Assembly (NCBI GenBank): GCA_023105745.1
Contig: JALGQZ010000014.1
Coordinates: forward strand, 7,559,888-7,623,887
DNA: 64,000 nt
From: Austropuccinia psidii
Taxonomy: Eukaryota; Basidiomycota; Pucciniomycetes; Pucciniales; Sphaerophragmiaceae
Direction of reading: 5' to 3'
Under the pieces are notes generated by a model. It did no database searches, was not told the DNA's origin, and saw nothing but the letters and a program-made list of their open reading frames with translations. The translations under genes were made by a program, and so were the position numbers. Below, one piece after another: positions 1-64,000 of the stretch; the stretch's first letter is position 1, and each line of letters starts with the position of its first letter.

Positions 1-1307
1 TCAAAAGAAAGGGGAAACTCACCCCTTTCCAAATATACAAGTCCCATCATCAGAGGACAAAGAATAACAAAGTTATTCCTGCTCAAAGTTGTTGCTGAGC
101 ATAAACCTTAATTTTCACCTCTCTTCTGAAATACAGAGTAAGAGGCTTAACCGCATCAAGCGGTTATTCAAAATGAAGCTCTAAGTCAGGGCTATCAAAT
201 GGTACCAGCCAAACTGAGCTAGCACCAGTATTACTGAAGTTATGACCAAATTCAGGCCAAATAAAGGTGAACAAAACATTCACCTCTCATCTAGCTTCTA
301 CAATTTTAGTGTGAGATATCTAAAGTGGGGTATTTTTGGAAAGAGCACAATCAGGGCTATCTGATGGTGTCATCCATTTCCTCATATCTCAACTAGAGCA
401 AAAGTTATGGGGCAAACAAGCCCAATACAGCTTTTGCCTAAAACACGCATATGTACAAAATATCTTGTACATGGGATACTTTGCCATATTGAATGATAAC
501 CATATCAAATCAGGTACCATTGTGTAGAGCACATACAGGGCTATACACTGAACCAATTTTGAGGTTGATATCTCAAGAACTGACAAAGTTAGGGCTGTTT
601 TAAGGTCAAAATTCCACATTTTGGCCAATACAGCCTTACCATGGGATAATATCCCATAACCATGATTATAAGGTGTCAAACAGACAACGAAGCATTTTTA
701 TACTTTAATACCTCATAAGTCAGTCAATAATGGGGTCCCATACAGTTTCTGTACAGCATTCTATGCATCATACACGTCAGAAGAAGGCTATGTGGTCCCC
801 AGATGGAAATTTTCACCCTGTATTGGTGAAAACTGCCCAGATGTGGTTTCAAAACCACATCATAGCCCAATACAGGCTATACAAACCTTTTGCAAACCAC
901 AAGCCTGTCTCAGAGAGTGAAAAATTTTCACTTTCTCTACATGGAAAGGTCTAGCAGCCTTTCCACCCCATTTCAGGATAAAAGGAGGGCTTTTCACAGC
1001 CAGAAAAGTTTTCCACATCCTGCTCTTAAATTCCTACGTATTAAAACTGTCAAAAAAAGTTATACTCTTGGAAAATAACCAGGTATAATTATAATCTTAA
1101 TTATTGTCATCCAACAGGTAAAGCTGCACCCAGGGCTTTCAACAGCGCTCACCACCATCATTTTAAAATAGTAAAGCCCTTTAAATTTGATTATAAAGTC
1201 CTTATTCTCTATCAATAACTTTATTTTAAATCTTTTATCACATGTCAGAGTCACAATTAAAGTTTTAAATAGCCTAATTACTACTTCTACATAGACTCCA
1301 GCTGACA
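1..1307 (+). repeat. 5' LTR of element A (truncated by window edge)
   Basis: Direct repeat of 8211-9517 with no net length change. It ends in CTGACA at 1302-1307 and is followed at once by a primer-binding-like TTTTGGGCGCCTG. A TATA-like GATAAAAGG in its last third is conserved in all LTRs of this family in the window. Confidence 0.95.
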
Positions 1308-1330
1308 TTTTGGGCGCCTGTCCGTGTTTT
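1308..1330 (+). other. Candidate primer-binding site of element A
   Basis: The bases directly after the LTR read TTTTGGGCGCCTGTCCGTG. A TGG a few bases after the LTR is what a tRNA 3' CCA would pair with. The same place in B reads TTTTGGGGGGCTGGCCATG and in D TTTTGGAGGTCTGG. The primer tRNA was not identified. Confidence 0.55.
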
Positions 1331-1351
1331 AACCTTTTTTGGACCTTAAGA

Positions 1352-1405
1352 GTGAGTTTTTTCACTTATTTTCTCTATTTATGACATTTTGTTTTATGTT
1401 TTTAG
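1352..1405 (+). other. Candidate leader intron 1 of element A
   Basis: GTGAGTTTTTTC donor, pyrimidine-rich body and TTTTTAG acceptor within 54 nt. The same donor and acceptor occur at the same place in B (36543-36595) and D (60806-60855), although the intron body has diverged. Its coding role is unknown; it may only shape the 5' leader. Confidence 0.5.
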
Positions 1406-1904
1406 GTGTATTTTTTCTTAAAAATATATATATATCATTTATTTTTCTGGATTAATTGGTGTACACACCATTTTATACTCATATTATAAGAGTACCTGTC
1501 ACATGGCTAATAACCACAGGACCTTTATTTTTGGTGTGTTTTACATATAAAAACACTTTAAGCCACTAATACAGTCTTTTTTTAATTAAAAAAAGACACA
1601 TCTTACTGTAAAACCAACAGTTGAGGCATGGTTGGGCATATTGTTAATTCAATTACCTTGCTATACACCACCTTTTACCAGATTATACTTGCTAATTACA
1701 AGTAATCTGTAAGATATTGGTATACAAAGAGTATACCAATTATCTGTAAGCTGTATTTCTGACGTGAAATTGTTAATTCAATTACACTGTCATTATACAA
1801 GGGCATATTGTAGTAATATACAAGCCCAGATGCCATTCTTAGATGTGCAAACAGCATTTTAAGAAGTCTTAACTGACATTAGCCCTCTTTTCCTGTTTGA
1901 TTCA

Positions 1905-2206
1905 GTGGAAGATAACTTCATACCACTTGAGACCCAGTCACAGGCCAACATACCAGTGACACCCTCAGAACCAGAGGGTAGCAAAGGTAAAGGAAAGAGG
2001 CACAGTGAAAGCCTTATCACAGCAAAAAAAGTGGACACCTATTGCCACCCAGAAGAGTAGAAAACCACAAAATTCTGATTCAATACAAGTTAAACCAACC
2101 TTAACAGCTTGTACAGGGAAAATTACTATAATTAACCCAGTTGTAACCTCCAAAGGTAAATTGCCCAAATAAGCAGACAAAAAATTTGTACAAGGCACAG
2201 TCAAAG
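1905..2206 (+). pseudogene. Leader exon feeding ORF0, element A (broken)
   Basis: A GTG-initiated open stretch follows a strong TTGATTCAG acceptor-like site and encodes a basic, Lys/Ser-rich peptide starting VEDNFIPLE and containing GSKGKGKRHSE. In frame it ends ...GTVK plus one base at the GTAAAT donor at 2207, and splicing to 2275 joins it to ORF0. In this copy an extra A near 2027 shifts the frame and a TAA interrupts the stretch near 2173. No ATG is visible, so either an upstream exon supplies the start or translation begins further inside. Copy B has the same peptide with different breaks, which suggests a once-functional exon. Confidence 0.5.
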
Positions 2207-2274
2207 GTAAATACCCTAAGAACATAAAGTTTTTTACTGCTTGCAAACACTGACATGTCACCTGTATACCTCAG
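2207..2274 (+). other. Intron containing the gag-pol ATG, element A
   Basis: GTAAAT donor at 2207, CTGAC branch-like motif at 2250-2254, and CCTCAG acceptor ending 2274 (68 nt). The gag ATG is at 2255, inside the intron and directly after the branch-like motif. B has the same 68-nt length with branch CTAAC; D has 71 nt with CTAAT. Removal joins the leader exon in frame to ORF0 as Glu-Thr-Leu-Ala and deletes the Gag start. This is inference from sequence; no transcript evidence was available. Confidence 0.65.
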
Positions 2275-5200
2275 AGACCTTGGCTTCCAAAGGAACCAAC
2301 CAGAGGACAGAGAAGGATTGTCCAGAACCAGAAGACCTGGAAGAGGACACCTTGGACACAGTGGTGGATGGCAGAACAATGAGGGATATAATATCAACCT
2401 TGCCATTCACACTCCATTTCAACAGGAACCTCAAACCAGAGGAATGGAAAGACATGGATCAAGTTCTTCAGCTCCACCAACTCCTCAAAGATTCATTTCA
2501 ATGGAGCATGGACAACAAGAGGTTCAACCTGGCATCTCACTGGGCAGAACTTGGAGCAATTTGCCAGAAGATCTGTCTCAAAGAGATAGACTTCAAGGAC
2601 CTTATGGTAATAACCAGAGGTTGGAATCCTACCAGGCAGGTCACACTCCTGGAGGCAAGGGCAACCAGGATAAAGGAGAATCAAGCCACTATCCAAGCTA
2701 TAGAAGAACAGCTGACCCAGACAGGGCATACTCAGATTTCTTTGGGCTCACAAGGAGCAGGCCAAATCAGCTCTCCAGTGGCTTCACACCATTCAGAAAC
2801 CAGCAGATCAGTGGCCAAGAGTCACCATTCTTCACAATTCCAGGAAGTTTCCAGGAGAAGACAAGGAAACAAGGGCAAAAACAAGACTTCCTTCAACCAG
2901 AGGAAGAGAGAGTCAGACCCCATGATCCAGAAGCTGTTGGGTTTGGTGAAAGAAGTGCACAAGAACCAGAAGTAGTTGTAAGTGCCTCTAGAATCAGTAG
3001 TCCCATTAATAGAAATATTACCCCTACTCAGATTGAACATAATGTTGTCACAGCTGAAAGTAACTTAAACAGTGATGCACTGTGGTTACAAATGTCCCAA
3101 TATGCTGAGAAAACTCAAAAGCAGTTTTCAGAACTTGAAGCAAGCCATGAGAGGATGAAAAAATTAACAGCATCCATGGATAAAATTGCTAAAACTCTTC
3201 AAGAAGGACATGCTCAATTGAGCAAAGCCTCTGAAGAAGCCAACAAAAGACTGAATATAGTCTTTGAAGAACAACACCACAGCAGAAGGGACAGGGACTG
3301 TCTGGATCAAGATATAAACAAATTGTTTAATGTCTACCATAACATAAAGCTCCAGCCACAAGGCCATGTTAAGGATAATTCATATCACCCAGATGACATA
3401 AAACCAGATGCCATGCTGGTGAATAAGGCATGATCCCCATCACAATACCAGGATGGGGATAATATGTCTTATTCTGAGAAGGAAGCCTTGAAACAGCTTC
3501 CTGAGGCCTCAAGCTGGCCCAAATTCTCTGGAACAGGAGAATATGATCATATGGAGCTCATAGATTATGTTGATGGACTCTTCATTGATGTACCAAGCAT
3601 ACCAGATTACTGGATTACTGCTAGACTAAATACAGCATTTAAAGGTCATGCTAGTATATGGTACACAGAAATGAAAGAAATACATGGCAGAAGAAACTGG
3701 CCATGGTGGAAGAGTCAAATCATCCAAAAGTACAGTAATGGTACTTGGATATGGCAAAAGACCATGTCATTTGAAAATGACAAATACTCAGTGGACAAAG
3801 ATCCATATGAGTGGTGTCTTAGACAGTCTAAAAGACTTAAAGCCATTGATCCTCAGATGAACATGCAAATGAGGAATCACAAACTTCTCACAAAACTGCC
3901 AGGAGAACTAGAGCATGAAGTAAAATGCAGATGCAACCAAAATTGCACCCTAGATGAAATTTCTAATACCTTACAAGATATAAGGAAAAGAACCAATATA
4001 GGGAAATTCAGCCTATATAGAAGCAGTAGTTTCAAAGAGAAACCACTTCTCAGGGTGGAGTTTAAAGACAAACCCAGAGAAAGAGTGGCAGAAGTGGCAA
4101 AGAAGAAGAATTCTTGTCACAATTGTGGTTCAACAGACCACTATGCCAACAACTTTCCAAGAGCAAAGGAAAAAGTCTATGCCATTGAGAAAGTCCCACA
4201 GGAGGAATCCCCAACAGAGGATTCTGACCCAGACTCCATGGGTGATGCCATCAGAGAACCATCTGATGATGACCAAGACCCAAGAGAAGAATTTCTAGTG
4301 GAATACCAAGAAGAAACCCCACTAGAAATTTAGGACATACAGTTGGAAGCAGGGATGCCACAGGACATTGCCAACAAAAACTTGTGCAAACATACACAAG
4401 ATGCACAAACATTCCTGGTTACACCAACCAAAGGGATGGCATATATACATGGAACAGCCACAAAGGGACTGTCTGTATTGACAATGCTCAACATCCACTG
4501 ATCATTGATAGTGGGGCACACTGCTCCATAGTGGCCAGAAATCATCTGGATAACCACTTCCCAAATTGGGAAAAACAGCTCTTTCCCACCAAGGCAAATA
4601 ACTTTAAAAGTGCTTCAGGGAAGACGACTTCTTTTGGGACAATTATCAAAGAGATAATTATACCCCACAGGAAGGGTAATATCAGACTCAGCCCAGATTT
4701 GGTAGTGCTTGATGATGCCCACATCCAAGGCTTCTTACTGGGAACAGATTACCAAAGGATGTATGGCATAGATATTTAAAATAGTAAAAACAGGCACATT
4801 ACCATTGGTACCAACAAGGAGAAGAAATTTTTACTTGATATATACCAAATCTCTACCCATGATCCACTGGAGGAGTTACTGAATGAATTCAGAAAGGGCC
4901 AGTTTAGCACTACCCTCACCAGTAAACAAAAACTAAGTTTGCTGAAGATGCTGAGGAAGAACAGACCAGCATTTGCCATTGGTGAAGAACCACTAGGCAA
5001 GATCAAAGGCCATGATATAGAACTATATCTGGATGTGGAAAGACCTTATACACCCATGCTCAGGAGACCCCCTTATCCAAAACGTCTGAAAACCAGGAAA
5101 GAAATTGAAAAACATATCAATGAACTCCTGGACATGGATGTCATCAGAAAGATTGGACATAATGAAATAGTTGAAATAACCACTCCTGTCCTAATCACCT

Positions 5201-8070
5201 CGCATTATGGAAAGTCTAGACTGTGTGGAGACTTCAGAGCTCTGAACAACTACACAAAAGCAGACAGGTACGCTATACCTAGGATACCTCATTCCTTGGA
5301 TAAACTGGCAAAAGCCAAATACATAACCAAAATGGATTGTATGAAAGGTTTCCACCAAAATGGATTTAAACCAAACTCCATGAAATTTCTCAGAATAATA
5401 TGGCATATGGGCATATATGAGTATACCAGGATTCCATTTGGCATCAAAAATGCACCAGCCCACTTCCAAAGGATGATGGACACAATATTTCAAGAAGAAA
5501 TATTAGAAGGCTGGATGGTGGTATATATTGATGATATCATTATATACTCAGAAACATGGGAAGACCATGTACATCTGGAAATTTCACCCAAAAAGTGTAA
5601 TTTTGGCCAACAAGAGCTACTAGCTCTAGGACATAAAGTCTCAGGTCTTAGTCTGGCAATTGACCAGAATAAAGTTGCAGCAGTACCACAAAAGCCAGTA
5701 CCAAAGAGAATAAAAGAGATTCAATCTTTCCTTGGGTTTTCTAGCTACTATAGAAACCACATCAAGAATTTTGCCCACATAACTAGTAGTTTATACAAGT
5801 TATGTTCAAAAGATGTAATTTTTGAAATTAACAAAGAAAGGAGGGTTGAATATGAGAGGGTCAAATATGAACTCACAAATGCACCTGTGCTCATCTTTCC
5901 TGACTTTGAACTACCATTCAAGCTATACATAGATGCAGCATGTAGCCAAGGTTTAGGAGCAGCCCTTCACCAAAGACAAATTGTAGATGGTGAACCAAGA
6001 GAGGGAGTAATATGTTACATCTTTAGGCAACTGAAAGATTCAGAAGCCAGGTATGGGGCCACCCAGACTGAATGTCTATTCTTAGTCTGGGCTCTAGAAA
6101 AAGTCCATTATTATCTGGAGGGTGCAGTCTTTGAAGTCTACACAGACTGCACAGCCTTGAAGTCTTTACTGAACATGAAGACTACAAATAGACACATTCT
6201 GAGATGGCAAATAGCCATCCAGGAGTATAGAGGTAATATGACCATAATATACAAAGAAGGTAAAAGTAATACCAATGCAGATGGCCTTAGCAGATGGCCA
6301 CTGGATAATGTCAGGAGAAATCCAGCTTATGACCCTGAAGCTGCAGCCAAGATCCCTATTGATTTCATGGAAATAGATAGGAGGAAGAACTTCAGATTCT
6401 ATGAATGGGCACCAGGAAATGGTACCCTTGACAGTGGAAACACTGATTCAGAAGGAACAGAAACTCCCATACTGGGAATAAGCTCCTCAGAGTTGCACAA
6501 TGAATTTTTCAGTGCAGTACTGAAGTCTTATGCCAAACACAAACAGTGTGGCATGTTACTACAACTCCTTCAACAAAAATACAGGAGTTCAGAACTGGAA
6601 TCCAAGCTGGAAGAACCCTAGTTGAGGGCCTATAAGGATAACAAGTTCTTCCTTGTAGATGGCCTGCTTTACCACAGAGAGAAGCACACAAGTGCACTCA
6701 CAGTGGTAGACAGAGACCTCATCTCCCTGATCCTGCAGGAATGCCATGACTGCCACTGTATGGGACACATGAGTGAGGACAGGACCAAAGAGAGGGTAGC
6801 AAGCACAGCTTGGTGGCCCAAGTGGGAACAAGAGTTGAGTGAATACATCAACACTTGTGAAAGATGCCAAAAGGCAAATAGGAAACATGGGAAGAAATAT
6901 GGGTTACTTCAACATATAGAGGAACCCAAACACTCATGGGAAACCATCAATATGGACTGGGTCACAGGACTTGTCCCAGGGGGAAAAGAAAACTACAATG
7001 CCTGCTTAATCATAGTTGATAGGTTCAGCAAGAGTATGAGGTGTCTACCAGGCCATAAAGAGGACACATCCATGGACACTGCTCTGTTATTCTGGAATAA
7101 CATCATATCTACCTGTGGAGTCCCTAAAATCATCATTAGTTATAGGGACCCAAAATTCACATCTGAATTTTGGACCAACTTGTATGACATGCTTGGCACC
7201 AAGCTTGCATTTTCCACAGCTTACCATCCACAAACAGATGGCCTAGCTGAAAGGATGATCCAGACAATGGAGGACATCCTTAGAAGGTTCTGTGCCTATT
7301 TCATGGAATAAAGGGACCATGAGGGATACACCCATGACTGGGTTACCCTTCTACCAGCTGTTCAACTGGATTATAATACAAGTCAGCACTCTACCACAGG
7401 AAAAACACCTGCACTAGTAGAGAAAGGGTGGAATCCCCTGTTTCCTGTGGATCACTTGAAGAAGAATCTTCTCACCATCCACCCCACAGCCAAGGACTTC
7501 CATGAAATGTGGAAGAGGGCTTGTGAAACAGCTTCCAAATGCATAGCTGAGGCAAATGAATATAATAAGCAGAGGTGGGACAAGACACACATGGAACCTG
7601 ACTTTAAGGAAGGGGACCAGGTGCTAGTGTCTACACTAAACTTTAATTATCTTAAAGGACCCAAGAAGATGAGAGACTCCTTTGTAGGGCCCTTCACTAT
7701 CATTAAGTTGATAGGAAAGAATGCAGTGGAAGTCAAACTTACAGAGGAATTTTCCAAGAAGCACCCAGTTTTTCCAGTAAGTTTAGTCAAGCCATACTTC
7801 CAAACACAGGAGGACAAATTCCCCTCCAGGAGGAGGAACCCCACACCACCAGAGATAGTGGAAGTGGAGGATTCCCCTGGACCTGTGAGTAAAATCATCA
7901 GGGACTGGAAGATCAGACTTAATGGGAAGGATCAAAGACAGTACCTAGTCAGATTCAAGAACCAAACAGCTGATAAGGACAAATGGTTGGCAGAAGATGC
8001 CATACCAGATGGGAACCTTCATTTACGGAGATTAAGAGCCTCTAGGAGGACTGAACAGTCTCATCAATGA
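2255..8070 (+). pseudogene. Gag-Pol polyprotein of element A, broken
   Basis: One frame originally ran from the ATG at 2255 to TGA at 8070. In order: Ser/Gln/Arg-rich N-terminus and coiled coil (to about 3400), Gag core (WWKSQIIQKY), zinc knuckle CHNCGSTDHYANNF at 4115-4156 whose last Cys is Phe, aspartic protease DSG at 4507-4515, reverse transcriptase with YIDD at 5524-5535, RNase H (YIDAACSQGLG), integrase zinc domain (CERC), integrase core, and a C-terminal chromodomain-like QYLVRFKNQ. Lesions: TGA 3431, TAG 4331, one-base deletion near 4464, TAA 4777, 39-bp in-frame deletion near 5571, TAG 6619 (from TGG), TAA 7309. The second integrase Asp is Tyr (7141-7143). Not functional. Confidence 0.93.
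2275..2975 (+). CDS. ORF0 exon 2, element A: accessory protein overlapping gag
   Basis: An uninterrupted frame (open from 2220) overlaps the N-terminal part of gag in another frame for about 700 bp. The peptide has a helical, hydrophobic first half (IISTLPFTLHF; WKDMDQVLQLHQLL; a GWNP motif then TLLEARATRIKEN). A Ser/His-rich linker (SHHSSQ) and a basic patch (RRRQGNKGKNK) follow, ending in a short amphipathic helix. B encodes the same protein with about 35 of 244 residues changed by eye. The first ATG in this exon is at 2379; a longer form needs splicing from 1905-2206. Function unknown; the basic patch would suit nucleic-acid binding. It has stayed open in both A and B while pol decayed. 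Confidence 0.6.
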
Positions 8071-8081
8071 TGAGCCTTTTT

Positions 8082-8094
8082 TAGAGGGAGGGTA
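8082..8094 (+). other. Polypurine tract of element A
   Basis: The purine run AGAGGGAGGG lies directly before the 3' LTR, where plus-strand DNA priming occurs in LTR retroelements. The LTR starts at TGTCAG two bases later. Confidence 0.7.
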
Positions 8095-9517
8095 TGTCAG
8101 CCTGTGACTCAAAAGCAAAGCACAAGCATGACAGCCAAAATACCATAAACCAATGGTATAGCGAAGATACCACCAAAACATGGAGCTGAGCCAAACTAGC
8201 TCAAAAGATATCAAAAGAAAGGGGAAACTCACTCCTTTCCAAATATACAAGTCCCATCATCATAGGACAAAGAATAACAAAGTTATTCCTGCTCAAAGTT
8301 GTTGCTGAGCATAAACCTTAATTTTCACCTCTCATCTGAAATACAGAGTAAGAGGCTTAAACGCATCAAGTGGGTATTAAAAATGAAGCTCTAAGTCAGG
8401 GCTTTCCAATGGTACAAGATAAACTGAGCTAGCACCAGTATTACTGAAGTTATGACCAAATTCAGGCCAAATAAGGGTGAACAAAACATTCACCTCTCAT
8501 CTAACTTCTACAGTTTTAGTGTGAGATACCTAAAGTGGGGTCTTTTTGAAAATTGAACAATTAGGGCTATCTGATGGTGTCATCAATTTCCTCATATCTC
8601 AAATGGAACAAATGTTATGGGGCAAACAAGCCCAATAGAGCTTTTGCCTAAAACACGCATATGTACAAATTGTCTTGTACATGGGATAACTTTGCCATAC
8701 TTAACGATAACCATATCAAATCAGGTACCATTGTGTAGAGAACATACAGGGATTCACACCGAGCCAATTCTGAGGTTGATATCTCAAGAACTGACAAAGT
8801 TATGGCTGTTTTAAGGTCAAAATCCCACATTTTGGCCAATACAGCCTTACCATGGGATAATATCCCATAACCATGATTATGAGGTGTCAAACAGATGAAG
8901 AAGCATGTTTATACTTTAATACCTCATAAGTAAGTCAATACTGGGGTCCCATAAAGTTTCTGTACAGCATTCTATGCATCATACACATCAGAAGAAGGCT
9001 ATGTGGTCCCCGGATGAAAATTTTCACCCTGTATTGGTGAAAACTGCCCAGATGTGGTTTCAAAACCACATCTTAGCCCAATAAAGAATATACAGGCCTT
9101 TTTCAAACCACAAGCCTGTCTCAGAGAGTGAAAAATTCTCACTTTCTCTACATGGAAAGGTCTAGCAGCCTTTCCACCCCATTTCAGGATAAAAGGAGGG
9201 CTTTTCACAGCCAGAAAAGTTTTCCACATCCTGCTCTTAAATTCCTATGTAGTAAAACTGTCAAAAACAGTTATACTCTTGGAAAATAACCAGGTATAAT
9301 TATAATCTTAATTGTTGTCATCCAACATGTAAAGCTGCACCCAGGGATTTCAACAGTGCTCACCACCACTATTTTATAATAGTAAAGCCCTTTCAATTTT
9401 ATTATAAAATCCTTATTATCCATCAATACCTTTTTTTCAATCTTTTATCATGTGTCACAGTCACAGGTAAAGCTGTAAATAGGCTAATTACCACTTCTAC
9501 ATAGACTCAAGCTGACA
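8095..9517 (+). repeat. 3' LTR of element A
   Basis: Complete 1423-bp LTR with TGTCAG...CTGACA ends, a few percent different from the left LTR. It carries the conserved GATAAAAGG about 330 bp before its end. The apparent ORFs inside are not supported. Confidence 0.95.
9187..9196 (+). promoter_or_regulatory. Candidate TATA-like element in the A/B/D LTR family
   Basis: TTTCAGGATAAAAGGAG is kept in every LTR of this family in the window, including the diverged LTR of D, whereas flanking bases vary. The position about 330 bp before the LTR end would suit a U3/R boundary. No mapped start exists here. Confidence 0.35.
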
Positions 9518-10880
9518 ACAAAGATACTTTTAAAGTTATTTTTAAGCCAATTGTGATGAATCATTTTGTGTGTGGATATCTAATGATTGCAAGCATGAAG
9601 CTGGTATATATTCTTCATATTATCCTGATATTTAAATTCAATATATATATCAATGTATGAAAAGAAATTAAGGCAAATTTTTTCATATACAAATGTATTC
9701 TATTTATATAAATTCTTTCTTTGGAATATTTTGCTCTTTTATAGTATCTCTTAATGGGGGTTGCTATTCCAAACTTAATATTGATAGAAAACTGTCAGTT
9801 TTTATCATATTTATATAAAAATATAGTCAATTGACTTTCAATTTAATTTATGGGGTCTTTTTTTGAGCATTTTTTATTAATGAATTATTCTCATTCAACC
9901 AAAAGATAAATTCTATTCATTGGGAAATTCCTTTCAGAACACAAAGTAAATTTTCATGAATTCCAATACTAATATTGTTATATAGTTCATGTCAAGCCAT
10001 TATTCAAAGAATAATTTTTTTTAATTTTCATTGACTGTGAAAATTACTTAAGATGGTTTTTAAAATAGATCACAAGAACTGGAAATATATACCCAACCAC
10101 ATTGATGATCACTGGCTCATATTAAAGGTAATTTATTGAAGGACACTAGATGGGTGATATGTTGATGATGTGGTCATATCAGTCAAGCTTTCAGATTGGG
10201 ATACAGAAGTCTTAGGATAATCTGGGTATCAAAATAATTTACTGGGAGGGAGCTCTCTTATGAAGTATCCTTTGTTTCAACTATATTCATTTACTTTTTT
10301 ACAACTCAATGTTTGAGATTTGATTTTTTGATAAGAACCTTTCCAAGCAAATTTTTCTACTTAATGTGGACCATCTCTAACATAATGGCAGAAGGTAATT
10401 CCTGAAATTAATTAGAAATTTTGTATCTTTTTTCTGATGAATAAAAAGAATACACTTTATTATTTGTATAAAAATATGAAGCTCATACATTGTTTTGGTA
10501 TTTTAACTAAGCTTAGATGGAAACTATATGAAACTATGCCAAAAACACAAATTGTATCATCTGCAAAACCAATGGTAACCTCCCAAGGTACTTAATTTTA
10601 GTAGGAATTTTTTTTCCTTTTTGAAAAAAATCTATTATAAGAATCAGCCACTTATATGACTTGAAAAACGGTTTGAGGAGCACTACTCCATATGTCTACA
10701 TGAACTTGAAGAAATGGATATTTCATCTTTGTAGAATATTTAAAAAAACGTATAAATCTTTCACTTTTGTCATACTTACATACAAAAAGAATAAGAAAAT
10801 GTTGCTGTTTATGTCTATTTGCTATCATTTCCTCTCTTTTTTTAGCATGAAAAATAAGTTATTGCTTTTGCATCACCTTT
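9518..10880. other. AT-rich spacer, no gene recognised
   Basis: Very A/T-rich, with no long frame showing protein-like composition on either strand. It is the 3' flank of element A up to the tail of the Vps54 relic. Confidence 0.6.
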
Positions 10881-10906
10881 ATTACATTAAATTTTTAAAC
10901 AATTGT

Positions 10907-13900
10907 TCATTCATAATTTTCATCATTATGATTGCTACTGAACCTGATATTTTCTTCAACTGTTTGAATCTCTGCTTCTTCGGAATCCATTGCGACATTG
11001 CCAGGGTCAACTTTAGCTTTTGTGCTTTGAATTTGCCCTTGATCTAAAATAAATTCAAGGTTCCCTTTGTCTTTGTCTTTAAAATCTTGCGCCTCAATAT
11101 CTCTTGTTTTTGATTGGGTAAGCACTGTGATTTCAGATAAAGTTTTGATTGCTTGTTGATTGGAAGAAGCTCAAGCAGACGTAGAAGCGGCTTTAGCAGC
11201 AATGACAGCAAGTCTCTCCTTAAAACTTTATCAACTAATTATTATTTTTTACTTCTGCAGTTCTTTGCTGGAATTGGGAGCCTTTTGTGCTGTGTCATTT
11301 GTTGACTCAACTTGAGGCATAAGATCAGTTGAACTAGTGGTCACATTGGATGCGTCTTGAGCAACATTAACTTGAGTGGATGAACTGGTAACAAGTGATG
11401 AGGGACTCCCTTTTTGATTATTAGATAATGCCGCCAGTCGTTGACTCATTGTCAATTTGGGTGGTTGAGATGGTGTTGGTGAGGATGTTTCAGTCATTGG
11501 TTCAGATAGGGGTAAAACTAGGTGGGGTTCATGGGTTTGGGAAGGTTGGGATCTATCAGAAGAGTTGGAATCTCTGCACCCAAACTTTGAGCTGGATTAT
11601 CTTGCATTGGGATTTCTTCTATTTCATTTTCTATGGTACTTGACATCTGGTTTTTCTCTGAAGCTACTTTGGACTTGGCAACCTTTGTATCAGGGCAAGT
11701 CGGAGATAGATCCTCTGACAAATTGGATGGTTTCTCAACTTGAGCATGCAACGGTAAAGGCAAATTAAGAGTGGGTCTTCCAGGAGACAAAAATCTAAAT
11801 CTAGCTCTAAAGTTACCCATCATTGGTGAAGTTGATGGGCTGGAGCCTGCTTTAGCAGAATAATCATTGCTTTCAGATTTTTCCTCTTTTGGCAGCAGCT
11901 TCTTGTTCAATGTTTCCTGAAAGTCTTTTACTTTTTCTTGAATCTCATAAATAGCTTTTAATTCATTTAATTTGCTTGATAAAAATTGCATGTATCACAG
12001 GAGTCGTTCTTTAGCATGTGCACTTTGTATGTTTGATTTGCTCAATTCTTCGGAGAGAGTGAGATGGATGGCTGAAAAAACTTGAGTCATGATGGCCTAT
12101 GAGTGTAACTAGAAGTCAGGATCAATTAATAACATATTATTTGACTTGGTTGACTTCTAATGTTGATGGTAATAAATAAGAACTGAGGACTCTGTAAGGG
12201 TGGTGCCTTCTTTGAGCAAATTCTCTAGATAAGGATTTGAATCACTCAACGAGCTCTTGAGACTTTCACAATCTATTGCTTGTAAGGTTTGATGGTGCAA
12301 AGCCAAGCAATCAGCCATGATTGAAACCAATTTGGCATGAATTTTGTTCTGATGCTCTTGATAATATCTCTTTAGTTTAATATTTTTCAAACCCACCAAT
12401 CAAATGGCACCTGCCCCTAGTACCACTTGGAAGGTTCTTGAATTGAACTCTTTGAGAAATTCAATTTTTTCCCCATTGTATTGGGTGTGAATACTGGACA
12501 GTTGATTACTATCTTTAAATAATCTGCTAACATATTCAAGCTTTCTAAGACGGCACCGACAGTGTGGAAAGGGGTTCCCTCAATGTAAAGTTGCTTAGAG
12601 AGGGGTATTGTTTTTGGAGATTCAGTCAGCTCTGAAGGTGTGGATGATTTCTTGGACAAGATAAATAGCTTGGAGTCCACCATTGCACTACTAATTATCG
12701 CATTAACAATATTCTGGATTTGACTTGGGATTTCAACTTGAGTCCACTTCTCTTGTTCTAAAACTTTGGCGCTCTTGGTGATCTTCTTTTGATGAAAGCT
12801 TTGTAAAAATGCTTTAGCTTGTCTTACCAAGACACCTCTTAGAGCTACAATCATCCTTCTACTGATCACCTCGCATTGAACAACAAATTGCCAACTAGTA
12901 TGAAGGATTTTGAAGAATTTTACTGAGTTTAATTGAGAGTGGATTTCTGAGCAAATGCCGATCACCTTGGCAAATTGAACATTGGCTAAATCAGCTGTTT
13001 CTTGCACCACCCCACCAAGATTTATGCTAAGATTATCAATATCAATCATTTGCCAAGAGGATTTTTCAACATCCTGTAAATTTATACAAGGCTTTTGGAT
13101 GAATTTGGCTTGAGTGAGGTTTCAGGTTGGTAGGTTGATGCATTCAAATGAATATTTTGAGCATTGATTCTTTAGCCAAATCAAGTAATGTAAAGGATTG
13201 TGTATTGACAATTTGAAGGCAGTTTAATAATTGCCAATAATTTTCTTTAGAGATCTGAAGGAATTGATCTTGTGGTGGTTTCTTGAGCCCATGAGATAGA
13301 TTAACTCTAGAATCCTGACCCAAGGCATGGTTTGAAAACGTTAGCTAATTTGACGAAAAGGGAGGTTTTGATCAATTACGTACGTTTTTTCATTAAGAAT
13401 AAATTGTTTCCTTTCTAATCCAGTAGAGAGATATAAGAATTGTTATATGGATCTTCTTGTTCCAACTTGATTATGTCTGATAAGACATTTTTGATTGTTT
13501 TTCTGGTTTGTTTTATGACAACTTGCCTCCAGGATAAAATTGCTTTATCTAATCCAGCAACTCAACCTAAGCCGTCAAAAGTAAGTCTAATGTTATATTT
13601 TAATTTTTGTTTTGTTAATTGTTGAATTTGAAGACAGCCATTTGGCATGATTTCTTCCAAAGATACTGAGAGGATGTGAAGGTGATTTGGGTTGAGACTA
13701 GTCAGATTCAAATGGGTTAAGGTTAAGAAAGGTTTGTAGATTAACCTTGATATCATGAGAGAGTATTGATGTTAGTTCAGCTTTTAATTCTTTAGAGATG
13801 ATATTACAAAATGAGGACAATTGATTGGGAAGGTAAGCAAGAGCTTTAATTTTATTTAACCAAAGTTATATTGAAGGTGATGAAGATGAATGAAATTTTT

Positions 13901-14930
13901 ACATCTAATCCTAAATCAAATGAGATCTAAACCACATTGAGAAACTGATGATTTTAATTTATCAAGTTGATGGATTAAATTTTCAATTTGAGATCTACAA
14001 AATGCAGTTTGAGCATGTAAATATTGAAGGTTACCAAGAGCTGAGAAAAAGCTAGTAGAACATAAGCTGATTTCTTGAACCCAATGAAGTTGAGCAAGAT
14101 ATCAAGATAATGGGATAATTTTTCTTCTAAGATTGGATTGGTTTCTAGATCAAGAATCAATGATGTATCTGATTGATCATTGATATATCAATTTGAGTGA
14201 TTAAGTCAATAGCTTCAGGATCTGACAGAGAGAACAATTTCTGGAAGAATATATTTGATTGAGGGTAATTTTGAATTTATTGAATTCATTGGATTAGAAT
14301 TTAAGCTAAAATTCAATAGATTATGAATAGTTGAGGAAGGCAAATGATTTGAATTAATGTTTAAATTTTTTTCCCAACAAGACCACTCAGTTTGAATTTG
14401 TTTGAGATAAGGATTGAAATCGGACAAGTTAATTTTTGGAGGTTTGGATGATTAAATTTGTCAAGGATTAAATCACTTGTGAGATGGGGCTAGAATAGAA
14501 CTTTGACTTGAAGATTGTAAGTTAACCAATGAAGATAAATTAGTTAGTTTTAAATTGATTGGAATTGATGAACAAATTGTGGTGAAAGTGGTTGAAGTTA
14601 TCTTTGGATTTTTGGGTGGATTCATAACACTTGAAATACCTAAACAAGCAAGAGTTTACAAAATATTGAATTTTCCTGAATCCTGAATGACAGACCATGA
14701 ATGATTTCACTTATGAAAGATACCCAAATTATTTAATGAGATTAATAAAAAGTTCTGATAATTTGATCTAAGATTACAATTTTGATTGATGGTAGTAAGC
14801 TCAGAATTTGAATAAGAAGAGGTGTCATTTGAATTAATCAAGCTTGTCATGATAGATTGATGGAAGGGATCAATATGAGCAATATATGTTATGAATGTGA
14901 ATGATTTATGTGTTGAGCAATGATTCAAAG
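10907..14930 (-). pseudogene. VPS54: Vps54-like gene relic (GARP/VFT tethering complex subunit)
   Basis: Vps54 is a subunit of the GARP complex, which tethers endosome-derived vesicles at the trans-Golgi. The C-terminal domain is recognisable: a block at 13049-12417 (LANVQFAKVIG, ISRRMIVALRG, QAKAFLQSFHQ) and a block at 12399-12157 (YQEHQNKIHAKLVSIMAD, NPYLENLLKE). MTQVFSAI follows near 12090, then a Ser/Pro-rich tail to 10907. The N-terminal Vps54 helix is near 14127 (EEKLSHYLD), continuing in another frame as QEISLCSTSFFSALGNLQ. Breaks: frameshift at the T-run 12465-12470, TGA at 12402-12400, and loss of about 35-40 residues between KNI and KLKRYYQEHQ. No intact frame spans the gene, so it is a decayed copy; an intact copy presumably lies elsewhere. 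Confidence 0.8.
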
Positions 14931-15002
14931 ACCAACATAAAAATTAGCATAAATTAAACCAAAACTCATCAAATGTGAATAAAACAGAAACACCCTACTT
15001 AG

Positions 15003-16342
15003 CTAATTTTTTAATTTTTCTTTTTTGTAATATTTCATTATTCTTTCAGGCCAGCTGAAAGTCTTGTCCATTATGATTGAAGGATCTAAATTCTTCAAGT
15101 TTTGTCCTTGAGCAAAGAGGGCTTTGGAAATCTGAAATGATGCTCCAAAGTGGGTTATCAATGGATAGTTTTTAAGTATCAAAGATGGTTGTGTAGTTTG
15201 ATGTTTGATTTCGGAGGTTCACCACAAAACCTCAATAATTACATTGGATTTTGCAAAATACAGTATAAAATTAAAATCTGGGAAAAATAATCCATGCCCA
15301 AAAGTATTAGGAGGTTACTGGAGGCATTCAAAAGTATTTGTGTGAATGAAAGAGAACAATCCATAGTTCAGGGATTGAAATCATGTTGATCAACATGGAT
15401 TTCATTGTGAAACCCATTATGAGTGATGATAATGTTTGGAAAAATCTGTTTATCTTCTATTGCAGCTAAGGGCCATTGGGATTCATGCCAAGATGGTAAA
15501 GAGGCATCTAGCATGAGTATTGAGTTACTGGCTGGGGCAAACTGGATGAACTCAGAAATATGATTAAAAATAAAGTTATTATATGAAGATAACTTTTCAT
15601 GTTTTAAAGTGTCTTCTTGAAGTTGCTCAGGTGTAAGACCTTTCTTGAAGGCAGAAACACCTGTATTCAGAATAAGCCATCTCATTAGTTTTAAATTGTG
15701 GAAGGTTAGTATTTCCCTACCTGCACTCTTGTCCTTGTCTGATCCAGCTCAGAACCCAACTCCTTTCATTATACCAGCAATTTTATTTTTATTTTTAATT
15801 GGCTGACAATTTTGGCCTAATTTCATTAGAGTCAAAATTATATTTTTAAGTTCTTGAGTTTTTTTTGATGAATCAACTAAGTTGTGAACACATAAAATCA
15901 TCAGTGACTTTTTATTAGCACAATCAAAAATAATTTTAGGTTTTTCTGAAATTGAGGCCCTAGGTAAGATTAGCAAATTGAATTTTGCTTTTGGATAAAC
16001 CTGAATCAAACAATCTTCAGTTGTTTGATGAGGATTTAGTTGTAGTTCAGATTGTACTTTGTGGATGGCTGCTTGATGTCGTCTCTGAGCTTGGGTTCTT
16101 TTTTTATTACATTTTGGATTTTGTTGCAAGGAACCTTCAGATTTAAATTCAACAAGTGGGCCCTGGCGGAACCAATCAAGTGAATTTAAATTGTTAGATG
16201 ATTTTGATGCTTCATTATAGTATTTTTGTTCATTTTGAGTTGGATGAGGTGAACTTAAAGAGATATGATTTTTTGAAAGAATCTGTGGGCCCTGGTGGCA
16301 CCAATCAGGTATTTTTGAAGAGGTAGGGTTTGTTGGAAGCAT
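15003..16342 (-). pseudogene. TET/JBP-like 2OG-Fe(II) dioxygenase relic
   Basis: TET/JBP enzymes oxidise methylated bases in DNA with Fe(II) and 2-oxoglutarate; basidiomycetes carry expanded, transposon-associated sets. The open part 16342-15752 has two W-x3-GP motifs (DWCHQGP, DWFRQGP). After an in-frame TGA (15751-15749) the frame continues to the catalytic region IITHNGFHNEIHVDQHD: the iron-binding HxD is His 15397-15395 and Asp 15391-15389. After a TGA and one-base deletion near 15365 the other frame reads YGLFSFIHTN, FGHGLFFPDFNFILYFAKS, IEVLW then the distal His (15203-15201), ending HFGASFQ...WPERIMKYY and TAG at 15005-15003. Further stops lie near 15317 and 15220. The metal-binding residues survive but the gene is dead. 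Confidence 0.8.
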
Positions 16343-17331
16343 TTTGAGGTTGGATTTAGAAATTTTTTAAATTCAGAAAGGAAAAATTCTTTGTATGGAT
16401 GAGTAGAAATAGGGTTAGGGTTATTAAATGATCTCTACAGTACTACATTTATACTGTTAATATAATTTGCTAATTTTGGATCACTATTATGGGCTCTGTT
16501 TAATTTATATATAATCACATGAGTTATTTAAGAAATTGTTCAACAATAAATTTATATACAATAAAAAAGGAATTTTAATATATACTTTCTTTGGAAATAA
16601 TTTTTGCTCAAACCTGAAAAATTGAAAATAAATTATGATAGCTCAAATGGAGGTTTTTGCATTTCATTTGTTTGGTCAAATTATAGGTTCTTTGTAGCTC
16701 AAAAAGAAGGTACTAGAAACTTAGTCTACAGAATTTTAGTCCCACAAGTGAAACCAGTAAGGCTTCACAGTTGTAGCTAGTTTATCTACCAAGGCTGGCT
16801 TTTCACTTGAAAATCTCTCAACTCCTTAGTTCAAAACATTTATCTTATAATTTGTGCTAAGAAAAGTAAGCTAGAGCTAGCCCTAATGTTTTTGTATTTC
16901 TTCTCACTTTTGTTTAATTATTTGGTTTTGAATTTTCCCTTTTAAAAACAAATTCATTAACATGTAGTGTATTCCTTGCACAGATTTTGACTTTAACTAT
17001 CTTCAATAATATAGTATTGTTCAGGACTATTTTTTTGTGCAATTGTATCATTAATTTTGCACAGAATTTGTATTTGAACCAAATAAAACATAAGCTCTCA
17101 GTCAATTATATCCACTTTGGAATGGTGGTATAAAAATTCTCCAATGATTAATTCTTTCTCATCTCAGATTATTTAGCAAGAAATTATGGTAGGTACAACA
17201 TAGCTAAAAGAATTTATGAAGAAGGTTCAAGACTTGTAACAATAACATTTGTTGTTTGTGGAGCTGATCTAGGAAGAGACACAACATACTGCATACATTG
17301 GGGTTTTATCTGTGAAAGAACTCTCCTAATT
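16343..17331. other. AT-rich spacer, no gene recognised
   Basis: No supported ORF. Two adjacent TTAGGG-like units (GGGTTAGGGTTA near 16412) are too short to call a telomeric tract. Confidence 0.5.
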
Positions 17332-18611
17332 CTAAAATGATTGCACAAGCCAAATCATATCTGGCAATAAACACTTCATGAAAATACTGAGGTGAAGGGA
17401 AAGCAGATGAAAAAGATCAGATATAACCTTCTCCAAATAGTCTCTTTTATTGGATGTGAGTTCAAGCGGTTTAACTGTGAAGCCAGCATTAATAATTGAA
17501 AGAAAGGGGAGACACCAAATTTGCAATAATCTTGAGGGCAAAGCATTAGCCCACGACAACCAGCAGCAAGGAATGAGGCCAGCATGTGATATGACGGTCG
17601 GATTTGGGGATCATTAATTGCCTTGACAATGAGCTGGTTTGCTTGGACTGATGAAAGGTTGGTAGAGCCGCTATTGAGCTTACAACTAAAACAAAGAATT
17701 GCAAATGCCTGAAACATTAAGTAGATGCAATTAATGAGATGGTTTAAATCTGAATGAGGATCTGAGTTGGAGCTTGAGGCCTTTTTTTAGTTGAATGACC
17801 TTCAATACCACTAATTCCTCTTGAGTTGATTTGATTAACACATGAAGTGAAATACTTCATAGCATGGTAATCCTGAGAGAGCTCAAGAGGAAAATATTCC
17901 TCAAGAACATTAATAATAGGTAAAGTGAGATCTTCATGTACCAATCCAATGAATTGGAAGAATACCCTGGACTAATTTTGGCGTGCATGACGTGAGGGGA
18001 GACAGAGATATCTCAAGAAATGATATAAAGGGTGTGATTGATGATTCCATTCTTGGGTCTTTATGTAAGGGAAATTGACAACTTCAGGGTCATAAAATGG
18101 TTCATTGATGCTGATTTTGAAAAGTCCAGGATCTATAAATTATGACCAAATATTAGGGGTATTTCAACTACAAATAAAGAAAAAGATTTACAGTCTGTTT
18201 GGAATTGATCAAGCCATGCATCAGCCAAGGTATTATTATCAGAAAGGGATCGTATACTACAGGGTAGAGTGGTGGGAAAGGAAGCTTCTTGTTCACTTTG
18301 TTGATAGTGCTTTTCCATCAAATAATGAATTGCTTTCTGAGCCAAGGAGTTATGGTGTGCCCCAATACTGTTTTCAAACATATCAATACTCCCCAACAAT
18401 AAGATGGCATGTTGAAAGAAAATAGGTTAGTTTGGGTAATTGTTTGGAGGCATTGAATTAAATGTTGAGGGGTTTGGATTTGAAGAGGCCTGGTGTGAAT
18501 GTGTAATGGGACGGTTTTGAGTAGAAACTTGGGAATCAATCTGGGTGGGGTTGTTTTGTGGATTTGTGGAGGATGAGCTTGGAATTGGACTATCATTATT
18601 ATTGATAACAA
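17332..18611 (-). pseudogene. Unrecognised degenerate gene
   Basis: Overlapping minus-strand frames look like real protein interrupted by stops and small introns: a Ser/Pro/Asn-rich stretch (18611-18410), GSIDMFENSIGAHHNSLAQK (from 18396), FYDPEVVNFPYIKTQEW near 18095, VHEDLTLPIINVLEEYFPL (from 17941), then NDPQIRPSYHMLASFLAAGC and INAGFTVKPLELTSNKRDY (17640-17430). A TTTTAG acceptor-like site precedes TTGTAAGCTC near 17685. I do not recognise the family. A fungal transcriptional regulator or large helical-repeat protein would fit the composition, but nothing decides it. Confidence 0.4.
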
Positions 18612-19338
18612 CTGGAGTGATTAAATTCCCTGATTGATTATTATTTCATGATATAGAATACAGTGAAGTAGAGGTAGCCAATGAAGAAGTTGGTAAACTA
18701 AGGCATGGTGTGTCATTGTATTGTTGGTTGAGGTGAGGTATATTATTTATACAACTGGAAGCCAGGGGTATCACTGAACTACATGAAGATAAAATGGCTG
18801 AATTTCAGGAGACAGGAATTGGTGATGCTGCTATAGAAGATGGGTTGAGATTGGGTAGATTTTGATTAGATGCACTACGAATTGGCAGGTATGATGATGA
18901 AATGATTGGATCAGAATTTGAGGGAGCCTGAGATGAGTTAGTTTCATCTGTTGGGTGATTTATATTTTCAATCTCCAGAGTTACATTTGTTTGTGGCTGA
19001 GTATTCTCGTTACTTGATTCAGGAATAAAAAGAGTTTGTATTCCAATTTGTGCTTCTCATATTAAAAAATAATCAGGAATTTTATTCAAAAGTTAAATCT
19101 CTCATAAGATGAAAATAATGTACAACTATCCTTGTGCACATTGTTCTCCGGGTTTTCCTGTACAGCTTCAAATTGGGTGCATTTGTGTGTCTTATCTTTT
19201 TTCTTTGAGAATTTTTTACGTTTTGGCAATAGGCTAGTATTACCTATTATTATACCACTTTCTGGTGGAAGTGTGCTTCCATCTTCAATACCTAGGGAAA
19301 TTATTGAGGTGAATAAGTATTAATAAGGTCAGATGGAA

Positions 19339-19935
19339 TCACAAAGATGCCTCACATTTGATCTTTGAGATGAATGAGCTCATAAGAGTTTCCATGATCT
19401 TTTGGCTGTCAAACAGGGTCAAAGGATCCTCAATCATTTTTTTGAATCTCTTAACCTTATTTTCCATGGATAACAAAAACTCTTCCTGTGTTAAATGAAC
19501 CTTTTCAGCATTGAAAATGGGTGGTTGATTTCTGGATGTAGTCAAATAGGTTTGGTTTTCATTCAAAGAAGGAGATTGTGTTGGATATGTTGGTTCAAAA
19601 TTTTTTTCCCAAGATGGACATGCTGGAATGAGATCAGGATATGGAACACATGGATTTCTGGATAAATCCAGCTCATCAGTTGACATTGACAGTCTGTGAT
19701 GTTCGGCACTGGATATTAGACTATTTGCTATAGATTCTGTATTGAGGGGATGTGGTTCAGGATTAGATGAGGATTGGGTTTCCAAGGTGTTAGAGTCACT
19801 AAAATCACAATTGGTGGTATTAGAGGCTGATGGTGGTGAAATACTTAATGAAGAGGTTGAAGGATAACCTTTTGAATTGAATATCATTGAGGGCATTGCA
19901 AAATAATATGGGTTTTCCAAGAAGGAGGGGTGCAC
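19339..19935 (-). pseudogene. Unrecognised 198-codon ORF, probably the 5' part of a gene relic
   Basis: Open frame with a Ser/Asn/Pro-rich first half (TNCDFSDSNTLETQSSSNPE). The more ordered second half contains STDELDLSRNPCVPYPDLIP, NFEPTYPTQSP, TTSRNQPPIFNAEKV and a Lys-rich helix ENKVKRFKKMIEDP, ending KCEASL. Composition is protein-like and unlike random AT-rich DNA. It lies upstream of, and on the same strand as, the relic at 17332-18611 and may be its N-terminal part. Family not recognised. Confidence 0.4.
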
Positions 19936-20251
19936 AAGGGAAATTGGGATCCCAAGGGTGGTATATATTCCTTAAAAGTCTTTCATTTTTAGATGCTCTT
20001 CATACTTTAGTATGACTGATACAGTAATACACAATGGTTACCTGTATGATTAAATGACTCACCATTCATTCAAAAATGTCAAAGAATCTATAGTGCAGAC
20101 TTTGTGGGTATTTACCTGTATGATAGGTCATTTAACAGGCAAATCCAATCAGCAAAGTTTTTTTAGGTATGTTTACAACAAAAATTCCAGAAAAATCATA
20201 TTAAATTTTAATTGGGGAACCAAAACACCTGTAAAAAATGCATTTTGCAAT
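19936..20251. other. AT-rich spacer, no gene recognised
   Basis: No supported ORF; it leads into the hairpin minisatellite. Confidence 0.5.
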
Positions 20252-20518
20252 GGGGCATTGTTTGTGGCCACTATAACAATCAAACCCCATATGAAGTGTA
20301 ATAGTCTATGGGTGGTTGTTTGTGGCAGCTATAACAAATAGCCCCCATATAAACCATAAAAGGCTATGAGGGTTGTTCATGGCAGCTATAACAAACAACC
20401 CCCCATATGAGCAATAACTGGCTACAGGGGGTTGTTTGTGGCAGTTATAAGAAACAACCCCCCGTATGAACAATAACAGCCTGCGGGGGGTTGTTTGAAG
20501 ATGCTATGACTTTACCCT
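20252..20518 (+). repeat. Hairpin-forming minisatellite, array 1 (about 5 units of 58 bp)
   Basis: Each unit is an inverted repeat of the type GGGGGTTGTTT...AAACAACCCCC around a loop GTGGCAGCTATAA, followed by a linker like TATGAGCAATAACTGGCTAC. The cleanest hairpin is 20427-20463 with an 11-bp stem. Unit sequence has drifted, but paired arms often change together. The same repeat, in the same orientation, forms the larger array at 27340-28230. Confidence 0.85.
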
Positions 20519-20832
20519 TCAGTGAAGGGGTGTCCAAGCATATCTTCTGAAGTAAAACCCTGATGTGATAAGAACACCCTATAGCCCATCAACCCTGATA
20601 TTAGTGTTATTCAAAGAAGCTGATGTGAACCACCAGACAATTGAAAAAAGGCTAATTATCCATAGGGGGTTTTCAAATCAAGATGACACCAACCATCCCT
20701 TACTTTGAATCAGCCAGTGCAAACTGAAGCTACACCTCTTCTTGATTTTTCAGCTTGTGAAATTTCAATGCCTGATTTGAACTACACTAAAAAAAGGGTT
20801 TTTTCATATTTCCTCTCATCATCAACATTGCA

Positions 20833-20840
20833 TATATAAA
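20833..20840 (+). promoter_or_regulatory. TATA box upstream of the SNF2 relic
   Basis: CATATATAAAGCC lies about 70 bp before the first ATG (20921-region reading frame, ATGGATAATTTG) of the SNF2-like gene, on the same strand. The position is typical for a fungal core promoter. Confidence 0.4.
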
Positions 20841-20910
20841 GCCTTCCATTAATTAAAAGTTCCTATTTCCCCCACAGAGGCTAGATCCATTATCTTTAAT
20901 ATCCCTTCCA

Positions 20911-23345
20911 TGGATAATTTGAATATCATGTTTTATTGCATTGGTGTTATTAATACAATTTTGTGTGAAGTAACACCTTGTCTTCTTCATATCCCTCCAT
21001 CAGCCACCTCCACATATTGGATTCAACTATCTCATTATTAAAATCATGTGTATGTCTACTTTGCCAATTCAAACAGCATCATTGGGCAAGTACCAACAAA
21101 TCTCTCATCAGCACTTATACCTCACCTTCCAAGTCCCCCCATAAAAACAACTTATGGTCTGTCTGGTGGACTAAAATGCCTGGATTTAGATGATGAAGCA
21201 CAATTCCTCTGTGAATGTGCTTTGAGCTTGACTAATTCAATGATATCAACAATCAAAATTGGGATTTTACTGTTAACCACCTCTTCATATATGCAATATG
21301 CCCTCAAATCGTTTTATCAATATCATGTGGGAGTAAATGTGCCAATTTCCTATTGACCTGAAATGCATGTCAATTGCCCAATGAGTCTGCAGATTACTCA
21401 TATTTCCAAGAGATATTACTCTCCACCTTTATTGATTGGTGAGTCATTGGATATTGCAAGTGGTTGTGACTTGCATTCTTTATACCCCCCACCTTCATTA
21501 TCAAAACTAAGCTACTATATCATCAAGCACAAGGACTTTCTTTTCTTATAGATCATGAATCTCCTAATTCTGTCTTGGCCATTGCATTTTGTAAGAGGAT
21601 TTCTTCTCCCTGTAGAATTCTATGGCAACATAAGATTATTAACAAAAAAATAATAACCTCAAACTCTGATTTGCACCCACCATCACCTTTGCAATCAATC
21701 CTTGCTGATGACATGGGTCTGGGAAAATCATTGCAAGCAATTTCTCTGGTAGCCCACACTCTTAATTCTGCAAGAAACTTCCAGAAATTCAGTTTATCCA
21801 CTATCAGTGGATGCCAAGCAACCATTATTGTGTTTCCTAAAAGATCAATTGAAAACTGGGAAGAAGACATAAATAAGCACCCACATCCTAATAATTTGCA
21901 TGTTCTTTGATACCATGGAAGTAATTGTTGCAAAGATTTCATCATTAAATCCATTCAAAGAAATATCATCATCACAACCTATGAAACCCTCAGAATGGAC
22001 TTCAGGTCAACACCAAAAGGGCCAGTTTATGATTATCAATGGTATAGAGTAATTTTAGGTGAAGCACAGTAAGTCAGAGCTGCAAAGTCATTTGGTTTTG
22101 AGATGCCATAATCAAAACTAATAACTTCATAATTTGGCTTACAGTGTTATCAGAAGTTCTCATGCACATGTTCATGCTGCAATCATGTCCCTTCAAACAA
22201 AGAACCAACTGTGTCTTACAGGTACCCCATTAAATAATTCTCTCAGTGATTATATGTAATTGTTTGAATTCATCTCTTGTAATCAGTCATGGGATGGTAT
22301 ATTACAAAAGCACCTTGAAATTGGCAATTTGAAGCCCTTTCATATTGTTACACACCATTTGATGCTACACCAATTGAAAACAGTGGTTCTTCCAAGTTTA
22401 CCTCTTATATGTGAAGAAGAGGTTTGCAGGCCATTACCTTCAACTATTAGACTGTATTATGATAGAATTTTTATGGAAAACGTTTCTGAATATCTCTATA
22501 CTGATGAACCTAAGGAGGAAAAGAAGAAATCTGAGAGAAGAAATTTAGTAGTTAGTATTCAGCAGTTGAGACGCTTATGATATCATCCCATAATAGCAGA
22601 AACAACCAGTTCAAGGGAGGAAGTTGATTATTTAAACTTCTCAGAAGTTCAAATTATATCAAGTCAATCTGAAAATGAACCCAATTATTTGATATAGAAG
22701 GTCACCACAAGTCAATGCCTGGAAAGCTGGAAGATACTGGAATTAATGAACCTTTTAAAAAAAGAAGTAATAGAAGTACCAGAAGCCAAGTGTGTGATTT
22801 ATTCTCAATGGACACAGTTTTTAGATTTGTAAGTATATCTTATACTTAATCTTACATGAACTTTCTGACTTATTCATTAGTATAAACTAATAGGATTGGA
22901 ATTGTCTTGGTCAAAAAAGGATGAATTTTTTCTCAACTTGATGAAAAAACCTCATCCAAAAATCAACAAAAAGCCCTCTCACATTTTTCTAGTCAAAGTG
23001 ATTGTAAAATTCTACTTGAATCTCTCATTGCAGCTGGTACAGGTCTCAATATTACATGTGCACAAATTGTATTTATAATGGTAAGTTTTTTAATAAGCAT
23101 AATTACTTGAATTAAAGGATTCACATTGGAATCCTTACCAAGAATCACAGGCAATAGACAGACTACATAGAATAGGGAAAATTAGCATTGTGAAGGTTGT
23201 CCATTTCATATCACAAGATACCATAGAAATAAATATTCAAAGGGTATGATACAGAACAATTCAATCTTTTGGAAGAGAAATATAATTGAAGGAAATTCTT
23301 TTTTGTTATTTAATAGGTTCAAGAGCATAAAAAGAAACTAATGAG
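20911..23345 (+). pseudogene. SNF2-family (Rad5/HLTF-like) ATPase relic with spliceosomal introns
   Basis: SNF2 proteins are double-stranded-DNA translocases that remodel chromatin or repair intermediates. Motif I is ILADDMGLGKSLQAISLVA (about 21702-21758); motif Ia ATIIVFPKRSIENWEEDI; motif II reads VILGEAH across an intron, with Asp changed to Gly; motif III is LCLTGTPLNNS; motif IV VIYSQWTQFLDL; motif V AAGTGLNITCAQIVFIM; motif VI QAIDRLHRIG. In-frame stops lie near 21908 (TGA), 22258 (TAA), 22696 (TAG) and 22920 (TGA). Four introns can be placed by frame and splice sites: 22069-22144, 22829-22893, 23081-23117, 23244-23316. Kept introns mean it decayed from a genomic copy, not a processed cDNA. 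Element-borne or host origin is undecided. Confidence 0.85.
22069..22144 (+). other. Intron in the SNF2 relic, inside the DEAH box
   Basis: GTAAGT donor, CTAATAAC branch-like motif and TTGGCTTACAG acceptor, 76 nt. Removal restores GEAHVIRSS, so the intron splits the His codon of the DEAH motif. Confidence 0.75.
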
Positions 23346-23584
23346 GTAATTATTTATTTTTAGTCCACTACTATTTCTTTTAAATATCTCATTTATAATG
23401 CTTGATTAATTCAGGTCCACCGTGTTAATGACATTTGATTGGGAGACATTATTGCTCAAGGAGATAATGAGTTATAAAAAAAATATGTGAGACCAGCTTC
23501 TATAAATTCAAGGAGTCAAATAAAACAGGAATTCCACCAAGTTTCAAGATAATTTAGCCAATTCAAAAAAATCCAAACTCTTCC

Positions 23585-26494
23585 TTAAAAGCTACCCTCA
23601 AATATTTCATCTTTTTTTATTCCAAGACCTATTATTTGCTTCTGCGTAAGGCTCTTGAGGGCTCCAGAATCATAGGCTTGGTAGCTCAAACAACTAGGAA
23701 TACGTAAATCATCCTCATCATGAGTTGGGGGATCTCTTGGAGGCTTTACTACCTTTTTGCCACTTTTACCTATGTTTTGGCCTAATCCCATTGACCCATC
23801 AATCTTGTACATGATCTTGTGTAAGAGTGTTGAACACCAATGTAACCGTAATTTTCACAGATTGACCACTCCAGAGTTGTCAATGTATTCCTCAGTAGCT
23901 GAACAGAAATGAGGGTCATCAAATTGGGAGGCTAATGGGAAATAACCATTCTCATCACACCATTGTTGTCTTCTCTCTGCCAGCTAAAAAGAGAAACATT
24001 AAGTGCACATCAAGAATAATAATTACAAAAAACTTACCCTTTTTCTAGCTGCCTCTAACCTTTGCTTCTCTTTGTGTGCTGCAATGAAGTCCACACCTTT
24101 CTGTTTGTTGCAATACTCATTAGATAAGTATGTGAAATACGTCTCCAGAATTTCTGTAACTATTGCATAATTATTATGGTCAGGAGACCAATAATAATTG
24201 TTGTATTCACCAGATCTCAATGCCATATCAAATGTGCAATAGAACAAAGTGGCCATTAGTTTGTTATAAGGATGCTTCCATCCACTACACAAATCAAATG
24301 TAAATTGTGTCAACCGTAGTGATTGGACTTGTGTATTGACATAACTCTTGAAGGCCTTGCTTTGTATGTTCTGTGAGGCAGTGGCAGTCAATTGGTCTGG
24401 ATTGAATGCTATACTTTTCCCACGAATTAAAGCCAGATGTCTTTCTGCATCAGTTGGTGGATCAGGAAGTGTGGTAATGTCCCTGGCTACCATGTTGAGG
24501 ATTTAACGGCAGTGTATCTGAACAATTGTACACATTGATTTGCTTCCATCTGGAAGTGATCCCTTCAGTTCCTTCAGATGTTCTTTTTGTAATTTTCTCT
24601 TTGCTGATGCACTATTTTTTTCTCAAACCTTTGTTAGATCAGGCCCTTGCATCTGTAGCATATTGATCTTCATTCCCTGTGTTTTCCATAGATTACCATC
24701 AATGCATTATTACACCAAACAAAGGAATTGATTTACATACCATCTGGGTCACTAAACAAGGATTCATGTAAATAATTATCTGTAGCTAATTATTTTGAAG
24801 TTGATTTCAACTTTCCTTGTAATTTTTCGAAAGATCGGTCCCACCCTTATGTCTTGAATAATCCGCTATTGTTTTTGGTCCCAGATTATCATTTTTTGCT
24901 GGAATCTTAACTCTGCTTGTTGATGCTACTGAGGATTCTGCAACTATTTCATCCTGATAATTTGAAACTTGATGTTCAGGATCCTCGGGCTCAGCTAAAA
25001 TGGATAGTTTCAAAGAAGAAATTAAGCTTAATAAATTTTCAGTATGCACTTGAAGAACAATTTTTTAAGCTTACTTTCCCACTCCTTCCCTTTGGAGCTT
25101 TTCATTTGGTATATAGGATTTGAAACAGATTTAAGCTGTATGGGTGAAGAGTAACCATCTCCACTACCTGTATTTATCAATATTCAAAGACCAATAGGGT
25201 TTTAGAAAATATAATATTTGATCAATATTGGGATGAAGAATTACCATCTTCTTCCTCATTACTTTGTTCAATGCATATTGTTTGTTTTTGATTTTCCTTT
25301 GTATATGAATTCCTTGAAAATGGAAAAGAAAATAATCCTGGCCTTTGCGTTTCAATGGGTACTTCGGCCTTATACAAATCTTTGGGTTCTGTGGGGATGG
25401 AAGATTGGTCAGACATGCATTTCCTCTTTCTCCCTTGCCCTATTGAATAATTTCTCCAGTTAGCTTCTATTGAATTAATTTTGGATATAAGTGGTCACTT
25501 TACTAACCAAGCCAACCATGAATTTTCCTAGGCCAGTATTGACCAAACTTTGGAATATCTGGTCCATATGATACCTGATAAGTTCATTTGTAATTAAAGT
25601 AATGAAAAAAGAACATACTTGATAATTCTTCTTCCGAACTTGATGTAATTCCACATTCATTGGCTTCAAATATCTGGTGCACTCTTTTTGGGACTGAAAT
25701 CATCTTCCTACCAGGAACTTCTGCGTGCACAATTTGAACAGGGATCTGCCTCAAATTTTTTGGTGTAGAAATTCGTGGAATTTCAAATTCCATCGGGAGA
25801 AGGACCCCCAGTATATATTTGGATGGAAGGATGCTCCATAATTGATGAATTTCCTTTAAGACTTGAGGAAGAGCTGGGCCCAGGTTTCAAGCTTTCATCA
25901 AAATGAACCCTGCCTTTGTTATTTTCTGACGGAACTGAGGTTTTCCCAATTTGTGGATGGTTTCTAGCATTCTCTTCTTGAATGTGAGCTTCTTCCCTCT
26001 GGCAAAAAGCCTCAAATTGATCCATTTCAGCCTTGCCTGCAGGTTGAGATTGATTATAATCTAAGAAATATATCAAGAATAGTTAAAACCTGCTATTTTG
26101 TGGTAATTAATATGTAATTGAAAGTACACCTTTAGATATAGATTGATGGGAAGCTTTTGGTGTCTCCAGATTAAGATAAGAAATTTCACTTTCCTCAGAT
26201 TCCTTGGATTCTGTTCAGTTTACATCATAACATAAGTACATAAATATTATTAAAATAATTAATCACTTACCTGACCCACTTGAGGAATACCTGGTCCAAT
26301 GGTTTTATTTGAACTAGCTTCAATGGGTTTGGAATTGCTGGCCTATTTGCAGGATCAGATACCTTTGGGGATGATGATTTCTCCTGCAAGGTTGTATTAC
26401 TGGGACTTGGTGGATATGCCACCCTTGATGAAGGAGATTGTGTCTGATGAATTGCACCACTGAGAATTGGGGGTACAATTGATTTACCACCCAC
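23585..26494 (-). pseudogene. Multi-exon protein family of unknown function, lightly broken
   Basis: Minus-strand exons show protein-like sequence joined by good GT-AG introns. A disordered first part (26494-25783) is rich in Ser/Pro (PPSPSNTTLQEKSSSPK; FDESLKPGPSSSSS). A second block (25793-25590) has EIPRISTPKNLRQIPVQIVH and a GTATGT donor. The last two exons are the clearest: 24493-24038 (LMATLFYCTFDMALRSGEYN, YWSPDHNNYAIVTEILETYF, ending AARKR), an intron 24037-23984 (GTAAGT...TTTTTAG), then LAERRQQWCDENGYFPLASQ...YKIDGSMGLGQNIGKSGKK...TQKQIIGLGI to TAA at 23585. One TGA (probably from CGA) interrupts the last exon near 23860 and a small frameshift lies at 25790. I recall similar proteins repeated in rust genomes but know no function. 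Confidence 0.6.
23984..24037 (-). other. Intron between the last two exons of the unknown family
   Basis: 54-nt GT-AG intron; removing it joins AARKR to LAERRQQW in phase 0. This is the clearest evidence that the flanking frames belong to one gene. Confidence 0.75.
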
Positions 26495-26599
26495 TTTTGG
26501 TGAGGATATTGGTGGAAAAGCCCCTTTTGGTGAAGAAGATTGATGTATTGAGCTGGTAGTCTGTGGAGGTGGGGTTGGTGTGGTAGATTGATGTATACC

Positions 26600-27339
26600 T
26601 TCAGGGGCTTCTTTATCTGGAAAAAAATGAATTATGATTAAAAAAGCATATGAAACAAACTAAAATTTTAAATATGGAGCTCACAATCATCCAGCTATCT
26701 GTAATGCTAGCAGGAAGTGAGATATTATATGGATCCATGTGGTATGAATGATTCAGTTTTAATTGAAAATCTTTGTTTAGAAAATGATGGTAAAGCTATG
26801 TGCAAATTATTCAGTTGGAAAGGAAGCGCATGGGATAATCTTAGCCACAGGTATCTTATATATCAGATCAATCCTCCATACTATATCTCCAATTATTTAA
26901 TTATAATAATGAAATTGAGGCTGATTCAATCATTTTCCAAACATCCATTATTTATCAACCATCTGGAGTGCCTTTATATTATTGTTTCCATAGCAATGAA
27001 TCGTATTCATTCTATGGTGACTTGAATTTTGATATGACATCCAATCATATGGCTCATTTCTCAGACAATTACTTATCAATTGTTGATTAATATAGGTGAT
27101 AATGGTACTAATACATGCAGATAATGATTATTTGGGTAAGTCTTGTGGTATCCCAAGGAGTTTAGGGTTAGTACCTATCCATAGATCAGGAACAACAAAT
27201 CAGAAATAATTTGGGAAAACCATCCTATACACATTATTGCCCATTGGACAGGTAGTCAAATGCTTTCTCAAAGGGGATTGATGCACAGGGTTTGGCTCAA
27301 ATCAGTGATTAAACCTAACCTCCAATTTGAAGGAGGATT
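26600..27339. other. AT-rich spacer, no gene recognised
   Basis: A plus-strand frame at 26717-27025 has low-complexity Ile/Tyr-rich composition and no family resemblance, so it is not called. Confidence 0.5.
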
Positions 27340-28230
27340 TTCCATAGTGGCTTGTTTGAAAAAGCTAGGGTGAACCACCCTCTTTTTTGAACTTGATTCT
27401 TTGAAAAAAACCCTTTTTCTTATTTGACTTGCAGCTATGACAAACAAAACCACATATGGGTGTAATGAAAAATGGAAGGTTGATTTCAGAAGATAGGGAA
27501 AACAACCCCCTATATCAAGGGTCACAAGAAAAAGGGTGGTGTTCATACCAGTTGTGATAAAAAAACACCCAAGAGATGAGTAATATCAAACAAAGTTTTG
27601 TTTGAAGCAGCTTTAACAAACAATCCCCCAACAGAAGGGTAATAGGGAACAGGGGGTTGTTCAAAGGAGCCAGAACAAACAACCCCCCGACAGAAGGGTA
27701 ATAGGCAACAGGGGGTTGTTTGTGGCAGCTATGACAAACAAACCCCTGTAGGACGGCTAATAGGCAACAGGGTTTTTTTGAAGATGCTAGGAAAAAAAAT
27801 CCTGGAAAAAGGGTAATAGGTAACAGGGGGATGTTGGAAGCAGCTAGAATGAACAACCCCAAAACAGAAGGGAAATGGGCTAAGTGGGGTGGTTCAAACC
27901 AGATATGTCAAACAAACCCCCAATGAAAATCTAATACAAAATGGGGGTTGTTCAAAGAAGTTAAAACAAACACCTCCCAGACTGATGGGTAATGATCCAT
28001 GGGGGGTTATTAGAAGTAGCTGGAGAAAGCAACCCCACATTTGGAGGGTAATGGGGAATGAGGATTTTTAGCTTCAGTTGTGGCAAAGCCCCATGTTGAG
28101 AGGGTAATAATAAACAAGGAATGTTGATTTCTATCAACTGTTTTGAAAAATGACTCATTCAAGGGGTAATTAATCATGAAAGGCTTCTCCAATCATATAT
28201 TTGAGAGAATCCCCTGTAAAAAGGATGAAC
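27340..28230 (+). repeat. Hairpin-forming minisatellite, array 2 (about 15 units of 58-60 bp)
   Basis: The repeated pattern is GGGGGTTGTTTGT-GGCAGCTATG-ACAAACAAACCCC (27711-27747 is a clean case), then a linker such as GACAGAAGGGTAATAGGCAACA. Units start every 58-60 bp; outer units are the most diverged. Loop and linker have the same orientation as in array 1 at 20252-20518. The minus-strand frames reading through it (repeating HNGL/LAASN-type peptides) are by-products of the repeat, not genes. Confidence 0.88.
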
Positions 28231-29313
28231 TATACTATACAACCCTGTTTGAGCCATTGCATATCAGTACCTCTCCTGTCCAAATTTTGAAGCATAGCTG
28301 TGAAATGAGTTACTAGTTGAAAAGTCATCTCTGCCATGATATCTTGAAATGAGATTTTTAAAAATTTGGTTTGTACCAGTAGTACCAACTGTACACAGGT
28401 TTACTCCAATTGAAAATAAGAAGATAAGTATTTATATATAGCCCTTGCATTTGAAAACATCCAATTCAATAGCTTATTTTTTCTCTTTTTAATATTTAAT
28501 CATACTAATCTCAAGCTGCCACCCTGTAACAACCATCCATCAGGGGTAAGGGTATTCATTCATATACCCACTCAAACACCTCAAAATCAGAAGATCCACT
28601 GTTGCATGAATATTCAGTTTCAGAAATCTTCATTCTGAAACATGCATACAGTTTGGTACATCAATACAGCCTGTCAATACCTGTACAGGTTGGATTCACC
28701 CAATACAGTTTCAATACACCATCATGAAACTGTATGATCACTCAAATACACCACACCTCTTGTACAGGTTCTGTACAGATGTACAGGACCTGTATTGGCC
28801 AGACTCAATTCAATAATTCAATCCTCTCATGAAAATTCTTCCTCTGGACCAGGGCTGGTGTTTCTCACATATACCAGCCCATCTTTCTCCCCCCTGGGGA
28901 CTTTTCCCCAGTTAATTAATTTAGTTTACTTATTATTTCATAATTATTCTTATCCTTATTTTGGGTACTATAATTATTTAATTTTAAGTTAGTCTTTGCA
29001 TTTCTTTCTTTGCCTGTACAGTATGAGTTGGGTGGCCATATCCTTATTAACCCTTCTCTTTCCAATCTGACAGGTTGAAACAGTGGACTTGGACTTGTTT
29101 GTGGTTGGCTCTTCTATCTCTTACTCTTATTTCTTTGTTGCTGCTTTTCTCATATCTTTATTATAGTAATTCATTCCTTACACTCTTAAGTGTATTCAAT
29201 CCCTTCTTACCATATCTTTGAGCCCTCCATAAGTGAGTCCCAGTTTACTGAGTGCCAGGCCCTCTTCACTTCAAAGAGCCCCTGTGACACACCCTACCTC
29301 TTAAAAGCCCCTG
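28231..29313. other. Spacer upstream of the transposase relic, with a TACAG/CTGTA motif cluster
   Basis: No ORF is supported. Between 28645 and 28800 the 5-mer TACAG or its complement CTGTA occurs about 11 times in both orientations, including CCTGTACAGG and CTGTACAGATGTACAG. Clusters of short inverted motifs next to a CACTA-type transposase are known as subterminal repeats that bind transposase; that role here is inference. Confidence 0.45.
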
Positions 29314-31664
29314 ATGAATCTTAAAAGTTATTCAAAACTGAAGATTTGCCTATGTAAGGAATGCATCAAAAAAACACATCATTCACCTTCTGGTAGCTCT
29401 TGTGGCCTAGCATTCGCCAAAAATGCTTATATATATCATATTGATAAGATTTCAAAACAAATGCAAGATAAAACACAAGATATTGGCTTTAATTCTGATG
29501 CTGAAATCAACAATCACAGGTTTTCATGTGCTTCTCTGGTTATAGCATCTGAAAAGTTCCATCAGAAACAGACATTTGATAATTCAATACATTCTGACCC
29601 AATGTAAAATTTGGAACATTTTGATTTCTCATTTTGGTCTTATCAGAATTTGGTAAAAAATAAATATTTAGGCATTACAGCAATGATTATCACGGCCATA
29701 TTGGATGGCTATCATGATATTGGCCGCAAGGCATCCAGGTTCCTCCTCCCAGCTGCAAAAGTCTTAATAGAAAAATTGCAGAAGAAGAAAGAAAAATTAT
29801 TCAAGGAAAATCAAATGAAAATATCAAAGGATCCAATTTCCGTCTATCAATGGTTAAGATTGGATCCTACACTTGTTTCTTATGTTTCCTGTCCTGAATG
29901 CTGGTTTTTGGCTTCCCAATGTGAAGTAGAAGGCAATTTAAATATGAAATGTCATAGGTACCTTGAGCCCAATCAAATTCAAGCTCCATGTAATGAACCA
30001 CTTGGAAAAATTATTGATTTACCTCATCTACCCCTGAAAAAGCATTTCTCACCCCACAAGCTATTCTAATATCAAACATTCAAGTCTTGGCTGGGACGCT
30101 TTCTTCAAAGACCAAAGATCCATGAATTGCTATCCTTGCACATTGAAGCTCAAAATAACTCTGAAGTAACAGACATTTGGCAAGGTGAAATTCAGAAGAA
30201 ATTCAAAGGGAATCAAGAATTTCCATTTCTTACAAAGCCTGGGCATCTTGCATTTTCACTATATGTTGATTGGTTTAATGCCTTTAGAAATTCCAACCAT
30301 ACCTCCAGTACTGGAGCTATAATACTGGCTTGTCTCAATCTTCCTCCTGAAGTACATATGAAGCCAGAAAAATTTATATTCCAGCCATCATTCCAGGACC
30401 AAAAGAGCCACATGGTGAAATGCTTCATTACCTGCTGAGACCGCTTTTTGACAAGCTGAAAGAGCTTTGAAAGGGTGTTCACTTTTTTCAACCAGCAATT
30501 CCAACTCAGGTGAAACCATAAAATTAGCCATTTTGACTGTTATTGGTGATATTGTGGCTATTAGAAAGATGACTGGGTTCATTTCACACTCAGGTTCAAG
30601 ATTCTGTAGCTTCTGTACAATCCACAAATATCATATTGAAGATATCAAAACAGATATATGGCCTAGCAGAAAGTTACGTTCACATAAAAAATATATGGAT
30701 TCCTGGCTCAATTTCTCAACTGCTACTGAGCAAGCTTCATTTTTCAAGGAGAAAAGTGTACGCTATTCAATCCTTGAAAATCTTCTTTACTGGGATGCAA
30801 CAAAAATGGTAGCTTTAGATATTATGCACAACTTATTATTAGGTGTAGTCAAGGATCATGCATTTTTTAAGCTATGTATTCCTGAGTCAACATGGAAGAA
30901 TAAAAGAAATAATTCAGAAGAATTGGGAATTTTTGAGAATGATTCCACAGATAGTGATGATATTGAAGTGATTATTTCCAGAAAAGAATGATTCAAAAAA
31001 CCCAAACAATCAGTTTAAAGCACAAAAAAGCTCAACAAGCAAGATGAAGAGTAGTGATAATATTGGTTTGTCCTCCCTGACAGAGCCTTAAAATCATGAT
31101 CCAGACTTTATTCCTATCAGCTCTGAAATAAATGTAGAAGGACTTGATTTATCATTTCATTCATATGGAGTTTTTAACCATTAAAATATCAAAGACTTAC
31201 GCCAAATAGTAGAACAAACAGCTATTCCTTCTTTCTGGACAAGGGTCCCAAAGAATTTTGGCTCATCTAAACATGGAAGTCTCAAGGCGGCTGAATGGGA
31301 GCTACTATACAAGGCCTACTTACCTTTGTTCTTTTTAGTTTCTCAGCTTGATGTGAAAGAAATTTCTTTGGGAATTATGAATAATAAATTCTTACTTATC
31401 AGCTGTTTAAATATTGCAATGTCTGCAAATGTAACACAGAAGAAGGTTGGTGATTGGACAATACTTTGGCCAAAATTTCAAAAGTCCTGTCAAAAGCTTT
31501 TCCCTAATCAGAGAAGAGAACCCAATTATCATTTTGCCAATCATATTCCTGAATTGATGCTCCGATGGGGTCGATGTAGGGGAACAGCTACTTGGGCCTT
31601 TGAGCAAATGAATGGTAGCTTGAGTAAGCTTTTATCCAACAAGAAAATATGTGGGTTCTTTTAA
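29314..31664 (+). pseudogene. Tnp2-type (CACTA/EnSpm-like) transposase relic
   Basis: DNA-transposon transposase. From ATG 29314 the frame gives a Cys-rich start (CLCKECIKKTHH), then after TAA (29605) a segment with CPECWFLASQCE and, after TAA (30067), FKSWLGRFLQRPKIHELL. Next come TDIWQGEIQKKFKG, FSLYVDWFNAFRN and STGAIILACLNLPPEV, which is the DWFNP-like Tnp2 core. Frameshifts follow (30400-30470), then LAILTVIGDIVAIRKMTGF, FCSFCTIHK, VRYSILENLLYWDATKM and DIMHNLLLGVVKDH. A last block at 31500-31650 reads NYHFANHIPELMLRWGRC...WAFEQMNGSLSKLLSNK. At least three stops and two frameshifts make it inactive. Assignment to CACTA/Tnp2 rather than KDZ transposases rests on the DWFN...HN(L)LLG order. 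Confidence 0.75.
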
Positions 31665-34600
31665 AAGACTTAAATTTACAAGCTCAATTCCTATCAATAA
31701 ATACTAATAAAAAAAACTTCCAGCAAATATATCTTTAACGATGTTAAAAAAGACATGCCAGAAGTCAAACCTAGTGTATCTTTTGCATTCACAAGTTTCA
31801 ACAGAAATTATTTCTCAGATAAATAGTCTCTTTAACTTAAACAATGAAGCAAAGAATGTCTCAAAGAGTCCACAACGGCTTGATGATTGTAGCTAAGAAG
31901 AAATAGTTAAATTCCTTTAAGTCAGGTATCCACTCAAAAAATACATTGCTTGTTAAAATGCACATTTATTTAGTGATAATTATAAAGTCCTGTCCCCTTA
32001 TTACAAATCACACTTGACCTTAGTTTTAATGGGAACAATTTCTCCACTCATCTGAAGAATAGTGGAAACAGCCAAATAACATATAAAAATAATGGAATAG
32101 TAGAATTTGGAATAATGAAAACAACTTATTCCCTGGTTGATCCATACATCACTCAGGAACCATATTTCATTAGAGTTTTTCCAATACAAATAGAAACCAA
32201 TTTTCTTCTTGATTGGCCATATCTTAATATATACAGGGGTTTTAAATCAAATAATTCAATAATTATTCAATGCAATGATATTCTATCATATTTTGGTCTT
32301 CTTGAGTATCAAAAATACCTCTAAATTGTTCAATAAAATCCATTATTGAATGGTTTGTCATTGTAGGATATAACATAATGTAGCTTTAATTATGAGCTAG
32401 TTAAAAAAATATGTGTACTGCATTAAGATGGCTCAAAGCAGATCTTTTGGATGCATCAGGGATTTTTTATTCAATTTAGAAAAGCCCCTCTTAACCTATC
32501 TATTGGATAGCTCTTAAAATCCTAATTTATAGTACTTTGCATACCCTGTAATATATGCTTTATCCTCTCTCAGGTCCCTATGGGGGTTTAATCCTTAGGC
32601 TCACAGGGTATTTGGAATTGTGACTGTAAAAAAGGGCTGTAAAAACTTAGAGTTTATCTGATATAAAATTTCAAAAATTTTCCATCATGTGGTTTCATGA
32701 TAGGATAGATTTGAGGAATACATGGATGGCTCCAAAAGCGCATTATACAACCTCAATTCAACTTCCTTGTGACTTTGTGATAGCCACTTTTAGGAGGCTT
32801 AATTCCAAGGCAGAATACTGAGAAAGATATTATGTGGTTCTTAATAGTTTCCAATTCAAAATATGTTTATATTTCGCCATCATCTCATTTTCCAAGCTTC
32901 AATTAATGTTTTATAATCCTCAATGATGGGTGTTTTTTTTCAATTTTAATATTCTCTTTTTGTCATATTAAAGCCATATTTAAGGAACATAATAGTTAAA
33001 AATAGGCCATTAAGTTAGCACCAATATGTCACATTTTTGTTTTATCAAAGGAATATGTTATTACTGGTCAGCCAGTGAGACTAAAAATGCCCTGATGATA
33101 GTAGAATTCTCCCTCCTAGAGTCCATAAGGTTTTTAGTAGCTGTGTACTGATGGTATGCACTGGAATTGATCAATATCTTAAGGTTTAGTGATTATTACA
33201 TCATAATTAAACCATCTTATCTCATTATTATGCCATTATCTAGAGTTATCACCACAACTGTAAGTTTGCTGACATCATAGGCATGGAAGAAGCCTAAAAT
33301 TTGTGAATTGTATCATTATTCATCATAATATAATAATATTGACCACTTTTATGACCTATATATCTGTTAAACTTTAAATAATGTTACAGTGAGTGAATAT
33401 AAATGATCAATTTAATGGTTGAGCTTTGATCATCAATACCTTTTGAATTATACCCCCTACAGCAATTCAGAAAGTAAATTCTGAAATCTTGGAATGACAT
33501 TATTAAAATTACCAGAGGATCTTAGTATATCATAAAAACTCTATTTTTGATGATTTTTCCTGTAACTCATCTTTTCTGTCAAAATTTACAATTTTAAACT
33601 TCAAACCATGATTTCAAGGGTTTATACCTTGAATATAATGATGAAAATTACATCATTATTCAAATATGAGCTAGTAGAATTTGTATATCTACTTTTTCTT
33701 AAGTTTGGAACACTTTCATAACAAAGTGGTCAACAGCTATAACTATTTTGCTCAATAAACCCTTGTAAGTTGTAACCTTGTTTATATTTGGTAAGAGAAG
33801 TCTTATATCTGTATTTTTACAGTAATTATGTGGTCAATTTTTTTTTGGTTCAGCTCTTTATCATGCACATTTCAACAGGGATGAGCTGAAAACCATGAAT
33901 ATATGTGTTGATCCTAAAAGTGCATATATTCAGGTTATCTCAGTAAGTATTGACTTTTCGGATATGACATAGAAATGTCATATGTGTAGTTTCTCATGGG
34001 GAATCCAATAAAGGAGTTTATTTCACATGTTTATTCATTGGTTTCTGAGATAATAAGGTTTTTATGCCTTTTTATGGCATTTTCACTTGTTTCAAGATAA
34101 TAATTCCAATTGTTATTGTTAAAAGAATTATTGTGAACTTTTTTTGTGACCTTTTTGTATATGTGGTAATATCTCAAAGGCTCACAGAGCTAGCCTTGGA
34201 AAATCCCTAAACTTTCAGGATTGGGGACTGGGCTTAGTGTTCACAAATGCTCCACTGCCTGGTTAAAGCTAGGTGAGTCTTCCCACATTTTTATCTGTTT
34301 GGTGCAATTTACATCTTAAATATGGGAAAAAGAGTTGGCCATTTCTTAAGGCATTTTGATGTTTTTTCATTTCTTTGGCTTGACTATATCCAGCTTGTGA
34401 GCCTGTGAGGTATGTGTGACATACCCATAAGGCCACAAATAACATTATACACAGTTTAGTTAGCCTCAAACAGACTCATCAGCTTAATTTAAAATAACAA
34501 ATAACAAAAAATGATTATAATGTTTTTTTGGATAAACAAAGTTATAATTATCACTTCATTTTTGTATTCTACTCAAAAAAAACCTAGGGTAGACCCATAA

Positions 34601-35055
34601 GGTGTTATACCCAAAAATGAATATTTCTCAAGTTATTAGAAAATTTGAGAATCTCACATTACAATTGCAATTTTTTCAACATTTTTTTAAAATTGTTCAA
34701 TTTAAGCTTAGAGTTGCATAGGGTTTATGCAAACATATCAAAATCATAGTTAAAATTAAGGTGCTGTGTATATTTACTGAATTGGCTAAGGATTTGCCAT
34801 ACAGAATGTAAATCCTGCCTGAGCTTAATTTGAAGGTTTTTAAGGCCATAGTATTGCTTTAAATAAACAAAAGGCAAAAGTCCATGCAAAAAGGTGGCAC
34901 AAAGGAAAAAGACCAAACAGAGCTGGGGTACCCACTTTTTTGGATATGCAAGGATTAAATTAAGGTTTTCCACCTGTATTGGAGGATTTTAAACCTTATT
35001 TAAACTTTAAGATTAGACTTTGATCCAACATTAAAGTTTAAACTGGTTTTATCCC
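31665..35055. other. AT-rich spacer, no gene recognised
   Basis: No frame with protein-like composition and no complete LTR pair. A stretch at 33995-34055 resembles part of the element C LTR (44792-44850: GGAATCCAAT then TGTTTATT(T/C)ATTGG), which may be an eroded LTR fragment. Confidence 0.45.
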
Positions 35056-35060
35056 AATTT
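35056..35060 (+). other. Target-site duplication (left) of element B
   Basis: AATTT immediately before the 5' LTR matches AATTT at 56707-56711 immediately after the 3' LTR. Confidence 0.9.
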
Positions 35061-36495
35061 TGTCAGCCTGTGACTCAAAACCAGAGCACAACAATGACAG
35101 CCAAAATACCATAAACCAATGGTATAGCCAAGATACCACCAAAACATGGAGCTGAGCCAAATCAGCTCAAAAGGTATCAAAAGAAAGAGTAAAATCACCT
35201 CTTTGTGAAAATATAAGCTCCATCACCATAGGACAAAGAATAACAAAGTTATTCCTGCTCAAAGTTATTTCTGAGCATAAACCTTAATTTTCACCTCTCA
35301 TCTAAGATCCAGAAAGAGAGGCTTAACCCCATCAAATGTGTATTTAAAATGAAGCTCTAAGGCAGGGTATCCAATGGTACCAGCCAAACTGAGATAGCAC
35401 CAATATTACTGGATTTATGGTCAATTTCAGGCCAAATAAGGGTGAACAAAACATTCACCTCTCATCTAACTTCTACAGTTTTAGTGTGAGAGACTTGAAG
35501 TGGGGTCTTTTTGGAAAGAGCACAATCAGGGCTATCTGATGGTGTCATCCATTTCCCCATAGCTCAACTAGAACAAAGGTTATGGGGCAAATAAGCTCAA
35601 TACAGCTTTTTGCCTATACCACGCAAATGTACAAAAATCTTGTACATGGGATAACGTTGCCATATTTCATGATACCAATATCAAATGAGGTACCATTTTG
35701 TAGCGCACATACAGGGATACACACCGAACCAATTTTGAGGTTGATATCTCAAGAATTGACAAAGTTATGGCTGTTTTAAGGTCAGATTCCCACATGCTGT
35801 CATATACAGCCTTACCATGGGATAATATCCCATAACCATGAATATGAGGTGTCAAATAGACAAAGAAGCTTGTCTTTACTTCAATAACTCATATGTCAGT
35901 CAATACTGTGGTCCCATACAGTTTCTGTACAGCATTCTACATGTCATACAAGTCAGAATCAGGCTGTGAGGTCCCCAGATGAAATTTTCACCCTGTATTG
36001 GTGAAAACTGCCCAGATGTGGTTTCAAAACCACATCTGAGCCCAATGCAGGCTATACAGGCTGTTTGCAAACCACAAGCCAGTACTAGAGGGTGAAAAAT
36101 CTTCACTTCCTCTACGTGGAAAGGTCTAGCACCCTTTCCACCCCATTTCAGGATAAAAAGGAGGCTTTTCACAGCCAGAATTGTTTCCTCATCCTGCTTT
36201 TGAATATCCTACATAGTAAACTGTCAAAAACAGTTTTACTCTTGGGTAATAATCAGGGTATAATTATAATTTTAATTATTGTAGCTCTTATTATAGTAAT
36301 CCAGCTGGTAAGACTGCACCCAGGGTTCTCAATAGTGCTCACCACCACTATTCTTCAATACTAGAACCCTGTTATTATATTATAAACCTTTATATTAAAT
36401 TGAAACTCTTATTTTGTAATTATTTCCACATGTCACAGTCATAGTTCTAGTTGTAAATAGCCTAATTACTGCTTGAACATAGACTCCACCTGACA
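35061..36495 (+). repeat. 5' LTR of element B
   Basis: TGTCAGCCTG start and CTGACA end. Direct repeat of 55271-56706 and close relative of the element A LTRs. Confidence 0.95.
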
Positions 36496-36516
36496 TTTTG
36501 GGGGGCTGGCCATGTT
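36496..36516 (+). other. Candidate primer-binding site of element B
   Basis: TTTTGGGGGGCTGGCCATG directly follows the LTR. It resembles TTTGGGGGCCCAGCCGTG of element C, so both families may use a similar primer. Confidence 0.55.
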
Positions 36517-36542
36517 TTAAACCTTTTTTTGGACCCTTATAA

Positions 36543-36595
36543 GTGAGTTTTTTCTCTTATTTCTCACTTTCTGAAAATTGTTTTATTCTTTTTAG
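36543..36595 (+). other. Candidate leader intron 1 of element B
   Basis: GTGAGTTTTTTCTC donor and TTTTTAG acceptor, 53 nt, at the same place as in A and D. Confidence 0.5.
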
Positions 36596-37097
36596 GTGCA
36601 ATATTTCTTAAAAATATATATTATATATATATATTTATTTCTTGGTATATATACCACTTTATACTCATATGTTAAGAGTATCTTTCACGCGGCTAATAAC
36701 CACAAGACCCTTATTTTTGGCATGTTTTACATATAAAAACACTTAAGCCATTAATACAGTCTCATTTTTTAATTAAAATAAGACACCTCATACTGATAAA
36801 CCAACAGTTGAGGCATGGTTGGACATATTGTTAACTCAATTGCCCCGTTACACACCACTTTTTGACAGTTTACACTTGCTAATTACAAGTTATTCTGTAA
36901 GATATAGGTATACAAACAATATACCAAATATCAGTAAGCTGTATTTCTGACGTGGAATTGTTAATTCAACCACACTGTCATTATACAAGGGCACATTGTA
37001 ATAATATACAAGGCCCAGAGGCCATTCTTAGATGTGCAAAACCAGCATTTTTTGAGAAGTCTTAACTGACATAAGCCCTCTTTTTCCTGCTTTGATT

Positions 37098-38168
37098 CAG
37101 TGGAAGATAACTTCATACCACTTGAAAGCAAGTCACAGGCCAACACACCAGTGAAACCCTCAGAACCAGAGGGCAGCAAAGGCAAAGGAAAGAGGCACAG
37201 TGAAGGACTGATAACAGCAAAGAAGTGGACACCCATTGCCACACAGAAGAGTAGAGAACTGGGAAATTCTGCATAAATACAAGGTAAACCAACCCTGATA
37301 ACTTGTACAGGGAAAATTACTATAATTAACCCAGTTGTAACCTCTAAAGGTAAATTGCCAAATCAGCAGACAACAAATTTGTACAAGGCACAGTCAAAGG
37401 TAAATACCCCAAGAACATAAAGTTTTTGACTGCTTGCAAACACTAACATGTCACCTGTACACCTCAGAGATCTTGGCTTCCAAAGGAACCAACCAGAGGA
37501 CAGAGAAGGTTTGTCCAGAACCAGAAGACCTGAAAGAGTACACCTTGGACACAGTAGTGTATCGAAAAAAAATGAGGGAGATAATATCAACCCTGCCATT
37601 CATACTCCAATTCAATGGAGACCTCAAACCAGAGGACTGGAAAGACATGGATCAAGTTCTTCAGCTCCACCAACTCCTCAAGGACTTAGTCCAATGGAGC
37701 ATGGACAACAAGAGGTTCAACCTGGCATCTCACTGGGCAAAACTTGGAGCAAGTTGCCAGAAGATCTGTCTCAGGGAGATAGACTTCAAAAACCTGATGG
37801 TAATCACCAAAGGTTGGAATCCTACCAGGAAGTTCAGACTCCTGGAGGCAAGGGCACAGAGGATAAGGGAGAATCAAGCCACTATCCAAGCTATAGAAGA
37901 ACAGTTAACCCAGACAGGGCCTACTCAGATTCCTTCAGGCTCACCAGGAGCAGGCCAAATCAGCTCTCCAGTGGCTTCACATCATTCAGAAACCAGCAGA
38001 TCAGTGGCAAAGAGTCACCATTCTTCACAATTCCAGGAAGTTTCCAGGAGAAGACAAGCAAACAAGGGCAAGAACAAAACCTCCCTCAACCAGAGGAGAA
38101 AAGAGTCAGACCTTATGATTCAGAAGCTGTTGGGTTTGGTAAAAGAAGTGCACAAGAACCAGAAGTAG
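37098..38168 (+). pseudogene. Leader exon plus ORF0, element B
   Basis: The leader exon after the GATTCAG acceptor-like site gives VEDNFIPLESKSQ and GSKGKGKRHSEGLITAKKW, then is broken by a TAA near 37276 and a one-base loss near 37361. The GTAAAT donor at 37400 and CCTCAG acceptor ending 37467 delimit a 68-nt intron with CTAAC branch (37443-37447) and the gag ATG at 37448. Exon 2 (37468-38168) is open and encodes the element A ORF0 protein: IISTLPFILQF, GWNP, RRRQANKGKNK and the same C-terminal KLLGLVKEVHKNQK. Function unknown. The leader breaks mean this copy could only make ORF0 from an internal ATG. Confidence 0.55.
37400..37467 (+). other. Intron containing the gag-pol ATG, element B
   Basis: 68 nt: GTAAAT donor, perfect CTAAC branch motif 21 nt before the CTCAG acceptor, ATG of gag directly after the branch motif. 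Length is identical to that in A. Confidence 0.65.
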
Positions 38169-39935
38169 TTGTAAACCACTCTAGAATCAGTAGTCCTAGT
38201 AATAGAAACATTACCCCCACTCAGACTGAACATAACATTGTCACATCTGAGAGTAACATCAAAAGTGATACACTGTGGTTACAAATGTCCCAATATGCTG
38301 AGCAATCTGCAAAGCAGTTTGCAGAACTTGAATCCAGCCATGAGAGGATGAAAAAATTACAAGCCTCCATGGAAAAAATAGTTAAAAATCTTCAAGAAGG
38401 ACAAGCTCAATTGAGCAAAGCCTCTGAAGAAACTAACAAAAGACTGAATCTAGTCTTTGAAGAACAACACCACAGCAAACGGGACAGGGATTGTCAGGAC
38501 CAAGACATAAACAAATTGTTTAATGTCTACCATAACTTGAAGCCCCAACCACAAGGCCAAGTTATGGAGAATCCATATCAACCAGATGAAATCAAACCAG
38601 ATGCCATGTTGATGAATAGGGAAAGATCTCCATCAAAATACCAGCTGGACATGGAATGTCTTATTCAGAGAAGGAAGCCTTGAAACAGCTTCCTGAGGCC
38701 TCAAGCTGGCCCAAATTTGCTGGATCAGGAGAATATGAACATATGGAACTCATAGATTAATATTGATGGACTCTTCATTGATGTACCAAGCATACCAGAC
38801 TACTGGATTACTTCTAGATTGAATACTGCACTTAAAGGTCATGCTAGTATGTGGTACACAGAAATGAAAGAAATCCATGGCAGGAGAAATGGCCATGGTG
38901 GAAGAGTCAAATCATCCAAAAGTACAGTAATGGAACTTGGATATGGAAGAAGACCATGTCATATGAAAATGACAAATACTCAGTGGACAGAGATCCATAT
39001 GAGTGGTTTCTTAGACAGTCTAAAAGACTTAAAGCCATTGATCCTCAGATGAACATCCAAATGAGGAATCACAAGCTTCTGAAACAACTGCCAGGAGAAC
39101 CAGAGCATTTAGTAAAATGCAGATGCAACCAAAATTTTACTCTAGATGACATTGCCAACACCTTACAAGACATAAGGAAAAGGACTAATATAGGGAAATT
39201 CACCCCATATAAGAGCAGTGGTTTCAAAGAGAAACAACCTTTCAGGGGAGGGTTTAAAGACAAACCCAAAGAAATAGTGGCAGAAGTGGCAAAGAAGAGA
39301 AATTCTTGTCACAATTGTGGTTCAACAGACCACTATTCCAACAACTTTCCAAAGGAAAAGAAAAAAGTCTATTCCATTGAGAAAGTCCCAGAGGAAGAAT
39401 CCCCAACAGAAGATTCTGAATCAGACTCTATGGGTGATGACATCAGAGAACAATCTGTTGATGAACAGGACCCAAGAGAAGAATTTATAGTGGAGTACCA
39501 AGTGGAAACCCCACTGGAAATTCAAGACATACAGTTGGAAGCAGGCATGCCACAAGATACTGCCAACAAAAACTTGTGCAAACATAAGATGACTGTGTGT
39601 ATTGACAATGCGCAGCACCCACTGATGATAGATAGTGGAGCACACTGCTCCATAGTGGCCAGAAATTATCTGGATAACCACTTCCCAAATTGGGAAAAAC
39701 AGCTCTTTCCCACTAAGGAAAAGAACTTTAAAAGTGCATCAGGGAAGATGACCTCCATTGGGACAATTATCAAAGAGATAATTATACCCCACAGGAAGGG
39801 TAAAATCAGACTCAACCCAGAGTTTGTAGTGCTTGATGATGCCCACATCCAAGGGGTTTTACTGGGAACAGATTACCAGAGGATGTATGGCATAGACATT
39901 CACCACAGTAAAAATATGCACATCACCATTGGTAC

Positions 39936-41860
39936 TGTGTTATTCCATACCATTTTTTTCACCAGGCTCAAGCTCATAGTACCCTATAACAGCAGGAAAT
40001 CCAGCCTACAGGCAGACTTACACTCAAATTTTACACCAAAAGGTCAGTTTTACAGCAAGAAGCTGGATTTAACTCATAAAACCATGGCACAGGCACCAAA
40101 GGAAAGTGTATGTGTTTAAATAACTTATTCAATTTCACTATTCATATGTAAAAAATCAATTTACATATAGCAAACTAGTTACAACAAATGAGGTACCACC
40201 CTTTAAATTACACACCCCACCCAGCTTTACACCCCCTTACAGCCACAGGACTCATGCAGCAAGAAAATGACACATGCATTAGTTATACAGCCAACTTGCA
40301 TTCAAAGTCACATGATGCAAAGCTCAACTCCATGGAATTCCTGCAATTCATTTACAACACAACCCCAGGAGTACCTTATCTTATATCCACAGTAGCCCCA
40401 CTTAAAACCTTAAAACATAATTATTTACACTACTCATCACCTCATGCAAACCAAAGCTAGTTACAACAGGCTGCATTCAGTACACAATTCCAATTAAATC
40501 TCAACCACATGACTATGCACAGCATGTGTCAAAATCAAAAATCACATCATCTCATAAAAAACAGTAAATTCACCAATGCAAGAAGCTATCACCTGACTTC
40601 ATTTTAGAGCTCAAAAAGAAGAAAAACAAACATGACACCTGCATAAATTACACAGCCATTTCTACCCAACCTAAAATAGGACATATGCAAAGGAATTACA
40701 AGGTCATCATGTGATACTGCATCCACCAACAGAATATCATGTGACAGGAAAGAGGCTGTGCACAACAAAAATCCCCAGCCAAAACTGAATCACCTCATGT
40801 ATGCAAGGAAATTTCAAGAATACCACATCATAATTAGTTCACCAAAAAACCATCATGTGATGAATGAAGGCTGTGCAGAGAGAAAATTATCACCAAACCT
40901 TAAATCACCTGACCCATGCAAGAAAGGTCCTCACCAAAAAACAGAGTCACATGATGAAATCAAGAGGAATTAAAGTGGAAAAAGACAGCTCCCATGGAGG
41001 GCCCCCTGGGCTCCCAAAAGGTATAAATAGAGGGGCTCTCTCCCCCGAATTTCAAAATCCCCCCCATGCACAATATATCCTCTGCACATTACAAGCACAG
41101 GAATAAGTCATGCCTCACCTGGGAGGTAGTCCAGAAAACTATAGTAAATTTACTTGCCCAGTAGCTGAGCTCAGTGGAATCTTATTATTATTTAAATAAA
41201 AATAAAAATTATCTAGTACCCAATATTAGGGTTACTACTCTGTTAAAATACTTTATCCAGTAAAATTAACACCATTTATCAATATTTAAAATTAACTTAC
41301 CCCTTTAAAAATCCAATATGAAAGAACCTTACCTCTTAAATTTAACAAATATGATTTTATCTTATTAAAAACTCTTAAAAAAAATAACAAACCTTTAAAA
41401 AATTATTTTACTCTATTATAGCTATACCTTAACGAAATTACCTTTATCAACGCCAATCAATTTTTTCAGAAAACCTTAAATAACCCATCCTCCCAAGGAT
41501 TTATCACCAAGAAGAAACAACTCACCTCAGTTTAACCAAAAATATTAAAATTAAACAGACAAGTATTTCATTAAAATCTCAAATTTAACCAAAATAACTG
41601 ACATTATTTTTTATATTATTTATTGAATAGGTCTGATCTGAGACTGCTGAATTTTGTCTTCTGCAGTTGTAAAGCCACTTACTAATTTTATTTTGGTTGG
41701 TGAGCTCCAAGGAAGATTTTGTTCAGTATTTTAGGAGGGGCAGGCAATACACCCTTGCCACCCTTGGTTACAGGATTATTAGCAATTCAAAACTAGTTAC
41801 CTGTGATTTCCCCCTCCAGGTACTGCCTCATTTTAATCCCACACAGGAGGAGTTCCCACA
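39936..41860 (+). repeat. Solo LTR inserted in element B
   Basis: A 1925-bp block begins TGTGTTATTCC and ends GAGTTCCCACA, and it splits the host codons between ITIGT and NKKKKF. GTAC (possibly GTACT) flanks both sides as target duplication. It carries a textbook TATA box (TATAAATA, 41022-41029). No gag or pol is present, so it is probably the product of LTR-LTR recombination of an element from a different family. The host frame reads 20-60 residues into it by chance on both sides. Orientation is inferred from the TATA box only. Confidence 0.8.
41022..41029 (+). promoter_or_regulatory. TATA box in the solo LTR
   Basis: GGTATAAATAGAGGGGC is a canonical TATA context in the GC-richest part of the LTR, as expected at a U3/R boundary. 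Confidence 0.55.
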
Positions 41861-43297
41861 GTACTAATAAGAAAAAGAAGTTTTCACTTGATATATACCA
41901 GATATCTTCTCAAGATACACTAGAAGATCTTCTGAAGGAATTCAGAGAGGGACAGTTTAGCAAAACCCTCACCAGTAAACAGAAAATAAGTTTACTGAAG
42001 ATGCTGAGAAAGAACAGACCAGCATTTTCCATTGGTGAAGAACCATTAGGCAAGATCAAAGGCGATGATATAGAACTATATCTGGATGTGGAAAGACCTT
42101 TCCCACCCATGCTTAGGAGACCTCCTTATCCAGCAAGCATGGAAACTAGGATAGAAATTTAGAAACATATCAATGAACTCCTGGACATGGATGTCATCAG
42201 GAAGATTGGACATAATGAAATAATAGAAATCACCACCCCTGTCCTAATCACCTGGCATGATGGCAAGTCTAGACTGTGTGGAGACTTCAGAGCTCTGAAT
42301 AACTACACAAAAGCAGACAAGTACCCTATACCCAGGATACCTCATGCCTTGGATAAACTGGCAAAAGCCAAATACATAACCAAAATGGATTGTATGAAAG
42401 GATTCCACCAAAATGGAGTTAAACCAAACTCCATGAAATTACTCAGAATAATATGCCATATGGGTATATATGAGTATACCAGGATGCCATTTGGCATCAA
42501 AAATGCACCAGCCCACTTCCAAAGGATGATGGACACAATATTTCACAAAGAAATACTGGAAGGCTGGATGGTGGTATATATTGATGATATCATTATATAC
42601 TCAGAGACATGGGAAGACCATGTGCAATACCTAGACAGAGTGCTAAGTAAATGCACACCCATAAATCTGAAAATTTCACTTAAAAAGTGCAATTTTAGCC
42701 AACAAGAGTTACTGGCTCTAGGACATAAAGTCTCAGGTCTTAGTCTGGCAATTGACCAGAATAAAGTAGCAGCAGTACTTCAAAAGCCAGTAACAAAGAG
42801 CATCAAAGAGATGCAAGCTTTCCTTGGGTTTTCTAGCTACTATAGAAACCACATCAAGAATTTTGCCCACATAACTAGTAGTTTATACAAGTTGTGCTCA
42901 AAAGATGTAGTTTTTGAAATCACCAAGGAAAAGAGGGATGCATATGAGAGGATCAAATATGAACTCACAAATGCACCTGTGCTCATCTTACCTGACTTTG
43001 AACTACCATTCACGTTATACATAGATGCAGCATGTAGTCAAGGCCTAGGAGCAGCCCTTCACCAAAGACAAATTGTGGATGGTGAACCAAGAGAAGGTGT
43101 AATTTGCTACATCTCAAGGCAACTGAAAGATTCAGAAGCCAAGTATGGGGCCACCCAGACTGAGTGTCTATGTCTAGTCTGGGCTCTAGAAAAACTCCAT
43201 TATTATCTGGAGGGTGCAGTCTTTGAAGTCTACACAGACTGCACAGCCTTGAAGTCTTTACTTAACATGAAGACGACAAATACACACATTCTGAGAT

Positions 43298-45136
43298 TGT
43301 AAGGTGTGGATATGAAACTTTGATTAAAAATCAAGTACTTTTCCTGTCCTCAAAATTTGTATAAGGTAAAAATCAATTAAAAATAGTATGAAATATTATT
43401 TTTAAGAGAAAACACGCCAATTTTATTGTTTATAACTTTATTAGTATAAAACAATAATATTATAAAAATTTATTGTTTTACCAACAATAAAAATTTATCC
43501 AAAAAATACTCTACAAGAGATATTTTAAGGCTACAAAAGAAATTTCTTCAAGAGCAATTTCAATTGGAATTAATTGAGCAAAGAACTGCAAGCAATTAAT
43601 TAAAGAACAGAGTCTTTAAAAAGAATATTAAAGAGAAAACACGCCCAAAAGTGACCAGAGTGAATTTGGAAACAAAGTGACAAAGTTAACAGTGATGAAA
43701 GATGCTTTAATTCACTTATGGGGTGGTTCAGGGGTAAAAATGATTATAAGAGTTACAAACAATGATTATAATTATTTTTTCACGTGGTTAAAAGGATTAA
43801 AATGATTTAAAAGTGGTGGTTGGAATCTTTGATTGATTGGTTTAATAGTTTTAAACTAATTAATAAAAGGAAAAGATTCTAACATGAAGAGAAAAGTGGG
43901 GCAAAGAAGACATTCTTTTATAGCCATCAATTCTCTTACTCCAAAAGTAAAATTTACTCTTGTCAGTCGTGAAAAACAGTCTGACAACAGAAAAGCCAAT
44001 TATGGCATCATTGAACCCTGGTTTAGACCAAAAAGGGCTGGTTTAAGCCATTTTTAGCCATTTTTAGCCATTTTAGACCCTTAAATCAGCCATTACTATA
44101 GCAATACCAGGCCTAGAGCCTTCAAAACACGTCAGAATGTGTGTCAGAGGCGTAGAAACCAGTTAAAACTGTTTTTATTATGATTGTTTTATCTTAAGGG
44201 TAGTTTTACCTTCTTGGCAACAGCTAAAACTACCCCAGTTGGTATCAAAACCTCATCATCAATTGAGTCCACAGACCCTGTAACTCAATTCCAGGCCAAA
44301 AGTGATGAACTTTTGCGTGAATTTTGACATCCCACGCCTGTCAGCAAGGATGTTGGGGGTCTAGCTCCCCCTTAGAGCTGGAGTTCCTTTTCCCCCCCAA
44401 ATTTAATCTTTCCAATTTATTTTTCCTTTAATTCCTCATCATGTATTATACTTATAATTTACATATGTAATTCAATTCAATTGTACAGTACAATACAGTA
44501 ATAATTGACACCTCATATGTAAATCAAAGTTCACTTATGTAATACACGCGCACATTTTGACATTTCAATTGAATTCAATTGAAAATACTTCAATTCCTCA
44601 TAACTTCTAAACTAAACACAACACCTCAATTTTAACACAAAAATTGATGGTTAACACCACATGTGGTGTGAATTAAATTAAGGTTTTGAGGATTTTCAAC
44701 TTTTGTATTGAAAATACTAAAAACTTAATTTAAGCTTATTTAGAGTTGAGTTACAAAAATTTCACTCAGAGGTGACCCCACCTGATTTTTTATGAGGAAT
44801 CCAATGGTGAAATAAAATTTATATGTTTATTTATTGGATAAAAAGTTATAATAAATTTTATTTAACTTTTTTCCAAATTTATTTATTTTTTCACAATTTT
44901 GTTAAAATTTCATTTTTACTTAAATTTTTCAAGTATAAATGTAATTTTATATTTACAAAATTTAAAGTAATTTTATTTTTAAATTATAATTAATTCTTTA
45001 TTTTTAATATAATTTTATATTTATATTTTTTATTTTTATTTTTAATAATATAAATAAATTTATTTTATTTATATTAATATGTTATTTTTTATATTTGTGG
45101 TCTTTTGGGTATATGAAATTACCTCTAAGGCTCACA
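43298..45136 (-). repeat. 3' LTR of element C
   Basis: In element sense it starts TGTGAGCC and ends CCTTACA. Identical in length to 51559-53397. It holds a 22-bp perfect palindrome (44563-44584, centre GAATTC) and a 16-bp palindrome (44654-44669, centre CATG) in U3, a TATAAAAG at 43922-43915, and three short tandem copies of AGCCATTTTT near 44050. Confidence 0.97.
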
Positions 45137-45150
45137 TTCCCTCCCCCTAA
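45137..45150 (-). other. Polypurine tract of element C
   Basis: In element sense AGGGGGAGGGAA directly precedes the 3' LTR, and it lies just after the gag-pol stop. Confidence 0.8.
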
Positions 45151-45159
45151 AAAAGAATA

Positions 45160-48100
45160 TTACTTTGTAATATTGGTGTTTCTAGTGTGTCTGAATCTCC
45201 TCAGGAGTTTGGTGGCTTCTGGTATATCTTTCTCTTCTAACCATTCATCTTCACAAGTTGGGTCACTGTACCTAACAAGGTATTCCCTTACTTTCTTGGT
45301 TCTTAATTTCCTTTCTTTAAGAACTTTGGTTATTTTCTTAGTACCAGATGTCTCAATAGGAGGTATAACTTGGGGAATCTTATTCCTCAAGGGAAATTTC
45401 TCAGCATCACTAGATTTGTATGGCTTTATCAAGCTTACTGGAAATGTAGGGTGCTTATTGCTAAGTTCTTCAGATAACTCTACTTCAACAGCATTTTCTC
45501 CATGGAGGGCCTTAATCACAAAAGGTCCTGCAAAGGAGTCTTTTAACTTTTTACATCCTTTGATGTTATTGAAGTTAGTGGTGGATACAAGAACTAGGTC
45601 CCCCACTTTGAAATCTGGAGTTGCATGAGATTTATCCCATTTGTCTTTAGCATATGCAAAAGAGTCCTCCATGCATCTCACTGCATGCTTGCTAGCTTTG
45701 TCTAGCATTCCTTTGAAGCTAGCAGCTGTGGGATGTATTTCAATTAAGTCTTTCCTCAAGGAATCTTGGGGTAACTTGGGGTTCCATCCTTTTTCTAGAA
45801 TAGCAGGAGTCTGATTGGTACTGGAATGGATTGATGTTTTATATGCTAATTCCAGTGCTGGTAACAGAGTACACCAATCATGGGTAAATCCATCACAATC
45901 TTTGAATTTAAGGCCATATGCACAAAATCTTCTCACCATGTCCTCTAAGGTTTGGATCATTCTTTCAGCCAGACCATCAGTTTGTGGGTGGTAGGCTGTA
46001 GAGAAAGACAGTTTTGTGCCAAATAATTGGTGAAGATTTGTCCATAGAGCTGAAGTGAATTTGGGATCTCTATCACTGATGATATTTGTAAATATCCCAG
46101 TCCATGACACTACTCTATTCCATATCAGAAGAGCTGTATCCATGGCTGTATCATCTTTGTGACATGGTAAAAAGATTGGAGTTTTACTGAATCTGTCCAC
46201 AATTACTAGGCAAGCATTATAGCTCCTGTCACCTCCTGTTGGTAGGCCAGTTACCCAATCCATATGGACAATTTCCCAAGGTCTGTTTGGTTCTTGGATT
46301 TTCATCATATTTCCAAGTCTTTTGCCAGTGGATTTATTTGCCTTTTGGCATCTGTCACAGGTTTTGCAATACTCTGCAACATCTTTTTGCCACATTGGCC
46401 ACCATATGCAGGTCTTCACTTTCTCTCTTGTTCTGTCTTCAGAAAGATGTCCTGAAAAGGGACTATCATGGCATTCTTTCAGTACAAGATTGATTAATGA
46501 CCTGTCTACAACTGTCATGACACATGTGTGCTTGGTTCTGTGGTAAATTATACCATCCAGTAGGTGAAATCTTCCTTCATTATAAGATTTCCTCCATACT
46601 TCATCCAAGGCATGTATTAGAGAGTTGTCTTTACAGTCTTTGTTAAGTAATTGGCATAAGATGCTACAATTCTTATCTTGAGTGTAACTATTTCTGACTT
46701 CTTCAAAGAAGGTGGTGTTCAAGTCTGTAACACTTATTCCTTCTATTGGAATTTGTGGTGAAGCTTCTTCTGGAACATAAGCAGGATTATCAATGTTATT
46801 TGGTAATGGCCATCTGCTTAGTCCATCTGCATTTTTATGAATATTCCCATCCTTATGAACAATAGTCATATTGCCTCTGTATTCTTGTATGGCTATTTGC
46901 CATCTGAGCATGTGTCTGTTAGGTGTTTTCATGTTCAAAAGTGATTTCACAGCTGTACAATCTGTTATTACTTCAAAAACACATCCCTCTAAGAAATAGT
47001 TCAATTTCTCTAAGGCCCAGACAAGGCATAGACATTCCATTTGACTTGCTCCATATCTGGCTTCAGTTGGTTTGATTTGCCTGGATATGAAACATATTGG
47101 TCCTTCTACAGGTTTGTCATTTATGATCTGAACTTGGTGAAGTGCAGCACCTAGTCCATCCCCTGATGCATCAATATACAGTTTGAAAGGCAATTTAAAG
47201 TCTGGCATCAGTAAGAGTGGAGCAGTGGTCAATGCTTCTCTTAGAGATTCAAAAGCTTTGACTCTGTCAACAGTCATCTCAAATACTGTGTCTTTGTCAC
47301 ACAACTTATAAAGTGGTCTTGCTATGGATGCAAAGTCTTTAATGTGTTGCCTGTAATATCCTGCAAAACCTAAGAATGACTGAATTTCCTTCTTATTCTG
47401 AGGCATGGGTTTTAACAATACTGCTGCAACTTTGTTTTTATCAATTCCAAGGGACAAACCAGATACAACATGTCCTAGTGCCTTAAGTTCTTTAAATCCA
47501 AAATGACATTTCTTCAAGGAGATTTTCATGTTTACTGATTGGATTTTTGTCAAAACTCTTGATAATCTGTACATGTGCTCCTCCCAAGTCTTTGAACAGA
47601 TAATAATGTCATCAATGTAAATGATTAACCATCCCTCTGAGAGTTCTTCAGGGAAGATTTCATTCATCATTCTTTGGAAGTGTGAAGGTGCATTTTCGAT
47701 ACCAAAGGGCATCCTTAAGTATTCATACACTCCACAATGAACAATAATTCTCAAGTATTTTCTTGCTCTTGGTGTTACTACATTTTGATGGAATCCTTTA
47801 AGGGCATCCATAGTGGTTATATACACTGCTTGAGATATTTGAGTAAGGGAAATTTGGATTTTTGGTATTGGGTATCTGTCTGGAACAGTGTAAGTGTTCA
47901 GAGCTCTAAAGTCCCCAACCATTCTGGATTTTCCATTATGCCACGCCACTATGACTGGTGTAGTTATTTCTACTTCCTCATTGTGGCCTACTTTTCTTAT
48001 TACACCAAGGTCTAGAAGTTCTTTGATATGAATTTCTAGAGCTTCTCTTGACTTTGGACTTGCTGGATAAGCAGGTCTTCTTAAGAGTGGTGGATAAGGT

Positions 48101-51084
48101 CTCTCAATGTTAAGAATGATGTCAACTTCATGACCAATAATTGCTCCCAGGGGTTCTTTGTCTGTAGCAAATGCTCCTCTGTGGTCATACAAAAGGGAAG
48201 AAAGTTCATTTTCTTGCTTATCAGTCAGATGAAGGCTTATTTCAGCCTCATTTAACTGTTCAGACTTGAATTTCTCTAACTCTAAGTTGACTGGTGATAC
48301 TTTGTTTACTGTAATTTGTCTTTTAAAGGGTAAAAAGGCAAATTTCTGGCGCTTATTGTCTCCAATTGTAAAGTATCTGTCCTTGTTATTATGTAAATCT
48401 ATCCCATACATGATTAAATAGTCATTTCCCAATATAAAATGGGTACTAGAGCAATTTTCCATAACAACAAATTCAACTGTGATCCTTAAATTCCCATTTA
48501 TGTGTGGGAATATGACATTGGTCTCAAAGATTCCTAATGCTTTCATTGGGTTACTTGCACTGTTGAATTTTATACCATCAATTGGTAACAATTGGTCTTC
48601 AAAATTTGGTACACAAGTCTTAAGAAAAGATTTTCCAACACAAGAGCAGAAGGCTCCTGGGTCAAGCAAAAGTTTGGTGGGTTTGTTATCAATCACCACT
48701 TCTGTTATACAGGAGTTACCAGCTGTATAACCTTTTCCTCTGTTTGGTTTTGTCTTCATAAGTTGTGCATCTTGAACTTTTGATAAATCAACTTGACCAT
48801 TGCTCAATTGTGGTAAGTGGGAATAAGATTCCATGATGTCAAAAGTGGCATTGATATTTTCTATATCTTTTGAAGATTCAGAGAATATGGATGACTTATC
48901 ATCTGAATTGTCTTCAATTATGTCTTCTTTTTCAACATCTGGTTCTTTTTCAATGTCAATTTCATTGATTTTCCCCCTTTTTGGACATGTATTGGCTAAA
49001 TGGGTGGTGCTTTGGCAAATATGGCATTTTCTGACTGTATCTGCAGATTTATATTTAATATTACTAGAATTTTCTTTGGGGTTTTTGTCCACAGAATCTT
49101 TCCAAGGTGTATTAAACCTTGTTTTAAGATTCACCCTACTAGAACCAATTTTGGTTCTGGTGGTTACTTCTTCTAGTATATTGATAATATCCTCTGCTGA
49201 AGATTGTTCAGTAGTCCTGCTTTTGACAGCATGCTCTAAGTCACCTCCACATTGTCTCAGAATATTTCTATGGATCATAAATTCAGACATGTCAGGATAT
49301 AATGCTGTTAATCTGTCCTTTTGTTGGCAAAACCATGGTAAAGCTTTGTCTTTATCAGCATTAAATTTGGCAGATTCAAAGGCTGTTTCAACTTTGAACC
49401 TCCAAGCATCATTTGCCCATTTGTTGATGATTTGGGTTTTCCACCAAGTCCAACTCTGGTGTCCATGTGCTTGTCTTATTTTGATGTACCATCTGTGAGC
49501 TGATCTGGTAAACAAGGTGTTAAACCTGGCTGTTACCAATCTGTCTGGTAATTCAAAATCCTCTTTGATCATGTCAATACCTCTAATGAATTCCATATGG
49601 TCATACTCTCCTTCACCACTGAAGTGAGGCCATTCTTTAAGTTTTGGAACTTCTTTCAAGAGTGCTTGGCCCATTGATGGTTCCAAGTTATGAAAAGAAG
49701 TGGATAATTCATTTTTTAATTGTGAATTATCAGGATCCAATACTTGTGGATTTGAAATTCTTGTGCCCTCATTTTGATTTAGAGGTGTAGACATTCTTGG
49801 TAAGGTGTTCAGTAATTGTTCAATGTCATTCATTTTACTGTTGCTACACCTTTGGGAATTTCTGTATTCATGTTGGAAGCTTTGTATTAAATTTATTACT
49901 TCAATTTTATACATGTCTTCCTTATGTGTAAGTTCTTGCCATAACTCTGTCTGTCTTGTATTATCAGCAGTGACTTGATTCAATTTCATTGATAATTTTG
50001 ATACTTCTTCTTGTGAAGCATCAAAACACTTTTTCAAGGCAATGGTATATGTCTTTACTTCAGTAAATGAATTTGAAATGTCATCAAGGACTTTCTTGTT
50101 ATCTGTCTTGATAATATTTATGGCTTGTTTAATTCTTGTTTCAATTATGTCATCAATATTGAATTTAGAATATTTATCTGTTAATTCTTTAATAATGGCA
50201 GATTGTTCATTTATTTTATTGTTAGAAGAATTATCATTATTGGAATTTTTAATTGTTCTCAAAACTTTCTCAAAACACATAAGTGTTTCATTAATTTGGC
50301 ACAGACTCAGGTTGTTTGTTTTAATGTTGTTACAAATGGTGTCATTTTTATCAGAAAGATGTTTTTTCACGTCATTTATAGCATTATACAACTCTGGGAT
50401 GGAATCAAATATGTCAGAAATCATTTCTGGAACCTTAATCTGGCTTCCTCCTTCTTCTGTAATTCCATCATGGTTCTGGCCATCTGAAATACATTTTCCA
50501 TGGCATCCTGCTGAATCTTTGGGATTCTGTAGCCCTGGCTGTAAGGTTTTGGGGCTGGTGCCTTCCCTTTGCCCTTGTTTGGAGCTTGTGGCTGTTTTTT
50601 CACGTTGGAATTGCTGCTGCTGGCCACTGGGGCTGTTTTTGGCACTGGTTTGGGTGGTGGAGGGTTGTTTTTCCTCCATTCTAGTGTCAAAAGCATCATG
50701 TTTTTCTTCTCCATCAATGGATGCCATCCATTGAGCAATTTGCAAGTGTTGGGATGGCCCAAGAATTTTCTTACTGTCAGGTAAGAATTCATGCAATTCT
50801 TCCACAGGTCTGCAAGGATCTGGTACTCCTTGAATTGGAGTGCATTGTTGTATGCACTGTGGCTGGCTTTGTATATGTCCACAGAGGCTTGTTGTGGCGG
50901 TTTCAGCTCTTTTTGAAGGTAAAATGGTATTATCAGCTTCAGAATGACCCATTTTAGTTGTTTGGAAGTCATCAACTGACCCTTTTCCTTCTGTACCTGG
51001 TTGGCCTCTGCCATAATCACGTCTATTACCTTTTTGGGAGCTGCTTGAGGGGTTGTAGCTGGCTCCTGACCTGGTTGAAGGCAT
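45160..51084 (-). CDS. Gag-Pol polyprotein of element C, intact, 1974 aa
   Basis: Makes the capsid, protease, reverse transcriptase, RNase H and integrase for copying RNA to DNA and inserting it. ATG at 51084 is the first in this frame after the leader. Domains: Ser/Gln-rich N-terminus (1-220), coiled-coil (about 220-430), Gag core from about 485 ([12 protein letters not shown]), CCHC knuckle C687-C690-H695-C700, protease D808-P809-G810, RT about 1015-1200 with YIDD 1156-1159, RNase H with D1305, integrase zinc H1539-H1546-C1576-C1579, integrase core D1609-D1671-E1707 (35 residues between the last two), and a C-terminal chromodomain-like segment (REYLVRYSD) to 1974. Gag and Pol are in one frame with no frameshift signal. 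Its first 220 residues are overlapped by ORF0 in another frame. DPG replaces the usual DSG/DTG of retropepsins. Confidence 0.95.
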
Positions 51085-51354
51085 AATTATGGTTAAAAAA
51101 GGCTTAAAATAGTATTTTTACGTCAAAAACTTACTATTGGCCAAATTTTTGGCTTTCTGAAGTGTATTACTTATATCCAAGTTAATTAATTCAGAAGATA
51201 TTGGTTCAGGTTGATTATTTTGAGTCACAATAACAGTACTATTATGATCAGAATTAACAGTACTGGCAGGGATAATGCTGGTTACTGTTGAGGCTGTTTC
51301 AATGTTTTCTTGTCTTACCACGTTGTCAGACACTAAAATTAATGAAAAAGCCAA
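50421..51354 (-). CDS. ORF0 of element C: spliced accessory protein overlapping gag
   Basis: Leader exon 51332-51135 (open from 51354; no ATG; preceded by a TTTTAG acceptor-like site) encodes [18 protein letters not shown]...[19 protein letters not shown]. Removing the intron 51134-51071 joins it in frame through Ser to [16 protein letters not shown] and the 199-codon frame 51020-50421. Exon 2 has hydrophobic helices ([10 protein letters not shown]), a GWHP motif followed by [10 protein letters not shown], a Pro/Ser linker, a basic [11 protein letters not shown] patch and the C-terminal helix [19 protein letters not shown]. The same order of traits occurs in ORF0 of A and B. In exon 2 the first ATG is at 51014; the real start may lie in an upstream exon. 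Role unknown. I recall similar stand-alone rust proteins, unverified. Confidence 0.65.
51071..51134 (-). other. Intron containing the gag-pol ATG, element C
   Basis: In element sense: GTAAGT donor (51134), TTTTTAAC branch-like motif, CAACCAG acceptor (51071); 64 nt. The gag ATG (51084-51082) is 11 nt before the acceptor. Splicing removes it and fuses leader and ORF0 in frame. The pyrimidine tract is weak, so splicing might be partial, which would suit a switch. Confidence 0.6.
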
Positions 51355-51537
51355 TTAATTAAGTAAAAAAAAGGTTATTTCAAAAAAGAAATAAAAATAT
51401 AAGCCTCACTTATAATATGAAAAAAATTATTTTTTAAGGATTTTTTTTGGATTATAAGTATTTTTTATATGTTTTTAAATTTTTCAATATAAGAAAAAAG
51501 ATTTAAAAAGAGTAAAAAAAATATGTCACAGGTAAAA

Positions 51538-51558
51538 TATCACGGCTGGGCCCCCAAA
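51538..51558 (-). other. Candidate primer-binding site of element C
   Basis: In element sense TTTGGGGGCCCAGCCGTGAT directly follows the 5' LTR. TGG near its start would pair with a tRNA 3' CCA. tRNA not identified. Confidence 0.65.
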
Positions 51559-53397
51559 TGTAAGGTGTGGATATGAAACTTTGATTAAAAATCAAGTACT
51601 TTTCCTGTCCTCAAAATTTGTATAAGGTAAAAATCAATTAAAAATAGTATGAAATATTATTTTTAAGAGAAAACACGCCAATTTTATTGTTTATAACTTT
51701 ATTAGTATAAAACAATAATATTATAAAAATTTATTGTTTTACCAACAATAAAAATTTATCCAAAAAATACTCTACAAGAGATATTTTAAGGCTACAAAAG
51801 AAATTTCTTCAAGAGCAATTTCAATTGGAATTAATTGAGCAAAGAACTGCAAGCAATTAATTAAAGAACAGAGTCTTTAAAAAGAATATTAAAGAGAAAA
51901 CACGCCCAAAAGTGACCAGAGTGAATTTGGAAACAAAGTGACAAAGTTAACAGTGATGAAAGATGCTTTAATTCACTTATGGGGTGGTTCAGGGGTAAAA
52001 ATGATTATAAGAGTTACAAACAATGATTATAATGATTTTTTCACGTGGTTAAAAGGATTAAAATGATTTAAAAGTGGTGGTTGGAATCTTTGATTGATTG
52101 GTTTAATAGTTTTAAACTAATTAATAAAAGGAAAAGATTCTAACATGAAGAGAAAAGTGGGGCAAAGAAGACATTCTTTTATAGCCATCAATTCTCTTAC
52201 TCCAAAAGTAAAATTTACTCTTGTCAGTCGTGAAAAACAGTCTGACAACAGAAAAGCCAATTATGGCATCATTGAACCCTGGTTTAGACCAAAAAGGGCT
52301 GGTTTAAGCCATTTTTAGCCATTTTTAGCCATTTTAGACCCTTAAATCAGCCATTACTATAGCAATACCAGGCCTAGAGCCTTCAAAACACGTCAGAATG
52401 TGTGTCAGAGGCGTAGAAACCAGTTAAAACTGTTTTTATTATGATTGTTTTATCTTAAGGGTAGTTTTACCTTCTTGGCAACAGCTAAAACTACCCCAGT
52501 TGGTATCAAAACCTCATCATCAATTGAGTCCACAGACCCTGTAACTCAATTCCAGGCCAAAAGTGATGAACTTTTGCGTGAATTTTGACATCCCACGCCT
52601 GTCAGCAAGGATGTTGGGGGTCTAGCTCCCCCTTAGAGCTGGAGTTCCTTTTCCCCCCCAAATTTAATCTTTCCAATTTATTTTTCCTTTAATTCCTCAT
52701 CATGTATTATACTTATAATTTACATATGTAATTCAATTCAATTGTACAGTACAATACAGTAATAATTGACACCTCATATGTAAATCAAAGTTCACTTATG
52801 TAATACACGCGCACATTTTGACATTTCAATTGAATTCAATTGAAAATACTTCAATTCCTCATAACTTCTAAACTAAACACAACACCTCAATTTTAACACA
52901 AAAATTGATGGTTAACACCACATGTGGTGTGAATTAAATTAAGGTTTTGAGGATTTTCAACTTTTGTATTGAAAATACTAAAAACTTAATTTAAGCTTAT
53001 TTAGAGTTGAGTTACAAAAATTTCACTCAGAGGTGACCCCACCTGATTTTTTATGAGGAATCCAATGGTGAAATAAAATTTATATGTTTATTTATTGGAT
53101 AAAAAGTTATAATAAATTTTATTTAACTTTTTTCCAAATTTATTTATTTTTTCACAATTTTGTTAAAATTTCATTTTTACTTAAATTTTTCAAGTATAAA
53201 TGTAATTTTATATTTACAAAATTTAAAGTAATTTTATTTTTAAATTATAATTAATTCTTTATTTTTAATATAATTTTATATTTATATTTTTTATTTTTAT
53301 TTTTAATAATATAAATAAATTTATTTTATTTATATTAATATGTTATTTTTTATATTTGTGGTCTTTTGGGTATATGAAATTACCTCTAAGGCTCACA
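51559..53397 (-). repeat. 5' LTR of element C
   Basis: 1839 bp, one difference from the 3' LTR by eye. In element sense TGTGAGCC...CCTTACA. The same U3 palindromes lie at 52824-52845 and 52915-52930. Confidence 0.97.
52176..52183 (-). promoter_or_regulatory. TATA box in the 5' LTR of element C
   Basis: In element sense GGCTATAAAAGAATGTC, the only strong TATA context in the GC-richer middle of the LTR. It would place the start about 590 nt before the LTR end, giving a long R-U5 leader. Confidence 0.5.
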
Positions 53398-55261
53398 GAG
53401 ATGGAAAATAGACATCCAGGAGTATAGAGGTAACATGACCATGTGTACAAAGAAGGTAAAAGTCATGCGAATGCAGATGGCCGTAGCAGATTGCCACTGG
53501 ATAATGTCAAGAGCAATCCAGCTTATGACCCTGAAGTTGCAGCCAAAATCCCTATCAATTTCATGGAAATAGATAGGAGGAAGAACTTTAGATTTTCTGA
53601 ATGGGCACCAGGAAGTGGTACCCTTGGCAGTGGAAAAACTGATTCATAGGGGACAGAAACTCCCATATTGGGAATAAGTTCCTCTGAACTGCAAAATGAA
53701 TTTTTTAGTGCAGTACTGAAGTCTTATGCCAAACACAAACAGTGTGGCATACTACTACAACTCCTTCAACAAAAGTACAGGAGTCCAGAACTGGAATCCC
53801 AGATGTAAGAACCCTGGTTGAGGGCCTATAAGGATAACAAGTTCTTCCTTATAGATGGCCTGCTCTACCACAGAGAAAAACACACAAGTGCACTCACAGT
53901 GGTAGACAGAGACCACATCTCCTTGATCCTGCAGGAATTCCATGACTGCCCCTATATGGGACACATAAGTGAAGACAGGACCATGGAGAGGGTAGAAAGC
54001 AAAGCTTGGTGACCCAAGTGGGAACAAGAGTTGAGTGAATATATTAACACTTGGGAAAGATGCCAAAAGGCGAATAGGAAACATGGGAAGAAGTATGGGT
54101 TACTTCAACATATAGAAGAACCTAAACACCCATGGGAAACCATCAACATGGACTGGGTTACAGGATTTTTCCCAGGAGGCAAAGAAAACTACAATGCCTG
54201 CTTGATCATAGGTGATAGGTTCAGCAAGAGCATGAGGTGTATACCATGCCACAAGGAGGATACAGCCATGGATACTGCTCTGTTATTTTGTAATAATATC
54301 AAAACCACCTGTGGAGTCCCTAAGATCATCATTAGTGATAGGGACCCAAAATTCACATCTGAAGTTTGGACCAACTTGTATGACATGCTTGGCACCAAGC
54401 TTGCTTTTTCCACAGCTTACCATCCACAAACAGATGGCCTGGCAGAGAGGACATCCTTAGGAGGCTCTGTGCCTATGGCATGGAGTATAAGGACCATGAG
54501 GGATATACCAATGGCTGGGTTACCCTTCTACTAGCTGTTCAACTGGCTTATAATACAAGTCAGCACTCTACCACAGGAAAAACACCTGCACTGGTAGAGA
54601 AAGGGTGGAATCCCTTGTTGCCTGTGGATCACTTGAATAAGAATCTTCTAACCATCCATTCCACAGCCAAAGACCTCCGTGATATGTGGAAGAGGGCTTG
54701 TGACACAGCTGCTAAATGCATAGCTGAAGCAAATGATTATAATAAGCAGAGGTGGGATAAGACACACATGGAACCTGACTTTAAGGAAGGGGACCAGGTG
54801 TTAGTATCTACACTTAAATTTAACAATCTTAAAGGACCCAAGAATATGAGAGACTCATTTGTAGGGCCCTTCACTATCATAAAGTTGATAGGCAAGAATG
54901 TAGTGGAAGTCAAGCTCACAGAGGAGTTTTCCAGGAAACACCCAGTCTTTCCAGTGAGGTTGGTCAAACCATACTTCCAAACTGAGGAGGGTAAATTCCC
55001 CTCCAGGAAGAAGATCCTCACACCACCAGAGATAGTGGAATTGGAGGATTCCCCAGGACCTGTGAGTAAAATCATCAGGGCCAGAAAGATCAGACTTAAT
55101 GGGAAGGATCAAAGACAGTACTTAGTCAGATTCAAGAACCAGACAGCTGATAAGGACAAATGATTGGCAGAAGATGCCATACCAGATGGGAACCTTCATT
55201 TAAGGAGATTCAGAGCCTCTAGGAGGACTGAACAGTCTCATCAATGATGAGCCTTTTTAAA

Positions 55262-55270
55262 TGGAGGGTG
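55262..55270 (+). other. Polypurine tract of element B
   Basis: TGGAGGGTG directly before the 3' LTR; more degenerate than in A. Confidence 0.55.
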
Positions 55271-56706
55271 TGTCAGCCTGTGACTCAAAACCAGAGCACA
55301 AGCATGACAGCCAAAATACCATAAACCAATGGTATAGCCAAGATACCACCAAAACATGGAGCTGAGCCAAATAAGCTCAAAAGGTATCAAAAGAAAGAGT
55401 AAACTCACCTCTTTCTGAAAATATAAGCCCCATCACCATAGGACAAAAAATAACAAAGTTATTCCTGCTCAAAGTTATTGCTGAGCATAAACCTTAATTT
55501 TCACCTCTCATCTAAAATCTAGAAGGAGAGGCCTAACCCCATCAAATGGGTATTCAAAATGAAGCTCTAAGCCAGGGCTATCCAATGGTACCAGCCAAAC
55601 TGAGCTAGCACCAATATTACTGGATTTATGGTCAATTTCAGGCCAAATAAGGGTGAACAAAACATTCACCTCTCATCTAACTTCTACAGTTTTAGTGTGA
55701 GAGACTTGAAGTGGGGTCCTTTTGGAAAGAGCAAAATTAGGGCTATCTGATGGTGGCATTCATTTACCCATAGCTCAACTAGAACAAAGGTTATTGGGCA
55801 AATGAGCTCAATACAGCTTTTGGCCTATACCACGCAAATGTACAAAATTCTTGTACATGGGATAACTTTACCATATTTAATGATACCCATATCAAATGAG
55901 GTACCATTGTGTATAGCACATTCAGGGCTACACACCGAACCAATTTTGAGGTTGATATCTCAAGAATTGACAAAGTTATGGCTGTTTTAAGGTCAGATTC
56001 CCACCTGCGGTCATATACATCCCTACCATGGGATAATATCCCATAACCATGAATATGAGGTTTCAAATAGACAAAGAAGCTTGTTTCTACTTCAATACCT
56101 CATATGTCACTCAATACTGGGGTCCCATACAGTTTCTGTACAGCATTCTATGTGTCATACATGTCAGAATCAGGCTGTGAGGTCCCCAGATGAAATTTTT
56201 ACCCTGTATTGGTGAAAACTGCCCAGATGTGGTTTCAAAACCACATCTGAGCCCAATACCGGCTATACAGGCTGTTTGCAAACCACAAGCCAGTACTAGA
56301 GGGTGAAAAATCTTCACTTCCTCTACGTGGAAAGGTCTAGCACCCTTTCCACCCCATTTCAGGATAAAAAGAAGGCTTTTCACAGCCATAATTGTTTCCT
56401 CATCCTTCTCTTGAATATCCTATGTAGTAAACTGTCAAAAACAGTTTTACTCTTGGGTAATAATCAGGGTATAATTATAACTTTAATTATTGTAGCTATT
56501 ATTATAGTAATCCAACTGGTAAGACTGCACCCAGGGTTCTCAATAGCGCTCACCACCACTATTCTTCAATAGTAGAACCCTTTTATTATATTATAAACCT
56601 TTATATTAAATTGAAACTCTAATTTTAAAATTATTTCCATGTGTCACAGTCATAGTTCTAGTTGTAAATACCCTAATGACTGCTTCAACATAGACTCCAG
56701 CTGACA
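55271..56706 (+). repeat. 3' LTR of element B
   Basis: TGTCAGCCTG...CTGACA, 1436 bp, followed by the duplication AATTT. Confidence 0.95.
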
Positions 56707-56711
56707 AATTT

Positions 56712-59341
56712 AGACAGGAATTTCAAGCTGCCAAAGGGTAAATCCCAATATGCAAGTTTGAAATCAAGGTTTTAAGAACTGTCAAAGCTCAAATAATCTT
56801 AAAATTTTGAAGGTACAAGCATTAAAACCTTATCAAAAGTTAAGGTTTTGTGTGTATTGCTATTTTAAGTGGAAAAATAGCAATAACTTCATAAGTTCAT
56901 TAAAAATCCCATTCTTAAAGGATTTGCTTGAAACTTTTGCACAGCTTACAAATTAATATTATGTGTTTATAGAATGAATTTTAATTATCTTTTATAAAAA
57001 TGTTTTCTTGGTAATTAGCCTGGAGATTTATTCTTTTAATTATACTTAAAGAAAATTAGGATTTTTTTAAAATTAATTAAAAATTGAGTTTAAGAAATTT
57101 TTTCTTGAAACTCTATTTTCAAGTTATTCATGTGGTGAAATTTAATATAAATTAACTCAATTCATATTAAAACCTACAATAATTAACTTAAGTGAGGATT
57201 AAAGTTACTTGGAGTTAAGAATAACACATGTAACTTTAAATTGCAATTAAAAACAAGTTACCTTAAGTAAAGAACCTTGCTTTTAAGTATGGTTTTTCAG
57301 TTTTGACCTGAGCACTCCCTTTATATCCATTTCGAATCATGAGAGCTTCTCTGTAGACATAAAAAGAGTGTATTCATCACTTTGTTTGTCCATCAATCAT
57401 CATTTCAATCATATTAAACATTTAAACAGGTGAAGTTTTATTGAATATAAAATCTTATTATTAAATTAATTCTCAAGTTATTTTATTCTTTATTAATTTT
57501 AAATTTAAATAATTGAAATTGTCGAATTAAGATTCTTGCTGTAATCATCTATGATATATTTTATTATATAAAATTATTCTCTTAAATATCTTTTGAAATC
57601 CACAAATTCCTCTTAAAAACTCTTTAATCTAATTTCTACCATAAAAAGTTTTTTATCTTTCAAAATATTTATTTTTGGAGTGTTTCCAAACTATAACCAT
57701 TATTTGATATAATAACTGTTGTTGTTTGAATTGTTGTATTAAATAAATATTATAAGTAAGTTTTCTTTGAAGTTCTATATTTTTTATCTGGTATTGGTTT
57801 TTTTATAGAATTTTTCTATAAGAATTATCTCTAAAAAGTGTGTGTGATAATTTCTTTTATAAATAATATTCTTATATTATTTTCAAGTGGATAAATATTA
57901 ATATTTTCCATGTGTCATTGTCTCATTAAGAGCTTTACACTTCCTATTGTTATAACTGTCAGTGACTATGAAAATAATAGAATAATTATAATTATTAATA
58001 ATTTTTTAACTATTAAATTATTTAATAATAATTAATTTTTTATATATATATAATTATTTTAATAATTATACAAATTTGTGGTTATAATATTTAATTGTAT
58101 TATATTTTCTACTGAGGAAAGTCACAGTACTATTGATATTTGCTACTATTATCAAGAGCTTCATAGACAAACATTAAACAGCTCCTATTCCTTTCCAGGA
58201 AATTAACTACCCTCCAAACCTTCTTTTAGAACCAAAAGTTTCACCATTTTGTACCCTTGTATTCTTACACCAGTCAAGGATGAAGTTCTTGGAGTTTTTG
58301 GCACCCATCAATATAAATGAGGCTATGCAGCTTTCACCAAACATTTTTTTGCTTAATTCCCACACACATTTGTTATTCCCCTACCCCATTGAGCTTAAAA
58401 TCTCAAAAACCTCCTCAGGTGCCAATATGGAAATCCCCTTCATGACTTAGGGATTGGTTCCAGAACACCAAGGCTTCCTAGCTTTACTGATCAATCATTT
58501 CAAGAGTCTGAAGGCTTTCCATCTTCAAAAATCACTTCTTTTCTATGTAATATTTCAGGAGGGTTGCTATTTTGACCAGCTTCACCAAATCCCTCAGCCC
58601 ACTCACCTGAAAAAACTCACAAAATGATGGGTGAAGATGGCTGTTTGGATATAGACAGCGCTGATATTCCCTCATGTTTGGCTTTCCCTCTTTCAGAAAA
58701 TGAAGAACCCCCAATGGGTACCAAAAAGGATTTTTAACACTCCTCAGTGTACAATTTCTATTCCATAGGTTTGTTTTATTGTTTTTACAGGGCCCAGCTA
58801 ATCATGTTCCTTCACCTAATTGTGAACAGGTGTTAGTTGCTAATGGGACATGGGATCCCATAAATAATGTCTCTGGCTAACATACCAATTCAATCATTGC
58901 AAACAGAAAATATCTGCCATTGGCCAAAATAGTGCAAACCTCAACAAACACAAAAGCCATTTCCCAGATCCCCAACAAGCATGGGCCATTGATCCTCAAC
59001 ATGAATGGAATATTGCCACTAACCAGATGAAATTTCAAAATTTTGTAGATTAATATGTGTTGTCTCAGCCCATCTTCCACTTATAATTTTCAAAGAGGCA
59101 TTATTAAGAAAGAGCCTGAGTCATTTAGAACCATGATTATATTGTCCCTGTGTAAAAAATATTTCCACACTCACCAAGAAAACATGCTACCAAAAGAATA
59201 AATTGTTTTTCAAGACCCTCCAAAAGTTACCAGAGAGAACTTGGGTGTGTGCTGAAATTTATGCTTGGACTCCCAAGGACCACAGTGTGGAAACTCCTCT
59301 TGTGTGGTTTTAAAATGAGGTAGTAACTAGGGCAGGAAATC
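56712..59341. other. AT-rich spacer, no gene recognised
   Basis: Very A/T-rich to about 58150, including a TATA-repeat stretch near 58035. From 58160 to 59300 the base composition is more balanced and short frames appear on both strands, but none shows a recognisable domain. It could be an eroded gene or element fragment. Confidence 0.5.
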
Positions 59342-60752
59342 TGTCAGCTGGTGACTCAAAACCAGAGCACAAGAATGACATCCAAAATACCATAAAGCAA
59401 CAATAGAGTAAAGCATCACCAAGAATGAAACTAATCCAAAGTAGCTCATACAAGATATCAAATTAAAGAGGAAATACACCCCTTTTCAAATATAAAACTC
59501 CCATAATCATAGGACAAAGAATAACAAAGTTATTCAGGCTCATAGCAATTTCTGACAATAAACCTTAATTTTCACCTCATAAAAATTCCAGAGAAGGAGG
59601 CTGAACTCCATCAAAGGGATGCTAAGATTTAAGATCTCAGTCAGGGCTATCTAATGGTACTAGCCAAATTAAGCTAGCATTAAAACTGCAGAAGGTATGT
59701 ATCAAAATAAGCCAAATAAGGGTGAACAAAATATTCACCTCTCATCAAACTTCTACAGTTTTAGTGTGAGATACCTAAAGTGTGGTTTCCTTGGAAATAG
59801 CACAATCATTGCTTTTTTATGGTACCAGCCCTTTTCTCAAAACTCAACTAGAACAAAATTTATGGAGCAAACAAACTCTATATAGGACTTGAGAAGTATC
59901 CATATCTGAATCATGGGATTTGAAAGTGGTATAACATTGCCATATTTAATGATACGCATACCAAATAAAATATCATTGTGTATAGATAGCTCAGGGATAC
60001 ACAATTAAGCAGCTTTGAGCTCTTGATATTGAAAATTGACAAGGGTCTGCCAGTTTTAAGGCTAAAATCCCACAGTATAGTCAATACACCTTTATTTTGA
60101 GACACTATCCCATATCCTTGAATATGAGGTGTCAATTCTATGAAATAACCTGTTTATCCTTAAAACATCCCATAGTTTTGCCTGTATGGGCTTCCAATAT
60201 GGGTTATGTAAATAATTCTACACTTCATACACATCAGAAGAGGGCTATGTGGTCCACAAATTACAATATTCATCCTGTATTGACGAAAACTTGCCAGATT
60301 TGGTTTCAAGACCACATCTGATCCCAATACAGCGTATACAGGCTATGTGAGAGTCACAATCCAGTTCTGGAAAATGAAAATGCTTTACTCTTTCTATGTG
60401 AACATGTCCAGAGGCACTTTCCACCCAATTTCAGGATAAAAAGGAGCCTTTTCTCTGCCAAAAAGAGAATCCCCATACTGCTCTTGAATTTCTACATAGC
60501 AAGAATGTCCAAAAAAGCTATACTCTTGAAACAAATCAGTTTATACTTTAGCCTTTGTATTGTATTTCTTATTATAGTTAATAAACTGATAATAAGTGCA
60601 CCCAGGGCTTTCAACAGTGCTCACCACCACTATACGTCATGCTAAAGCCTCAAATACTATTATTAAATTTTTTTACTGTATATTACCATATCACAGGCGT
60701 AATTAGAACTTTATATACCATCTTATGGCTTTATTATAGACTCTTCCTGACA
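59342..60752 (+). repeat. 5' LTR of element D
   Basis: 1411 bp. Ends and internal blocks match the A/B LTRs (GTGAACAAAATATTCACCTC, TTTCAGGATAAAAAGGAG) with many substitutions. Confidence 0.9.
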
Positions 60753-60805
60753 TTTTGGAGGTCTGGCTGTGTTTTTGAGCTATTTTTGGCTTTTTTGGCG
60801 TGAAA

Positions 60806-60855
60806 GTGAGTTTTTTCTCTTATTATTCATTTTAATCCTCATCATTTCTTTCTAG
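60806..60855 (+). other. Candidate leader intron 1 of element D
   Basis: GTGAGTTTTTTCTC donor and TTTCTAG acceptor, 50 nt, at the position seen in A and B. Confidence 0.5.
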
Positions 60856-61379
60856 GTGTAAAAATATCTTAAAATAACAAATAATAATATATCACATATC
60901 ATATACTATTCTTTTTTGAGTGGTATATAATCATATAACACTATGTTTTTGTTATTTTTTATGCATTTTTGATGTGGTATATTCAAATTTGATTACCATG
61001 GTCCTCTCTAGGTGTATTTTATGATATAAAAACAAAACAATTCCTTATTATTGTTTCAGAAACTTAAAAGAATCCTCTGGACTGTAAATAACATCTTCAG
61101 AGAGTGTGTTTGAGAATATTAAGAGATTTAATTGCTCATAATAACCAACTATATACAGTTATATTTGTTAATTACAGAATAACACTGTGAGTATTTGAGT
61201 TACAGCTGTAACCAAACATCTGTCAGACAGTACTATTGATGTGGAAATTGGTATTACCAATCCAAGCCGCTGTACAGAGGTATAATACAGCTATACATTA
61301 CACTAGAGGCTATCCTTTAATGTTCAGAAGCATTTTTAAGAGCCAAAACTGACATTGAAGCCTCATATTTTGGCTACTA

Positions 61380-62490
61380 GTGGAAGAAAACTTCATACCA
61401 CTAGAGGCAAAGTCACAGGACAACTCACCAGTGACACCCTCAGACACATAAAAAGTGTGGAAGGGAAAAGTAAAGAGTAAAAGTGAAATACTCATTTAAA
61501 CCAAAAAGTGGAAACCAATTGCCACTCAGAGGCACAGAAAACCACATAGTTCTGCCCCAATACAAGGTGAACTAACCTTTATAACCTGTGAAGGAAAAAT
61601 AATAGTTATTAAACTAGCTTTTACCTCTAATGAAAAGTTTCCCAAAGCTTCAGAAAAAAAATTTGTATAAGGCACTGTCAAAGGTAAATACCCTAAGAAC
61701 AAGAGCTTTTTGACTGCTTGAAGACACTAATATAATGTCTTGTGTACACCTCAGAGAGCTTGAAGTCCTGATAAACCAACCAGAGGAAAGAAAAGGACTG
61801 TTAAGATGCAGAAGATCAGGCTTTTCACAGCATGGTGAATGGAAAGGCAATCAGGGAACTCATTCCAACACTCCCATTCACCTTTAAATTCAACAGACAC
61901 CTCAAACCAGAGGACTGAACAGAAATGGATCAAGTACCTCAGTTCCAACAACTCCTCAAAGACCTGTTCCAATGGAGCATGGAAAACAAGAGGTTCAACC
62001 TGGCTTCACACAGGGCAGAGCTTGGGGAAATCTTCCTGAAGATATGTCTCAGAGAGATATTTTTCAAAGATATAATGGTAATCACCAAAGGATGGAACAC
62101 TAAAAAGTAGTATAAACTCTTGAAGAGAGGGAAGCAAAGATAAGGGAGAATCAAGCCACAATAAGGGATATAGAAGAGCAATAGAGCTAGAAAGAAAATA
62201 TTATGAATCCTTTAGGCTCACAAGGAGTAGACCAACCCAACTCTCCAGTGGATTAACATCACTTAGAATCAAGCAAAGCAGTGGCCAAGAGTCACCATTC
62301 TTCACAATTTCAGGAAGTTTCCAGGAGAATACAAGGACCAAAGGGCAATGAAAATACCACTTTGGAAAGAGGAAGAAAGTATCAGACATAATTATCCAGA
62401 AGTTTTTTTATTTAGTGAAAGAAGTGCACAGAAATAACAGATAATTGTAAATACACCTGATAGATTCAGTAAACCTACAATTAGAAATAA
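61380..62490 (+). pseudogene. Leader exon and ORF0 relic, element D
   Basis: The leader peptide (VEENFIPLEAKSQ-like) is followed by a GTAAAT donor (61684), CTAAT branch (61727-61731), the gag ATG at 61735 and a CCTCAG acceptor ending 61754 (71 nt). ORF0 exon 2 shows MDQVPQFQQLLKDLFQWSM, NKRFNLASH and VITKGWN before a TAG near 62108; later parts survive in other frames. The gene is dead, but the splice sites remain although the rest has drifted strongly. Confidence 0.55.
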
Positions 62491-64000
62491 TATCCCCACT
62501 CAGAATGAAAATAGTGTTTTTACCCCTGAGAGTAACATATAAAGTAAGGAAACTCTGGGTACAAATTTCCCAATTTGCAGAGAAAAATCAAAAAAGGTTT
62601 GGAAAACTCCATTCAAACAATGTAAGGCTACAAGATGTGATAAACTTACAAAAAAATCATTCATACTCTTCAAGAAGGATTTTATAAACTAAGCAAGGCC
62701 TGCGAAGAGACCAACAAAAGGCTAAACCAATTCTTAGAGGAGCAATAACACTGAAAGAGAGACAGGGGATACCTTTTTCAAGACATGAAATAATTTTTCA
62801 ATGTATGCCAGAACATGAATGCACAAAGTCAAGGCTATGGTTTTGGCAATAGTCCACACCTCCAAGAAGACAATAAATCAGATGTCCCAATGTAGTGTGA
62901 GAACAGATCCAAATAAAAATATCAGGATGGAGATATAATGACTTACTAAGAGAATGAAGCCTTGGAACAACTTCCAGAAGCCATAAGCTGGCCAAACCTC
63001 TCTCTGGTGTAGGAGAATATGATCATATGGAGTTCATTGAATATTTTTATGTAATCTTCATTGATGCTCCAAGTATACCTGACTACTGCATTACAGCTAT
63101 ACCAAACACAGAATCCAAAGGACATGCTAGTATTTGGTACACAGAGATGAAAGAAATCCATGGCAGAAAAAACTGGCTATGGTGGAAGAGCTAGAAAATA
63201 CAGAAGTAGAGTACTGGTACTTGGATATGGAAAAAGACCATTTCATTTGAAAATGACAAATACTCTGTGGATAAAGATACTTATTTGTGGTGTCTTAAAC
63301 AATATAAAAGACTTAAATCCATCAATCCCAATATGAACATTCAGATGAGGAATCATAAGCTCCTGACACAACTTCCAGGAGAACTAGAGCATGCAGTGAA
63401 ATTAAGGTGCAACCAAAGCTGAATGCTAGATGACATTTCCAACACTTTGAAAGATGTAAGGAAAAGAACAGATACAGGGAAATATTCCCCATATCAAGGC
63501 AGGAGTTTCAGAGATAAACAGCCTTTCACAGTTGGAAATACAGACAAACCCAGAGAAAAAGTGGCAGAAGTTACTAAGAAGAAAAACTCTTGTTACAATT
63601 GTGGGTCAACAGACCATTATTCTAGCAACTTTTCACAAGAAAAAAAGAAATTGCATGCCATTGAACAAGTCCCAGAGAATTTTTAATATGACTCAATGGG
63701 TGATGCCATAAGAGAAAACTCTGATGATGATCAAGACCCAATAGGGGAATTACTGGCAGAGTACCAAGAGGAAACCCAATTAGAAATTCAGGACATACAG
63801 TTGGAATCAGGATTACCACAAGACACTGAAAAAAAAACTTGTGAAAGCACACACAAGATGCACAGAAGTTCCTAGTTACACCAACTAAAGGAATGGACTA
63901 AATTAATGGGACAGGCACTAAGATGACTTTTTGTGTTTACAATGCTCAATGCCTGTTGATCATTGAAAGTGGAGTGCAATACTCAATAGTGGCCAGAGAT
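61735..64000 (+). pseudogene. Gag region of element D, broken, continues past window
   Basis: Fragments in several frames: a coiled-coil block (62500-62760), Gag core near 63140-63260 (GTACACAGAGATGAAAG and a frame reading WYTEMKEIHGR), and the frame 63423-63686 with MLDDISNTLKDVRKRTDTGK and the zinc knuckle CYNCGSTDHYSSNF, where Phe again replaces the last Cys. The protease motif region near 63965 reads IESG rather than DSG. Many stops make it non-functional. Confidence 0.85.

Follow-up and report, generated by a model that had tools for sequence, protein, structure and literature searches.

Splicing in a Ty3/Gypsy retrotransposon of Austropuccinia psidii: an intronic gag start and a probable accessory protein with an assembled start codon

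A characteristic feature of complex retroviruses is their spliced accessory genes. In HIV-1 (Rev and Tat) and HTLV (Rex and Tax), the fully spliced RNAs encode small basic regulators overlapping other genes and the unspliced RNA encodes Gag-Pol; in the familiar cases, the products of fully spliced retroelement RNAs are mostly regulatory or Env proteins. To our knowledge, spliced accessory genes have rarely been described in retrotransposons. By its arrangement, the closest precedent for the element described here appears to be Cer1, a Ty3/Gypsy element of Caenorhabditis elegans whose spliced RNA, according to the available parts of the published account, makes the accessory protein CERV and whose unspliced RNA makes Gag-Pol (PMC10309623). 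As those parts describe it, CERV comprises exons 1-3 in the gag frame, one exon in another frame and a final exon at the env position; it has a role in RNA export and its sequence is highly divergent between relatives (PMC10309623). For the barley element BARE, the accessible portion of the source describes a spliced RNA for Gag only (PMC3735527).

The element considered here, element C, lies in a stretch of 64,000 nucleotides of A. psidii DNA (the window), whose coordinates are used throughout, and all of its features are on the minus strand. The 5' LTR (51559..53397; 1839 nt, starting with TGTGAGCC and ending in TTACA) and the 3' LTR (43298..45136; also 1839 nt, with the polypurine stretch GGGGGAGGGAA just before it) align with a single mismatch in 1839 positions and are flanked by the target-site duplication ATCTC (53398..53402 on the 5' side and 43293..43297 on the 3' side). 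The primer-binding-site region, located from the sequence directly after the 5' LTR (51541..51558), is one that we take to be tRNA-Pro-like. A single Gag-Pol ORF of 1974 aa (45160..51084) carries reverse transcriptase (RT), RNase H, the zinc-binding and core domains of an integrase and a Tf2-1-like SH3 domain, the Pfam matches following in the order RVT_1, RT_RNaseH, Integrase_H2C2 and rve when pieces were scanned apart. Both marks of the class are thus found, paired LTRs with a target-site duplication and the order RT-RNase H-integrase within a single polyprotein; because of this domain order the element belongs to the Ty3/Gypsy group (Metaviridae), and it is a young LTR retrotransposon of that group. 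Only 23 nt separate the Gag-Pol ORF (45160) from the 3' LTR (45136), and no gene follows pol.

Judging from its sequence, the primary transcript of element C is very probably read in two ways, as Gag-Pol when unspliced and as an accessory protein, ORF0, when spliced. Exon 1 ends in TTATAA (51410..51415), the final A being base 1 of an assembled ATG that is seen through copies L031/L034 and L032. Removal of intron 1 (51333..51409; 77 nt, GTGAGG...TTTTAG), which is lacking in three copies, joins ...TTATAA to TGTCTGAC and yields A/TG TCT GAC, a start codon. Exon 2 (51135..51332) consists of TG, 65 codons and one nucleotide, and would encode the N-terminal part of the ORF0 protein. The following intron 2 (51071..51134; 64 nt, GTAAGT...CAACCAG) contains the gag-pol ATG (51082..51084), which is kept in all 30 scorable family-C copies (L001-L029 and L032, L001 being the window copy and L030 unscored). 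When 51135 is joined to 51070, the leader frame runs stop-free into the ORF0 frame, whose exons 3a (50981..51070) and 3b (50421..50908, including the stop codon) are placed by the reading-frame join and by intron-less copies. Between them lies intron 3 (50909..50980; GTCAGT...AAAAAG), optional and in frame, with 72 nt or 24 codons. The whole predicted protein is 282 aa long, shortened to 258 aa when intron 3 is removed, and ORF0 lies in the +1 frame relative to gag, covering the first ~220 Gag codons.

An earlier note, made from the letters of this DNA, had recognized the GTAAGT donor from 51134, the CAACCAG acceptor ending at 51071, the 64-nt intron between them, the ATG of the 1974-aa Gag-Pol within it (51084..51082) and the stop-free continuation of the leader into ORF0, and all of these are present. 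It missed intron 1 (51409..51333) and intron 3 (50980..50909). Its leader frame to 51135 holds but has no usable start, as no ATG occurs until intron 1 is removed; its ORF0 does overlap the initial 220 codons of gag, read in a different frame, with 197 codons from the first internal ATG (50421..51014) instead of the 199 given.

The leader of the unspliced RNA is devoid of ATG over 1061 nt (51085..52145), against 13.8 expected in 5000 first-order simulations. Since this stretch was defined to begin downstream of the final ATG in the LTR, the fair test is the 474-nt part from the primer site to gag, which has no ATG against 6.2 expected (P 0.0016, 5000 first-order simulations). On the unspliced RNA, whose leader is AUG-free, scanning ribosomes would first meet the gag-pol AUG in intron 2. 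Removal of intron 1 would build a new AUG upstream, removal of intron 2 would delete the gag AUG and link the leader exon to ORF0 in the +1 frame, and the spliced RNA would encode a basic accessory protein of 258-282 aa, with intron 3 as an optional in-frame cassette. Translation by scanning, like the ORF0 protein itself, is presumed in this scheme.

Genomic copies bear on the splicing directly. The whole 1.015-Gb genome to which the window belongs was searched for the predicted junctions, with backward-pattern controls. The intron-2 junction (32 nt, at most 3 mismatches) occurs at one place, as an exact match, and the backward control gave none. This copy, L031, in which LTR and primer-site sequence is present, has lost all three introns, intron 2 precisely, and differs from the window copy by two stops in ORF0. 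The intron-1 junction was found at three places genome-wide, again with none in the control. L032 has lost intron 1 only and retains introns 2 and 3; L033 and L034 lack all three, L034 being the L031 copy again. In L033, intron 2 is gone at the same place as in L031 but the junction letters differ, and ATT stands at the intron-1 junction instead of the assembled ATG. With L033 as query, the main block begins at the intron-3 position (query 461-469) in 38 of 40 scored places, the remaining two being L033 itself and the L031 copy. Intron-less copies are rare, one spliced intron-2 junction standing against 3740 unspliced ones in family C. The intron-less genomic copies show that splicing in element C is real. 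Other acceptors for intron 1 were also considered, exon 1 being followed by a non-G base at 114 family-C places against 15 in the backward control; they were rejected, most of the first places listed being decayed donors and two being L032 and L033.

The same design is found in family A, a second family in the window whose RT piece is ~60% identical to that of family C. In its copy B, on the plus strand, intron 1 (36543..37100; 558 nt, TTATAA/GTGAG...TTCAG/TGGAAG) is followed by exon 2a (37101..37283), which begins A/TG GAA GAT and has an in-frame stop in this copy. Then come intron 2 (37284..37349; 66 nt, in frame, optional and bounded by the GT-AG rule, the alignment ends overlapping by 9 nt), exon 2b (37350..37399, from intron-less copies), intron 3 (37400..37467; 68 nt, AAAG/GTAAAT...CCTCAG/AGATC), inside which the gag ATG lies at 37448, and the ORF0 exon (37468..38168), in the +1 frame over the gag ORF 37448..38683. 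In copy A, also on the plus strand, the ORF0 frame lies at 2283..2975 over the gag ORF 2255..3433, and the coordinates of this family again place ORF0 at +1 to gag. In each of the two families the leader reads in phase into ORF0. The family-A junction, predicted and fixed before the search, is present at 17 places in the genome and at none in the backward control: eight copies lack all three introns, two the last two and seven the gag-ATG intron only, intron 2 being gone from 10 of the 17. Fully spliced family-A copies also show the assembled A/TG. Intron 1 of this family contains four ATGs and exon 1 of copy B one (36512), so that a simple first-AUG model is not transferable unchanged. A non-G base follows exon 1 at nine family-A places against two in the control; one of the nine is L067, and another, L082, tried as a different intron-1 acceptor, is unrelated sequence.

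Annotated gene models offer a further view of these junctions. Protein searches returned 604 and 886 matches, the best 120 of each being all from A. psidii. Among 120 proteins listed for A. psidii MF-1, 34 contain the leader and 31 of them the ORF0 start as well, the two being joined by exactly a one-residue junction in 22 of the 31. Of the 55 models that have both sides of intron 3, 22 omit it and 33 retain it. According to PMC8063080, 29.4 GB of A. psidii RNA-seq went into genome annotation.

The two overlapping frames differ in their substitution patterns. Between family-A lineages, 14 of 25 differences in exon 3 are synonymous in the ORF0 frame (7.2 expected), as are 7 of 11 in exon 2a (2.3 expected), giving a combined excess with P 5e-5; in the gag frame the same exon 3 differences are synonymous in 5 of 25 cases (7.0 expected). 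L033 compared with the window copy shows 31 of 74 differences synonymous in the ORF0 frame (17.5 expected, P 4e-4) and 10 of 74 in the gag frame (14.9 expected), with 74/576 differences in the overlap versus 95/529 in gag alone. Family-A variants common to at least three copies number 15 in the 700 nt of overlap (2.1 per 100) versus 30 in 381 nt of gag only (7.9 per 100). Fixed differences of the family-A lineages, at 3.6 per 100 sites in the overlap and 2.9 in gag alone, are no fewer in the overlap, contrary to the prediction of a double constraint, with which the shared variants and L033 agree. The shared overlap variants of family A are synonymous in 7 cases for ORF0 (3.5 expected) and 2 for gag (2.9 expected). 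Its 220 overlap singletons are neutral in every frame, as expected of dead copies, with 43 synonymous in gag, 53 in ORF0 and 37 in the third frame (45.4, 49.9 and 49.4 expected). In exon 2 of element C, 8 of 12 singletons are synonymous in the leader frame.

Family C was scored in 30 copies (L002-L030 and L032), too similar for a selection test by themselves. Their overlap holds 17 singletons and 6 shared variants, 3 of the latter synonymous in ORF0 (1.7 expected) and none in gag (1.3 expected), and 8 of 14 shared variants in the gag-only region are gag-synonymous (3.3 expected). Relative to the window copy, L031 and L032 each show nine overlap differences, synonymous in ORF0 in 3 and 4 cases (2.1 and 2.8 expected) and in gag in 0 and 2 (1.7 and 2.3 expected); in the gag-only region, gag-synonymous differences amount to 4 of 8 in L031 (1.9 expected) and 9 of 10 in L032 (2.7 expected).

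Permutation of synonymous gag codons preserved an open ORF0 frame in 6.9% of the trials for C and 3.0% of those for family A; the openness of ORF0 given gag is only weakly unusual (P 0.07 and 0.03) and by itself weak evidence. The gag frame over ORF0 has no stop against 7.8 expected, which none of 20,000 trials reproduced, and the Gag N-terminus is, in the main, kept open. The intron-less copies at predicted junctions, the substitution pattern and the open gag frame over ORF0 are beyond chance. The lineage-level comparisons show purifying selection on the ORF0 frame and a lack of synonymous bias in the overlapping gag frame: constraint rests on ORF0, and gag is permissive over its initial ~220 codons. 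The earlier note, which had ORF0 overprinted on gag, probably had the relation the wrong way round. Its proposal that intron removal deletes the gag start and fuses the leader to ORF0 is supported by intron-less copies in two families and by selection in the ORF0 frame; ORF0 stops in most intact copies, which it held would speak against the proposal, are not seen, 11 of 29 family-A copies having an ORF0 stop and 13 of 29 a gag stop in the overlap when substitutions only are counted and indels ignored.

The predicted ORF0 protein is basic (pI about 10). Most likely it would regulate the RNA of its own element, in the nucleus or by binding RNA, for instance by exporting or shielding unspliced transcripts; a structural role beside Gag is less likely. 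Splicing may in this way govern a balance between Gag-Pol and ORF0, as the earlier note had suggested. A more far-reaching reading, possible but less likely than not, is an early/late switch like that of retroviruses: splicing would both build the start codon for a regulator resembling Rev or CERV and delete that of gag, each transcript giving one product; the regulator gene would be the older, constrained frame, overprinted by the Gag N-terminus, and the arrangement would predate the split of families ~60% identical in RT. Homology of ORF0 between families C and A was not significant, either by BLASTP (E 0.022 and 2.8 for two pairs) or by profile comparison (probability 0.2%).

It is possible, if rather doubtful, that ORF0 is instead an ancestral matrix-like structural protein on which the Gag N-terminus was later overprinted, splicing then setting a structural ratio by the same mechanism in a different role. 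A constrained ORF0, a gag N-terminus permissive yet open and a basic product, predicted helical at low confidence, would fit this, but sequence searches of Pfam and PDB found no domain, no solved relative and no matrix or capsid similarity (the single Pfam match, DUF4535, was below the cut-off, with E 0.075 and 13.2 versus 28.3 bits), structure prediction gave models of low quality (pLDDT 63 and 43), too weak for fold comparison, and the spliced product of Cer1 has, in the available parts of its account, a role in RNA export (PMC10309623). Decidedly improbable is a splicing that would mainly serve to silence Gag or clear an upstream obstacle, the ORF0 peptide being incidental: splicing of intron 2 necessarily removes the gag ATG, ORF0 matches no known domain and its openness given the gag protein is weakly unusual, but the synonymous excess lies in ORF0 and leader among family-A lineages and in ORF0 against L033 in family C, with none in gag, and the leader is in phase with ORF0 in each family. 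That the intron-less copies are plain deletions or an older intron-free form is scarcely credible despite their rarity in family C, and was rejected on the GT-AG boundaries and the joint loss of two or three introns in two families, the 83-98% mutual identity of intron-less family-A copies over ~260 nt and the block positions found with the L033 query also standing against it.

Element C can be set beside the known systems. With HIV-1 Rev/Tat and HTLV Rex/Tax, likened by arrangement, element C would share a spliced basic product in an overlapping frame, but here the 64-nt intron holds the gag start and a splice junction creates the start codon of the accessory protein. Like BARE, it is an LTR retrotransposon that would split its RNA between products by splicing; BARE splicing, as the accessible portion of the source presents it, favors Gag, whereas that of element C drops the gag ATG and would make another protein (PMC3735527). 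Like CERV, so far as the available parts of its account go, ORF0 would be an accessory protein of a spliced Ty3/Gypsy RNA, read in part outside the gag frame and highly divergent between relatives, the spliced form being known here from genomic copies. Unlike CERV as described there, it has no identified coding exon in the gag frame and no final exon at the env position, splicing assembles its start codon, and the start of gag is intronic; the RNA-export role of CERV is demonstrated (PMC10309623), that of ORF0 conjectural. The arrangement, which the earlier note did not know as a described standard one, has a described relative in CERV, from which the assembled start and the intronic gag start set it apart; the titles and abstract openings listed by searches of an open-access library gave no description of the arrangement of element C itself.

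A spliced accessory gene in a fungus would broaden the known range of such genes. A start codon assembled at an exon junction, together with the removal of its rival, would provide a compact mutual exclusion within each RNA. With thousands of copies (3740 intron-bearing junctions in family C alone), some of them with known combinations of intron loss, splicing order, the packaging of spliced RNA and the evolution of overlapping genes may become measurable.

Element C, a Ty3/Gypsy LTR retrotransposon on the minus strand (Gag-Pol ORF 45160..51084), carries 1839-nt LTRs with one mismatch, a target-site duplication (ATCTC) and the domain order RT, RNase H, integrase; it is a young Ty3/Gypsy insertion. 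It is nested in an older element, namely the integrase region of copy B of a second family, family A, on the plus strand (43297/53398), whose RNase H/integrase reading breaks off at 43296 and picks up again at about 53399-53443. Another family-A copy, degraded and with stops, occupies 61839-64000 on the plus strand, and fragments of both its gag frame and its ORF0 frame are still recognisable at 61919-62108. Direct repeats at 55381-56004 and 59452-60073, about 4070 apart and 73-80% identical, are perhaps old LTRs.

The earlier note had proposed that a 64-nt intron (intron 2, 51134..51071) holds the gag ATG (51084..51082) and that its removal fuses an upstream leader to ORF0, which lies in another frame over the first 220 Gag codons. 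The minus-strand sequence bears out the donor, the acceptor, the intron, the ATG and ORF0, which is +1 to gag. Occasional reverse transcription of spliced element RNA would leave genomic copies devoid of introns; their junctions were searched in the 1.015-Gb genome of the window with a backward-pattern control. The predicted intron-2 junction exists at one place, exact over 32 nt (control 0), against 3740 places for the intron-bearing junction. This copy, L031, possesses LTR and primer-site sequence, lacks the 64 nt precisely and additionally lacks a 77-nt segment upstream (51409..51333). The latter is a GT-AG intron (intron 1) whose flanks join as TTATAA/TGTCTGAC, creating an ATG in the leader frame. 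Intron 1 fills a gap in the note's model because the leader frame has no ATG itself, the start being supplied by intron-1 removal.

The intron-1 junction was found at three places (L032, L033, L034; control 0), L034 being the L031 copy again. L032 has lost intron 1 and retains introns 2 and 3. Intron 2 is also gone from L033, at the position seen in L031 but with junction letters unlike those of the window, so that L031 is the single copy documenting base-exact intron-2 loss. A third GT-AG segment (intron 3, 50980..50909, 72 nt, in frame within ORF0) is missing from both L031 and L033. Forty places were scored against L033 as query. Two are L033 itself and the L031 copy; in the other 38, all relatives, the main match begins where intron 3 would lie (query 461-469), and most of these show further separate blocks that end or start at the intron-2 and intron-1 positions. 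Splicing of the element RNA has left genomic footprints.

Family A, with gag starts at 2255 (copy A) and 37448 (copy B) on the plus strand, shares the design of element C: it has a leader, its gag ATG also sits in a small intron, and an ORF of ~230 codons overlies gag in the +1 frame. Identity between the two families is 59-61% over an RT piece and 32% for gag residues 401-800, and no similarity is detectable between their gag N-termini. The expected family-A junction, fixed before the genome search, was found at 17 places (control 0), all of which were fetched. Three introns, which measure 558, 66 and 68 nt under the GT-AG rule, are all absent from eight of these copies; in two others the second and third are gone, and in seven the gag-ATG intron alone, the 5' part of one of the seven (L078) lying outside coverage. 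In the fully spliced copies the exon 1 end TTATAA joins TGGAAGA to form A/TG, letter for letter by pattern in four of the eight (L065, L067, L068, L077), the other four missing the pattern; an assembled start codon therefore occurs in both families. L070/L075 and L071/L073/L074 form two groups, 97-98% identical within each; each may represent one event amplified later. Both groups had lost only the gag-ATG intron, and such Gag-less copies look as if they had been amplified in trans.

All 240 protein relatives listed, out of 604 and 886 hits, carry the name A. psidii MF-1, whose gene models are annotation predictions. The leader appears in 34 of 120 listed proteins, 31 of which also carry the ORF0 start. 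Exactly one junction residue separates the two in 22 of these models and two residues in one; in seven the two alignments overlap by 1-11 residues, and in P0001 they lie 23 residues apart. Intron 3 is omitted in 22 of 55 models and retained in 33. One model, P0090, opens with the Gag start and then enters the ORF0 frame, which would fit an additional splice or a frameshift between the two. Some ORF0 relatives (P0007, P0030, P0048, P0062, P0090, P0094) bear the UniRef name 'No apical meristem-associa...'; no domain of this type turned up when the window's ORF0 was scanned against Pfam.

Because singleton variants of the old family-A copies show a neutral pattern whatever the frame, lineage-fixed differences (at least 80% on each side of the split) were used instead, comparing 29 copies plus the window copy with two full-length second-subfamily copies (L065, L066). 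Of the 25 fixed differences in ORF0 exon 3, the ORF0 frame reads 14 as synonymous, where 7.2 are expected, and the gag frame 5, where 7.0 are. Ten second-subfamily copies gave 11 differences over 278 sites, 8 synonymous in ORF0 (3.9 expected) and 1 in gag (3.2). Exon 2a has 11, and 7 of them leave the leader-frame protein unchanged (2.3 expected); exons 3 and 2a combined give P = 5e-5, differences being treated as independent. The gag-only stretch shows 4 of 11 synonymous in gag (2.5 expected), small numbers. The lower density in the overlap that double constraint predicts was not found among these fixed differences (3.6 per 100 vs 2.9 in gag-only). In family C, the copies of element C, L033 differs from the window at 74 overlap sites, of which 31 are synonymous in ORF0 (17.5 expected, P = 4e-4) and 10 in the gag frame (14.9 expected); of 95 differences in the gag-only stretch, 34 are synonymous in gag (23 expected, P = 0.008). 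Both P values assume independent differences and include post-insertion noise in L033. By this frame-specific substitution pattern ORF0 is the sequence-constrained protein. Even so, the gag frame stays open across ORF0: when synonymous codons of ORF0 are permuted, the gag frame acquires a mean of 7.8 stops in element C (0 of 20,000 trials stop-free) and 8.8 in family A (P = 5e-5). The reverse test, openness of the ORF0 frame given gag, is weak (P = 0.07 for C, 0.03 for A). Over its first ~220 residues Gag has the look of a permissive extension.

The 474 nt from primer site to gag start in element C are free of ATG (6.2 expected, P = 0.0016). Upstream, the ATG-free stretch continues to 52145 (1061 nt, 13.8 expected, a figure that somewhat overstates the case since this edge is set by the last LTR ATG). 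All 29 intron-bearing copies scored (L001-L029, near-identical, with the window copy as L001) lack ATG in the stretch; L032, without intron 1, has two. The first AUG that unspliced element C RNA offers beyond the promoter region is thus that of gag. Splicing would then swap the gag AUG for the assembled AUG, and loss of intron 1 alone, as in L032, would place a short upstream ORF ahead of gag. Family A has four ATGs in its long intron 1, and copy B one more in exon 1, so that a simple first-AUG model fits poorly and the Gag RNA there may use another route.

The closest described system is CERV of the Caenorhabditis elegans Ty3/Gypsy element Cer1, which is encoded by a spliced mRNA, lies partly in a frame other than gag and is required for export of unspliced RNA (PMC10309623). 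Among the titles and abstract openings of the open-access papers searched, none described a retrotransposon whose accessory start codon is assembled by splicing and whose gag start lies within an intron. In two rust papers searched by word, 'gag', 'splic' and 'intron' do not occur (PMC12210899), or 'gag' and 'intron' do not and 'splic' occurs once (PMC8063080).

The ORF0 protein is basic (pI about 10) and predicted to be helical in a low-confidence structure model; it has no relative in the PDB and matches nothing in NCBIfam, nor anything above cut-off in Pfam. The main rival reading of its role is that of a structural partner of Gag. By analogy with CERV, the leading guess is that ORF0 would regulate the RNA of its own element.
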